Shown piece by piece: positions 1 through 64,000 of a stretch of 64,000 bases of DNA. The stretch comes from Ganoderma boninense (lineage: Eukaryota > Basidiomycota > Agaricomycetes > Polyporales > Polyporaceae): positions 5,286,134-5,350,133 of the forward strand of contig CM035304.1 of assembly GCA_002900995.3 (NCBI GenBank), written 5' to 3'. The position numbers and the translations under genes are program-made. How positions within the stretch are numbered: the first letter of the stretch is position 1; each line of letters opens with the position of its first letter. The notes below the pieces were generated by a model. That model was not told the DNA's origin. It saw only the letters and a list, made by a program, of their open reading frames with translations, and made no database searches.

Positions 1-700
1 ATCCTTCTGTGACCCTCAGGCTAATGAGTACGCGTACATTCAGTGTCATTCGCGCGTCGTCCTAAGCCCTGAAACTCACGCATCAACGAATCAGATCAAA
101 GTCACGGCGGTAGCTCAAATGAGAAGGGGACACGAAACTTACCTTGGAAGAACACAGAACCCTTATTATTGTACACACGAAATGTCATTCGTGAGTGTGG
201 TTAGCTGAGGGCTGCGAGAGAGTAAGTAAAGCAGGCGGTCAGCCTGCGTGAGGCGGCCTTCCTCGTGGACGGCCACGTGTAGCCCGGAATCTCCCGGGAG
301 AGCCCACGAGGAGCGCCTGGAGGCTGCTGACACACCTCTTGCTACTCCATCTCGCTGATTTTCTGAACGGCTTGCGACCTCGATTCCGTTTCCATGTCGA
401 GAACGTCATCCTCCCCCAGCGGTACTCAAGAAGGTTCAATTTTTGAAATAAACACAGGCCCTAGCATTACGAGATACAGGCTGCACATGGCGCGAGCCTT
501 TAAATACAAAATAAGTATCGTGCATCGAGCTCGCTCTATGTTCACAAAGTGTCTTGATCAGTCGGACTTATACTACATGGCCTTTTTTAAGTATGCGCCG
601 GTAACGCAACCTGTTCTCGGAGTCGAGGTCAGTACATGAGACACACGCGTCGTTATCAGCCGTGCTGATGTACCTTGTAACTGTTGCCATCTGAAACAGG
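1..700. other. Intergenic, no gene recognised
   Basis: No open frame here has a recognisable motif or a consistent splice structure. Because the neighbouring prenyltransferase is on the minus strand and stops at 701, the upper part of this stretch is likely its 3' untranslated and terminator region. Confidence 0.5.
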
Positions 701-1839
701 TCAAATAAACGCTTCATTGGCCCTGACGGTGAAGGGGATGACATGCAAGAAGCATAACCACACCTACACGGCACGCATGGGCCATCAGGCGTCAAACACG
801 GCAGAAGGAGATCATGATAGAGACGTACGTTGTAGAGCAGGTACGACCTCTTATCTCCTTCCCGTGTCCGCTCGAACCAGAATCGCGTGCCGATGATCCC
901 GCCCAGCACGATCGCCGCACTCGACACCATCGGGTCGGCGGTCTGATAGCAATATGCGAAGAACAGGGACCACAAAGGGACCAGGAGCGAAGTCACGGCA
1001 CGGCTCGCAGTGGGGAGGAGGATCGGGAGCGTCTGGCGATTGACGAGGATGTCGCCCTCGACGTCCTTGAAGTCCTGCGTCTGGATCGTCGTGAAGATCA
1101 CCACGGCGATCAGGAGTTGCGCGACCAGGGAATCCGACGCCCGTGAACAGCCAAGTACTGCGACGGTGGCGGGGACGGCAGGAGCATATGATGGGATGTA
1201 AGCATGATGCTCGCGGGGCTGAAGAAAGGTACGCACCTGTACACCCTGCGTTGCTGGCGCCGATGCTGAACGAAGCGTATCCGACAGCATTGAGCGCATT
1301 CCGGGTCAGCCAGTGAGAGCCGAGATTGGCCTCGTTATGCGCCCAGGTCGCAAATGATAGGGCGGCGCCGGCATGGAGCACGCCGATCTGTGCGGAGAAG
1401 GCAAGGCAGGCGGCAAGCAAGAGCCATCGCAGGCGGCGGGCGGCCTGTAGGGAGATGTTGCCGGCGGGGATGGGCCTCCATGGCTTGTTCTTGCAGTCCT
1501 CGTCGGGCTCGACGCTCTGATTGGAGACGCAGAACTGGAGGAGGTGCAGCCACACCCACGCTCCCCTGAGGGCCAGCAGGGAAGGATCGAGGCTTCCCGA
1601 CGCGAGCGTCCCGAAGGCCGTCTGTGGTGTGGGGACGAGGAAGACGTCAGTGTAAGTACGTGTCCGTGAGCTGTATAACGATGGTGTTGACGGCGGCGGC
1701 AGGGACTCACCGTCGGGATGAGGACGCCCATGACGTCCGACCTGGTGAAACCGTAGAGCGTAGAGATGACGCTTGAGAGCATCGTGCGATGTTGTAATTG
1801 GGTAATTGGTGGGGCACGGGGGCTGACTTCCGTGGACAT
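701..1839 (-). CDS. UbiA-family prenyltransferase
   Basis: Predicted integral-membrane enzyme that transfers an isoprenyl chain from a diphosphate donor to an aromatic or other acceptor. Four exons fit with matching phases: 1839-1711, 1621-1237, 1157-829 and 763-701, giving about 301 aa, a normal size for fungal UbiA proteins. The first Asp/Asn-rich motif reads NQSVEPDEDCKNKPWRPIPA (about residues 75-94), and the second is DFKDVEGD, the two diphosphate/Mg-binding loops of the family. Hydrophobic segments lie between and after them. The last exon ends in YNVWLCFLHVIPF, a typical fungal tail. The start was taken at MSTEV (1839); an upstream in-frame ATG at 1869 would add ten residues. The substrate cannot be told: no terpene cyclase or polyketide synthase is adjacent, so a meroterpenoid cluster role is unsupported. 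Family assignment is firm, function is inference. Confidence 0.85.
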
Positions 1840-4800
1840 ACGAGAAGTATAAGAGTAAGAGAGAAGCATGCCGCGGTACAGACCCTTGATCTATTGGCGT
1901 TCATGAAATGTCCGTGTCGGAAGCTAACCATAGCCACTCCAACAGCGCCAGGCCGATGCGGTTGAAGTTAAGTCCATCCAGACGTTGGCGAAGCTGTTTG
2001 AAGCAACACCATGCGGACTAGCGAGCGCCGTAGGATCAAGGCCGCGGCTGCAAACCATTGGTCATTGCCGGCTATGGTGAGCTGTGCGGGCGCACGGTCG
2101 CAGCGTCCTTCGGGGAAGCTGCTGTGCTTCTTCTTCCGTTATGCCGCCATCTCCGGTCGTCATTCAAATGGATGATATCTGGCGAAAAAAGCTGCTGTCT
2201 GCCTGCGATGTAAGTGCGATGGGGTCTCATGTCGTACGTGTAGCGATTCGTGGAGCTCATCGGGGAGTCACAGGTGTGGTGTCATAGAACGCCGCTGGAA
2301 GAAGCGCTTAAGTTGCTAGCTGTGTTCCAGGGGCTTTGAGGTGATCATTGGGCGAAGATCTTCTTAGTTACAAGTCGCGTCCTATCCAACAGATTGACTC
2401 AGGAATTCGTGGGTCATATCAATGCCCACCAAAAATATCATTCCGCACGTAAGTAGAAACTCGCATAAGACGGGTCTGTAATTGACTTCTCTATCCTAGT
2501 GTGATATCTTGAAGGCGCCTTGACAAGTGGTATGTACACTTTCCCTAGTTCCTGGATCAATGCAGCACGTTCAGGAAACTTTCTCAAAAGGCCAGATTTG
2601 CCAAACATCTCGGGATCGTTCTTTTCGCCGGGTATTCTCCAATTTCTACTTTGCATTGTCCTTGATCCTCGCTTGCGCGTCACGGTGCCTCTACTCGTTG
2701 GTCGTTGAATCATGGCTAGGAGCTTCATTTTGGCGAAATCTCTATGTTGTTTTGAGCTGCCGGCCGCTCGCAGAACCCATAGAAGATACGAAGACGCCGA
2801 AGCTATCACTGGCATAACCCTGGGCGACCCTGCCACCTGATTTGAATGCACAGGTGAAACGGCTGATCGTCGTCTGTTCAGCAGACTCATACTGCATGCG
2901 ACATTGGCTTCTTCTACAATGGCTGCTGCTTAGGCACAAGAGGGCTAGGGAATAAATATGGTACGCACTTTTAATGGAGCATTGACAATTCCCTTCCCCA
3001 CTTCGCTACGCCTTCCTCGTACTTGACCCCGCAGTAGCCGCGCAAGACCTCTTGAATATGAAATCCGGCACGAAAACAGACCGCCGCGCTGAAGATGGCT
3101 GAGCTATACGCAGCCAAGGTCCGGGCTTCTTCGGAGTAATCAGTGTAATCAATACGTTGACAGATGTAACCGGGTCGAAACGTCCCGCTCGGGCTTCTAC
3201 CAGGGGCCGGTCTTCGAGCAAAGCCGCAACTGGCTGCGGATCGAATGGTTCTTGCTCCTTACTTACGGCGCTCTAGCAGAAGCAGATTGAACATCACAAG
3301 CACGTATAGACTGGAGGCACGAAAAAGTTCTTCCGAAACATATGGCAGTTCGTGGACCGGCGAACCGCCGTGGTCGTCGTTCTGGAACTGTTGCCTGACT
3401 CCCTGAAGCGCCTCAGTCTGTCCACAGCAGGCTGTATCCAGATGGCAATGTCATGTTTTCTGCGATGCAGATCTATGTACACCGGTACCGGTGAGCACTC
3501 GTCCGTCTGTCGCTCGAGCTGTCCGGAGTAGACACTCATGGCCAAGTCTCGGGGGGCAGCGAAAGGGTACTTCAGAGTTCAAACAACTCCATGATCATTT
3601 ACTCGCCGCCTGGTATGTCCTGTTTCCTTATGGGTCCGCCTTCCAATCGTCGACCACCAACCACCTTTGTCCTACCATCCTAGCCGCAGCAGTGAATTAG
3701 CCTCAGTACGCCGCCGCCGCCGCCTCCATTTCCGCCCGGCGTTCGCTGACCAGAACGGTGCCCTCGGGCAGGTCGGGGGCTTCCTACCCAACTCGATGAT
3801 GCCAATCATGGACATGTCGTAAAAACTGACTCACTCCTCTTCCTGGTCAACATCGGGCTCGTTCTATTTTAGTATCGGATGTATCATTGCAATGACATCT
3901 TCTGTTCCAGAGGCGATGCTGCACGACGAGGCGTTTTACCCTCCACCCGCGCGCGCTTTCAAGCCGGCCCGGGAACGATGCCTCTTAGCTCTATATGGAG
4001 TATACCCCAAATTCGTACCTGCTCGGCATGGTGTTCAGAGTCTGGAGGCGGTGCGTGGCACTCGGGGGGTGATTTTCTGTTGCTCCCATTACCTAAACTT
4101 ACCTTTGGCATTCAACATTGCACCCGCCCGCACCGAGAACACCAGCGAACCGATCACACCCTCAGCAGTCTACACAAATCGCAGGAATCGCTGTCTTGTC
4201 TTGACGCCGGCGACATGAAACCCCCCCCGTCATTGTCAGGCAGCGGTCTGCACCTTATCGCCTGATAGATTCCTCCGTTACTGGTGGAACAAAAAGGCTT
4301 CTCAATATTGCGGGCACAGCGGCTGTATGACGCTGACAGACATCTCGAAGCTGAGCAGTTGAATCGCAAATCTGTCTGCCGCCGTCTTATTCCAGCGACG
4401 GTGGGAAGAACCTTAGAACTCGTGGTGGCGTGGCCACGCTTCTGTGCCCAGCGTATATGGATACGCCAGCGGTCTAGAAGTCCTGATTGTCTGTAGATTT
4501 CGGACTAGGAACGTGCTTGATGATGCCATCTACCACCGGCAACCTGATGAAAAGTTTCACTATGTACTAGGTGCGCATCCGGTGCTCAATCTCATTGGCG
4601 TCTGTTAGTGTTCTAGTCAACTGTGGACTTTTCTGATACACAGCGCCGGTGCGGATGACAGACCCAAGCGAGCAGAAGAGATATTGTTCCCCTCTAGCGA
4701 CGACGCTGAAGAAGATCCTGAGATCCTGACCGGCTTTGTGGAGCCCGGCGGGGGTGCATCGGTCTTGGACGGCCCTACTTAATCTCAATCAGAAGCCATT

Positions 4801-5912
4801 TGGACGACTCAGATTTGAGACCGCCATGCCCATGACAGGAAGCACTACATATAGGGCAGCGCAGATCTTGCTCTGCACCACGGCTTCCATGCCCGCTGAA
4901 TCGTCGCGTGGCTCGCTTGGCAGTGATACTATACCGTACTTGCTTCTCGCCTGTGACATGCACGATGATCAGCGTCTCGGCCAACCCCATCGCTGCCCAT
5001 GTCATAATGTCGAAGGCGCCGAGTCTGTCGAATGTCGTGACAAGCAGTCGGGGAGTCTGAGATCCATCTGTTATCGTCCACCGCGAACTTCGGATTCCTC
5101 GTTACAATCTGTTCTTAAATTTGAAGATGGAAATGGCCTTGCTTGGTCTGTTGGATACGCCACATCTTTAATATTTGGGCTTCCCTCGCGCCAAGCAGTC
5201 GCAGCGTTGAGGTCGCAGTTCAGGTGGCGAGGAAGCCCCGCTGCTTTCTGGCGCTTGAAGGCCTGCCTCAGCTCGCTCCGAGAACTTGAAACCTCGGCCC
5301 ATGGAGCGCGGGGTAAAGTTCTGGGGTTACTTGTCATCATCCACACGTTGGCGCGGAACTGTCTGATAGGCTCAGACGTGTCCAATGCACCCGAAGTTAC
5401 AACAAACGTTGCTACTCGTTCTTCAACGGGGCCGGCCCCATCGGAGGGACGAGGCCACGGGTAGGAATCCGAGGACGAAGAACCACAACCACACGCTAGA
5501 GCAATCGGATACATCTACCGGGCACAGCCAATAACGACTGCAGTCCCTCAGATTTCTATACTTACGAGTATGAGAGAACTTTAGACTCACGCTGTCTTCG
5601 ACGCGACGTGCCAAGGAGCCGCGGGGCCTGACTTTTCGGGGTCCGGAGTCCTGGACAACGCGCCAGCAGCTGAGTAACAAAGAAAAGCTCACATCTTGCG
5701 GTCGAGCGCCAATGCCATCTGTGGTGGGGCGGTCATGAGCTGGCGGCAAAGAAAAAGACAGTGAGAAAATGAAAGCACGGCCCCGGGAGTCAATCTTGGC
5801 GAACTGGATTGGCGGGAGGCATTCATCCCCCGTGGAGCTGCCTGCGCGTGTGGTGGAGCGAAGGATGTGTGAGACCGCCTGGGCGCGGTCTGTCGGAGGG
5901 GCCGGCGCACGC
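1840..5912. other. Gene-poor region, possible gene relics
   Basis: About 4 kb without a gene I can support. Several open frames of 100-240 codons exist on both strands (for example 4736-5464 plus and 2438-2890 minus), but none shows a family motif or a sensible intron pattern. One possible relic is a 27-codon minus-strand terminal exon at 3783-3703, preceded by an acceptor-like TAG and ending EMEAAAAAY-stop. Its possible upstream exon does not join in a matching phase. A (GCC)n run lies inside it. I read this stretch as intergenic DNA with decayed gene fragments. Confidence 0.35.
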
Positions 5913-6324
5913 TCAGCATGCGTAGATAGTCGTGAGGTGATTGCGCTCGGAATGAACAAACACAAGGCCAGGAGCAGAGTCACATTCCAAGTTGGGCAGG
6001 TACTCGTGCGTCGCAGGGACGGTGTTGCAGTAGACGTTGCCTAGACACCACGCGAATGGGATGAAGTAGAAGTGCTCGGGGACGGCCGCCGCCGTGATTA
6101 TGTATGATGCCGTTTGCCATGCTTCAATCAAATACATTGTGAGTATCAAGGGTGAGAAATTACTTGTTCGCTACGTGATAAGTGCACTTACACTTACAAT
6201 GGGGACTGTTAACAACTTGTTCAGCTTGCCGAAAGCCCCTAGACGGGTGCGCGAAGAATCTGCATCATGGAGAATATATAGGACTTGGCGCAAAGAAGAG
6301 GCCGCTAAGAATTGATAAAGTGTC
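5913..6324 (-). pseudogene. DUF6534-like membrane protein, 3' fragment
   Basis: C-terminal part of a basidiomycete multi-pass membrane protein resembling DUF6534. From the 6324 edge the frame reads through LHDADSSRTRLGAFGKLNKL, which matches the family's SRTGF...LLN region. After an intron (about 6197-6122) it continues with PEHFYFIPFAWCLGNVYCNT, matching the terminal membrane segment of the family. The conserved ATLNxR motif that should follow is damaged (ATHEYL). The fragment begins exactly at the left target-site duplication of the KDZ element, and its continuation seems to lie at 24964 and above. I infer one gene split by the insertion. It has probably also decayed afterwards, since the exon join needs an alternative donor. 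Family assignment is from remembered consensus, not a search. Confidence 0.5.
6318..6324. repeat. 7-bp target-site duplication, left copy
   Basis: AAGTGTC here is repeated directly at 24964-24970, flanking the KDZ element. Joining the flanks through one copy gives a continuous minus-strand frame into the DUF6534-like fragment. The adjacent bases differ (C against G), so an original 8-bp duplication with one change is possible. Confidence 0.6.
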
Positions 6325-6403
6325 CACATCATTACATCATTATATACTGGTACCGTTACTTACCCGGTTGTGCATAATCGCTGTCCTTGCTGTTGACCCG
6401 GCC

Positions 6404-6632
6404 CCGGCCGGCTTGTCCAATATAGTTGATCAGAGCGTCCGGCCGGCCACTATGCATGTAGTACTATGAACGGCGTCCATATGTCGTCCCTCAACCCTAA
6501 ATATTATGAAGTACTGTTATACTACTTTAATGATGAAACAATGTGTGCAGAAAGGCTGGAATTTGAAGCGCGCGCCAATATCCGTTGGGGTGGCCGGCCG
6601 GTAAGCATAACCACACCTAAGCCTCCGGCCGG
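6404..6632. repeat. Left subterminal CCGGCCGG cluster
   Basis: Four CCGGCCGG octamers at 6404-6411, 6439-6446, 6594-6601 and 6625-6632, some within the longer palindromes CCGGCCGGCC and GGCCGGCCGG. Matching octamers occur only near the opposite end of the element (24552, 24807, 24878). Clustered subterminal repeats commonly bind transposase, so that is the inferred role. Otherwise 6325-6715 holds no gene. Confidence 0.5.
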
Positions 6633-6715
6633 AAAGCAATTCTACGGACAATAATCCAGCGCGACGCACATGTACTTATTCATATCTACCTCCATACTGG
6701 TCACCGTACAAGTTA

Positions 6716-7717
6716 TCATTGTAGATCCTCCCATAAATCATCTACCCCGGCCCATCGTCGTATCAGCGAGTTCTGGTACACTCGCCAGAAGTTGGGACTT
6801 GTAGGAAACGGGGAATCCTGCAAAGTACGAGCCATTGACTGCCCGTCTTGAAGTGCTTCCAACGTTGCGGAAATAGCATCCCGCTTGTCGCGGAAGTAGG
6901 CCAATCGTTGGTGACCCGGCATACGCACGTCGATGTGATAGGTCGAAGGCGATCGCTCTTCGTTCCCCTCGGAGTATGGAGAAAGTGGGGGCGATGGTGT
7001 GGCATCTTGCGAGGGAGTAGCGAATGTCAAACCTGGTAAGATGCCATCCAACATGCATGGCGATGGTGTCACTGCACGCCTGTTAGTTAGTGTACCCAGT
7101 ACTGTTCAAGCGAATGACTTACCATCTAGGACAGGATTGGCGATGATACTATGCGAGCCTTCATCCTCGGAATCTGAACCCTCCGCATCTGTACTGTTCT
7201 GTGTGGGCGCCGCAGAGTCCTCGTCAGCCTCGCCCACGACAGGCAACTGAAAATCACATGCCTCTACCAATGCGACGTCCTCCACGATTGGTACAACTTT
7301 ACCAACGGCCAACCCTGGTGCCGTAGGTCCCGGCACCTGTTCGCATGCCACGGTCGATCCCTCACCAGAGCCATCGGGCGAAGAGGGAAACTCTTCTCCC
7401 TCTACTTCGCCCACAACCGGAAACTCCATCCAGAACAGGTCGTCATCATCGTCGTCCTCTCCGACAACCGGCAGAAAAAGGTCTTCTTGTACCACAGCCA
7501 CAGGCTCGTCATCCGACTCTCCTGTGATAGGCAAAAACAGCGTGCTGATGTCGAAGGTATCAAGCTCATCGGAGCCCAACGCTGCCGTCCTCTGTGGAGA
7601 TTCTCCTACGATAATGTCGAGCATGGGCGGTGTACGCGGAGTTGGGCTCCGGAACCGGACTGATTTAGAACCTGCCGGCTCATCTAAGTAGGGCAAGATG
7701 GACTCAAATATAAACAT
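6716..7717 (-). CDS. Acidic protein with repeated LPVVGE motifs
   Basis: Two exons, 7717-7123 and 7071-6716, are joined across a 51-nt GT-AG intron in matching phase and give 316 aa. I do not recognise the family. The N-terminal 175 residues are strongly acidic and repeat a short motif four times: LPITGE (about 62), LPVVGE (82), FPVVGE (99) and LPVVGE (158). A related IIVGES lies near residue 36, and each copy is followed by an Asp/Glu-rich run. The C-terminal exon is basic to neutral with aromatic residues (FWRVYQNSLIRRWAG) and may fold. The gene is the outermost one on the left of the KDZ element and diverges from the 8068 gene. Repeated short linear motifs suggest multivalent binding to a partner, but that is inference. 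It could be an element-encoded accessory protein or captured cargo. Confidence 0.6.
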
Positions 7718-8067
7718 TTACTTTCGCTGGGGGGGCGCGATACACTCCGATCTCGCAATGCGGACGGTAAGGGCCGGGGAGAGCTGCCGCGAACTGGATT
7801 GGGTTGTGTGGTGTCCTCCCCTATCGCTGGTGCCTTCTGTTTCTTCGACCTCCCTGTACGATATCAGCAATATAAGTGAAAGCAACAACTCCCAGGAACC
7901 AAGAAGCTTACTGGAGGTTCGTGCCATACCTCGCAGTAGATGGACGGAGGGTGCCGGTCGTGACTCTACAGGTGGTGGGAGTCACGCGATCCCCGATATG
8001 ATAACGATCACAAGGCTGCCGTCCTTGTCCACGCCCTCCATTCCTCAGATACCTCCCTCATCGTCGT
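7718..8067. promoter_or_regulatory. Divergent intergenic region
   Basis: 350 bp between two divergently oriented element genes, so it should hold both promoters. No clear TATA box or operator repeat was found. The frames crossing it show no protein-like features. Confidence 0.3.
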
Positions 8068-11000
8068 ATGCACCTCACCATGGCCGTCAAACCCCCACCA
8101 ACCGACGAACAAATCACTGAAGTGGTAGAGTACGCAAGCCAGCTCCACTACGGCTTCCTGGCACGTCCTCCCCTGGGCAGCGATGGTCGCATCAGTTGGG
8201 AGAAGCGATTCCTGGCTACCTTCGGTCGAATGTTAGCAGTTCTCAACGTGGCACGCTTCAAGCTCCTCCCCCCGTTCGCTCTCTGCTGCATCTGGGAGAA
8301 CAACCGTCGCAGCCGCTTCAAGGAGCAGAACATCGACATCGAGCTCATTCGCCCTGCCTACGACGATACACATCCAGGACGTCAAGAAGGAGCGGGAAAA
8401 CTCTCCTACCAGCCCGCGTACAAAGGACCCTTCGCTTTGCTCCCCGAAGCTGAACTTAGGACGGTGTGGTGGACGCAAAGTGGTCCCCAAGGTGAGTCTT
8501 TCATTCATTATTCATAGCGCAATCCGGACCTTAGTCGATTCTACGGGATCACGCAACGGCGACAGGACGCCTTGAACAGCAGGCAGCTCCGGTTGCCGGT
8601 GATCAGCATGCGCACGCAGGAGTAGTACATGGAGATGGTGAGATGGAGGTCGACGGCGATGGGGCTGATGAACAGATGGAGGTGGATTCAGGACATGCCG
8701 ATGGAGAGTCCGAGGTCGACGAAGATGCGGACGTGGGGTCGGGACCTGCCGATCACGAGGAGGACGTGGATAACGAAGGCGGCGGCGGCGGTACGCGTGG
8801 GCGGAGCACTATCCGAACCCGCCGCACTACACGATCCACATCCCGCGGCCCCCGTATTCCTCCCGCTCCATCTGTAGCGCAGGGGAAAGGTAAAGGGAAG
8901 GCAGTCCGTCGTGAGGCAGCATCGACGGCAGTGGCACAGGGCATGGCATCCTCCAGCAACGCACGCGGCACCGGCATGCTCGGTACGAATGCCAAGGGCA
9001 AACAGACGCATCGCGGCACCTGCACATTGCAGGACATTCCTCCCGCTACCATTTCTACCACTCCAGTCGTTCATGTGAGTCCTCCAATTGTCACCTTCGC
9101 AAACTTGCTGAACTGCTCAAAGCCACGCCCATGTGTTCGGTGCGTATCGCGGGGCGTGCAGTGCATGTATTCTCCTCTTGTCCGTTCAGGGTGCGACCAA
9201 TGCGATACCAGCAATGCCGGCTGCTCCCTGACCTTCAAAGACAAGAAGAACCACTTCATGGCAACGTATCTGGGGTATGCGTGGTATACTATGGTCTCAG
9301 ATCCCGACGTCTACGCGGCACCAAACTTTTCCCCCACCCAATGGCCAACGGCCCTTCCTGAAAGTCACACGATCGCCTGGTTTCGCAAACAGTATGACGC
9401 CCAGCCGCGAGGCAGTTCCGCTCGTACCAAACGAAAGCATGCGCGCGACTTAGGCAAGGCCGCTGCAGCTCTCACGGACGACGATGCCAATGACGTTTTC
9501 GCTACCGCCACAGGTGCCGCGGATGAGGATGATCACGAGCAGGCTGCCGCGCCGTCCAGGCCCTCACGAAAACCAACGGCACGACCGACATCAGCCACGC
9601 CATCTCGCCGTCCCTCTCCCGCCCCAGCACTACCAGCCCCAGCATCTCATGCCGCTACGGCACCTCGATCGAAACGTGGTGGAGCTCGCAACCCCTCGGG
9701 AGGTGCTGCCGCCGAGGTCGGTATGTCGGCTGGTGCTGCCGCGGCTTCTTCTAGTGGTGCTACGGCGCCCTCGTCGATGGAATCTGTTGGGCACTTCCAG
9801 GCCGAGGCTCACGATGCCATCGCTGCACCACTCTTCGAACTTCCGCATGCATCGTCCTTCGAACCAAGCACGGTTTCGCATAGTCACAACTACGACGGCG
9901 ATATCGCTTCCGTTCCACCCATGGACCTGCCGCCGCCCGTCAACAGTTTCTTGCCCTCTGGCAGAAACACTATGGACGTTCCGCCCATGCGGCAGCTCGC
10001 GGTATCGAAGGTGCCGGCCGAGCTCACACATCGTACGTCATCTCAGACATCTCTTCCCGAGATGCCGCCACGCCCTCCCGGGGTTATGAAGTACGTGAAG
10101 GCACCTTTCTCCATGAAGCCGATCACTGGTACGCTTTGCAGGGATATGTTCCACGTTCCATTGAGCGCGACTGACATTTGGTATGCAGAAACGTGGGAGG
10201 ACTTACCCAGATTGGGAGGCCGTCTCCACAGCGGAGAGTACGCCATCGTCGATCCGCCCCATGAAGATCCTACCCCCAATAGGGTAGCGGCCTTGCTCTC
10301 GTACGGCATAGACGACACGCCGTTGCTCAGCCGGCTTCACGAACAAACAGCAGCTCCCCTTCCTCCCAGTTCCGCACGCCCCGTAACCCCCGAGCACAAT
10401 CAGTTCACGTTGTCCAGCAACGTCATTGACCTTGCCCAAAAAACAAAGGCCACATTCGACCAAATCGTCTTCCTCCAGTCTGAGCTCAACATGGATACGA
10501 AGGTCCTTCATGCCCATGCCGAGGGCCTCAAGGATCGGCACCAAGAAACTATCGCTCAGCTTGGAGATGCGGGAGACGCAATCCTCACAGATATCCAGGA
10601 CGCGTTTGCTGCTCTTCAGCGCGTCAACGAGGTCCTCATTCGCCTGACGGCAGGGTTCAAAGCCATGCCTACGGTACCGTGGAACTGGTTTGCTCTCTTG
10701 GAGCTGCTCACGAAGGTTGACGACCTTCGTGAGCTGTACGCGACGGCATGGGCGCGATTCGACGTCCTGGAAGAGGACATGCGCCCTGTCCGCTCCGAGG
10801 TGCACCGCCTGAGGAACAATGTCACTGCAGTGCAGCTATGCCTTGACGGCATTGCGAACGATGCTGTCAGGGCTTGCGAGCCCCTTCTCCACAATGTCTA
10901 CGAACATTTCACGGCTAAACTCAATGGCATCGACGCACGTCTCGGTCGCCTCGATGGTGGAGCATCCGCGTCGGCCGCCTCAGTCGAGCCGGACATCCGG

Positions 11001-11522
11001 CAGGTTGCTCAGGCGATGACGAGACTGGGCGAGCGAATGGATCGATTGGAGAAGCGCACTGGAGACGCCATGGTCGCTCGTATGGAGGCAACAATCAGCA
11101 CCTATCTCGCGGACCGCGGCCTGCCAGAGGACGCTTTGCGGCAGCTGGGCAGTCAGTTCGACTATATGCCTGAGCCTCCAGAGGCCGGCGGCAGCATTAG
11201 CGACGCACTCCACACGATCTACCCACCGCCGTCTACTGGCGGTCACCTTCCACAACCGTCCACCAGTGGTCAGCAGTTCCGTACGCCGCTCGATACGGTT
11301 ACGCAGGTAGGGAAAGGTGCCGGCACGGCAGGGATGTCAGGCCAACCCGGGCAGTCGCGGGCAGGTGGCGCACAGACGTTCCCCGCCACTATCACGCGGG
11401 CAGACCCCATCGCCGCACACAACACAACCTCGGAGGCTCCTGTGCAGCGCTCCGTGGAGGGCAACCTGCGAAACACCACGGCGGCTGAGGTTCCTGTGTG
11501 CCGCAGTACTCGGCAACGTTGA
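8068..11522 (+). CDS. Large KDZ-element protein, Zn2Cys6-like cluster
   Basis: Two exons, 8068-8491 and 8566-11522, give about 1,126 aa. The acceptor GCGACAG was chosen because it is the only nearby one that keeps phase. The start may instead be the in-frame ATG at 8080. The protein has an N-terminal folded-looking segment (residues 1-140), then acidic and Arg/Gly-rich low complexity. Around 9124-9216 lies a cysteine cluster spaced C-x2-C-x6-C-x9-C-x2-C-x6-C, exactly Zn(II)2Cys6 spacing, although the usual basic residues are missing. A long Pro/Ala/Ser-rich linker follows. The region coded at about 10400-11200 has regular hydrophobic spacing (LAQKTKATFDQIVFLQSEL and onward) and is likely coiled coil. 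Whether the Cys cluster binds DNA is unknown. It is probably an element accessory protein, as similar Cys-rich unknowns are common in basidiomycete mobile DNA. Confidence 0.65.
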
Positions 11523-11670
11523 GTGCGCGCCCACACGGTATCTATACGTCCTCAGGACTGATTACGAAGAACGTGCTACCGATGTAACATCTCAGAATCA
11601 ATTCTCGCATCCAATTTGTAACCTATCTTTCGATGGTGAATACATGTTCTTGTACAGACTTGGCGGAGTG

Positions 11671-14397
11671 CTACGAGCGGTATGCCACTGCCCGCGACGA
11701 CCTGCGAAGAGGTACCGCACGGCGGCTACTCTCCTCTGTTTCCTCCACAGCTACGGATGGGGCCGCCGCTCTGCCGCGGGCTGCCGCCATGGCCTTTCCT
11801 TTACCCTTCAATGTGGCCGCCACTGGTACAGTGTCAGGATTGTTGAATGCACTGTCGCACACTTTCAACAGTTCAGCGCGTTCGACACCTTCTAGAGAGG
11901 AACACGCCATAAACGTGGGGATGTCGTCGGGCCATGGTGATGTACCATTGATGGAAGCCAGAACGGATAGGTCGTGGAGTGTGATGCCGATGACGAGACA
12001 GAACCGCTGCTTCTCTGCCGGAGAAGCAGAGGAATCACGGTTCTTAGAAATCCATTGGATTAGTTGGGCGGCCTTCTTATCGTTTCCGTGGACTGCAAGG
12101 GGAACGTGCGCAGACTTGTGACCCCATGTCCCCCAGAACACGGGGTTCTGCGCCTTCACCGGCACCGCAACCTGTAACTAAAGATGGACATCTATGAGTC
12201 CCTGGGTGCCAGGCTGGAGGCAAACGACAACGTACCGCATCCTGAAGCCTCGCCAAGAGCGCTACATATTCAGGGTCATCTGCCAGACCTTGAAGGTAAC
12301 TTAGGCGACAGCCAGGGGACTTGCCGACGTCGCATGGCGGGATCAGTGCGTCACGAACATCTGTGGATGCCGGCCGCAGTCTTCCAGCCGCTGAGGATGG
12401 CGATGGCATGTATTCCTGAGCGACGGCAGTGCTAGATGGCCCCTGGGCCTCGGACAGAGGATGCAAGCTGGGCGATGGGCGTACGTTGATGCCGTGGTTA
12501 CCAGGGGTGGACAGTGCACTTGCCGCCTCACGAACAAGCTCTGCCATGAGTGCATTCTCTACTTCGTCGTCTGAGGCGTCATCGTCCTGAGCGTCCGGTG
12601 TGAATTCATCCTCCGTGAAGTCCACTTCGTCGTCATCGGTGAATGTAAAGGCTGCGTCGATCTCGGCATCGATCCACGGCTTTGTAGACCCTGTTCCGTC
12701 CTCCTCTCAGTGGTGCGCCCTCCCGTTAGTGTGCACCGGCACGTCTAGCATGTTGTCGGAGCTGCCGGCGGTGGCGGCTCTCTCCGCATCCAGTTCTGCC
12801 CGTGCAGCGTCTATGCTTGCCGCTAGCATGGAGGACATGGCGGGAACAATGGGCTGAGGCATGGGGGCAGGCGACACTGTCGAGCGTGGCGTATGAGCTG
12901 TGTTGTCGTTGGCTGGTGGAGACGGCGGGTCCTCGAACTCCGGCACAGCGATTCCCTTCTTCGCGCGGCGTGCGGCGACCGACTTGACGATGCCGTTGTA
13001 CACGGCAGGGTGGTACTGCCGATTGTCGCCCGTACCCGTCTCGTAGTACGAGAATCGAAAGCGCCTCGGGGGGTCGGAGCCTTCCATGTCGATGACATGG
13101 CTGTAGAAGGTGGTAAGCATTCCACTAGGAATGTGGCTGGGATCGTTGAACTGGAAGCCCTCCGGCAGCATGCCTTCATCGAAGAACTTTGATGCGTTGG
13201 CCGCAAGAGAGCCCCACGGCGGTGAACGCATCGCCCGCCCAGCAGCGAGATCTACGTACGATAGGTGAGCGAGGGGCGACCGGCAATGAGTGTGAGGCAC
13301 GTACTATAGTGAGCCTTCATGTACTCTCGGAAGATCTCTTGCATCCTCCCACCATTGACAGGCTCGCCGTTCTCAGAGTCGACAAGGATAGGACAGCAGT
13401 CTGGGTACAACTCGAATTGGAAAGGGGCGGGGGGGAGACGCTTCGCAGCCTTCATCACTTGGAGGGTTTCGGCAGCTGCGAGGTCAGGACGAAGGGTGGC
13501 CTGGAAGAAGTTCCACGCGACCCGCCTGAAGTCTTGGTCCCATCCAGGGATATTCCTGAGTAGCGGGGTCGTCTTGTCATCCTCACGCCAGAGGTTTGAA
13601 GTGTCGTAGCTGTTGAACGTCATCAGTGCTGCGGCACGGAAGGGAGAGGTGGATGGAACGTACACGGCAGCATGTAGGTCACCCTCGTTGTCCTTGTACA
13701 TCCCGTAGATGAATATGGGCATGTTGCATTCGTGCCAGAACAGATGTGTCACCGATCGCATCCACTTCGGAGCCCGCTTCTGGGCGATGCTGCCAACAAA
13801 TGCCGTCAGGCCCTGGGCAATTCGCAGACAGGTGTGCGACATGATGTACATGGCCTTTATGCTGTCGTCGGGACCCTCAACCAGCCACTTCTTCGCAACA
13901 CGCTCGTATATAGCCTTTTCGGGCTCCGGCACCTGTTCCCAAAGCTGCCGAACTGCCGAACCTCGTCGTTCCATGCGTTGAGGTGGAAGACGCCCTCGCC
14001 ACCGGCCGACGCCTTGCGCTTCTCGACGCGCTCTCGAATGGCCTTGTCATTTTCCATGGCCCAGGCACGTTTGGCAGAGACGCGTTGCTTGACATTGATG
14101 GGAAGCGAGTCGGCCTTGGCCTTAGGTGTATGGTTTTGGAACCAGTTGCGCACTTTCTATGGGTGCAACATGTCAAGATGGACGTCGAGTCAATGCATTA
14201 AGACGACGTACTGTCGAAAAATGCTCAAATGTAAATTCGTGGTCGGCGAGGGAACGACCACGCATGATGTAGCGGACGCAGTTCTTGCGAAACTCTTCTT
14301 TGTCGCCGGTCGGGGTCGTGCGGTAGTTTACAAGGCAGGACTCGAGATATGTCGTCTCTGCCTCAGTCAGGTCCGTAGCTTTCGCCCGGGGAGCCAT
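11671..14397 (-). pseudogene. KDZ-element accessory gene with frameshift
   Basis: Minus-strand gene assembled as 14397-14212, 14156-13305, 13251-12236 and 12171-11671 (roughly 840 codons). I do not recognise the family. The N-terminus (MAPRAKATDL) leads into KVRNWFQNHTPKAKADSLP, a segment resembling a helical DNA-binding region. A conserved-looking core with FWHECNMPIFIYGMYKD and VAWNFFQATLRPDLA follows, then a low-complexity acidic tail and a final basic patch. Two lesions are visible. An 8-bp tandem duplication (CTGCCGAA twice, 13945-13960) shifts the frame between EVRQ and LWEQVPEPEK. An in-frame TGA lies at 12709-12707, which a 57-63-nt intron could remove. The duplication cannot be spliced out, so the gene is either broken or mis-assembled at that point. 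Confidence 0.6.
13945..13960. repeat. 8-bp tandem duplication causing frameshift
   Basis: CTGCCGAA occurs twice in direct contact on the plus strand. Deleting one copy rejoins the minus-strand frame so that DEVRQ runs straight into LWEQVPEPEK. The unit length equals the 8-bp target duplication made by hAT-type elements, so it could be an excision footprint. Replication slippage or an assembly error is also possible. Confidence 0.7.
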
Positions 14398-14793
14398 GTC
14401 GGCGACAGGGTGGAATGCGGAGAGTGGATGGGGAGAACAGCAGTGCAGCAGCAAGTCAGCAGATGGGGAAGAGGGAGGTGTGGAAGTCCTCTGTCCTGAA
14501 ATCGGAGCGGGGTAGATGGGATATACGTTTTACTTGACATTGCGGGATAATCGGGATAGTCGGAGTAACCACTGGGAAGCGCGGCGTTAACCGGGCCGCT
14601 GCACAGCTTTTTTTCCACCAATAGGAATCTGTTCCGCCTGCGCAGTCTGCTATCTTAAGGCTGATCCGTCACCTGCTTGCAGATTAACCTCTGCATCATC
14701 TTCGATCTGACTCATTCCCTCGTCTCACTCATTGATGCTGTTATTCATGCCCTCCCTCATCAATTCGCGCGCAGAGCTGCAACTGCCCGATTC

Positions 14794-16275
14794 ATGGTCG
14801 AATTGGAGTCGTACTTCACCGGTCTCTTGGATGGGAGCTTGACGAAGGGGATTGCAAATGCCCCTATCCCACCAAATCATTTGGAACGGGCCGCGGTGGA
14901 AGACTGCCGCACCATCTCCGCTACGGTGGCACTTGCGAGGCAGAACATTTGTAAGTCCGCTTTCATCGTGATACACGTTTTACGCTAATGTGGTGCAGAC
15001 CAGGTCAGCTGGGACGCAGTCGACTATGCCAACGAGGTATCCAAGGTCGCCCTACCCAATCCAGAGCTCGAAGCCCGCCTGATGGCGAAGTACCCTCCCC
15101 TGATCCCCATGGCTGAGGCAAATCGCCTCCACTACGATAACCTGCCGATTGTTTTGGGACCGGCGATCGTCACTGACGTCAAGGGTCGGATTTTACTTTG
15201 GTCGCTGCCGAATGTTCTCTTGGAGTCGCGGCAGGTTCGTTTTCATCTTTGCCTTGTTCATCGGCACCTAACGATAACGATTGGATACAGGCCGAGATAC
15301 TTCGTGCCACTCGTATGCTTGAAGGGCAGATGACTGTGGAGGACCCGGACCCCAGCGCGAAGATTACGAAGGGATGGTGTACGTCAGCTACATTTTATTC
15401 GAAGAATGGGCAATGGATCTCCAGCTCTACGCTGTTGTATCCTGCCGGATATCAGCAGGGGCATAGGGTGTGATCATTGAGCTCTTATTATCGGATTGCA
15501 GGGGACTTACCATGGGTTGCAGGGCGGAAGTATCAACCCCACACCCAGTGCCGACGTGAGAAGCACACGTGCCGCTGACTGGATGGCGGCCTTCGAAGAG
15601 AACGGTGGCATATTGGACGGCATCCTCGCGATGACTCACCCCGACCTATACGACGCCGTGCAAGACACGATGGAGACCATATGGCGCGAACATGGCGACA
15701 GTCGCCCAATCATGGCCACTTGGCCCACATGTTTCACGGCCCTCCAGGTGATCATTAATCGATCAACTTTGGGCCATCGAGACTGTCTTGGGGCACCGGG
15801 TTGGTTCGACCTCCTGACTACCCTCGGCACCTACGGAAAGACGGCCATCATGGAGCTCCGTGGCCTCGGCATCTCGCTGCCTTATGATTCCGGGAGCGTC
15901 GTGGCACTTGCGTCCAAGGTCCTCGTGCATGGCGTCCCTAAGGTCCGTGGCGAACGGGTGTGTTACGCCTTCTACATGCACAGTGCCGTCCTGCGGCACT
16001 TCAAGATGCATGTAGAGGCGGTGACATTTTCTAAGGTCCGACACTCCACCACCGATGTGCCGGAAGACCTCGACCACAATACGATCGCCGGGAGACTCCG
16101 TGAAATGGGTCTAGCAGGCACTGGTCGGCAGATGCCTGCCGGCCCGTTGGAACGCAATGCCGGGAGGACCATCGATAGCGGCTCGTACGGCAGCTCTGCA
16201 TCCAAGCCATCGGCTGCACATGGCGGTGGAGACAGCGAGGATGTGGAGATGGAGGACGGTGCACGCAGGGCATAG
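14794..16275 (+). CDS. TET/JBP-type 2OG-Fe(II) dioxygenase
   Basis: Predicted nuclear 2-oxoglutarate/Fe(II) dioxygenase of the TET/JBP superfamily, whose members oxidise 5-methylcytosine or thymine in DNA. Four exons (14794-14950, 14999-15234, 15291-15467, 15502-16275) join in phase and give 447 aa without breaks. The C-terminal half has the double-stranded beta-helix signature: HRD (His282, Asp284) for iron, GLGISLPYDSGSVVALASKV as the central strands, the distal His333 in LVHGV, and Arg342 in GERVCYAFYM, suited to bind 2-oxoglutarate. An N-terminal segment GRILLWSLPNVLLESRQ fits the LPG-like strand seen in fungal members. The start at 14794 is the first in-frame ATG. The gene lies directly upstream of the KDZ transposase on the same strand, as known for fungal TET/JBP copies. 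Superfamily placement comes from residue pattern and context; the substrate is inference. Confidence 0.75.
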
Positions 16276-16579
16276 GGTAAAGCCCCTCAGGCGTTCGAGA
16301 GGCTTGGCAATAGATACGGCGTGTGAGTACGACGAGGCGTGGATTACAATCCCAGTGTGCCCACACGCTGCTGCGGCTGCCGTAGATCCATGGACCTGAC
16401 ATAAGGCGAATTAAGGTGCGTGCTATACCTGCCGTCAGCGACCTGTGGTCAGCATCATGTTGGGCTGGGGATGAACTGTACAACGTGTCCAACAACGCTC
16501 TGGCTGGTGCCTTTACACCTCGCACCTCCCCCCACTCCACTGCATAGCGTCGCAGTAGTCTGTATGCGCCGCTTCGAGA

Positions 16580-19500
16580 ATGGGCGGACATCGTCGAACT
16601 CTTGCGCCGCCGCCTCTGTATAAGGAGGTATCCGTGGAAAAGCGGCAGAGGAAAGGTGGATCGAGACTGGTCATAACGAAGTCCCCGGTGTCCTTTCTCC
16701 CTACGGCAGATGCGTCGGCAGGCAACTCTGGGCAGGGCGCAACAGTTCCGCCACAAGCGGCAGATCTCCCGGCTCCTGAGGGCATCGACGACTACCATGA
16801 AATCGACTTTGAACCTGACGTTCGCCCTCCACGCAAGGGCAAGGTGTGCAAACCAAGTGTTCTTCGTTTTCGGGTGTGAGAGCTTAAGGTTCGCCTAGTC
16901 GCAAAACGATTTCCAACGGGAATTCCTCGCTGTGCAAGAGGAGTATATCCACCGGCACCTTCTTCAAGAGTCGCCGCCTCCAGAGGGAGCAGGAACATGC
17001 GGACATCCAGCACTATGGAGGTGCCTGACCTGCCATGCACGGCCGACATTCTGCTCGAACTGCTGCCGCGAAGCGCATCGCTCCCAACCACTCCATCGTG
17101 TCGAGTTTTGGGGGGGCACCTACTATCGAGCAGCGTGGCTCCGGCAGGTCGGCGTTCAGGTGCACTGCGGACACAACGGCGCTGCCTGCCCTGCGCTGGG
17201 CACGTACGAGGATGCCAGACATGGGGACCTCGGGCAGAGACATCTCGACACTCTGCCGTCCCTGAATCCGCACCGGCCAGGTCCAAGCCCAGTGTCATTG
17301 CCAGGGGGCTTCATGCCGGCCACAAACACGGACCTCTCCAGCGACATAGACGAGCGAGCATATCTCGTGGAAGACCCGGACTCCGATCTTGAGGATGAGG
17401 ATGCGGACTTCTACTACGGCACTCACCCTGACACGTCTACACCCATTGTCTCCGAGCTACCCTGGTTTGGGGAAGGGCCTCAGCGGCCGGCAGCGACCAC
17501 ATCGACCTTACACCCTGCGTCGGCAACGTATAGGAATGACAGAATGCTTGTTGTTGTCGACATCCAGGGCGTTCACGAGCTCCCGTTCACCTTCTGCGCC
17601 TGCCCCAACGCTCCAAGGGATGATCTCCAGCTAATTGATCTTGGCTACTACCCTGCGTCGATGCAGCTGCCGAAGACAGTATTCACGCGGCGCGTCCTTG
17701 ACGACTTTCTTCTCTGCAATAAGGAATGCAAGACATCTGCCAGGAACTACTACAACAAGCTCAGAAGGACAACGAACCCAGCATTCCCCCACATGGTGCC
17801 GGTGCGTTGCCGGTGAACGTCTGAGTCAGACAGCGTGGGCTAACCTCGCTAAACCTGAAGGACAGGTACAAAGAGCTACTAAGGGTCTCAAGGCAGTGGC
17901 GAACTATTCAGATGCGAATTAACTCTGGCTTCGCTCACCGCTCGGACGCTATAGGTCCAGGAGACCTTGCCATACGTTGCCCTGCTTGTCCGCAGCCTGG
18001 GAGCAACCTGCCCGACGGGTGGGAGAACGACGAAGATAGGTACGACATTGTCTGATGAGAAGTCCCCCCACTAACCGTGTGTTGTAGATGGAAGTATACT
18101 CGGTCGGTGGTGCTCGACGGCAACTTTAGCGCACAGCATCGGAAGATGCGTAACCCCGAGGACGACGTGCCGCTGGCCGATGGGCACGCGTTTATGGTCA
18201 CTGACGGGCCATACAAGGAGCATTTGAAGACGGCGGCAGAGTTCCATGAGGTTCGTGGTCGTACGCGTGCGCTTCAACTTTACTAAGTCAAAACTGTCAT
18301 CTCTACCAGAAAACAACTTGCAATGACCATCGGGCGGTTCTTACAGCTACCCTCGACCGCGCTAACCTCGAGGCAACTGGAATCGGCGCAGCGGCATGCT
18401 CTCGGCATGGCTTCTTCGCTCCGCACGCCTGTGTAGACTTCCAGCAGGGAGAGAGGTGCTTTCTATACGTCATTCACGCGTCGTAACCACAAGCTCATGC
18501 CGCTCCCTAGGCAGCGCAACATGGACTACATTCTTCACTGGATCTTCTTCTATTTGCATGGCCTGAGTCATGTGCTGATCCTATACGACGTCATGTGTCA
18601 GTACTTTGTGCATCTCTACGCTCGATTCACGAAAAGCCCGCACCTTCATATGCCGGAGGGACTGACGATACTGCGAGGAATTGGGCAATTCCATGTCCAC
18701 GGTCATATCCCGAAATGCTATCCTCGGTTTTCCGTCAATTTCATTTCAGGCGCTGGCGTTCAGGATGGCGAAATCATCGAGACTCTGTGGAACAAAACAA
18801 ATGCAGTTGCCGACAGCACTCGCGGCATGTCCGCGGCACATCGTCGGGAGGTAATTGATGACCACATGAACGATTCCAATTGGATGAAACTTACTAGGAT
18901 CAGTAAGCACCCATCAGCTTCAGGCATTCACGTCCTCCAACTCCGCTAATCGTGCACTCTGTGCCGCGTATATCCAGGCACATTACTCACTCAGAAGTGG
19001 CGTCGGGCTTGCCAGGAGTGGCGTCCAGCCGTAGAAGCGTTCGAGCAGCTCACCCAAGGCTCGGACCCACTAAAGTGCGAGGAATGGAGACGGGAGGCAG
19101 ATGCCGCTGACGAAGCGAGAGCCTCCGACCCTTCTGCCATGGACATCTACGATGTCGCGACCAAGCCATGTAAGCGTTACACACGATGAGGTGACAGAAG
19201 AGCGCTCACAATCGTTGAATATGTACTGCATAGTGCCAACGCGAAAGGACGTCCAGATAATGCTCTCCGAGCAGGAACTGACCGACGGTGGAGCTGCCGA
19301 ACAACTAGGAGCAGCGGACTGGATAGGAAGTGGCCTCCGTATCGAGGAGACAAAGTATGTGCGATGATCGAAAATTGCTCCAACCCTACTTACCCCTTTG
19401 TAAGGTTGGCAGTTGCCTACTCGGCCAGAAGGGTGAAAGCAAGCTCTGGGACAGACACCCGACTGTCGTTGGTGCAGCAGCGGCAGCGCCTGGCAACAGC

Positions 19501-20464
19501 GATCGCAGCGTTCCACAAGGCCGGACGGAAGCACCTGCCGGGATACCTTCCTGGAGATGGCGGCGGCCTTGAAGAAGATCCAACGGTGTTTGGAGCTGAA
19601 TGGGACGAAGAGGGAGGTGCCGGCGACCACGCCAGCGAACCAGATATTGCTGCCGACAGGCCCGAAGACCAACCGCTCGGGCTTCCTTCGTCTTTCGGCA
19701 TCGACTTCCTCGCTCAGACAGGGCTACTCGACCTGGCAAAGAAGGAACGACATCTGCGAGAAGGTCAGCTCAATGATGCACTCCAAGGCATCCGTACGGG
19801 CATTGGATACAAGTCCCTCTTGTATCGCGCGAAGGTGCGGAATGCATCGTCGTTTCGGGCGAAGCTGCGCAGCTTCGATGACGTTCATATCGCCGATGAA
19901 GGAGTGCGGAAGCACGTACGGGTCTATCAGCAAGCACGGCGAGCTATGGGACGACTTTTCGATCCGGATGATGTGGACGACGCGCAGGCCCTAGTTGAGT
20001 TCCAGGCTCGGTACAAGGAAATTTGCAAGGAGGATCTGAGGGTGTCGACGGCAGTTATTGAATCATTTACGCCCGGAGTGCGCAACGAGCACTCGGCGTG
20101 GTTTTGGAACATATCTGACACCTCTTCCGGTGAAGACGCCCAGTGGATACAAGACTGTAAGTGCCTGTATTGTACACAATGCCCTGGCTAATAGTGAATG
20201 CGAACAGATCGACGGATGCTGTGGCTGAGGGCGTACGCACGGAAGGCTAGATGGGACGAAGAGCGGCAGCTCGTGCCCTTCGAAATGGACTGCACGGTTA
20301 GGTCTTTTGAAGGAAAGGCGAAAGAATGGGAGACTTGGGCTTTGAATGGAAGCCGCACACCAGGGCACCAGGCTTTTGCCTACCGGCAGATAGCCCTATG
20401 GCAGGCTCTTCGAGAGCATGCCGCGGCAGCATTCGCAACTGCACAGGCAACCTTTGTACCTTGA
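16580..20464 (+). CDS. KDZ-superfamily transposase, apparently intact
   Basis: Transposase of the Kyakuja-Dileera-Zisupton superfamily. Ten exons (16580-16843, 16899-17801, 17861-18039, 18088-18250, 18310-18455, 18511-18902, 18978-19169, 19234-19354, 19405-20156, 20208-20464) join with consistent phases and no stop, giving about 1,122 aa. Residues 122-155 form the KDZ-associated cysteine cluster (CGHPALWRCLTCH, then FCSNCC and two His). The catalytic region follows: VVLDGNFSAQH (Asp459), CNDHRAV, ATGIGAAACSRHG, LILYDVMCQY (Asp578) and DGEIIETLWNK (Glu639 or Glu642), the likely DDE triad. The C-terminus has LREGQLNDAL, GYKSLLYRAKVRNA and STAVIE, all usual for the family. No frameshift or nonsense change was found, so the protein may be functional. 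It should cut and join the element ends in the nucleus. Confidence 0.88.
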
Positions 20465-20974
20465 ATATATCATGTGACGGTGTGGGAATTTGCAGTCGTG
20501 GGGCGGCTGTGGAGACGATCGATATCTGCAGCGACCGATGTACTGCTCGACACTGCGCCGCCATGTCGCTGCGGACCGATGCCTCTATCCCCCCCACCTT
20601 CACTGCTGAAGACGCTGCCGCCTTGTACCAGCGCGAAGCGAATGCAGCTGCCATCGCCCTGCGAGAAGCAAAAGAGACGATGACTTCGGCACGTCTTGAA
20701 TGCCTTTTAGTGATATGGAGGGTGCGCGAAGCCTTGCAGGCATTGCCGAGACCGGCGGACAACATGACGATCAGGCGGTGGAACCATGGTATTGCCCGGG
20801 AGCTGGTAGGCAGGGCTTAACGTTATCGACGTCAGCTATGCACTGACCGCTGCCCACAGTGGATAGCGATCTCAGCGCTGGGATTAGCTGGCGCGTTGGA
20901 GATGACATTCTCCGAAGACAAGAGCGCAGCTATTCTGTCGTCGCAGCCGCTCACATATCTCTTGCGTCACCATA

Positions 20975-23634
20975 TGTTGTAGTATTGATGTATCATGTTA
21001 CGACTAACACCCTAGAGCGTTTTACATCAGGTTACGGCTAAAAGTGCGATGTATCAGGAACCTCTGGAGCCTCCGGGACAGCTTGTCGTCGCTTGCCTTA
21101 TTTAGGAGGTCCTCCTCCGGGGCCACTGATGGCACAGCATTGCTGCCTCCCAGGCTTATCTAAGCTTGTGGACCACTGTCCCGGGTGCCTGGGTGCCTCC
21201 CCCATCAATTCTGGGCTCCCTCCCATCAATTCCGGTATTCCCCCATCAATCCTGGGCCCCCCCCATCAATTCCGGGTTCTCCCATCATTCTACCAACCTC
21301 CTGCCCCTCCTGTCCCAATATGGCAGTCTGTCCTTCCTCCCGGAATTGTGTTAGCTGTATCTCCCTCATTTCTGGGTGTATTGACTTCGTTCTTTTTGCA
21401 TTATGTTCGTCTAATTAACGCGCTTCTAATGCACCTAACACGACAATACAACGAGGGTTATAACATATACTAATGGCCCCTCTATAGTCGCTCTAGGGGG
21501 GAATGTTTGGCCCATATCTCGGCCGTTTTTGCACGCATTTGCTCGCGAGAGGGCGCGTTTTGTTCGCGTGATCGACGCGCACAAAACGAGCCCTCTCGCG
21601 CCCAAATCCGTCCACCCGTTCCTCCGGTGCATATATCCCCTCCTCCTGGGGAACAGGTATATGCACCTTGGGAACCACTGGACCGATTGGCTTCGTTCTT
21701 TTTGCGTCTGGTAGCTACTAGTAAGTGCATTCTAGGCGTACAAACTGCATACAGGCGCACCCAGTCGCCACTGTATGGGGGGGGCATCAATAGTCACCTA
21801 TAGTCGACTTCTTCCCCCCATATCTCCTTCGGTTCTTGGCCGTTTTCTGTGCCCCTTATATGCCCGGAAAGCCCTGTGTAAGGGCTTTCCAACGAGCCTA
21901 CATACGCCCCAATCCGTCCACTACAGCCCTCGGACCATGGGCCCCTTCTCCTGACTACTCCCCTCCCCACTGTTTGGCCCATATCTTGGGCAGTTCTAGG
22001 CCAATCCACTTGCTCTCTTTTGCGTCCTATGCATGCAATAGCACTGCTTGTAACCATGCAGTGTATATTACTATCCCCTCCAATGATCTATATAGAGTCT
22101 GTTATCAGTGGTACCTAGATCTACCCCCCTCTGACATATATGTAAGTGTTGGTAGCAGACTAGATCATATACACTACTTGAAAGCCCTTTGCAGCCGCTT
22201 TCCAACAAGCCCCAAACCATCCAAATCGGCCAAGAAATGGATGAGATATAGCTAATAGATCAAATGTACACTGGGGTGTAAGACACTTTAAGACAGGCAG
22301 TAAGACACTGCTCTCGGAAATGCCTTACTAGCCCAAGGGGTCCCCCTTGGCTTCCACAAGTTATATCTCAATGACTTCTTACCTGTTTCCCCTCAACTTT
22401 GTTGCATTGGATAGCTGTAATTGGCTGCTATCCGACCCTATAACTGCTTGTTTTATCAGGCAAATGGAAAAATTGTCAGAGGGGGGTAAACTGGTGACTA
22501 CTGATAACACCCTGGATATAGATCTACATGCCTGATAGTACTTTTCAGTGGTGAATTGGCTTGTGGTATAGTACACATATACAACGCAAAAGAGAGCAAG
22601 TGGATTGGCCTAGAACTGCCCAAGATATGGGCCAAACAGTGGGGAGGGGAGTAGTCAGGAGAAGGGGCCCATGGTCCGAGGGCTGTAGTGGACGGATTGG
22701 GGCGTATGTAGGCTCGTTGGAAAGCCCTTACACAGGGCTTTCCGGGCATATAAGGGGCACAGAAAACGGCCAAGAACCGAAGGAGATATGGGGGGAAGAA
22801 GTCGACTATAGGTGACTATTGATGCCCCCCCCATACAGTGGCGACTGGGTGCGCCTGTATGCAGTTTGTACGCCTAGAATGCACTTACTAGTAGCTACCA
22901 GACGCAAAAAGAACGAAGCCAATCGGTCCAGTGGTTCCCAAGGTGCATATACCTGTTCCCCAGGAGGAGGGGATATATGCACCGGAGGAACGGGTGGACG
23001 GATTTGGGCGCGAGAGGGCTCGTTTTGTGCGCGTCGATCACGCGAACAAAACGCGCCCTCTCGCGAGCAAATGCGTGCAAAAACGGCCGAGATATGGGCC
23101 AAACATTCCCCCCTAGAGCGACTATAGAGGGGCCATTAGTATATGTTATAACCCTCGTTGTATTGTCGTGTTAGGTGCATTAGAAGCGCGTTAATTAGAC
23201 GAACATAATGCAAAAAGAACGAAGTCAATACACCCAGAAATGAGGGAGATACAGCTAACACAATTCCGGGAGGAAGGACAGACTGCCATATTGGGACAGG
23301 AGGGGCAGGAGGTTGGTAGAATGATGGGAGAACCCGGAATTGATGGGGGGGGCCCAGGATTGATGGGGGAATACCGGAATTGATGGGAGGGAGCCCAGAA
23401 TTGATGGGGGAGGCACCCAGGCACCCGGGACAGTGGTCCACAAGCTTAGATAAGCCTGGGAGGCAGCAATGCTGTGCCATCAGTGGCCCCGGAGGAGGAC
23501 CTCCTAAATAAGGCAAGCGACGACAAGCTGTCCCGGAGGCTCCAGAGGTTCCTGATACATCGCACTTTTAGCCGTAACCTGATGTAAAACGCTCTAGGGT
23601 GTTAGTCGTAACATGATACATCAATACTACAACA
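20975..23634. repeat. Long palindrome with 1.05-kb inverted arms
   Basis: Left arm 20975-22025 and right arm 22584-23634 are inverted copies: paired coordinates sum to 44609 at every point I checked, and the predicted peptides of the two arms are identical. The 558-bp spacer (22026-22583) holds a second, diverged inverted pair (about 22090-22135 with 22470-22540). Arms begin TGTTGTAGTATTG. No target-site duplication is visible, although removal of the block restores the frame of the host gene. No transposase is encoded, so it looks like a foldback-type non-autonomous element. A transcript through it would form a hairpin of about 1 kb. Confidence 0.85.
21200..21290. repeat. Short tandem repeat in palindrome arm
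   Basis: Five imperfect units of CCCATCAATTCYGGG separated by short C/T-rich linkers, mirrored in the right arm at about 23319-23409. A minisatellite kept identical in both arms points to recent arm duplication or gene conversion. Confidence 0.7.
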
Positions 23635-24066
23635 GCAGCTGCTTGCGTGCGGCAACTTGGGATAGTCGGCGGCTGCGGTTCAGCGTCTTGAAGGTGGACG
23701 TGCCGACGTATTTGACGTTGAGCGCGCTGGATATTCGCGTCTTTCAAGGGTTGGAGGACAACGGCACCTTTCCGCGATGGTGGACGTGGTCTGTAGATGG
23801 TCCCGGAGAAGGGCACCGGTGCCCTGGATGGTGGCGCAACCCATCAGCCGACGTGGTAAGTGACTGCTCCGTGTGCATTGTGGACGGCGGATACTTACAG
23901 GGCGCAGGGACCACCTATGCCTGTCTTTGAGTCAGATAAAGATGACTTAGCGACAGTTGCCGGCGACATGTATCTCACTTTAGAAGCCATTATGGCTGAA
24001 AAGGAAGCCGACCTGCGGGAGATAGACGGATGTATCGCGGAGGAGGAGCTAGAACTCAGTCGATAG

Positions 24067-24963
24067 TAGTGTCTAAGCCAGGGAAGACGTTTGTAACCTC
24101 GTTATTGCTCCGGCAGCCCTGTATCTCATGTACACGTGCTCGAACATGCTTGCAAGCGTTTGCGCGGGCTGTGTGAATTTCAGTTTCAGCATCCAACACA
24201 TGGAACAAAGAGGCTGCCGGAAGTGATGGCAACCTATTGAAATAAGACATACTGCAGGAATGAGTCCCCCAATATAATTGCTACGTAGTATTAAGGCCTG
24301 TTTTGCTTGGGTGAACACGAGGATTCGGACTTACGTTTTTTACCCTGCCCGGCCTCTGGATTGGGGTGAGTAACATGGGGGTCCTAAGTAGTGGTATGAT
24401 ATAAAGATAGGCCCACAATGCGGTGAGATTACTAGTGATGTGGTAGAAAATAAGATAAATGTACGCATAGTACTAGTATATTGAACATATGCTTGGGAAT
24501 ATGCCTGCAGGAAGGCTACGTACCAGAGGTGGGAGCGGCTTGGTGAGGTGACCGGCCGGTAAGCAAGCGCCTCCATGGGGGGTAGCGGGCCGGGAAGCAA
24601 GCGCCTGGATGAAGTCGCCCGGCCGCTCGCCCAAGTCTGCATGCTGGCAACTTATACTCTGGGAGTGAATTTCTCAACTCAGCATGCTGAAAAACTTGTG
24701 CGATGGTGACTATCACTTGTTTGATGGCGCAGCTGTGTAGGAGGAGCGTGAAAGGGGGTACATGCGAGCAGTCCGGCCGAGGAGCATAGCCACATATGGG
24801 CGTCAGCCGGCCGGAACGCTGAAGGCGCTTATAGAAGGTGTCCCGCCCGGCAATCATGAGTGGCTATGTTGTGGGGGCCGGCCGGGGTCGGCTGCCTATC
24901 AAATGAAGGTACAATGCTCAGCCGGGTAAGTAGTATTATCAGGTATTGTAATGGAACGGGCTC
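24067..24963. repeat. Right end of KDZ element, subterminal repeats
   Basis: 897 bp without a gene. It contains CCGGCCGG at 24552-24559, 24807-24814 and 24878-24885, a partial copy at 24773, and CCGGGTAAGTA at 24922-24932, the inverted partner of TACTTACCCGG near the left end. The stretch 24067-24550 is AT-richer and shows nothing recognisable. Confidence 0.45.
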
Positions 24964-25145
24964 AAGTGTCGCCGTAACGACCTGTTTCGCCTGACGGAAT
25001 AAAACTAATGAGCAAGAGACGTACGTTTGCACCCTCTTCGACTACAAGAGATAAACTCAAGCCCCATAGCACGGCGAAGGAGAGACGTAGAGTTGGAGCA
25101 TGGTTGTTGTCCGACGCGCGCACCCGCCAATACCTGAAAGGCGGC
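24964..25145 (-). pseudogene. DUF6534-like gene, part beyond the insertion
   Basis: Minus-strand segment abutting the right target duplication (AAGTGTC, 24964-24970). It encodes YWRVRASDNNHAPTLRL followed by a hydrophobic stretch, weakly like the cytosolic loop and fifth membrane span of DUF6534 proteins. Read through one duplication copy it continues in frame into the fragment ending at 6324 (QVVTATLYQFLAASSL). The connecting intron would be only 34 nt and the 5' exons could not be identified, so this half is less certain than the 3' half. Confidence 0.35.
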
Positions 25146-25940
25146 CGGCTATGGCGGGGTCCGTGGGTGACGAGTCGTTGTGACTTCGGGCTCGACAGAG
25201 CGGGGGAAGGTGAAATCTCAAATCCAGCACGTACCATTGTGGACCTGGATTCGATAGCACTCTGCCTCCGGGCTCTTTGGGGATTGTCTGGATGAGACGC
25301 CTCTGTTGTCCCTAATCACGACTGGGAACGAGTTTAAGTGAGGTGCTCGGCGACGTGCGAGAGCGACTTGTACACCCCGTTAACGACGGAAATAAGCAGA
25401 GTTGGACAGGTGGTGCTGATAGCGTTATTCGAGAAGAGGGGGCACACCAGGTATTTTGACTGCGAAGACATGGTCGGCCGGAGTGCTGAACAGTGCCGCT
25501 GGACGCAGTGCTGCGAGAAAGGAAACAGACGCCCATCCACTAGAGCGCGCGGCAAGAATATCAATGAGATCCATGAGACTCGGGCTCACTGGACGTTGCC
25601 CTTTTTGTCCCTGTTCGTTTCGAGGTCAACCGACTGACCTCTTCCACGTACTCACATCTGGCACACTAAATTGTCATAGCCTGGCCATTGACGGTTCACC
25701 ATATGTTTCATTGCCCTCCGAGTCCCCTCCGAAGGCTCAGGATCCAGCCACATCATCGTGGAGACCTGTCATGTTCCAGTTTTTCTCTCGGATACGCAAC
25801 TATCCCGCTCGTTTAATGTAATGGTACACCGACGTTCGTCTCCGGGTTGTGCAAACGTCGCTTGTCATCCATCTCAGGCCCAACGACCCGGATGACAAGC
25901 CCCAAACCCCCTCCTGTCCTCATCACGGACTCACTCACGG
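25146..25940. other. Intergenic, possible decayed gene 5' end
   Basis: No supportable gene. If the DUF6534-like gene was intact before the transposon landed, its 5' exons should be here on the minus strand. I could not reconstruct them, suggesting decay. The part near 25850-25940 is the 3' flank of the AAA+ gene. Confidence 0.35.
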
Positions 25941-28738
25941 TCACGTCCTCGCGATGCCCTTCACCTCCTCCGTGAACTCCTCCATCGTGTCCAGCGCGTC
26001 CGTCAGGTGCTTGAAGCTCAGCGGCACCTTCCTGCTCGCGGCGAGCGAGCTCGCCGTGCGCACCGCGTTCTTGATCTGCCGCCCGTTGACCGCGCGCGCG
26101 GCGAGTGCGTCGACGACGTGCTCCGGGAACGCCGCGCCGACCTTGCGGAGGAACGCGGCCCAGACCTGCTTGCGCGCAGCGGGGGTGAGCTCCTGGAAGT
26201 GCAGTGCGACGTGGATGCGCGAGAGGAAGGCCTCGTCGAACGCCTTGACGCGGTTCGTCGTCATGAAGAGGATGCCGCGGTAGTACTCGACGTGGCGCAG
26301 GCTGGGGATATATGCGTAAGGTTTGATGAACGTATGCTATAAGTGGAGAGAGGCTTACAATACCGCGACCATGGCGTTGCGCTCCATGTCGTGTAGGGAA
26401 CGCTGTTCGAGGAAGACGTCGGCCTGCACGAGTGGCGATGCGGTCAGCCTCGTTCCCCCGCTCTTATAGCCAAGCATCCTACCTCATCAATGAGCACAAT
26501 CGCGTTCCAGCTCGTCGCGATATCCAGAACGCGGTTCAGGGCTTGGTCAAGTGTGGTCGCTGACGTGCCAAGGTCCCCTCCACCAACAACATACAGCGGC
26601 CGCCGCACATGCTCGCTCGTCGCCTCGGCAGACAGAGTCTTTCCAACACCAGGAGGACCGAATAGGTTGATGACGAGGCCGTGTCCCTTGCCCTGCACGA
26701 AGTCGTCGAAGCCAGAGTCGCTGTTGTGCGACTCCACGAGCGACTTCAGGAGGTCCTTGCGATCGTCGGGGAGGACGAGGTTCTCGAACGCCTCGTCGTT
26801 CCACACAATCGGCTGGACGTGCTGGATGTTGAACTCGACTGCCCATCACACGATTAACGAAAATTCATGTACAAAGGACAGACGGAAAGGCTTACGCCAG
26901 GTTTTGTCGGCCAAGCTGAACCCGTACACGACGGGCGGCGTGAGCATCAGCTCGTCCGCAGTGAGCTCCACGGTCTCGCGCGGGACCTTGTTGCGTGCTT
27001 GGAATGTCTGGATGTTCGCGTTGTCTGTGGAAGGACGCTGTGAGGACCGCTTCTTGGGGCGCCCCTTGCGACGCGGTCTGGACGTACTGGTCGGCTGTGG
27101 AATGTAGTTCCCCCATTCGTCTGTTTGCTGCATGCCGGGCCCCTCAGGCTTGATGATCGGCATCTCGTATGTCGAGTTCATTCGTTTAAAAGTGCCTATA
27201 TGCGCGCAAGGCCAGGTTCAGCGTGGAGAAGAAACACACTATTTGCGGAAATACCTCTGTCGATCATGATGCGGGACTTGACCTGGGTGAAGTTAAGGTG
27301 AGCAACAAAATCAAGCTATCCGCAAGATAGCGCCTACCTCGAACTTCACCGTCTGCTTCATGCCCATCCCCCGTCCCCCAACCGTAAACGACGCAGACCC
27401 ATCGTACTGCATATGGTGGATGCCCCTCAAGCCCACCCACTTCTTCCCCCTCTCCACGAGCGCCTGCTGGAGAACCGCAGCCTGCGGGTGGAACGCGAGC
27501 GGGTACACGTCGAGCGAGCAGATCTTGACCGTCCCCTTGAAATACGGCAGGTACATCTTATGCTGCACCCTCCCGTACGCCTTCCCGCTCGCCCTCCGGA
27601 GCGCCGCGTCCGCAGCAGTGTCCCCTCCAGCAGGCGACGGCGGTGGGAAGTACGGCATCAGGCCCCCGGTCAAGGCGTTGCCGGGGGCGGCGGGGTTGAA
27701 CACGCCCGCGCCGTACGCGCCCGCGGCGCCGCGCGGCTCGTCGAGCGTGTCGACGCTCTCGCAGAGGAGCTCGAGCGCGCCCCCGAGCGCGTCTGCGCGG
27801 ACCGCCGAGACGAGGTGGAACGCGCGCGGCTCGCCCGTGACGGGGCACTCGGCGACGACGGGCGTGCGCGGGACGAAGTGTGCGAAGAGCGTGTCGTATG
27901 TGGTCTCGCCGTGCGCGGCGAGGTGCGCGACCTTGGCGAGCGTCGCGGCGTAGTCGCGCCGCAAGTAGTCGAGCAGCACCGTGACGGTCTGGAGGGTGTA
28001 GGTCTGCTCGGTTGTGCGGTGAGGGTTCTGCTCGAGCGCGCGGCGGTACTCCTCGAAGCGCGGGAGGAAGGTGAGCAGGAGGTACGGGTCGAGCTGTATG
28101 CGCGCCAGTCAGCAACCTGCTGAATTCTACATGGTGAAGGATGAAATCGTGCACACCTCCAGAGGCTCAGCCGTCCACGAGACACCGGGGACCTTCTGAA
28201 TGACCTCCCTTAGAGCAATCAGCAGGTACGGGCTCTTCACGACGACTTGGAATGTCGGCTCCTCCTTCTCCTTATCCTCACCAGGCTGCGGCAGCTTCCT
28301 CACCACGACAAAGCAGAAGTCCTGCCACGGGTCGTTCCCGTCGTTCGACCCGTTCCCAACCGCCTTGAGCGCGTCGTCCGGGCGCACCTTCGCGGATGTG
28401 TTCCGGTACTTCCATGTCTTCGACCAGCCGCTCCAGAAGTAATCCACGCGCTTCACCTTCAAGTTTGGGGGAGGGGGCGGGGTGGCGGGCGCGCACACGA
28501 GCGGTGTGGTGGACTGCCCGTCGTCGTCCTCGGGCCCGTCCTCATGCACGACCCAGTCGCCGCGCCTGTTACGGCTCTGGTAGGGCCCGGTTGTGGACGA
28601 TGGGAACCACGAGGGGCTCGGTGGAATCGCTGTGGGAGCACCGGGTAGAGGGCGCGCACTCGGCGGGGTACCCTTTTCGGACTCGAAACCGGCCGGCCCG
28701 GTACGAGAGGTGCCGCGCAACGACAAGAATCGACGCAT
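25941..28738 (-). CDS. AAA+ ATPase with N-terminal DUF7025-like region
   Basis: Fungal AAA+ ATPase of unknown substrate, one of three paralogues here. Seven exons (28738-28157, 28093-27338, 27282-27255, 27195-26896, 26838-26483, 26423-26359, 26301-25941) agree in phase and give 815 aa. The N-terminal half is the DUF7025-like region seen in these ATPases: FLPRFEEYRRALE, later YFKGTVKICSLDVYPLAFH and SRIMIDRGTF. The C-terminal AAA module has Walker A GPPGVGKT (about residue 617), Walker B IVLIDEADVF, split by an intron after DE, and a sensor/arginine-finger region TTNRVKAFDEAFLSRIHVAL. It has five introns that the two paralogues lack, and a longer Pro-rich N-terminus. These proteins are often annotated as generic P-loop ATPases, and their role is not established. 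Confidence 0.85.
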
Positions 28739-29369
28739 CGTAGCGAGTCTTCTTCCTAGTGGGAGGTTGGAGGGGCTTATCTGTATGCTCGCGATGGCGA
28801 CAGAGGTCAGTAAGTGGTCGACACACAACATTGCCAGCTATATATGGCCCTCCCCGTCGTCGCCGACAGCTGCTCACACAGCAATCGCATCCGCGGCCCC
28901 GCCCCGCTGAGGATGACTCCGTGCGGGGAACGTAAAGGCTTCGATTGCGTCTGCAAACGTGCGAGCAGCGCGATCCAAGGATCAAAGAAAGGTCTCAACT
29001 CCGCGTTATCAGCCTCCATGCACGTCGATTGTGGTTTTAGGGTGCCTGCAGGCAGTCACGGGGCGGGGGCTCGGCCTCTCCTTGCTGCGGGTGGGCCGAA
29101 CCCTAATACACATCGCGAAGCCCCTTGACATTCGGACGCGCGATGCGCTGCAGCACTGGCAATGTAAGTTTCCTTTTGCGTCTCATGTCAAGTGCAGGTA
29201 GCATGGAATCATCTGCAAGGAAGAGGAATTGGTCATGAGCATATGACTCCGTTCCAGCCGGAGATTAACGGAACCTCACCTATTGTGCGTCGATCCACGA
29301 CTCGGCAGCGACATCGGGGACTCGAGACATGGAAGTGTCCGTATGCATGACATTTGTCCAAGGTGTGAC
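28739..29369. other. Intergenic
   Basis: Upstream region of the AAA+ gene and downstream region of the thaumatin-like gene. No gene seen. TATATAT at 28837-28843 is about 100 bp upstream of the AAA+ start codon on the minus strand and could be its TATA element. Confidence 0.35.
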
Positions 29370-31037
29370 TCAGAAGCCTACTGCTAATGTAACAGCTACG
29401 CTGAGCGTAAGCATGGTGAACATGATCGTAATTACCGGTCGTTGCAGTGCGGCACCGTTAGGGCGTGCAGTGTCGCTGCCGGTGACACCTTGCGTGGACG
29501 ACGTGGTGGATGACGTCCCAGCCACACTCGTCACAGAATCTGCAGCAGAACTGCCACTCGCCGGGGTAATGGAAGAAGCTGCTGCACCGGTGGAAGTCCC
29601 GGTAGCAGTGGTGGCGGCTGAATTCATCGCCGCCGACCCAGACGCAGCATTAGAAGATACCTCAGACGGTCTGAGTTCGTCAAGTCAGCGCATTAAACAA
29701 ACAAATGAGCATGTGAGACGCGACACTCACGGGCAGAATGTCAGAGTGTAGTCTGCGCCGATACCGGCATCGCAAACTAGCAACGCAGTTCCGCTCGACT
29801 CGTCGTACGCGTACGCATATGCGTCCGGGCAGTTGCCCTCTGCAAAATACCGCATATGTCAGGCAGGACCAGAGGATGGCATTGCGTGGAACCTACTGAA
29901 GTAGCTATAGTACTGGACACCGGACGCAGGGCATGTTGCGGGGGTGTTGTGACTGCCGGTGCAGCAGTTCGCCGAGTCGGCTGTTGAAGATCAGAAGTTA
30001 ACCAGAAGAGACGAAACATGAATATGGCAACTCGCTTGGATCTCCGTCAAGATTGGCGTCGCATGCGCTCTTGCAGCCCACAGCAATGCCGTTCGAGTCG
30101 AAGGGGCCTTTCAAGGGATCTGGGCCTGTAGTAGAGAATAGTGAGAGAAGCGCATATATGAGATATTCAACGAGAACTCACAATTCGGAATGAGATCGAC
30201 AGGGCATCCAGCGGTGGGACAATCGATTCCAGCGGTGAACGTGATCTCCATTGGCAGATTGAAGCCATCAACCAGAGATACTGGATAGCATATGGTCAAT
30301 GTATGCGTCCCTCCGAGAGACTATCTGATCTTGGCGACACTCACCATCATAGAAATCTTGGTTTCCGTCACCCTGGAGTGTCCATTCTGCCACGGAGACG
30401 GGAGGAACGCCCTGAGGAGCGGCGTTCAGAGCGAAGTTTCACGCGCAAGACGTGACCAGGAGAGCTGACCGTTCCTGTATGCGGATCACACAAGAGACCG
30501 CCGTTACACCAACCGTCCAGGCACGTCGGTCCACTGGTGATCGTGAAGTCGCAGTCACGACGACCCTTTGCGCATGGGATGAATGTCAGGAAAGAATGGA
30601 CGGAGGTCACAGTCACTCACCCATATCCTGCCAGCTTTCCAGTTGTCAGGGACGTTGAAGGAGACGGAGTTTGACGGGGGTGCTTCCCATCTTCCGGACG
30701 TGGCGGAGCATGATCAGGGCCCAGGTCGGGGAAGGTTTTATAGAATTGACACTCACCCAGTGGGGAAGTCGGGCACTGCAGTGCCAGCCGATAGATCGGT
30801 GAATATCTAGTTCACTTCCGGTCACTTCACCACGATGCAGTCCAGCGTAATACGGAGACATACCGCAGGCCTGGATCGCTTGTCAGCACTCGATTCTACA
30901 TATGCGTGCGGGAACAACGCTTACCATATCGTGAAAGGACACGAATTGACGACCGTGAATGTCCTGGCGGAAGAAAAAGCTACAAGAGCGGATAGGGTGA
31001 ATGGGATCCATATGAACAGACTGTGATACAGAGACAT
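29370..31037 (-). CDS. Thaumatin-like protein with GPI-type tail
   Basis: Secreted thaumatin-like protein. Eleven exons join in phase: 31037-30925, 30870-30864, 30806-30757, 30690-30621, 30565-30470, 30411-30345, 30280-30182, 30125-30036, 29980-29897, 29839-29731 and 29670-29370, for 361 aa. Residues 1-25 are a signal peptide (IPFTLSALVAFSSA). The mature domain starts FTVVNSCPFTIWPA and contains TAVPDFPTGW, VPDNWKAGRIWGRRDCDF, DFYDVSLVDGFNLPM, DSANCCTGSHNTPATCP and CPDAYAYAYDESSGTA, with the paired cysteines of the fold. A Ser/Thr/Ala-rich stretch and a hydrophobic end (about residues 340-361) suggest a GPI anchor. Exon 2 is only 7 nt (Trp-Pro-Ala), and the intron after exon 8 uses a GC donor. 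Fungal members can bind or cleave beta-glucan; the role here is inferred. Confidence 0.88.
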
Positions 31038-32209
31038 GGCGACGTAGGGTCCGTATCGATACAATAGAGTTCGTGATATGCGGCGAGGGAGTCCTGAGGG
31101 ATGCTGGTGGTATCGAAGACTTCGTCTAGTGATGGAAGGGGAGCTGCAGCAGGAGGGACAGCGACAGCACAATCCGAGGTCGATGTCGAAGAGCACTGTC
31201 AGATGGAGCTGGCCACGGTGTGCCGCGACATAAGGCTGGAAGTCAGAGCAAATAGCATACACTGCAGTGCGGAAGACGAGGACTGCGCAGCGCCATGGAT
31301 GCGGCGTGGGTACCACGCACTGGCAGACGATGACGCGGTAGTCGCTCGCGCCTCATGTGCGTTCGGTGTTCTTCCGTGGCGTCTAACATGAATAAATGGT
31401 CGTCGGCTGTCTCCTGCACAGCATTGGGGAGACGCCTCACCCATATTTGCCGCTGACTTGACCCTCATCTGCTTGCTCCTCCTCTACACGAGTCGCTCAA
31501 CTCTGCGGCGACATCCATTTAGAAGTGCCTGTGTGCAGCTCTCCAAGGTCTCTTGAGTCAGGACCTTTCGCCCTTTAAGTGCGGAATACGAAGTCACAGT
31601 GAACTCTCGAGCTCGGAACCTAGTGGAGAAGGCTGTCCGCCTCGATCTCAGCCACATACAGCACACAGCTTCTTCAAAACACGCCCCTTGTCAAGCCAAC
31701 TGTGGTAAACATTGCGGTGCTCTTGTGGTAAGTGGAAAACCTTTCGGATTTGAAGGGATGTTCAGCTCAGTTCCTTGCTGTGACCCTTCTGGAAGGGCAA
31801 GTACAGGATGTCTCCACTCATGACCGGGAAAGGACCGTAGGCTTCCAAAGCTATCCTGTGTTGTCTGCCCTGGACAACCCCAGAAGAATGTCCTGGTGCC
31901 GCCAGGTGCTCAATTACCAATACCAGCTCCCAAGACGGACACCGCAGCCGTCTTTCAGCGCCTCCGCGTAAGTTATTCCCTCCCCATCTTCATAAGTTCA
32001 TGAACGCAGCACGTCGTGAGTCATTGACCACCATGCGTTATCTGCATTCAGGTCAACACGGCGGTTAGGAAGGGACCGTCCGTAAAATGTGGCGTTGATA
32101 AGATTTGAGTCACGACCACACCTGACCGCGCGCAGACGTAGAAAAGGCTCTGGGTAGGGGACCCACCACCTCCAGATCCACCTCACGCATTCCTCACCAG
32201 CTCTTCCTC
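31038..32209. other. Intergenic, nothing recognised
   Basis: About 1.2 kb between divergent genes (thaumatin-like minus, AAA+ plus). Short open frames are present without motif or splice support. It should contain both promoters. Confidence 0.35.
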
Positions 32210-34337
32210 ATGGCATCCACCAACAGCTCCGGCAGCACCGACATCGAGGCCGCAACATCCACCGCCCCCACTCCCGCTACCACCACATCCTCTGTCGAGA
32301 TCGCCCTCAACTTGGACGTCAAGTTCGTCGATTCGCGATGGGACGAACAGTCCGACTCGTGGAAGTACAATGATACCACCAACTCCGACATTGCCGCCGA
32401 GCTTGTGCAGCCGATGGGGGCTGAAGACTCGGGGAGCGACTCCTGGAAGGAGTATTGCTTCGTAGTCGTCCGGAAATATTCGAGGGTGCCGCCACATGTC
32501 AGGCCCACAATCACCTTCGAAGTCATCCTCAAGAGTCCGTACCTCATCAAAGCGTGCAAGGACATCATGGCTGACGTTCACGGGGTATCGTGGAATTCCC
32601 AGCCGATCAATGTGAGTTCCAGCGCGCATTCTTCACGTCCGCACTTTCCTAGAGCTCACCACGCTGCAGCTGGAACCTAAGGTACTCATCGCCTACTTCC
32701 CGCGGCTCGAGGCGTACGAACAGACCCTCTCGTCTCGCACCGGACGCACGGAGGAGGACGACCGTGTGATCAAGTCCCTCAAAGTGCTCCTCGTGCATAT
32801 GCGCAAACACTACAAGCAGACGCTGGCGCGCATCGCTACCCTTGTGGCAAACCACGAAATTACGTTCGACCTCCTGTATGCGATCTTGCTCCCCGGAACA
32901 ATCATCATCCGCCGCTGCCCCGTCACGCGCGAGACCCATGCGCTCAAGCTCCTGGCAGCGACTGACTTTTCCAGCATGGGGCAGAAGTTCTGGAGCCTCG
33001 ACTGCGAATACCTCGAGTACTCCGCGAACGCCGACGAAGATGACGGACAGGACGTTGGGTGGGGTGACAACACAGCGCAGCCCGTCCGCTTCGGCATGTT
33101 CAATGCTTGCGCGCAGATTCACGGGTTCGACGGCGTCGAGAAGATCAGCTCTCTCTCCGCGTACCCCATCGAGTTCCACCCCGACCCCTCATCACTCCAG
33201 GCCACGCTCCTCGAGCGTGCGCGCAAGTGGGTCTCCCTCTGCGGCATGCACCACATGCACTACCAAGGCAACGCCGGGCGGATGGAGTGGACTTCAGGCA
33301 ACCTCAAGCTCAGGCGGTACAGCGTCCGCTCGCGCATCATGATCGACAAGGCCGGATTCTCTCGCATCGACGCCAACTACGACCTCCCCAACCCTGAGCG
33401 CATGCTCCCACCCCGCGCTAACGCGGACGATGGCGTGTACGGCCTCACCGACGCAGAGCTCCTCCTCACACCCCCGATCGTCTACGGCTTCAGCCTGAGC
33501 GACAAGCTCTGGCTCGAGTTCAACGTCAACCACGTTGCGGCGATCGAGTGGAACGACGAGGCCTTCGCGGGCCTCGTCCTGCAGCCCGAGCGCAAGGACC
33601 TCCTCCGCGGACTCATCGAGGCCCACGGACGTCTTGCCTCCGGCGACGGCCCCGCGCGCTTCGACGACTTCGTCCGTGGCAAGGGTCAGGGCCTCGTCAT
33701 CAACCTCTTCGGCCCGCCCGGGGTCGGCAAGACGCTCTCGGCGGAGGCGACGAGCGAGCACCTCCGCCGCCCGCTGTACATCGTGGGGAGCGGGGACCTC
33801 GGGACGAGCGCAGGGAGCCTGGACAACGCGCTGCGGGAGGCGTTCGAGCTGGCGGCGGCGTGGCGGGCGGTGCTGCTGATCGACGAGGCGGACGTGTTCC
33901 TCGAGCAGCGGTCGCTGCACGACCTCGAGCGGAACGCCATGGTCGCTGTGTTCCTGCGGCACGTCGAGTACTACCGCGGGATCCTGTTCATGACGACGAA
34001 CCGGATCCGGACGTTCGACGAGGCGTTCCTGTCGCGGATCCACGTCGCGCTGCACTTTGAGGAGCTGAGCGTGGGGACGAAGGTGCAGATCTGGCGGGCG
34101 TTCTTGCGGAAGGCGGGGGTTGGGGGACGCGGAGCTAGAGGAGGGGGAGGGGGGGGACTGCTGGCGCGGCTTGCGGAGCGGGAGATCAACGGGCGGCAGA
34201 TCAAGAACGCGTGCCGGACGGCGACTGCGCTGGCGGTGAGTCGGGGGGAGAGGATGCGTCTCGAGCATCTGGAGCAGGCGCTGAATGCGATGGAGGAGTT
34301 CATGACGGACTTCGCGGCCGTCTCGGAGCGGACGTAG
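32210..34337 (+). CDS. AAA+ ATPase with DUF7025-like region, copy 2
   Basis: Paralogue of the 25941-28738 ATPase with only one intron: exons 32210-32611 and 32670-34337, 689 aa. DUF7025-like region: VLIAYFPRLEAYEQTL, VEKISSLSAYPIEFHPDPSS, MHHMHYQGNA, SRIMIDKAGFSRID. AAA module: FDDFVRGKGQGLVINLFGPP with Walker A GPPGVGKT at about residue 482, Walker B VLLIDEADVF near 536, then EQRSLHDLERNAMVAVFLRH and FMTTNRIRTFDEAFLSRIH. It is almost identical to the inverted copy at 51543-53689 except at the ends and over a short stretch near 34118-34157. There this copy reads Gly/Arg-rich where the other reads acidic, explained by one extra and one missing G. The loss of introns relative to the first copy suggests retroposition or intron loss before the duplication. 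Confidence 0.88.
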
Positions 34338-35080
34338 ACATGCGCAGAAGGAGGAGTGTCGTGTATGACTTTGAACGACGTAATGGTGAAATAGATGGTC
34401 TTGGGAAACACTGATACTCTTGAACCTTGGGAAAGCGTTCAGATGCTACAGTAGAATCGTGGTTCGGCACTGCCTATCAGAATCATCATTGTCTTGTCAC
34501 TCTGTACACGGTTGTAAACGGTATTCTTGAGTCTCGATGCGAGAGTGTTGTGACCACCGCCAACACCACCTTGAGATACGTGCTATCCGAGAAAGTCCAG
34601 AACCATGGCTTCTCAGTACTCAGTATTCGAGTCAAGCATGACCTTCATGAGCTCCAACCAGACTGCGTACGCGAGCCGCTCTCGCTCTTGCTTTCAGTCA
34701 TAGCCAAATTTGACACCTCTCTGCCGTAAGGCAACCACAAGTTTATTGTGAGCTGACGTACATCAGTGCAGTCGATCATTAGAGTCTACCATAACCATAT
34801 CCCTCCCCCAGTCATGACCGGACGTCAGTTCACATGCTACAATTCGAGCCAAGACCTTAACAACGTACAACGAGATGCGGCGATAGCGAAAAGCAAGGCA
34901 GCGAGCAGCGGGGCGTATGAACGAGCACATGTATGTGACACGTACGGATATTCCAAAACCTGAGCCGGATATATAAGTCGTCGGACAAACCTCTCGCAAA
35001 CCAAAAACAACAGAACGACAGCGTAAACCCAAGGAAAACCGATCAAGATCGTCTGTCTTTTTGACTAGATCGCTCTCATA
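34338..35080. other. Intergenic, convergent 3' flanks
   Basis: Lies between the convergent AAA+ and BTB genes. No gene, repeat or structured element seen. Confidence 0.4.
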
Positions 35081-37447
35081 TCAAGCCAGCTCGAAGAACT
35101 GCGGCAGCTTCCCCCACAGCTCGCGTCTGAACGCCTCGATCTTCGCCGTCAGCGCGCGCCCACACGCCCCGCAAACCCTGTTCCGCGCGGCCTGGGCGAC
35201 GACCGTCGGTGCGAGCTGCGCGAGGTCCTCGAGGGGCTCCCGCGCGAGCCCGCGGCCCGCGCCGGGGAGGAGCAGCGTGGACCCGAAGCCCTGCCAGAAC
35301 TGCTTGACGCCGTCCTGGCACTGCGGCTCAAACGGCTGGTGCGGGGAGGGGTTGAGGGCGGGGACGGTGAGGGCGAACGCGGTGTGGTGCTCGCGGATGC
35401 GCTCGACGCCGACGATGAGGCGCTCCATGTCGGCGGTGGAGAGCGGCGCGAGGTGGTGGCCGAGCGCGGGCCCGCCGAACTGCCACGTCGTGCGCGAGAG
35501 CGCGTAGAAGAGCGGGAAGAGCAGCTGCGCGTCGCCGTAACCGCACTCGCGCAGGAGGCCGATCACGCTCGCGGGGTGCACGATCAGGTCCTCCTCGCTG
35601 TTGCCTGCTCCGAGCGCCGGGGGCGGGGCGGCAGCTGGAGGCGGGGCGGCGGGAGCAGGGGCGGGGGCGTGGCCGGCAGCGTTGGAGGGCCCGGCGATCG
35701 CGTTGGGCGGCATAGGGCGGGGAGGGAGATTGTATACGTTGCCGCCACCGCCACCTACGCCCAGGCCGCCTATGGCGGCATTACCAAGGCCCTGTGGAGG
35801 GTACACCGCGCCAAGGTACGGCCCCCCAAGTCCCAGTCCCAAAGGCTGGTTTCTGCGGGCCTGCAGATGATAGTTGTGTTGCATCGTAGGGGGCATAGCC
35901 ATAGGTTGCGGCGGGTTTTGGTTTGCTGCAAGCTGTATGCCATAGTTCATCGGAGGCACCTGGGGAAGCATCTGGGGAGGCATCGGGTTGATCACCCGGC
36001 GCTGTAAGTTCTGCTGATTTTCAAGAACGTTCGGCTGGGGCTTCACGTCGCCACTGGGCTGTGCTAAATCTTTGTTGCGCCCCGCATTCAGCTTGGCCTC
36101 TTTGGCATCGTGCTGGGCGAGGGCAGCGGGCCACTCGGCGCGAATGCGTGCGACGATGTCTTGGCATGGCCTCTCGATCTGGTACCGCTTCGACATGCGC
36201 AGCAGAGCGGCGAGGGTGGGAAACGTTTCGACAGTCAACTCTTGAACGTCGAGATGCCTGCGATTGGAATGTCATCAGGATCGAGAGACGAAAATAGTGA
36301 GAGCGTGTAGAAAAATGTTTGGGGACGTCCTGAGCACCGTTCTTGGCTTCATATGGTCCCTGGAAGGTTTGAAGCGCTCTCACCAAGAAACGATGAGAAA
36401 ACAGGGAAATGGCCTCGAAATCTCGCATGAAGGTCATGTGGAGAGACTACTGACATCAGTAGTCGTTTCGTATGCAATCGCCAGGTGGCAGTTCCCAAAT
36501 TACAATGCCCAATTACTTGCTGTCATACCCACACAAGACCTTGCTAGTGCTGCGCACCCACGTTTGTCACGCACGGACATCTTAGACAGAACTGTACATA
36601 GACAGTGCTCGCCATAGATAGGGCTTCTAGCAACAGCTTGTATGCGCTCATACAACCAGCTGCTAAGATACCTTGCGCAGCCGACGCACTGATCAAAACG
36701 TGCAGGCTGAAGAGAGCGCGATTATGCCCTCCTGAGATAGTTGCGACGTATGCGACGCTGCAATCCGCGAAGTTGACGGTTGCGTAGTGATGGTGCTCTC
36801 GAAGGAGAGCCGTTGAGAGCCCTCGCGCAGGTAAGGGCGTTCATCGCGCGAAGTATCTCCCAATGACTGTCGCTACCAAGAGGACACTGTGTGACTGCAG
36901 CTCAAACAGAGAGGTGTGCTGCGAAGACGAGCTCACCAACAAAGTGAACATCCACACTGTGCACCTGACAATGATGAAATAGTGTAAGGAAGGTCTGTGC
37001 ACTGTCGCGACTGCGCACGCTTCCCTACTCTGTCAGGCGATAGTCATGCGTGCCTCGCGTTTGGCACAAAACGAAGACGTGTATCCGATGCGTGGAAAAG
37101 AGAAGGGGGACTCACAAGCCATCATATATCACGTTGAGCAGAACCTCCAAGTCTTCAGGTGTCTCCTCCATGACTATCTGCATGAGTCCCCGGAAGTTGT
37201 CATGTTCCCGCTCGAAGAGCGCGCGGAAGGCGGGGGAATGCTTGGAGAGGAGGGAGCGATGGACGCAGAACAAGGTGCGGCCCGAGGTGAGGATGACGTT
37301 CCCATCGTCGAAATAGAGCGTGGGGTGGTTGAGGAAGGGCTTCTCGTCGACGTCGACGTTGATGTCGTCCGTGTCTTCGTCGGGCTCAAGTTTGGGGCGT
37401 TTGCGGGGGTTGGAGTACTGAGCGGAGCTTGGACCGGGATCTGTCAT
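35081..37447 (-). CDS. BTB/POZ-domain protein
   Basis: BTB/POZ protein of a large basidiomycete family, probably a protein-interaction or Cullin-3 adaptor type factor. Exon 1 (37447-37116) encodes an acidic, nuclear-signal-like start (PRKRPKLEPDED) and a BTB fold: LYFDDGNVILTSGRTLFCVH, then SLLSKHSPAFRALFE and DLEVLLNVIYDG. Exon 2 (36257-35081) continues in phase with LHLDVQELTVETFPTLAALL and SKRYQIERP. A Pro/Met/Ala/Gly-rich disordered middle follows, and a conserved C-terminal domain contains SVIGLLRECGYGDAQLLFPL and a CGACGRAL pair of cysteines. Total 502 aa. The single intron is 858 nt, far longer than any other in this window, so an insertion or an unseen feature inside it is possible. 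Target unknown. Confidence 0.82.
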
Positions 37448-38556
37448 GGCGAAACAGCGCTGGAACCCTCGGCCGGTGGCAATGGCGTAAGATTAGATGG
37501 GGAGTGGAGGGTGGCGCGGAGAGTCGACGGGTGACGAGGAGTCGAGGACCTTGTACGCGGTCAGTATCTCTGCCTCGCCACCCCAATACAGCTCGCGGCA
37601 TCCGCCGATCCGAAAGGCCCTGGCGGCTAGCGCAGCGACTACACATTGCGGGATTCGTGCGTGTTGCTTCGCAGTACTGTACGCACCAGATTAGTATACA
37701 AATCGACCTTTACTGTCAACAGGTCAGTCGCAAGAGGTTCTGGTTACCATAGCAGCCTACAAGGGGGAAAGAATGAAGGATCCGCGCGATCGGAGGCGGC
37801 GCTTGATGCTATGCTCAAACAAGTCCGGAATGTTCATTGTCAATTCGCGTGCAAGGGGGTCATACAACGATTCATATATGTATACTACTCTCAGGCGGCC
37901 GGTGGACTGCGGGCTCCGCCTAGGTAGGTTGTGTTGCCAACATTCCCCCGGTCCCCTCGTTGCTGCAATGCTGGTTATCGCACGCAGCGTCATTTAGCCT
38001 GCATTCCGTGGGACCCTCGGCGCGACGGCGAGATCCTAGCCTGCGCCACGGAGCCACTCGGTCCGCCAACGAGTGTCGAGTGAAGGACGTGGGCGGGGGG
38101 GAGCCACCGGCATGCACACCGAGGCGATGGAGGCGGGCGTGTTGTGGACGCGCATGTGGGAGGATGACGTCGACGCGGCTTGCGAAAACGCGGTCAACGT
38201 TGTTGATGAGCTTCGATCAGTCGCCCGATCGCGTGCGGCGCGCTGATTGGCTGAGGGAGGCAGAGCCTGGCAGAGTGCCTGCCGTGCTCGCCAGATTTGG
38301 GGGAGGACGAGGCCCGATTTGCGGCCAGGAGGCTGGAGCGGGGCCTGGGGACGCGGGCTGGGGGGCGGACGAGGATGACTGGCGCTGCTGACCGGTGACC
38401 GCTTGGATCTGGCCAGTGCAAGACGCTCCCGCAGCGGCCATCTCGTTCCTTCACCTTCTCCTCCTCCACAGCCTCCTTCCTCCCTGCCGCCCGCCGTCTC
38501 CTCCTCGTCGTTGCGTCCTGCAACCGGAGCCTCTCCGTCTCCCTCTCTCTCCTACC
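37448..38556. promoter_or_regulatory. Divergent upstream region of BTB and FKS1 genes
   Basis: 1.1 kb between divergent start codons. Pyrimidine-rich tracts precede the FKS1 start (38450-38556), typical of highly expressed fungal promoters and 5' leaders. No clear TATA box was found and no other gene is visible. Confidence 0.4.
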
Positions 38557-41500
38557 ATGGCCTCCCGTCCCGGCCACAGCCAGGACGGCTTTGTCCCTTC
38601 GTCCTCGCCCTCCTCCGATCCCCATGATCCCTTCCACCCCGTCCAAATGCCCGACCCACATCCCTATTACGACAACGACTCGGACAACCTCGATCGCTAT
38701 GACAGACACCGGGACACATACGCCTCCGACGGCAGCCAGGCAGACGACGACAGGTACTACGAGCAGGGCGGTCCCTACGACTACAGTGCGTCCCTCCCTC
38801 TTGCCCCCCGTCCTCCGCTCACCGTGCACAGCGATGCCAGACACAGACTCGGATGCAGACGTCTACGGCCAGAAATATGTGCCCTCCACAGAGTCGCTCG
38901 GGCCTCCCCGCATGGGCATCTCCGAGTCCTCGACCCCGACCTTCGTCGACAGCAACGGCGTGCCCGCCGTCCGCGAACCGTACCCTGCATGGAGCTCCGA
39001 GCGCCAGATCCCGCTATCCAAGGAGGAGATCGAGGACATATTCCTCGACCTGACGCAGAAGTTCGGTTTCCAGCGGGACTCGATGAGGAACATGGTGCGT
39101 TATCTCTCACGCGCCCAGTATATGCTTCCCCGCTCTGCCCTCTGCCCCCCGAAGCGCAGCTTCCCTGGTGTTCTCGCGATAGTGAACAATCCCTTGGAAC
39201 TCGACGCCATGCGTTTTGCACGCGAATGGCGAGTTGAGGCGCTTTCGCCCAGGGACTGATGGTTCGCGCGCTCACGGCATGCGGTCGAGGTCTTGGCCTC
39301 TGTTCTCAGGTGCATATCACGGCATACATCCTCAGATGCCGCTGGCCGCGACACGTTTGTGAAATCGCCTCGGAGCATGCCACAAACGACTCTACAACGG
39401 TTCCACGAGCATATCAGGTCCTGCGGAATGTCTGGATATACGCCGTGTATTCTCGGACTCCCGGTGCACGCGGGATGCTGCAAGCGCCTGCAGTTCGGCG
39501 CCGTGCGGCCACTGGCCAGGGTTGTCCTGTCCCTTCTCCCGTCTTGCATCAGCTTGTACGTGCACATGACGGTCGAGAGTGGCTTCATTGCGCGTTGTTG
39601 GAGCACGATTTGGGGCTAGAACGCATCGCCGGTGCGTCGGGCGGTCTGTGATATGCCGTGCTGCCATCAAAGAATTTTGGCGATGGTCAGGGGAGAGCGG
39701 GGAAACGAGCCCGGAATGCTGAATATCGCGCTGACGCCCGTGTTCGCAGTTCGATTTTGTGATGCAATTGCTGGACAGTCGCGCGTCCCGGATGTCGCCC
39801 AACCAGGCGCTGCTGACCCTCCATGCCGACTACATCGGCGGGCAGCATGCCAACTACCGGAAGTGGTACTTCGCAGCGCAACTTGACCTGGACGATGCCA
39901 TCGGCTCGACGCAAAACCCCGGTCTGCAGCGGCTCCGGTCGCAGAAGCGCAAGTCGAAGGGCCACAAGGCGGCGGAGCGACAGCTGCACAGCGCTCTAGA
40001 TCGGTGGCGCCAGGCGATGAACAACATGAGCCAGTACGATCGGATGCGCCAGATCGCGCTCTACCTGCTGCTGTGGGGCGAGGCGGCGCAAGTGCGGTTC
40101 GTCCCCGAGTGCCTGTGCTTCATCTTCAAGTGTGCGGACGACTACTACCGCTCGCCCGAGTGCCAGAACCGGATAGACCCCGTGCCTGAGGGCTTGTACC
40201 TGCACGCGGTGGTGAAGCCGCTGTACCGCTTCATCCGAGACCAGGGCTACGAGGTTGTGGAGGGCAAGTTCGTGCGGAAGGAGCGGGACCATGACCAGAT
40301 CATCGGGTACGACGACGTCAACCAGCTGTTCTGGTACCCCGAGGGTATTGCGCGGATTGTCTTGACTGACAAGGTGGGGCTGAATGCCATACCTCATGAC
40401 GATTTGCTTGCTGACGCTAGCTGTGGTTAGACGCGCCTGGTCGATCTCCCCCCATCTCAGCGGTTCATGAAGTTTGACCGGATCGACTGGAACCGTGTCT
40501 TCTTCAAGACGTACTTCGAGAAGCGTTCATTCGGCCACCTGCTGGTCAACTTCAACCGTGTTTGGGTGATCCACATCTCTATGTATTGGTTCTACACCGC
40601 GTTCAACTCGCCGACGGTATACAACGGCGATCGGTCGCCCGCAATGCGATGGTCCGCCACTGCCCTCGGCGGCGCTGTCGCTACGGTCATCATGCTTGCT
40701 GCCACACTCGCCGAGTTCTCCTACATCCCGACCACGTGGAACAACACGTCGCACCTGACCCGTCGCCTTCTTTTCCTCGCCGTCACACTCGCTCTCACTG
40801 CTGGTCCTACGTTCTACATCGCAATCGCTGAGACGAACTCGCCTGGAGGCTCGCTTGCGCTCATCCTCGGTATCGTACAGTTCTTCATCTCGGTCGTCGC
40901 CACGTTGCTGTTTGCCGTCCTTCCCTCGGGCCGTATGTTCGGCGACCGCGTTGCGGGCAAGTCGCGGAAATACTTGGCCAGCCAGACCTTCACAGCGAGT
41001 TACCCGACCCTGAAATCGTCCGCTCGCATGACGTCGATCCTGCTCTGGTTCCTCATCTTTGGCTGCAAGTTCACGGAGTCGTACTTCTTCCTCACTCTGT
41101 CATTCAAGAATCCGATCCGGGTCATGGTCGGCATGGAGATCCAGGGCTGCAACGACAAGTACTTCGGAAACGCGCTGTGCCGGAACCAGGCCACGTTCAC
41201 GCTCACGATTATGTACCTGATGGACCTAGTGCTCTACTTCCTCGACACGTTCCTCTGGTGGATCATCTGGAACACAGTGTTCTCCATAGGTCGCTCGTTT
41301 GCGTTGGGCTTGTCGATCTGGACGCCGTGGAAGGACATCTATACTCGGCTCCCCAAGCGCATATACTCGAAGATCCTGGCTACGTCGGACATGGAGACGA
41401 AGTACAAGCCCAAGGTATACGACCTTGTCGTTTTATCCTTGACGAGCCACCCTACTGACGTTCCGCCTATAGGTTCTCGTCTCGCAGATCTGGAACGCGA

Positions 41501-44500
41501 TCATCATCTCAATGTACCGCGAGCATCTGCTCTCCATTGAGCACGTCCAGAAGCTGTTGTACCACCAGGTCGACGCACCAGACGGGCGTCGCAGTCTCCG
41601 CGCACCTGCCTTCTTCATCTCGCAGGGGGATAAGGGCTACCAGGGCCAGTTCTTCACGCCCGGCAGCGAGGCCGAGCGTCGTATCTCATTCTTCGCGCAG
41701 TCTCTGACCACAGCCGTACCGGAGCCGCTCCCCGTCGATGCAATGCCCACGTTCACCGTACTAACGCCGCATTATAGCGAGAAGGTGCGTCATCTTTCGG
41801 TTCTGGTATGGAACAAGATGGAGTAATGAGCTGACGTCATATATACCAGATCTTGCTGTCGCTCAGGGAGATTATTCGTGAGGAGGACCAGAACACTCGT
41901 GTAACGCTCTTGGAGTACCTCAAGCAGCTGCACCCTGTCGAGTGGGACAACTTCGTGAAGGACACCAAGATCTTGGCCGAGGAGTCGCAGATGTACAATG
42001 GGCCGAGCCCCTTCGGCATGGATGAGAAGGGCCAGTCGAAGGCGGACGACCTTCCGTTCTACTGTATCGGCTTCAAGTCTGCGGCCCCGGAGTTTACGCT
42101 GCGCACCCGTATCTGGGCTTCCCTCCGCGCCCAGACACTCTACCGCACGGTCTCGGGCATGATGAACTATGCGAAGGCGATCAAGCTTCTGTATCGAGTC
42201 GAGAACCCGGAGGTCGTGCAGCTGTTCGGCGGAAACACGGACAAGCTCGAACGCGAGCTTGAACGCATGGCGCGCCGCAAGTTCAAGTTCGTCGTCTCCA
42301 TGCAACGGTACTCTAAGTTCAACCGCGAGGAGCAGGAGAACGCCGAGTTCTTGCTGCGCGCGTACCCGGATCTGCAGATTGCCTATCTCGAGGAGGAGCC
42401 ACCGCGCAAGGAGGGCGGCGATCCGCGCCTGTTCTCTGCGCTCATCGACGGCCACTCTGAATTCATCGCCGAGACGGGCCGCCGGCGCCCAAAGTTCCGC
42501 ATCGAGCTGCCCGGCAATCCGATTCTTGGTGACGGCAAGTCTGACAACCAGAACCACGCGATCATCTTCTATCGCGGCGAGTACCTACAGTTGATCGACG
42601 CGAACCAGGACAACTATCTGGAGGAGTGCCTGAAGATCCGGAACGTGCTTGCGGAGTTCGAGGAGTACGCGGTGTCGAGCCAGAGCCCGTACGCGCAGTG
42701 GGGCCACAAGGACTTCAAGAAGTCGCCGATCGCGATTGTCGGTGCGCGCGAGTACATCTTCTCGGAGAACATCGGTATCCTCGGTGACTTGGCCGCGGGC
42801 AAGGAACAGACGTTCGGTACGCTCGCGGCGCGCTCGCTTGCGTGGATCGGCGGGAAGCTGCACTACGGACACCCGGACTTCCTGAACGCGCTGTTCATGA
42901 CGACGCGTGGCGGTGTGTCGAAGGCGCAGAAGGGCCTGCACCTGAACGAGGATATCTACGCCGGCATGAACGCGTTCGGTCGCGGGGGCCGCATCAAGCA
43001 CACGGAGTACTACCAGTGCGGGAAGGGCCGTGATCTCGGCTTCGGGACGATTCTGAACTTCACGACGAAGATCGGGACGGGCATGGGTGAGCAGATGCTC
43101 AGTCGCGAGTACTACTACCTCGGGACGCAGCTGCCCATCGACCGGTTCTTGACGTTCTACTACGGACACCCTGGGTTCCACATCAACAACATGCTTGTCA
43201 TCTTGTCGGTGCAGATCTTCATCCTGACAAGTGAGTCTTGTTTCGGTCTCGGTGCGAGCGGGTCACTGACATGCTGGACGTAGTGGTATTCCTGGGTACC
43301 TTGAACGGCCAGCTGCAGATCTGCAGGTATACTTCGTCTGGACAGCTGCTTGGCCCGACGGGCTGCTACAACCTCACGCCGGCGTTCCAGTGGATCGACC
43401 ACTGCATCATCAGTATCTTCTTGGTGTTCATGATCGCGTATTTGCCCCTCTTCCTCCAGGGTGAGTGTCCTCGATCCATATTCCCCTTGGCGACTTCTGA
43501 CTTCGCCGTCGCCTTACAGAACTTGTGGAGCGCGGTACCGTTAAGGCCTTGTTCCGTCTCGCGAAGCACTTCGGTTCTCTGTCTCCGGCGTTCGAGGTGT
43601 TCTCGACGCAGATCTCGTCGCACTCGATCATCACCAACTTGACCTTCGGTGGTGCGCGTTACATCGCTACTGGCCGTGGCTTCGCAACGACGCGTATCTC
43701 GTTCGCGATCCTGTACTCGCGTTTCGCGGGCCCGAGCATCTACCTGGGCATGCGTACGCTGGTCATGCTGCTCTATGTGACGCTGACGATCTGGACTGGC
43801 TGGGTGACGTACTTCTGGGTGTCGATTCTTGCGCTGTGTGTGTCGCCGTTCCTGTTCAACCCGCACCAGTTCTCGACGGCGGACTTTATCATCGACTATC
43901 GGTATGTCTATATATGCGTGATCCATTCTGCTTTCGTGCTAACAGCTTCTAAAGCGAGTTCTTGCGCTGGATGAACCGTGGCAACTCGCGTGCCCATGCC
44001 AACTCTTGGATCGGTTTCTGCCGTCTCTCGCGCACAATGATCACTGGGTACAAGAAGAAGAGGCTGGGTCACCCCTCAGAGCGCCTCTCGGGCGACGTCC
44101 CTCGCGCGAAGTGGCGGGCAGTCATTTTCTCGGAGATCATCTTCCCCATCGTCATGGCTACCCTCTTCGTTATCGCGTACATGTTCGTCAAGTCGTTCCC
44201 CGACAAGGATGGCAAGCAGCCGCCGAGCCCGCTCATCCGTATCGCCATCGTCTCCATCGGGCCCATCGTATGGAACGCGGCTGTCCTACTCGTCCTTTTC
44301 CTCTTCTCGCTGTTCTTGGGCCCGATGCTTGACACGCCGTTCCCCAAGTTCGGTTCGGTCATGGCGTTCCTCGGCCACACCCTGGGCGTTGTTGGCATGA
44401 TCGCGTTCTTTGAGTTCTTCGTAAGTAGCGACGCCCTTCGTGCCTCTTGTTTCTCGCTGATGGTCAATGTCCCTTGTAGTGGTTCTTGGAACTGTGGAAC

Positions 44501-45124
44501 GTCGCACACGCCGTGCTCGGTCTCATCACGATCATCTTCGTCCAGCGCGCTGTCAACAAGGTTCTCATCTCCGTCTTCCTTTCGCGCGAGTTCAAGCACG
44601 ACGAGACCAACCGCGCGTGGTGGACTGGCAAGTGGTACGGCCGCGGCTTGGGCGCGCACGCGATGTCGCAGCCTGCACGCGAGTTCGTCGTGAAGATCAT
44701 CGAGCTGTCGCTCTGGAGCTCGGACTTCCTCATGGGCCACATGCTGATGTTCATATTGACCCCGCCCATCGTGATTCCGTACATCGACCGCCTGCACTCG
44801 ATGATGCTCTGTGAGTACCGATACCCCCTAACTTTTCGATTGAACCCCTTGGCTGACTCGTATGCATACAGTCTGGTTGCGACCATCGAAACAGATCCGT
44901 GCGCCGCTGTACTCCATCAAGCAGAAGCGGCAACGGAGGTGGATCGTCGTGAAGTATGGAGTCGTTTACATTCTTGGATTCGCCATTTTCGGCGCGTTGA
45001 TCGCAATTCGTGAGTCGTCCTCTCCACATTCGAAGGCGTAAACATGCACTAACTGGCCATCCTTGCAGCACTTGTGTTCCGCCAGCACCTCACATTGAAC
45101 TGCAGCATTTGCCAGGGCATCTGA
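38557..45124 (+). CDS. FKS1: 1,3-beta-glucan synthase catalytic subunit
   Basis: Plasma-membrane glycosyltransferase (GT48) that polymerises UDP-glucose into cell-wall 1,3-beta-glucan, normally regulated by Rho1. Twelve exons (38557-38785, 38832-39094, 39750-40373, 40431-41414, 41473-41784, 41850-43230, 43284-43460, 43520-43901, 43955-44420, 44480-44810, 44872-45009, 45069-45124) join in phase, 1,780 aa, the usual length. The N-terminus is Asp/Tyr-rich. The FKS1 domain shows [20 protein letters not shown]. Six or so membrane spans follow (about 400-620), then the large cytosolic glucan synthase domain with [40 protein letters not shown] and [21 protein letters not shown] second block of spans closes the protein. 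No stop or frameshift. Intron 2 is 655 nt against about 50-60 for the rest. This is very likely the single essential copy and the target class of echinocandins. Confidence 0.97.
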
Positions 45125-46237
45125 TGGACCATAGTAATGACGCAACATCATATCTTATCATAGAATACCTACATTGTATCTTCGACGACCCTTACCCGCC
45201 TGCCTACTTTGTATCATCCGGACTCCGTCATAAATCGTCTCTCGTTCGTTACGCAGACGGACAATTCCATTAGCCGTGCACGTTTTAGTTCATTCTCGTA
45301 GTAGTCGGTACTCCTCAGCGTTAGGAGCCCTCGCCCATCTTGCAGCGCCCTCTGCCCCGTGCCCCTCGCCTCTCACATCTCGCCCCTCCCCTTGCCCCTC
45401 GCCGTTGACGCAGACTTTGATGTTGATTCAGAGGATTTGGGATCCAGATTTCGTACCATGTCATGTCATATACATACCATACCGCCCGTTCGCCGTTACG
45501 CACGCGGGTACGTCTCCTTGCATTCTTCTTGCTACCGCATACTGAGATGATCACGAACGCTTTGACGCCCTTGCATCGCATTGTAGTCTCATGTCTCTGC
45601 CCAAAATCTATTTCGTTAATACCTGAACGAAGATCCCTCGAGGATCCGTTGTTCCTGAACAACGGACGGCGGTAAGTAATAATACTGACTCAACACATTG
45701 AAGACATCGCCTCGTACGTCTTTCAATAATGTTCGATATCTCACTAGTACTCTGATTGGCTCCCTCAGACCTCAACATCGGCCTTCAAGTTGCTCCCACC
45801 ACGGGTTATCTGACAGCGCATTGTTCTAGATTTGCATTGTCACAGTTGGTAGATCGGACTCTCCGAGACGTTGCCGAGAAGGTCACTCCGAGTCCCTGAG
45901 CGTCGGGTCGAGGTTCTCACTAACGTGTCTCCTGTCCCATCTCGCTTCCCTCCCTCGTTGCATTATTGTTGATGTCTCATATGACAATCCTCAGTCCATT
46001 TATCAGTGATCCATTTCAGGAAGACCATACATGATTTGGATACTGATATTGCGGTTCTATAGGACCAAGGAGCAGGAACTAGGCTTGAGATACTAGTGAG
46101 AAAAATCAAGGGGGTTTATGGGTGACAGATTATGCTCCTCGAATGAATGTGAATACCCGTCTAAGGAACGATTGGGGGTAACAGTCATCAGCAATTGGAC
46201 AGATAATACTATGTCGTAGACAAGCGTTGACGCATAT
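45125..46237. other. Intergenic, convergent 3' flanks
   Basis: Between the FKS1 stop and the end of the FunK1 gene. It contains a C-rich imperfect repeat of CCCCTCGCC-type units around 45355-45410 but no gene. Confidence 0.4.
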
Positions 46238-47936
46238 TTAACCTGAACCCGTCGACGAGGTAGAATGGCTAGAAGCCGGGCTGGTGGCCGGCGATGACCT
46301 CGACCGGGATGAACGCCGACCAGGGCGGGGCTTTGATTCTCCCGGGTTGGCACGGTCGAACAACTGGGTGGCGGCGTTCCCCTGGTTCTCGTCCGGCACT
46401 GTAAAGCGAGTTCCGGGAACAGCACTACTAGCAGCTGCTGGAGATTTGCCAGTGTACAAGAAGGGGTCATCGCTGTCAGGGGAACCTCGCGACGGTGAAG
46501 GCCGCTTAGACTTCTTCTGCTTCGAGCCATCATCTTCATCATCTCCCGCCAAGGGTCGTTTCGAGCCTCCTGTGGAGCTCCCAGATTCTGAACCCTTGGA
46601 GTCCAGAACTGATGTCAAACTCTGAGGCTCCAGAGTGTTGATGCACCTGGGCAGAAGATCCCATGCAATCTTGCTTTGGAGGATGTTCCAGATCGTCTTC
46701 ATGAATTTTGTGTGGTTGAGAAGGGGTGATTCTGACCGATCCTTGACATTACTACTGATCTGCGGAGTGGGAGGCGGACTATTCAGAATTATTGCGTTGC
46801 TAGACTGGAGTGTTTCATGACGAATCTGAGGGCCCGAGGGGTGCGGAGAGCGTCGAGTAGGTGTGGAAGGCTCAACGAGAGCAGTAGACTTCAAGGCACC
46901 ACTGTAGGAGTCTCCAAGGAATTCCAAAGACATCTCCGACCTTGATGTGATCTTCCCAGACGAGCTCCATTTATTGCACACTTCTTCAGGCTGCTTCTGT
47001 TGGCTCGGATCCTCGAGTCCTTGTGCCTTGGCAATGATGCTGTTGATATCGTATGTCGCATAGTGCTCCTGGCAGAGGATAGCTAGGTCCTTGAGGAGGC
47101 CACCGAACGGGTGACCAGGAGGTTTCACTTTCACGAAAGGTTGGCCTGCGGCGATCATGTTGAGCTTCCGCAAGGCACCAATGGATACAAAGGTCTCGTC
47201 TTCTAACTTCTGGCGGCCGTGAAAGTTGAATAGACCATGGAGGTGTGACGTAAGTTGGGAAGGCATGTTTGACAACTGGTTCGGCAGATAACGAAGCGCA
47301 CACCAGTTTAGGACATGCATAAACGATTCCAAGTCGTCCGATACTTCGTAATGTTTCTCACGCATGAACTGCAGGAGGGACGACATGGTCTGCCATGTTC
47401 CCTGTGCGAATCAAAGACAGACTCGTGAGATAAGCAGCTTCAGCTCAAAATCAATGTTGTGGCTCACAGAACGTGCAGGGAGGACTGGTCCTTGCTGTAA
47501 TTGACTCTCGGTTCTGGCAAGGTCCCAATCGGCCAGCAAACCAATGGCATCGGCCTCGGTGCTAGGGTCTGACACCTCCGAGTCGCCGTTGGGATAGTAA
47601 ATAAGGATATTGTGGACACTGATGTCGCGATGAAGAATCTTGTGCGTATTCCACGCGTGAAAGTGCGCTACCGAAGGAAGTGAGTGAATGATGTTACTTC
47701 TGAGAAGATATTAGATTATTACTTACCCATGAGGGCGTTAAATACGACGATGACTAGCTCTTCTGCGCCTGTGAAGTTTTCTAGGCTCTCGCAGATCTCT
47801 TTCAACACAAGCCTCGTATGGATCCTCGGAGTGCGTTGAGAATTCGATATAATATAAGGCAGAACTGGTGCAGTGAGTGCAAGTGTCCTCTGGTACTCCC
47901 TCGTATCGCCTGCTGAGTCTGCGTGATAGACATCTC

Positions 47937-48396
47937 TGTTACGACTGGCTGTCGAGTAAGATCAGGGAGGAGGCTTACGAGACGAGCAAGGGCGTCGACG
48001 AGCACTTGTGCAGCGAGAGCGGAGCAGGGCTCGACAGTCAGGCTGGAGACAAGATGTATTGAGCGAGTAAGTAACGAGCGAGAATACAGCAAGGCTTACC
48101 TGGAGACAAGAGGTCGAAACTGAGGTCTCCAGGTAGCGAAGTACAGGCCTTATATACATGTAACGGACAATGGGAACCGGGGACAATAGGTAACTATGGA
48201 CACGGGAACCAGTGGAAGAACAATGGTATGTAGTACAATGACAACGGGAACGATGGGTAACAGGAGTTATTGTACTGCGAGAACAAGGGACAGGTTTGCT
48301 AAACAACGGAGGACAATAAGGACGACGCGGGAGGCAAACAGTCCGAAAAGGGAAAGAGAGACGCCGGGGTAGGCGCCGAGCGTGCCGTTCATGACA
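47937..48396 (-). mobile_element. Solo LTR with 5-bp target duplication
   Basis: A 460-bp block starting TGTCATGAAC and ending CGTAACA on the minus strand (TG...CA ends), flanked by ATCTC at 47932-47936 and 48397-48401. A TATATAAGG box lies near 48155-48147 on the minus strand, as expected for an LTR promoter. No gag or pol is adjacent, so it is the recombined remnant of an LTR retrotransposon. It interrupts the kinase domain of the FunK1 gene just after GGGD. Confidence 0.85.
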
Positions 48397-50129
48397 ATCT
48401 CCGCCTCCAAGAGGTGTGGGAATATATGTCGAATTGATGGTCTTCTTCCCTTCCCAGAGTGTTATATAGGTGTCTAATTCAGACTCAATATCGCTGAGAT
48501 CTGCTCGCCAGCTATCTTTGATCATGACAGGACGATTGGCGTCAAGATCCCAGCCGACGAAGCACTTCGTACCCCGTCCCATCAATGACCGGCTGGTAAA
48601 CATAGGTTTCCCCACAAGACAACGGTGCGTTTTGAGAGGGCCATCCTTCCGAACAGGTTGAGCAGTTTGATCGCTACCCAATTCAGACCATGAGGAGGTG
48701 ATGTTAAGAGCGTAGATGGGCCATGTCTCGTCAGCCCCCAAAGCGTTCTTGAAGTGCTTCTGGGCGATCCAGCTCCCACCGCCCAAGGGGAACTGTGAGT
48801 GTAAGGATGAAAAGAATTCGGATTCAACGTCAGAGGCGGGAGTTGCAGTAGAATCGGCACCTCGGTCCTCTGGAGTGGAGGAGGGACAAAAGAGGTGGTA
48901 AAGAAACTGTCCAATGAACTTGACTCCGGCCTCAGTGGTGTAGTTGAAGCTCTCAGAGACTATGGCACCTGAGCGGTCGAAGCGTAGCAGCCTTGCGCTT
49001 TCTCCGCTGATAGAAATGAGGAAGATGTGGTTTCGGTGCTGCATGCGAAGCACTTGCAAAGCATACGATGCCAGCTGACCACGGCTTTGCCTGTGTTCTG
49101 CGCCTTGGGACATGGGATTATGTTGAGGAAAGGGAAAGTTCCTTGAATTAAGCTTCGCCTCCACGAGAACTTCGGCATGATGCCACGAGCACTCTGCCCA
49201 TGGTGGCTGCAATTCAGATTGACTGCGATCGCTCACAGTTTCCTGAATGTTTACTGGGTTTGCCGAGTCCTCTGCTGTCGTGGCTGAAGGTGGATAAATG
49301 GAATCATTGGGGGAGTTTGGCGCAGAGTTAGGAGGGATTCCACTGGGAGGAAGAGAGGATGGGGTTGGAGAAGAAGATGAGGATGGGCCGCCCGTGGCAG
49401 GTTGAATACTGGGCTCATTTGCCTTTTGCACCTTAGTGCGTAGCTTTGCATACTTCTTAGGAAGGATGGAGAGATCAATCTTCGATTGGGATGTATCCAT
49501 GACCTCAAGTGTGTCCGACTCAGACACAGATTTATCGGGGTATTCGGCTGTGCAGTAGGTGAGGAATTTGGTACAGCCGATCTGTTCTAGGATGGTATTC
49601 AATCCTTTGCACTGTTGGTTCAAGGTATGAATAATTAAAAAATAGAAAACACAGATCCACTGCTTACTAGGCCAGGATACATTGCTGCTTCATTCTTGTT
49701 GAGGGTGACATTGAATGGTTGGAATGCCGTGTCCGAGTCAGAATTGACCCCAGTTAGACAGGTGGACATCCAATCTGTTGTTTTGATGAAGGTCCATTCC
49801 ATTTCAGAATCTAGCTTGAGAAACTTGTTGTGTCTCCGTAAATTTGCATTCGGTTCACCCTCCTCGTACCCTCTGCTACGGTCAATGCTCGATGGTTTGA
49901 CAACCACAGGGGTATGTAAGGCTGAACACGGTTACAGTTAACACTGCAGTTAACAATTAACCGAGCCGCAATTTGAGCCGCAGTTATATGAGCCGCGGTT
50001 TACTGTTAACCGCGGTGCAGTTAACTGCGGCTCCGGATCAAGGGTACAATAGAACACTTGAAACCGCGGTTTAACCGTGGTTTACAATGCTATATTAAAT
50101 ACATAATATTCACATATTTAATACTATTG

Positions 50130-50200
50130 TACCGGCCAGGAATTGAACCAGAGGCCCGGTGTGTTGAAACAGCCATGCTAACCACTGCACCATGGGCTCT
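50130..50200 (-). tRNA. tRNA-like sequence in hAT element, minus copy
   Basis: On the minus strand it shows an A-box-like TGGTGCAGTGGTTAGCATGG and a B box GGTTCAATTCC about 22 nt further on, with length near 70 nt. A clean anticodon stem could not be drawn, so this is a tRNA-derived, SINE-like sequence rather than a trusted functional tRNA. Confidence 0.4.
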
Positions 50201-50329
50201 TAATGAGCTTATACATATGTATATTCATATACCAACGACCTTTTGGCCCTTATCTTATCTTATCTATCTTATCTTATCTTATCTCAGTAAGTAAGAGTAC
50301 TTATTATATTACTTACCAACGGCTGTAAT

Positions 50330-50410
50330 GGTCTGTTGGTGTAGTGGTTAGTACGCCTGATCGAATGAATGCAGAGCCCTGAGGTCTCTGGTTCAATCCC
50401 CGGTTGGAAC
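50330..50410 (+). tRNA. tRNA-like sequence in hAT element, plus copy
   Basis: Plus-strand relative of the segment at 50130-50200: TGGTGTAGTGGTTAGTACG as A box and GGTTCAATCCC as B box. The two copies are inverted and similar through both boxes and into the 3' flank (ACTATT). The anticodon region is irregular, so a working tRNA is doubtful. Confidence 0.4.
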
Positions 50411-50663
50411 ACTATTATATTAACAACTGTTAATCATCCCTGCAGTTTATAAATTGAGCCGCGGTTTACATATTAACTGAACCGCGGTTAATAATAAACT
50501 GCGGTGCAGTTAAGGTGCGGCTCTGGATCGAGCCTTTCAAAGCACTGATAACTGCAGCTACGGCTCCGGCTCAACCGCGGTTCGAGCCGTGTTCAGCCTT
50601 AGGGGTATGACCAAGGTCCGAGCTCGCCGGAGTGAGTTGCTGAACTGCGCTGGTGCTGTCCAT

Positions 50664-51542
50664 GAAGATGTGCGTAGAAAGGTGTAGTACGTGTAGAGGT
50701 TTATCAGTGGGAGCTGTGAGTTTGATTGTCGGACACATACCGGGGGCTACGCTTTTATATGGACTGTGCAAATCAGAGCAGAGACGAGACACCGCCTGTA
50801 CGTTCAAGAATGATGCATCGGACAATCAGACATGGAGAGATGAAACTGCATCTCAATCACAGTAACGCACACTGAGAGAGATCGGATGACAATAACGGAG
50901 TGGCGGTCGTCAGCTGTGAATCTCACAGCAACAAGGACGAGCGGCGACACGCGTCCCTTCGTGCTACATCAGACCGGGAAAACCCGAAGACCATATAAGG
51001 CAAGTGTGTACAAGTTGCCATTCTCCCATCCGGCATCCTGGTCGCAGCCCCCTGCAGTGTTGGGCATCCCACAACTTCGACTTGCATAAAAATGAAAAAT
51101 TCTAGCGCTCTTGGAGCAGGGTCGCTCGTACATGTCTCAGTATGCCGCCTGTGTGATGCACGCGAAACTGAGCCTGAACTTTTGCCACAGGCTCCAGCCT
51201 CTATCGGCCGCTCGCAGGGCACCCACAGTGGCCCAACTTGAATCTTTTAAGCATGAGGACATTAAACAACCAAGGCTAGCATTTCTGACGTGGGCCGCCT
51301 CAGCATCCATCCGGTTTCGAAAAATTGGAATTGTGGGTAGAGACTCAGTGGACGAACAACGACAGCCCTGCGGTCCGGTTGGAGTCGGGTGAACACTGTT
51401 GGACTGTAACGAGATATAGTATTACATGATCGCAGTATTAATCATGGTAATGTACATGTCATGGATTGCGCAAATATCTCGTGGAGGGTTCGGATGCGAA
51501 GTGCGAGAACATGTATATGGATACGTACGTCCTTCCTTATAC
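50664..51542. promoter_or_regulatory. FunK1 upstream region with TATA box
   Basis: Reading the minus strand, ATATAAAAGC lies at 50760-50751, about 90 bp upstream of the FunK1 ATG at 50663, a reasonable core promoter. The rest of the stretch to the AAA+ gene stop shows nothing recognisable. Confidence 0.4.
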
Positions 51543-53689
51543 TCACTGTTCCTCCCTAGACATTACCGAGAAGTCCGTCATGAACTCCTCCATCGCATTC
51601 AACGCCTGCTCCAGATGCTCCAAACGCATCCTCTCCCCTCGACTCACCGCCAACGCAGTCGCCGTCCGGCACGCATTCTTGATCTGCCGCCCGTTGATCT
51701 CCCGCTGCGCCAATCGCACCAGCAGCCCCTCCTCCTCCCCCTCCTCCAGCTCCGCGTCCCCCACCCCCGCCTTCCGCAAGAACGCCCGCCAGATCTGCAC
51801 CTTCGTCCCCACGCTCAGCTCCTCAAAGTGCAGCGCGACGTGGATCCGCGACAGGAACGCCTCGTCGAACGTCCGGATCCGGTTCGTCGTCATGAACAGG
51901 ATCCCGCGGTAGTACTCGACGTGCCGCAGGAACACGGCGACCATCGCGTTCCGCTCGAGGTCGTGCAGCGACCGCTGCTCGAGGAACACGTCCGCCTCGT
52001 CGATCAGCAGCACCGCCCGCCACGCCGCCGCCAGCTCGAACGCCTCCCGCAGCGCGTTGTCCAGGCTCCCTGCGCTCGTCCCGAGGTCCCCGCTCCCGAC
52101 GATGTACAGCGGGCGGCGGAGGTGCTCGCTCGTCGCCTCTGCAGAGAGCGTCTTGCCGACGCCTGGGGGACCGAAGAGGTTGATGACGAGGCCCTGGCCC
52201 TTGCCGCGGACGAAGTCGTCGAAGCGCGCGGGGCCGTCGCCAGCGGCAAGGCGGCCGTGGGCCTCGATGAGTCCGCGGAGGAGGTCCTTGCGCTCGGGTT
52301 GCAGGACGAGGCCCGCGAAGGCCTCGTCGTTCCACTCGATCGCCGCAACATGGTTGACGTTGAACTCGAGCCAGAGCTTGTCGCTCAGGCTGAAGCCGTA
52401 GACGATCGGGGGCGCGAGGAGGAGCTCCGCGTCGGTGAGGCCGTACACGCCATCGTCCACGTTGGCGCGGGGCGGGAGCATGCGCTCAGGGTTGGGGAGG
52501 TCGTAGTCGGCATCGATGCGAGAGAATCCGGCCTTGTCGATCATGATGCGCGAGTGGACGCTGTACCGCCTGAGCTTGAGGTTGCCTGAAGCCCACTCAT
52601 ATCGCCCGGCGTTGCCTTGGTAGTGCATGTGGTGCATACCGCATAGGGAGACCCACTTGCGCGCACGCTCGAGGAGCGTGGCCTTGAGGGACGAGGGATC
52701 GGGGTGGAACTCGATGGGGTACGCGGAGAGGGAGCTGATCTTCTCGACGCCGTCGAACCAGCGGATTTGCGCGCCAGCGTCGGACATACCGAATCGCACC
52801 GGCGAGGCCATGTTTTCTCCCCACCCGATGTCCTCCTGTGCGGCATCTTCGTCCTCGCTCGTGCTGCACTCGAGGTACTCGCAGTTCATGCCCCAGTACT
52901 TCTGTCCATACCCATTTGTACACTGGTTCGCGACCAGTAGCTTGAGCGCGCGGGTCTCGCGCGTGACGGGGCAGCGACGGATAACGACAGTGCCGGGCAG
53001 GAGGATCGCATACATGAGGTCGAACGTGATCTCGTGGTTCGCTACGAGGGTAGCGATGCGCGCGAGCGTCTGCTTGTAGTGCTTGCGCATGTGCGCGAGG
53101 AGCACCCCGAGAGACTTGAGCACCCGGTCTTCCTCCTCCGTGCGGTCGGCGCGAGATGAGAGGGTCTGCTCATATGCCTCAAGTCGTGGGAAGTAGGCGA
53201 TGAGCATTTTGGGGTCGAGCTATCGCATATATGTACAATGAGCATTCGGTGGCGGGGATAACATGAACATTCGATGTGACTCACATTGATTGGCTGGGAG
53301 CTCCACGATACCCCACGAACGTCGGCCATGACGCTCTGGCACGCCGCGATGAGGTACGAGCTCTTGAGGACGATTTCAAAAGTGATCGTAGGCCTGAAGC
53401 CTTCTGACGCCTTCGAGTGTTTCCGAACGACGACAAAGCAGTACTGCTCCCAGGAGTCGCTGTCCGTGGCATCAGCACCCATCGGCTGGACGAGCTCGGC
53501 GGGAATGTCGGGGTTGGAGGTGTCGTTGTACTTCCATGAGTCTGTTTCCTCATCCCACCGCGAGTCGACGAACTTGACGTCCAAGTTCAACGGTGCGATG
53601 TCGACAGAAGATGCGGTCGTGGTGGGAGTCGGGATGGTCGAGGTCGTAGCCTCGATATCGCTGCCACTGGAGCTGTTCGTAGAGGCCAT
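51543..53689 (-). CDS. AAA+ ATPase with DUF7025-like region, copy 3
   Basis: Inverted near-duplicate of the 32210-34337 ATPase. Two exons, 53689-53285 and 53219-51543, give 693 aa with the intron at the same place and phase. It has the same DUF7025-like and AAA motifs, including Walker A GPPGVGKT, Walker B VLLIDEADVF and ERNAMVAVFLRHVEYYRG. Differences from copy 2 concentrate in the first 135 residues, in the segment around NQCTNGYGQKYWGMNCEYLE and at the last few residues (SVMSREEQ). This copy has the acidic AELEEGEEEG loop where copy 2 is Gly/Arg-rich. The AAA core is almost unchanged, pointing to purifying selection or gene conversion between the copies. Confidence 0.88.
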
Positions 53690-54633
53690 AGGGAAGGATC
53701 GCAGTGATGAAAGGTTTGGTGGGAGGGAGATGGGGTTCCTGGGTCGCCAACTCGTGGCTTTTTGTACGACTACGCGCGCTCGGTGCCGTTATGACTCAAA
53801 AAACGCTATCTGGGCCACGTTTGCAAACAGCCACACCTTGGCCGCCACGTTCTCCTAAATGCAGATAAAGAACTCCAATCAGTGACTCAACGCATGCTCG
53901 TTCGTGAGGGCAGTTACCGTTCGCGGGGCCGCTGAAAGGCGGCAACGTCCCTCCTCGCGTCGAGTTTCTGACAGCTGGCGGCACCGGTAAGCCCTTGGAT
54001 GCATTGCTGTTCAGGGCGAAGAAGGAGAGAAATATTCGAGAAGACGATGCTTCATGCGCAGCCTCAAACAACATGCCGTCGCTTGGCGAGCAGGAGAGGC
54101 AACGAGCACGATCTTGTCTTATCCGGAGGGTGCCTCTTTGTCTGCAACGAGCAATGTTGCACTGTTTTCCGCAATCGGATTGAGCCGTATGTCATTAGGG
54201 GCTTCTATGGGCTGTATGAAGCTGTTCGCGGGTCAAGTCAAAGGGGGTACAGCCTCGGCCCTCCGACCGGAAGTGACTAGATAAGTGCTGGCATGACTCG
54301 GACTCGGGGAAGGATACTGATACTTACATAGCGACCCGCGCACGAGACTACTGGGAGAAGTTGAAGATATGCTGCCCGCAAAGTTGAGCTCATGTCGGGG
54401 GTGGGGTAGCATGCAGAGAGTCGCGCGAACCTGAGTGGATGCGTCAACATGAGTTGAAGAAGGCGCATTCTGGCTCCTGCCTCAGGCTGAATATGAATAT
54501 GGAATGCTGTGCAGTGCCGCCCCGACGCTCAAGCGCTCAAGTTCCTCCAAGAACACACCGCCATGCGCAGGCGACAAGCGGTGCGGCGTACCCCTCCACT
54601 TTACCTTCCTGGTACCATGCCGCCCTCATTCCG

Positions 54634-54664
<31 letters not shown>

Positions 54665-56886
54665 GTTGCTATTCGCGATAACTGCGACATTGACGGCCTG
54701 CATCCAGGTCTTTGCTGGGGGTTGTCGGTGCACAGTGACTTGGAGTGCAACTTGTCGACTCTTCACGCATCAGAAAGTTGCGTCAGAGCAGTCGGACACT
54801 AGAGCAGCTTCTCTATGAGCCTATTACGGCTATATCCAAATTGGACACATGAAATGGCTGACATACGAGGCTTCTCCACTTGCGTCCGGGACCTTACTGT
54901 ATGAACAGGAAACGCGAACCAAGACGCGGTCTGGCCCTGCGTAGAGCATAGTACACTCTGCTGATGATCCCATGGAACTTGGAGCTGATTCCTCGACGCT
55001 CATGGCGAAACACGTCGATAGGCTCAATGTGCGAACAGCTGTGAGCCGCACGGGCCCCAATGACTGTGCTGCCAACACCATTCCGCTGTCCCACATCACG
55101 TTCCGCAACCTAGCGGACGTTGCGTCTCAGAGCCAAAATAGAACAGACTCGCATGGATCCCGCACGGTCACTGTGAGCTCCTCGCAGGCGAGTGGTACAG
55201 TATTCAAACTTACTATCCACAGTGGCTGACCCTCTGTTGCCTGCTACACCTGCAGGGTGTCGACAAAACTCAGCTGACGTGGGTTGACGTGTAGTGCATA
55301 TTTTACGTGATGTTTACCTTGTGCCAGGTTGCAGACTTTCATAGCTATTTCGCCCGATCTCCCGGGAGGTCTAGCAACAGATATGCCACCTTACATTCCA
55401 GGATCTGTACTCTCTCCTCTTACCTTCTTATGTTTGATTATTCGCATGTGTCTCCTCACCGCGCGTACCATACCATTTCCATTTCCCACCAGTTATCCAC
55501 CGTCGTTTTTCGAGTTCCATTGCTTCGTATATTCGCGGGGATGATAAATACATTATTTGTCGAGGGCGTTACTCACAGGATATACAGTCTCCAGTCCAGT
55601 AAGATGGTAAACTTCTCCATGCGTGGTCCTCACCATCACCCCACTTGAATGGCGGCATGTCCATCCTCTCTCCAGCGTTCAACCCCTACGCCGGACCTGA
55701 GCCTCGTTTCCATCTTGTCATGTTTCCGACTAGCCGATAGTGCGTGTCCCCATCGGCAGCCACGGTACGCTCAATGCGTCTCGGAGAGTAGCATTCAGGA
55801 GCCATGGGTGGTCGAGCAAGGGCGACTGAAGGGGGAGGGGCGCAGCATTGAAGGTCGTCGGGTCCATGCAAGACCTGCAGGATTCAGTGTCCCGATATTA
55901 TTTCCGACTCGCGACGGAGCGAGCAGCATTGTGCCTCGATTAGAGTCAGGAGCGATTGCAAACGCGCGTAGTGTTGCCTGAAAAAGCGGGCGATGAGCGG
56001 TGACCGGTGAAGGCCCAGCGCGCGCGCCGGCATGAGTACAAAACGACCTGCTGGTCTATCAAGCCATATATCAAGAGCGGCACCTGGCTCACATCTGCGC
56101 GCTAACGTCCATGCCTGGAATTTAGGGCATTTAGTATATAACGCACATCAACAACCGCACCTCAACTTCGTTCAGACTCCCCGCGAGGGGGGGGGATAAC
56201 TAGACCGTCCAGCCAGCCCATGGATTGTCGCCCGAAACCAACAGATTAAAATGAATCCGCTGGATCTCTCGCAGCTGGTTTGTCCCCCGTGGACAAAAGT
56301 CGTTCAGGAAGGAGCAATTCTGGGCAGACCGCCAGAGAATAGGTGACAATCCCTCTCATCTCTGGACATCGCCCTGGGCGCGATGGCCAGGGGAGACCGT
56401 CCATATATCGGAGACATAAACATAGGACGCACGCACCAAATATTTCGGCTGATTATAGCACCAGCGGGGATACTTATAGCATGTCGCCGGTGTGTCTGCT
56501 TGAGGACAGCGTCACGGTCGAGATATATATCTGATAGGCCTGCATGAGCGCTGCCAGGGCTGACTCCTGTCAAGAGACTAGGATGCCCTTGTAGACAATA
56601 TATACGGGTACTACATACCTTTTGTCAGGGATATGGGTCTATATGATTTTTTCTGTGTATGAGTATGACATGGAGAGCTTCAGGGGGCCCAAAGGTAAGT
56701 TGAGATGGCAGAGCGTGGAGGAGACTGCCCGGCGCCCGGCCCGGGCCTCGGCTCTAGCCTGAGCCTGGCGCTTTTTGGATTCGGAAAAGTATGTAGGCTC
56801 TTCCTCTCAACGACGACTCACGAGGAATACGAGCCTCCCTGGTCCTTACTCTACTATCTCTTTAATTCTGTCTCTCCCTGCCCGCC
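53690..56886. other. Gene-poor region
   Basis: 3.2 kb with no gene I can support. Frames such as 53796-54074 minus and 54972-55229 plus lack motifs and splice partners. The stretch contains a GTT microsatellite (54633-54665) and C/T-rich sequence before the MYND gene start (56820-56886), likely its promoter and leader. Confidence 0.4.
54633..54665. repeat. (GTT)n microsatellite
   Basis: Eleven uninterrupted GTT units. No gene context, so it is simply a polymorphism-prone tract. Confidence 0.9.
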
Positions 56887-58385
56887 ATGCTCGGAGAACT
56901 CACCCGAGCGGAAAGGGTTCGTATCCTCAACACACTAGGAGTCGACATCCCCGCGGACACCAAACTCCTCGACAGCATCCTCGAGAAACGTCTGTGCGAC
57001 GCGCTCGACGCGGCACAATACAAGGACCGCCTCCCTGCGTACATGGACATCAAGAGGTTGCATTCATGGCCGATGGTTGAGTCGAATGAGGGTAGGGCTA
57101 CTAGCACCCGCCAGAGGCCGCTCGCGAAGGCAGTCCAGAGGCGCGTCCTCGCCGACGCACGCCAAGTGGGTCCGAGCCTGCCCGCCGCGGAGAGTGAGGA
57201 GGCTATGGCACTCGGGAACCCGTTTGAGGACTTTCGCAGGACGATCAGGGCCATTGCGAGGGTCCTCGACAAGGGCGGGCGATGGTGTTTGCTGCGGGAC
57301 GACTCCGAGGATAGGAGTGCGATTATGTTGCGGGTGCGCCTTGCCATTTCATTCCTGCATCGTGGTCGATGTCTCATATGAACGCGTTCGCGCATCTATG
57401 GACGGATGTTGGCAGTTCGTCGCTGTCTTGGAGGTCACCAAAAACCTGCCCCTCTTTGTAGTCCTCTATGGAGCGGCCGACCAGGAAACACAGAGTTCTA
57501 CTGAGAACTGGACGCTCGAGCAGTTGGAGGCCAACGTACCCAACTCCAGCCCCGCCTTATTCAACATGTCTTCGTCGCCGCTCGAACAGAAGATGATCCT
57601 CAAGATCCTCGAGCAGAACGCATCGCTCGTGCCTACCGACTATGAGGTAACCAGGCAGCCCCTCGAAGAGCATTTCCAGGTGTCTGTGCTCATACCCGTC
57701 GGACCACTTGAATACGAAGCCATGTCGAAGCTGAATAACAACATGGGGTGCTCTGTGTGCGGCAAATCGGGAGGATATCGGTGCAAAGGCTGCCAGTCAG
57801 TCTCGTACTGCAGTGCCGGTGGGTCGCATACTCCTGTATTTCCCCGCTTCTGGCTTTCCCGCATGTCTATGCCGACATCCTCACCCTCACACAGAGTGCC
57901 AGCGCACTGACTGGGCAGACCATAAAGCCGCCTGCCGTTCGCTCAAAGACGCGACATGGCGCACCGCGCGCCTCAGCGCCGCCTCGCCCGGCATGGAGAA
58001 CAAAACGCTCACACTCGTGAACCGCCACACCAGCATGTCCCTCCCTGGGGCCCAAGGCTCGGCCCCGATGACCAAGCAGTTCGTCCTCAGTGAGAGGCGC
58101 ATCCACCCCGACGCCTACGGCGGCGATATGTTCCTCGCGAAGATGCAGCTCCAGACTGCTGCGCCGCGCGGCCGGGGCCACATCATGATCTACGATCGGC
58201 GGATGACGTTCGTCGCGTTCCTGAGGGAGGACAAGGATCGCGAGGCGTTCGGGGAGTTCGTGGAGGAGATGCAAGGCCCGCGGGGATATATGGGTGTCAG
58301 GATGCATCGGTGGGTCAAGCGGACGGGCGATTGGGAGCTGAGTGTGTGCTTGGACAGGGAGCCGGCGACTGACGTGAAGTGGTGA
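56887..58385 (+). CDS. MYND zinc-finger protein, copy 1
   Basis: Protein of 446 aa from three exons (56887-57333, 57416-57818, 57895-58385) that agree in phase. The first 150 residues are helical without known motif (LTRAERVRILNTLGVDIP). A middle region contains LEQKMILKILEQNASLVPTD and VSVLIPVGPL. The MYND finger follows: CSVCGKSGGYRCKGCQ, SVSYCSAECQRTDWADHKAA, C, with the family's Cys/His ligands. The C-terminal domain (GGDMFLAKMQLQ, IMIYDRRMTF, EEMQGPRGYMGVRMHRWVKR) is shared with the second copy and typical of basidiomycete MYND proteins. MYND fingers mediate protein contacts, often with Pro-rich ligands. No SET domain is present, so methyltransferase activity is not expected. Role unknown. 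Confidence 0.85.
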
Positions 58386-58885
58386 GTGCGCGTGTGCGAG
58401 TTGCGCGGGAGAAGGGCAGGCTTTTCTTTATCCGTATCAGTATCTGTACACGTATGATAGAATGCATATTGCGACGGTGTTGTATAGCCGATCTGGAATA
58501 TACTATAAGCTTGTTGTACTTCATCGAGAGTGTGTGAAGTCCGGGCGAAGTCCGAGTGGAAGGAGATCACGAATGAACTGACGATGCCTGTACACATCCC
58601 GCAAGCTAACACTGTTCCGCTCCTTCACGGTTTGATGGTCGGACGATAAGTAAGTCGAAGAGTCAGCTATCATTGTCGCTAACGTCCACCGAAAAGCCGT
58701 TACCTCGAGGATCTGTTATCATGTCGGAAGAGAGGTGCGACTGAGCGTGCGTCTCATCCGAGGCCAAGATGTCTTCCTGATTTCGCAACGGAAAGATCGC
58801 GTATTGTAGACTCTGACGTGGGCTGCTGGCTGGTTTTCCTTGTGAGCTTTTGACACAGCTGTCGTTCTCTGGCCTCGTGTATCTG
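58386..58885. other. Intergenic
   Basis: 3' flank of the first MYND gene. Nothing recognised. Confidence 0.4.
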
Positions 58886-59517
58886 TCAACTTTCATGCCC
58901 GATTTCCTCCACATAAGGATGCGACGCACCGCTAGGCTGGACGCGGTACGATGCGTACCGAACCGTTCGAGCACCATCCGTCACTCTCAGGACCACAATG
59001 TCTCCTAATGAAAGTATATTAGCGGAGAGACGTGATGGTGTGTACCTGAATAGACGACGCACCCGTTGTGGTACCGTGCACCACAACATCGCGACTGTGC
59101 TTTGGTGTTGTCACGTAATTGGCAGTGAAGATGTGCAAGCCATTGACAAATCTGAAGGACGATAGAGGGGAGTGGATCAGCTTTAAGGGGAATGTATCGA
59201 GTCCAAAGAAGCCGTTGATGTACCCATCGAGGCTGTATGGAGCTGTGGGTATAAACGCCTTGTCGTATGTAGCGAATGTGGGGTAATTGCTGCTGCGCGC
59301 ACCTTGGCCACCTTCCCAACCGACAAAGACTTGTTCGCACTGTGATATTGAGGGCCTGTGGGATAACATTCAGCTAGGTGTCTGCATGTCTCAGACAGAG
59401 ATAGCCCAGAGGTGATGGGAGGTAGCACTGACGGAGAACGCAGCACAAGTCCCTGAACGAAAAGCGAAGAGCACAGACGGGCCCACAAGGACCAAAGGAC
59501 GGAGAAAGGCTGCATGT
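58886..59517 (-). CDS. Possible small secreted protein
   Basis: Weak gene candidate. A hydrophobic start (MQPFSVLWSL at 59517, then SSLFVQGLVL) could be a signal peptide. Further on, PSISQCEQVFVGWEGGQG resembles the C-E-x3-x-W-x-G-G opening of a Ser/Thr-rich fungal secreted family. Later pieces FVNGLHIFTANYV and GDIVVLRVTDGARTV fit the expected beta-rich pattern. Splice sites at about 59240-59150 and 59046-59007 are plausible, but I could not obtain one set of introns with agreeing phases, so the model may be wrong or the gene decayed. Confidence 0.3.
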
Positions 59518-60994
59518 TGAAGCCACGGAGGGAGGGAGGGCGTGAGATGCACAAAAGGATTGTCCAGTGCCAGCATTCAGGCCTCGGCGGCCCCCTGTCT
59601 GCAACGGAAGATCTGAGAATGCACAACCCCTGTGATCCATTGAGCACAATGTGCGACCCCCGCAGGACTGCGGCAAAGCAACTGGTGTCCCCTCCTGGTC
59701 GGCCAGGGCTAAGAACGACGACGAGAAGCGGCGAAGCATGGGAATATGTGAAAGGAAGCCAATTATACCCACGTACTATCGCACATAGCATATCGGCTTC
59801 CTACCGAAAGAATGTTGAATTCTAACAATTAGGGAGAAGCGTTGAGATTGCGTTGATCTGGAGGTAGAAGACAGTTGAAAAAGGTCTCACCATGAGTGGA
59901 TCCGGATTGGGAGTACTGGTGGCTATGTTTGTGACCTTGGGAGGCATCTTTAAGTAGTAGTCATTCGCAGAACGAGGGCTTAGAACACAGCCGCGCGCCA
60001 TGCGAGGACTAGAAAGTAGTGCTGCGTGTTGATAAGCCAAATGTTACACGCGATACGATACTCTGAGAGGAGGTGCCAAGCTTATGACAACGTGGACACG
60101 TTCAAGTTTGAATGCGGTCGCCAACTTGGAGGGTCCTTTACGAGGGCCTTTGGTGCTACAAACACGTCATTTTGAGCTCTTGAATGTGTAGCGGTGTGTG
60201 ACGACATCATGTTTCTCGGAATCCTTGAGCGTCGAGTGGAGGCGTTATGTAACCTGGAGCGTTTGGTTGCGATACCGAAAGGACGGAGACAGACGTCGTA
60301 AGCGCCTGGACTCACTTTGGTCCGAAACCATCACGGCAAGCGCAACATCATATTTTCACCCCACGGTTCTCAGCTCGTCTGGCTTCAGTTTCGGTCTGAC
60401 AATGGTCTGCTTGTATATCCATCCAACCTGGGAATCCACGTCTTCCGACTCCTCTCGCTTCCCATGAGATTCTGTGGGTCCTCTCAGTCGCCAACACCAA
60501 TCTGCTGTCAACTCCAGCCAACATCCTCAGAACGTCAATGGCGACCCTGGACTTGCGGTAGATGTTGTCGAACACGACAAATGTTATAGAAAGGTACAAT
60601 TTAGGTTGATGTATGCGGGATGATTCCAACGCGACGAAACGTGCACTCAGTATCTGGGTACGTTCGTGTTTATTTATCCGCCCCTGCTCCCTGTTCTGAC
60701 GCGACGTCGCGTACCACAGCGCACGAGACAACATGGTCTCATCCTCAAAGTCGACACTTATATCATAGGGAAGGAGGATGTATGGGTGGCCAATCTTCTC
60801 AGCCAGTGATGTTGCTTATTTGCCTGTATGTATCCCCTCATCTACCGTTCCTGTGCACTCCCTGCGAAACATTCTGGTTGAGTCGTGACGTCACGCAGTC
60901 GATTTCAGACTATGGCGGATGGGGTAGTTTGCCCCTGATGCAACGTTTACCCCTCTCCACGTCTTCCTTCCTGCTCGTGCGCTGAAAGCATACC
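59518..60994. other. Intergenic, nothing recognised
   Basis: Open frames on both strands lack motifs. The last 100 bp (60890-60994) form the upstream region of the second MYND gene. Confidence 0.4.
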
Positions 60995-62438
60995 ATGGAT
61001 CCCTTAACGCGTGCAGAGACTTTACAGATCCTCTCCTTCATGGGAGTAGAAATTCCCAAGAACACTAAACTCCCCAGCGACTTGCTCGACAAGCGCCTCC
61101 AAGACGCTCTGAATGCCGCCCAGAATCGGGACCAGCTCCCCATAGCGCCCCCTCTGGACCCAGAGACGGTGAAAAAGTGGCCTGTGCGTCTTAACCCCCC
61201 CGAGCGAGAGTCGTTGAGGAAGGCAGTATGGCGAGGTTCCATGGAGGAGGCACAGAACATCATCCACGCGCGCCAGACCTCAGGAGAGTACCGTCGAGGG
61301 TTGTTCGAGGATCCGTTCTGGGACCTGCGCCAGACGATGATGAACCTCGGGGACGATGTTGATAAAGGACTCCAATGGCTCACCATTGAGGACCCCGATC
61401 ACCAGCTGTTCTCAATTAATATCAGGGTAGGTCTCGTCCCCCCTCGGTGGCCGCCCCTAGTTGATCGTCTACAACGCAGCTCTTGCCTACGCTAGAAATA
61501 GACTTCGGCACGCCAGGAATTGTGGTGCTGTACCGGGCGTTCAACCGCGCCACGGTGCTCGAAGCCATCAAGTGGATCCAGAACCAGGGAACTCTCCACG
61601 GCAAGAAAAAGGGGGGATTAGACCGAACAATCATCAGCGCATCGCCGTTGGAGGCCAAGCTCATCCTGAAGCTCCTCGAGGTGAACGCCAAGCTGCTTTC
61701 GCCTCACTACAACCCTCCGCGTGATAGCTTCGAGGAGAAGTTCAAGGTGTCCATCCTCCTCCCCATCGGACCGCTTGGGTTCTCAGATCTAGGCAGACTG
61801 AGCAACGACCCGGGCTGCGCGGTATGTGGGAAGGAGCGCAAGAGCCGATGCTCACAGTGCCAGTCCGTCTCGTATTGCAGCATAGGTACGTGACGACGTT
61901 CCGAACCATCCGTCCGTCGTCAGGCTGACCAGCCACGGCGTATCGTGACTCTTCAGCTTGCCAGAAGGCCGACTGGCCAACACACAAGCAGACATGTCGT
62001 TCTCTCAAGGGCGGCCGCTGGTGTACGATTCCGTTCCGCGTTTGTCCCCCAGGCGAGGGCGGCAAGCCGAAGCCGCGCTCGACCCGCCTCGACGTGAACC
62101 ATCCGCAGCCGTGGTCGGAGGCAGGTACATGGCCGCACGAGGATGGTCCCCCGCCTCCGAACATCCACGGCGACAAGGCGTTCCTGGTGAAGATGCAGGC
62201 GCCGCTGGTCGTGTGGGCGTACCCAGCGTTCCTCGTGTACGATCGGCAGCACTCGTTCGGCGAGGTGTTCTTCTCTGCGCAGGACGGCCTGGAGGTGTAT
62301 GCCACATTCATGGAGGAGGTGCAGGGCCCGCGAGGAGGTTATCGGGGTGGGAAGATGTATCGCTGGGCACGGAGGACGGGCGAGAGGGAGTTGACCGTGT
62401 GTTTGGACAAGGAACCCACGACGGAGATCAAGTGGTGA
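60995..62438 (+). CDS. MYND zinc-finger protein, copy 2
   Basis: Tandem paralogue of 56887-58385 with the same three-exon plan at equivalent positions (60995-61426, 61480-61885, 61957-62438), 439 aa. The N-terminus LTRAETLQILSFMGVEIP and central KLILKLLEVNAKLLSP and VSILLPIGPL match copy 1. MYND ligands: CAVCGKERKSRCSQCQSVSY, CSIACQKADWPTHKQTC. After the finger this copy carries a Pro-rich insert (PPGEGGKPKPRS and EDGPPPPNIHG) not present in copy 1, then the shared C-terminal domain (GDKAFLVKMQAP, EEVQGPRGGYRG). The intron 2 donor falls in the last MYND half in both copies, confirming common origin. Confidence 0.85.
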
Positions 62439-62909
62439 GCTGTTCTGCGTATGCTCTAGTTGTCCGACGATGGAGACGGCTCCATGGCCACCTGAGCCAA
62501 GCGGTCAGGCATTGGCGTCATCGCAGTTCAGCAGGAAGAGGAGGGAGACGATGAGCATCACATGTGCCACGGAGTACGTTTCGACGTTTATTCCTTTCTA
62601 GTTGATGTCTCGGTTTCTTTCCTACCATCCAGAGTCTATCGGTGCCCATGACATTACACTCTTCCATAGCTATCCCACCGCTTGTATCATGTCTGCAATT
62701 GGAACATTGCCCGGATGCAAATTTCCGCCCCTCGAGTCGATACACCACGTTCGACTCTTGGGGCACCACGCCTACCCTCCGAACTGGACATCCATCTTCC
62801 TCTTGACCATGTCCTCGACACCTCCACCGACCTTCTCCTGATCGTTTTCGTGAGCATCGATGCCTGCAATCCCAGTCTCTTCGCTGATTGGCTCTACCAA
62901 GGAATACTA
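62439..62909. other. Intergenic or 3' part of next gene
   Basis: No independent gene. The minus-strand gene that follows could extend here through a terminal intron: a GT donor lies at about 62967, and an acceptor-like GATTGCAG precedes ATCGATGC-type sequence near 62865. Confidence 0.3.
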
Positions 62910-64000
62910 TTAGGTTGCGATGGCTGGCGGGTTGCCAAGGACGACGTGCAGAAGGTACGCTTCAGCGCATACCAAGTCCAAGCGGAGGCGGAGGATGAGC
63001 GGCTCGACTCCTCCCGCATTCAGCTCGACTCCCCTGTGCTGTCCCAGTCTAGCACGCCACGGGTGCGAATCTGTCCAAGTCACAGTGGTAGGCTCGGCTC
63101 GAGGCCCAGGGGGTGTAGACTCTGACTCGCTTGGAAGATCGAGACCGCCGCGCCCCGAAATCGCCACCTGGGCGGTGATGGTGAGTAGTCGGCCATCGGC
63201 CTCGAGGGTATGATGAAAGTCTACGGTGATGTCGTGCTCGTCCTTGTCGCTGGAGAGCGTTAGGCGGTGGGTGCCTGTTTCATGACCCTCATCCGGACCT
63301 CGGAAGTCGACGGTGTACCCTTGCGCGCGGAGAGCCTCCCGGTTCTTCCCCAGGAGCAGCAGGCTTATTGTATGGTGCGGATGGCTGGTATCGGCCTGCG
63401 AGGCCTTGTGGTCGTACCGATCGGGATGGGGTATGTACACTGTCCTCGGCTGTATATGCGAACGACAGCGTTCTAATGTGTCCGGCGGCAGGAGGAAGAT
63501 ATCGGGTGTCATGATCCTCCCATGCGAAAGCGATTTCGGGGAAATGTGGACACATGCGGGATACATGAAGTCGACGCCGAGGCCGAGGTCCGAGGGAGGC
63601 ATATAGCATACCCGTCCCAGGACATGTCCAGGACGCTCCGCATGATGGCACCCGAGGATGGCCAAATACCACTGAGAGTCTTCCTCCGGGTCCTGCCTTC
63701 GATGACGGCGTAGTGATTCGGCAGGAAAAAGGAAAGAAAGGGGCAGCATTTGGACCTTTGTGCGGATGCCGTGCGGAGTGGATACGTATTCGAGGTCGAC
63801 GCGACGCGCGATATCGTGAGAAGGGATGCTGGTAATAGCTCGGCAGTCCGCGAAGAAGCTAGGTGCCATGGCGAGAGGGGACGCTGGGACCCGTCTCTGA
63901 AAAGAGATTCGCTGAGACAGCTCCGAGGCTGTGGTGGCGACGGTGTTGGATTCTGCAGACCTAAAGATTGGCGGGCCTCGGAGGTAGACGTCGCCCCACG
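62910..64000 (-). CDS. HET/DUF8212-like protein, C-terminal part
   Basis: Open frame running from the window end (64000) to a stop at 62910, so only the C-terminal 360 or so residues are seen. It begins WGDVYLRGPPIF and contains WYLAILGCHHAERPGHVLGR, VCYMPPSDLG, then LLPPDTLERC and RTVYIPHPDR. This pattern resembles the C-terminal region of basidiomycete heterokaryon-incompatibility (HET) or DUF8212 proteins. The diagnostic HET domain would lie upstream, outside the window. If right, it belongs to the large non-self recognition repertoire of these fungi. The assignment rests on remembered family style and should be treated as tentative. Confidence 0.5.
   Translation of the reverse strand, partial: WGDVYLRGPPIFRSAESNTVATTASELSQRISFQRRVPASPLAMAPSFFADCRAITSIPSHDIARRVDLEYVSTPHGIRTKVQMLPLSFLFPAESLRRHRRQDPEEDSQWYLAILGCHHAERPGHVLGRVCYMPPSDLGLGVDFMYPACVHISPKSLSHGRIMTPDIFLLPPDTLERCRSHIQPRTVYIPHPDRYDHKASQADTSHPHHTISLLLLGKNREALRAQGYTVDFRGPDEGHETGTHRLTLSSDKDEHDITVDFHHTLEADGRLLTITAQVAISGRGGLDLPSESESTPPGPRAEPTTVTWTDSHPWRARLGQHRGVELNAGGVEPLILRLRLDLVCAEAYLLHVVLGNPPAIAT

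Follow-up and report, generated by a model that had tools for sequence, protein, structure and literature searches.

A TET-bearing KDZ transposon of Ganoderma boninense with CGGCCG sites at fixed distances from both ends

A KDZ transposon with base-exact ends at positions 6325 and 24963 was delimited in a 64,000-nucleotide window of Ganoderma boninense (assembly GCA_002900995.3, contig CM035304.1, positions 5,286,134 to 5,350,133), and CGGCCG sites form a fixed-distance ruler from its ends. The ruler is the new observation; the kind of element is already known, as TET-bearing Kyakuja transposons of Agaricomycetes, with 7-bp target duplications and no terminal inverted repeats (TIRs), have been published (Kojima 2025, PMC12730594). 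The limits are as follows.

6325..24963, + strand: KDZ transposon, 18,639 bp with a nested 2,674-bp element counted, placed by the similarity limits in other copies and the 7-bp duplication
6318..6324, no strand: left target-site duplication AAGTGTC
24964..24970, no strand: right target-site duplication AAGTGTC
6325..6346, + strand: left terminus CACATCATTACATCATTATATA, from aligned left ends
24945..24963, + strand: right terminus ATTGTAATGGAACGGGCTC, from aligned right ends

A sequence-only reading of the window had proposed a single KDZ element with both ends preserved and a 7-bp flanking direct repeat, to be checked by aligning other copies, and that alignment (against other places in the same 55.6-Mb genome) returned exactly these coordinates. 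Alignments began at 6325 in all three other places with a left end, despite 500 bp of upstream flank being supplied, while a right-end query extended by 100 bp of flank stopped exactly at 24963 in 9 of 12 other places, with two extending three bases beyond and one being an internal piece. Perfect 7-bp target duplications flank eight of nine paired same-family copies, the remaining copy matching at six of seven bases; this count leaves out C4:4573647/4596310 (CGCTTGC flanks both, in inverted order), C7:1076156/1075265 (not collinear, with unlike flanks), C30:6219 (similarity stops 84 bp in), C1:4383383 (right end not found), and C2:3127908 and C1:250290, known from left ends alone. Neither flank has a second copy in this genome, each matching itself alone, and no empty allele was found there, as might be expected were the coordinates a chance repeat or part of a larger element. 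However, independent copies end at the same bases, each with its own matching 7-mers, and no copy is similar past 6325 or 24963 beyond the three-base chance matches, which makes that explanation extremely improbable. A TIR is absent (CACATCATTACATCA versus GAGCCCGTTCCATTACA, both read inward), the 5′ terminus being CA and the 3′ terminus TC in every one of the 12 right ends of this family. The suggestion that the element lies in a host gene whose frame continues across it was rejected as unsupported, as the joined flanks give no gene model and no frame longer than 134 amino acids over the join; the nearest modelled gene, an AAA ATPase, ends at 25941.

Besides an open KDZ transposase and a TET/JBP dioxygenase, the element encodes one Zn2Cys6-like and one HMG-box-like protein as well as two small ones.

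6716..7717 (limits approximate), − strand: gene A, small protein of at least two exons, recognised by its third-position substitution pattern
8080..11522, + strand: gene B, about 1,098 amino acids in two exons, with a Zn2Cys6-like cluster CX2CX6CX9CX2CX6C
11671..14397, − strand: gene C, 696 amino acids modelled in nine exons, from a gene model and homologues
14794..16275, + strand: gene D, TET/JBP dioxygenase of about 391-405 amino acids (PF12851, E 4.3e-16; HRDxxG.....D)
16580..20464, + strand: gene E, open KDZ transposase of 1,068 amino acids in 11 exons (PF18758, E 5e-48)
20563..24066, + strand: gene F, small conserved protein, split by the nested element
20968..23641, no strand: nested foldback element, 2,674 bp, termini CACCATA...GCAGCTG
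20961..20967, no strand: the nested element's duplication CTTGCGT, with its second copy at 23642-23648

To judge from substitutions between copies, purifying selection acts on the element's genes, with dN/dS values of 0.53 for gene A (196 codons; homologous frames are present in the other three copies), 0.34 for B, 0.15 for C, 0.20 for D, 0.08 for E and 0.15 for F (79 codons). The intact transposase and the dioxygenase of the sequence-only reading were both recovered. Gene E matches PF18758 over its full length (1-217) and carries CxC2 (E 6e-22), CxC1 and N-terminal B-box-like zinc clusters, while gene D matches the CcTet structure (PDB 7vpn, E 3.3e-16) and, aligned to it, has the residues of AG-type TET proteins, a glycine or serine at 331 with an aspartate at 337 in CcTET numbering (HRDCLGAPGWFD in copy E1; Gly in E2 and E4, and Ser in E3). 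Predictions for a G. sinense homologue of gene C give an HMG-box-like region, along with weak ones resembling GTF2I and a homeodomain.

The length of 18.6 kb first given for the element includes a later insertion, although the coordinates themselves hold. The inserted foldback element has arms of ~1.16 kb each that are 96% alike, copy E2 presents its empty site with one CTTGCGT, and its family shows 60 left termini in the genome versus none in the control. It interrupts gene F, not the transposase. A joint model fusing genes E and F, in which the transposase would be broken, was rejected, as the stop of gene E lies at the same point in all four copies and the homologues P0017 and P0019 terminate there; a G. 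sinense annotation that fuses the two, P0029, is regarded as an annotation error.

The element resembles Kyakuja as described by Kojima (PMC12730594) in its KDZ-type transposase, AG-like TET/JBP protein, 7-bp duplication, 5′ CA and lack of a TIR, but ends in CA..TC (3′ ...GGGCTC) where Kyakuja has CA..TG. We therefore call it Kyakuja-like rather than Kyakuja proper, a label that rests on termini, duplication length, TIR absence and TET residues. Since that account describes delimited TET-bearing families, the earlier view that full-length KDZ elements rarely have their ends defined is partly outdated. Zisupton and Dileera share the KDZ superfamily, and some also have TET genes, but their target duplications are given there as 8 bp, while rust-fungus hAT7 transposons share the 7-bp duplication and, in some cases, a TET gene, but carry a hAT transposase (PMC12730594), none of which was found here.

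The GC octamers that had been noted near both ends were confirmed as four copies of CCGGCCGG on the left (starts 6404, 6439, 6594 and 6625) and three on the right (24552, 24807 and 24878), with 28689 the only other start in the window. Each CGGCCG comprises two CpGs and inverted CGG triplets, and nine such sites were placed.

6405..6410, no strand: CGGCCG, offset 80 from the left end (ruler site)
6440..6445, no strand: CGGCCG, offset 115 from the left end
6595..6600, no strand: CGGCCG, offset 270 from the left end
6626..6631, no strand: CGGCCG, offset 301 from the left end
24553..24558, no strand: CGGCCG, offset 405 from the right end
24620..24625, no strand: CGGCCG, offset 338 from the right end
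24774..24779, no strand: CGGCCG, offset 184 from the right end
24808..24813, no strand: CGGCCG, offset 150 from the right end
24879..24884, no strand: CGGCCG, offset 79 from the right end (ruler site)

Among ends found by terminal sequence alone, a site lies at offset 80 in seven of eight left ends and at offset 79 in 11 of 12 right ends. Adding ends found later, and including a second family (C4:485817; termini CACATG...GGGCTG) with the same 80/79 offsets, the tallies become 14 of 15 and 12 of 13; the left-end tally leaves out three left-like ends (C13 twice and C72) seen in the pattern search alone, as well as C1:4959563, where the offset-80 base starts no CA terminus and CAG stands at offset 79. 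CGGCCG recurs at the same offset in a mean of 5.6 of seven other left ends and 6.5 of ten other right ends, versus 0.29 and 0.78, respectively, for 6-mers without GGCC, although the copies are related and the ends therefore not independent. Left-end positions foretold from the offset at four loci fell on a CACAT start in all four, and two of these ends carry the partner's duplication. A genome search for the left-type pattern gave 82 matches versus 4 in the control, which is not a count of ends since many are tandem arrays (C7:3539646-3563510) and other repeats, and the right-type pattern (SAGCCC then CCGGCCG at 58-88) was no commoner than in the control (216 versus 208). Fixed-distance CGGCCG arrays go unmentioned in the main text of the Kyakuja account (PMC12730594), from which the word 'subterminal' is absent.

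We consider it probable that a TET-bearing Kyakuja-like KDZ transposon inserted at 6324/6325, generating the 7-bp target duplication, that its KDZ transposase would cut and rejoin DNA at the mapped end points, that the ends would be recognised via the phased CGGCCG arrays, most likely read by the element's own gene B protein, and that gene D would keep the element's sites and genes usable. Gene B is the likely binder because paired CGG triplets are the typical target of Zn2Cys6 proteins, which bind them as dimers via a coiled coil (PMC5559640). Six cysteines with Zn2Cys6 spacing are present in gene B in all four copies, its frame is open in copies E1 and E2, and long helices are predicted near its C terminus. 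The spacing that defines the class is CX2CX6CX5-12CX2CX6-8C. Against PF00172 (cut-off 21 bits), the gene B fragment of E1 scored a marginal 21.5, that of E4 13.1 and that of E3 15 (the last carrying a single mistyped residue that is not one of the six cysteines), while the whole 995-aa frame gave no PF00172 match; homologues of gene B come from Ganoderma alone.

It is also possible, though we lean against it, that the transposase itself binds the arrays and that gene B has another role, for example in transcribing the element. In most DNA transposons the transposase is the protein that binds the ends, and the CxC and B-box-like clusters of gene E could serve such binding; the CGG-binding type of cysteine spacing kept in all four gene B copies argues for gene B instead. 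That the arrays are promoters or sites for host Zn2Cys6 regulators, rather than serving end recognition, seems quite improbable: the outermost genes do adjoin both ends and the motif is also a target of host regulators from this class, but a promoter would have no need for the 80/79 bp spacing, nor for a 1-bp left/right asymmetry constant across two families.

Subterminal motif arrays, presumed binding sites for a protein of the element, are also known from plant CACTA/Spm transposons such as soybean TgmR*, in which methylation is linked to activity, as is proposed here, although those elements have an unrelated transposase, short terminal inverted repeats and no TET gene (PMC4219821). With two CpGs in each CGGCCG, methylation by the host could prevent binding there, and the gene B and gene D proteins would together read the sites and keep them readable. 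A TET/JBP protein that oxidises transposon methylation generally, or host DNA, rather than its own ends would fit the oxidised methylcytosine over retrotransposons in Coprinopsis and Laccaria (cited in Kojima 2025), but we regard this as unlikely given the purifying selection on gene D between copies and a Tet_JBP match in all nine full-length family copies checked (E1-E8 and C7:1082061), the 8.7-kb copy C4:277021-285761 being without one. Three inserts without TET have low CpG (0.62, 0.45 and 0.36), which is weak evidence given the differences in coding content and age, and CpG changes are not in excess in the arms of the foldback element. According to Kojima (2025, PMC12730594), TET function in fungal transposons has not been experimentally validated.

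The arrangement suggests that methylatable landmarks at a fixed distance from the ends are how the element may recognise itself and escape silencing. The offset gave base-exact ends for further copies in which the terminal sequence by itself did not, and the delimited copies with their fixed-distance CpG sites provide a defined substrate for testing whether TET acts on an element's own ends. We put forward only tentatively the stricter proposal that KDZ elements like this one measure their ends, such that the CGGCCG palindrome must sit 80 bp from cleavage on the left and 79 bp on the right, to be read by the element's Zn2Cys6 protein and kept unmethylated by its TET enzyme. If true, these ends would have a cryptic mirror symmetry without inverted repeats, and one mobile unit would carry both a methylation-sensitive lock and its key.

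Both ends proposed for the KDZ transposon by the sequence-only reading were borne out by comparison with its other copies in the genome (55.57 Mb, 74 contigs), where the window occupies C1:5286134–5350133; in these copies similarity breaks off at 6325 and 24963. The first 500 bp matched three other places, all three of which started at 6325 when realigned with 500 bp of upstream flank added, and a query of the last 500 bp together with 100 bp of adjoining flank matched 12 others, with nine stopping exactly at 24963, two continuing three bases more and one being internal. A genome-wide search for the terminal patterns (≤2 mismatches) turned up 78 left and 21 right candidates, with 40 and 20 in the respective controls; every right candidate and 30 of the left ones were inspected and judged by the sequence adjoining the terminus, yielding 8 left and 12 right true ends, the remainder being chance. 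The termini form no inverted repeat (left CACATCATTACATCA, right GAGCCCGTTCCATTACA read inward). The 7-bp flanking direct repeat, AAGTGTC on both sides of the window copy, also held up: both ends could be matched up for nine copies of the family, and eight of these have a perfect 7-mer on both flanks; no motif common to the duplications is evident.

Paired copies of the family and their 7-bp duplications
Window copy, 6325–24963: AAGTGTC
C10:250401–267865: GCTCGAT
C3:148893–166013: TAGAATT
C8:3097203–3116426: TTCCATG
C1:6218970–6247158: GGACTCG
C10:996992–1013595: TTCCGCG
C6:439832–455611: CATGTCC
C4:277021–285761: CGCTAGT
C7:3721742–3744358: imperfect, GGCGATC vs GGTGATC

A right end (C4:4573647) and a left end (C4:4596310) of the family, in inverted order near the contig end, both adjoin CGCTTGC, reflecting either an inversion within an element or an assembly error.

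Subterminal GC octamers had been noted at both ends, and their core, CGGCCG, indeed occurs at fixed offsets from the left (40, 80, 115, ~270 and ~302 bp) and right termini (39, 79, 114, 150, 184, 338, 371 and 405 bp), with individual copies missing some sites. All but one of 15 left ends have CGGCCG at offset 80, and all but one of 13 right ends have it at 79; the exceptions are a left end with a 6-bp insertion, where the site is at 86, and the C30 copy, in which similarity breaks off 84 bp short of the terminus. Seven of these left ends were found later, mostly via the motif with the exact offset left free; among ends found by terminal sequence only, the counts are 7/8 (left) and 11/12 (right). 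CGGCCG sites of the C8 copy recur at the same offset (±6 bases) on average in 5.6 of 7 left ends and 6.5 of 10 right ends, compared with 0.29 and 0.78 for 6-mers lacking GGCC; these figures describe the pattern rather than test independent events, because the rows are related. The offset predicts element ends: CACAT is present at all four left ends so placed (C1:6247158, C4:277021, C2:3127908 and C1:250290), and at the first two the adjoining 7-mer matches the one read earlier at the right end. Right ends of the family are also marked by another conserved block, ATAGCCAC at ~97, which recurs inverted as GTGGCTATG at ~171.

A KDZ/TET locus of another family (C4:485817–508070; L076, L077) likewise has CGGCCG at 80 and 115 from one end and at 79 and 114 from the opposite one. 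Its termini are CACATG...GGGCTG, inside which are inverted repeats of >1.1 kb (~92% alike), and it has repeated CGGCCG pairs; its 7-bp duplication GACAGTT is alone modest evidence, having been found by scanning some hundreds of positions. Genome-wide, CGGCCG pairs spaced 33–36 bp number 177 (control 61). Among the 50 pairs listed, 26 are no more than 20 kb from a TET locus. There are 11 such loci, whose surroundings cover about 0.44 Mb out of 26 Mb or more, and eight of them have one or more of the listed pairs; several belong to the window element's own family. The TET/KDZ locus C7:3539646–3563510 has tandem arrays on both flanks, with units of ~190 bp containing CGGCCG pairs.

Gene models came from a custom small gene finder using codon use and substitutions relative to other copies.

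Genes of the element
Gene A: minus strand, small
Gene B: 8080–11522, plus strand, Zn2Cys6-like
Gene C: 14397–11671, minus strand, HMG-box-like
Gene D: 14794–16275, plus strand, TET/JBP
Gene E: 16580–20464, plus strand, KDZ transposase
Gene F: 20563–24066, plus strand

Between the window and C10 copies, dN/dS was 0.08 (E), 0.15 (C), 0.20 (D), 0.34 (B), 0.15 (F, 5' part, 79 codons) and 0.53 (A, part); read in wrong frames, A, B, D, E and F all came out at ≥0.93. Two stops appear in the C10 copy if it is read through the transposase exons of the window copy. Divergence between these copies is uneven, about 12–15% over the first 3 kb and rising to 30% near 9.5–10 kb and 11.4–11.8 kb, as if pieces had been exchanged. 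Top protein matches were from Ganoderma sinense, G. leucocontextum and G. boninense, pointing to a Ganoderma-like polypore as host. Homologues of B, C and the transposase appear linked both in G. sinense (GSI_11220, 11219 and 11217, close in number and apparently on one contig) and in G. leucocontextum (apparently one contig), so the gene set is conserved outside this genome too. In Foldseek, the fold predicted for residues 265–396 of the G. sinense gene C homologue (P0005) weakly resembles several entries for the GTF2I repeats of human TFII-I (E 0.19; probability up to 0.97), which is not expected for a fungal transposon. Elsewhere in the window are a UbiA prenyltransferase frame (851–1900, minus strand; PF01040, E 3.5e-15), an AAA ATPase with a DUF7025 match (25941–27658, minus strand) and a frame resembling the latter by eye (32616–34337, plus strand), these two perhaps forming a local cluster.

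Two of the four copies that were read have an insertion in gene F. The one in the window copy is a nested foldback of 2,674 bp (20968–23641) that breaks the gene and is extra DNA relative to the C10 copy, with 1.16-kb arms 96% identical to each other, termini CACCATA...GCAGCTG and a duplication, CTTGCGT, that is single at the same point in the C10 copy. The C10 copy (L070) has a separate ~1.76-kb insert in gene F (element positions about 14148–15903; ends TGTC...GACA, CpG observed/expected 0.36, including 100 N). Disruption of the transposase by the foldback was rejected, the transposase stop at 20464 being conserved. The C8 copy carries a related foldback with its own duplication, CTGCGGG, and the genome holds 60 left termini of the foldback family (39 exact; control 0), four of them within paired copies of the KDZ family. 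These foldbacks (~2.7 kb, 7-bp duplications, CA..TG termini) were possibly mobilised by the KDZ transposase of some other family.

The name KDZ was reportedly given by Iyer et al. in 2014. Genome-wide there are at least 152 KDZ matches, counted exon by exon, and 29 Tet_JBP matches, 22 above the cut-off. Among solved structures, gene D is nearest to Coprinopsis cinerea CcTet (7vpn, E 3.3e-16), and the AG-type residues given in Kojima 2025 (PMC12730594), Gly or Ser 331 and Asp 337, were found in all four copies read. The same paper describes TET-bearing Kyakuja families, in Polyporales too, that lack TIRs, have CA..TG termini and are flanked by 7-bp duplications; the window element's family matches this description apart from its 3' TC. 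As to earlier descriptions of fixed-distance arrays, the main text of that paper never uses the word 'subterminal', and a literature search for Kyakuja together with Ganoderma found no paper.

The ends, duplications, gene set, selection and fixed-distance sites are shown by these data, and from them a mechanism may be proposed in which the KDZ transposase would move the element by cut-and-paste, its ends being recognised via the CGGCCG arrays. Gene B encodes the candidate binder, because Zn2Cys6 proteins, as coiled-coil dimers, typically bind CGG triplets paired in inverted, direct or everted orientation (PMC5559640), and CGGCCG consists of two such triplets, inverted and with no spacer. Recognition may be sensitive to CpG methylation. 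The non-coding ends of four copies have CpG observed/expected ratios of 0.79–1.26, intergenic DNA of the host has 0.90–1.01, and three inserts lacking TET have 0.62, 0.45 and 0.36. Between two copies, change at CpG sites was 1.7-fold more frequent than at other C sites, and changes between the foldback arms had no CpG excess. This pattern is weakly compatible with the element's own TET protecting the sites from methylation, an idea made reasonable by analogy with plants, in which methylation close to CACTA subterminal repeats is tied to activity loss (PMC4219821).
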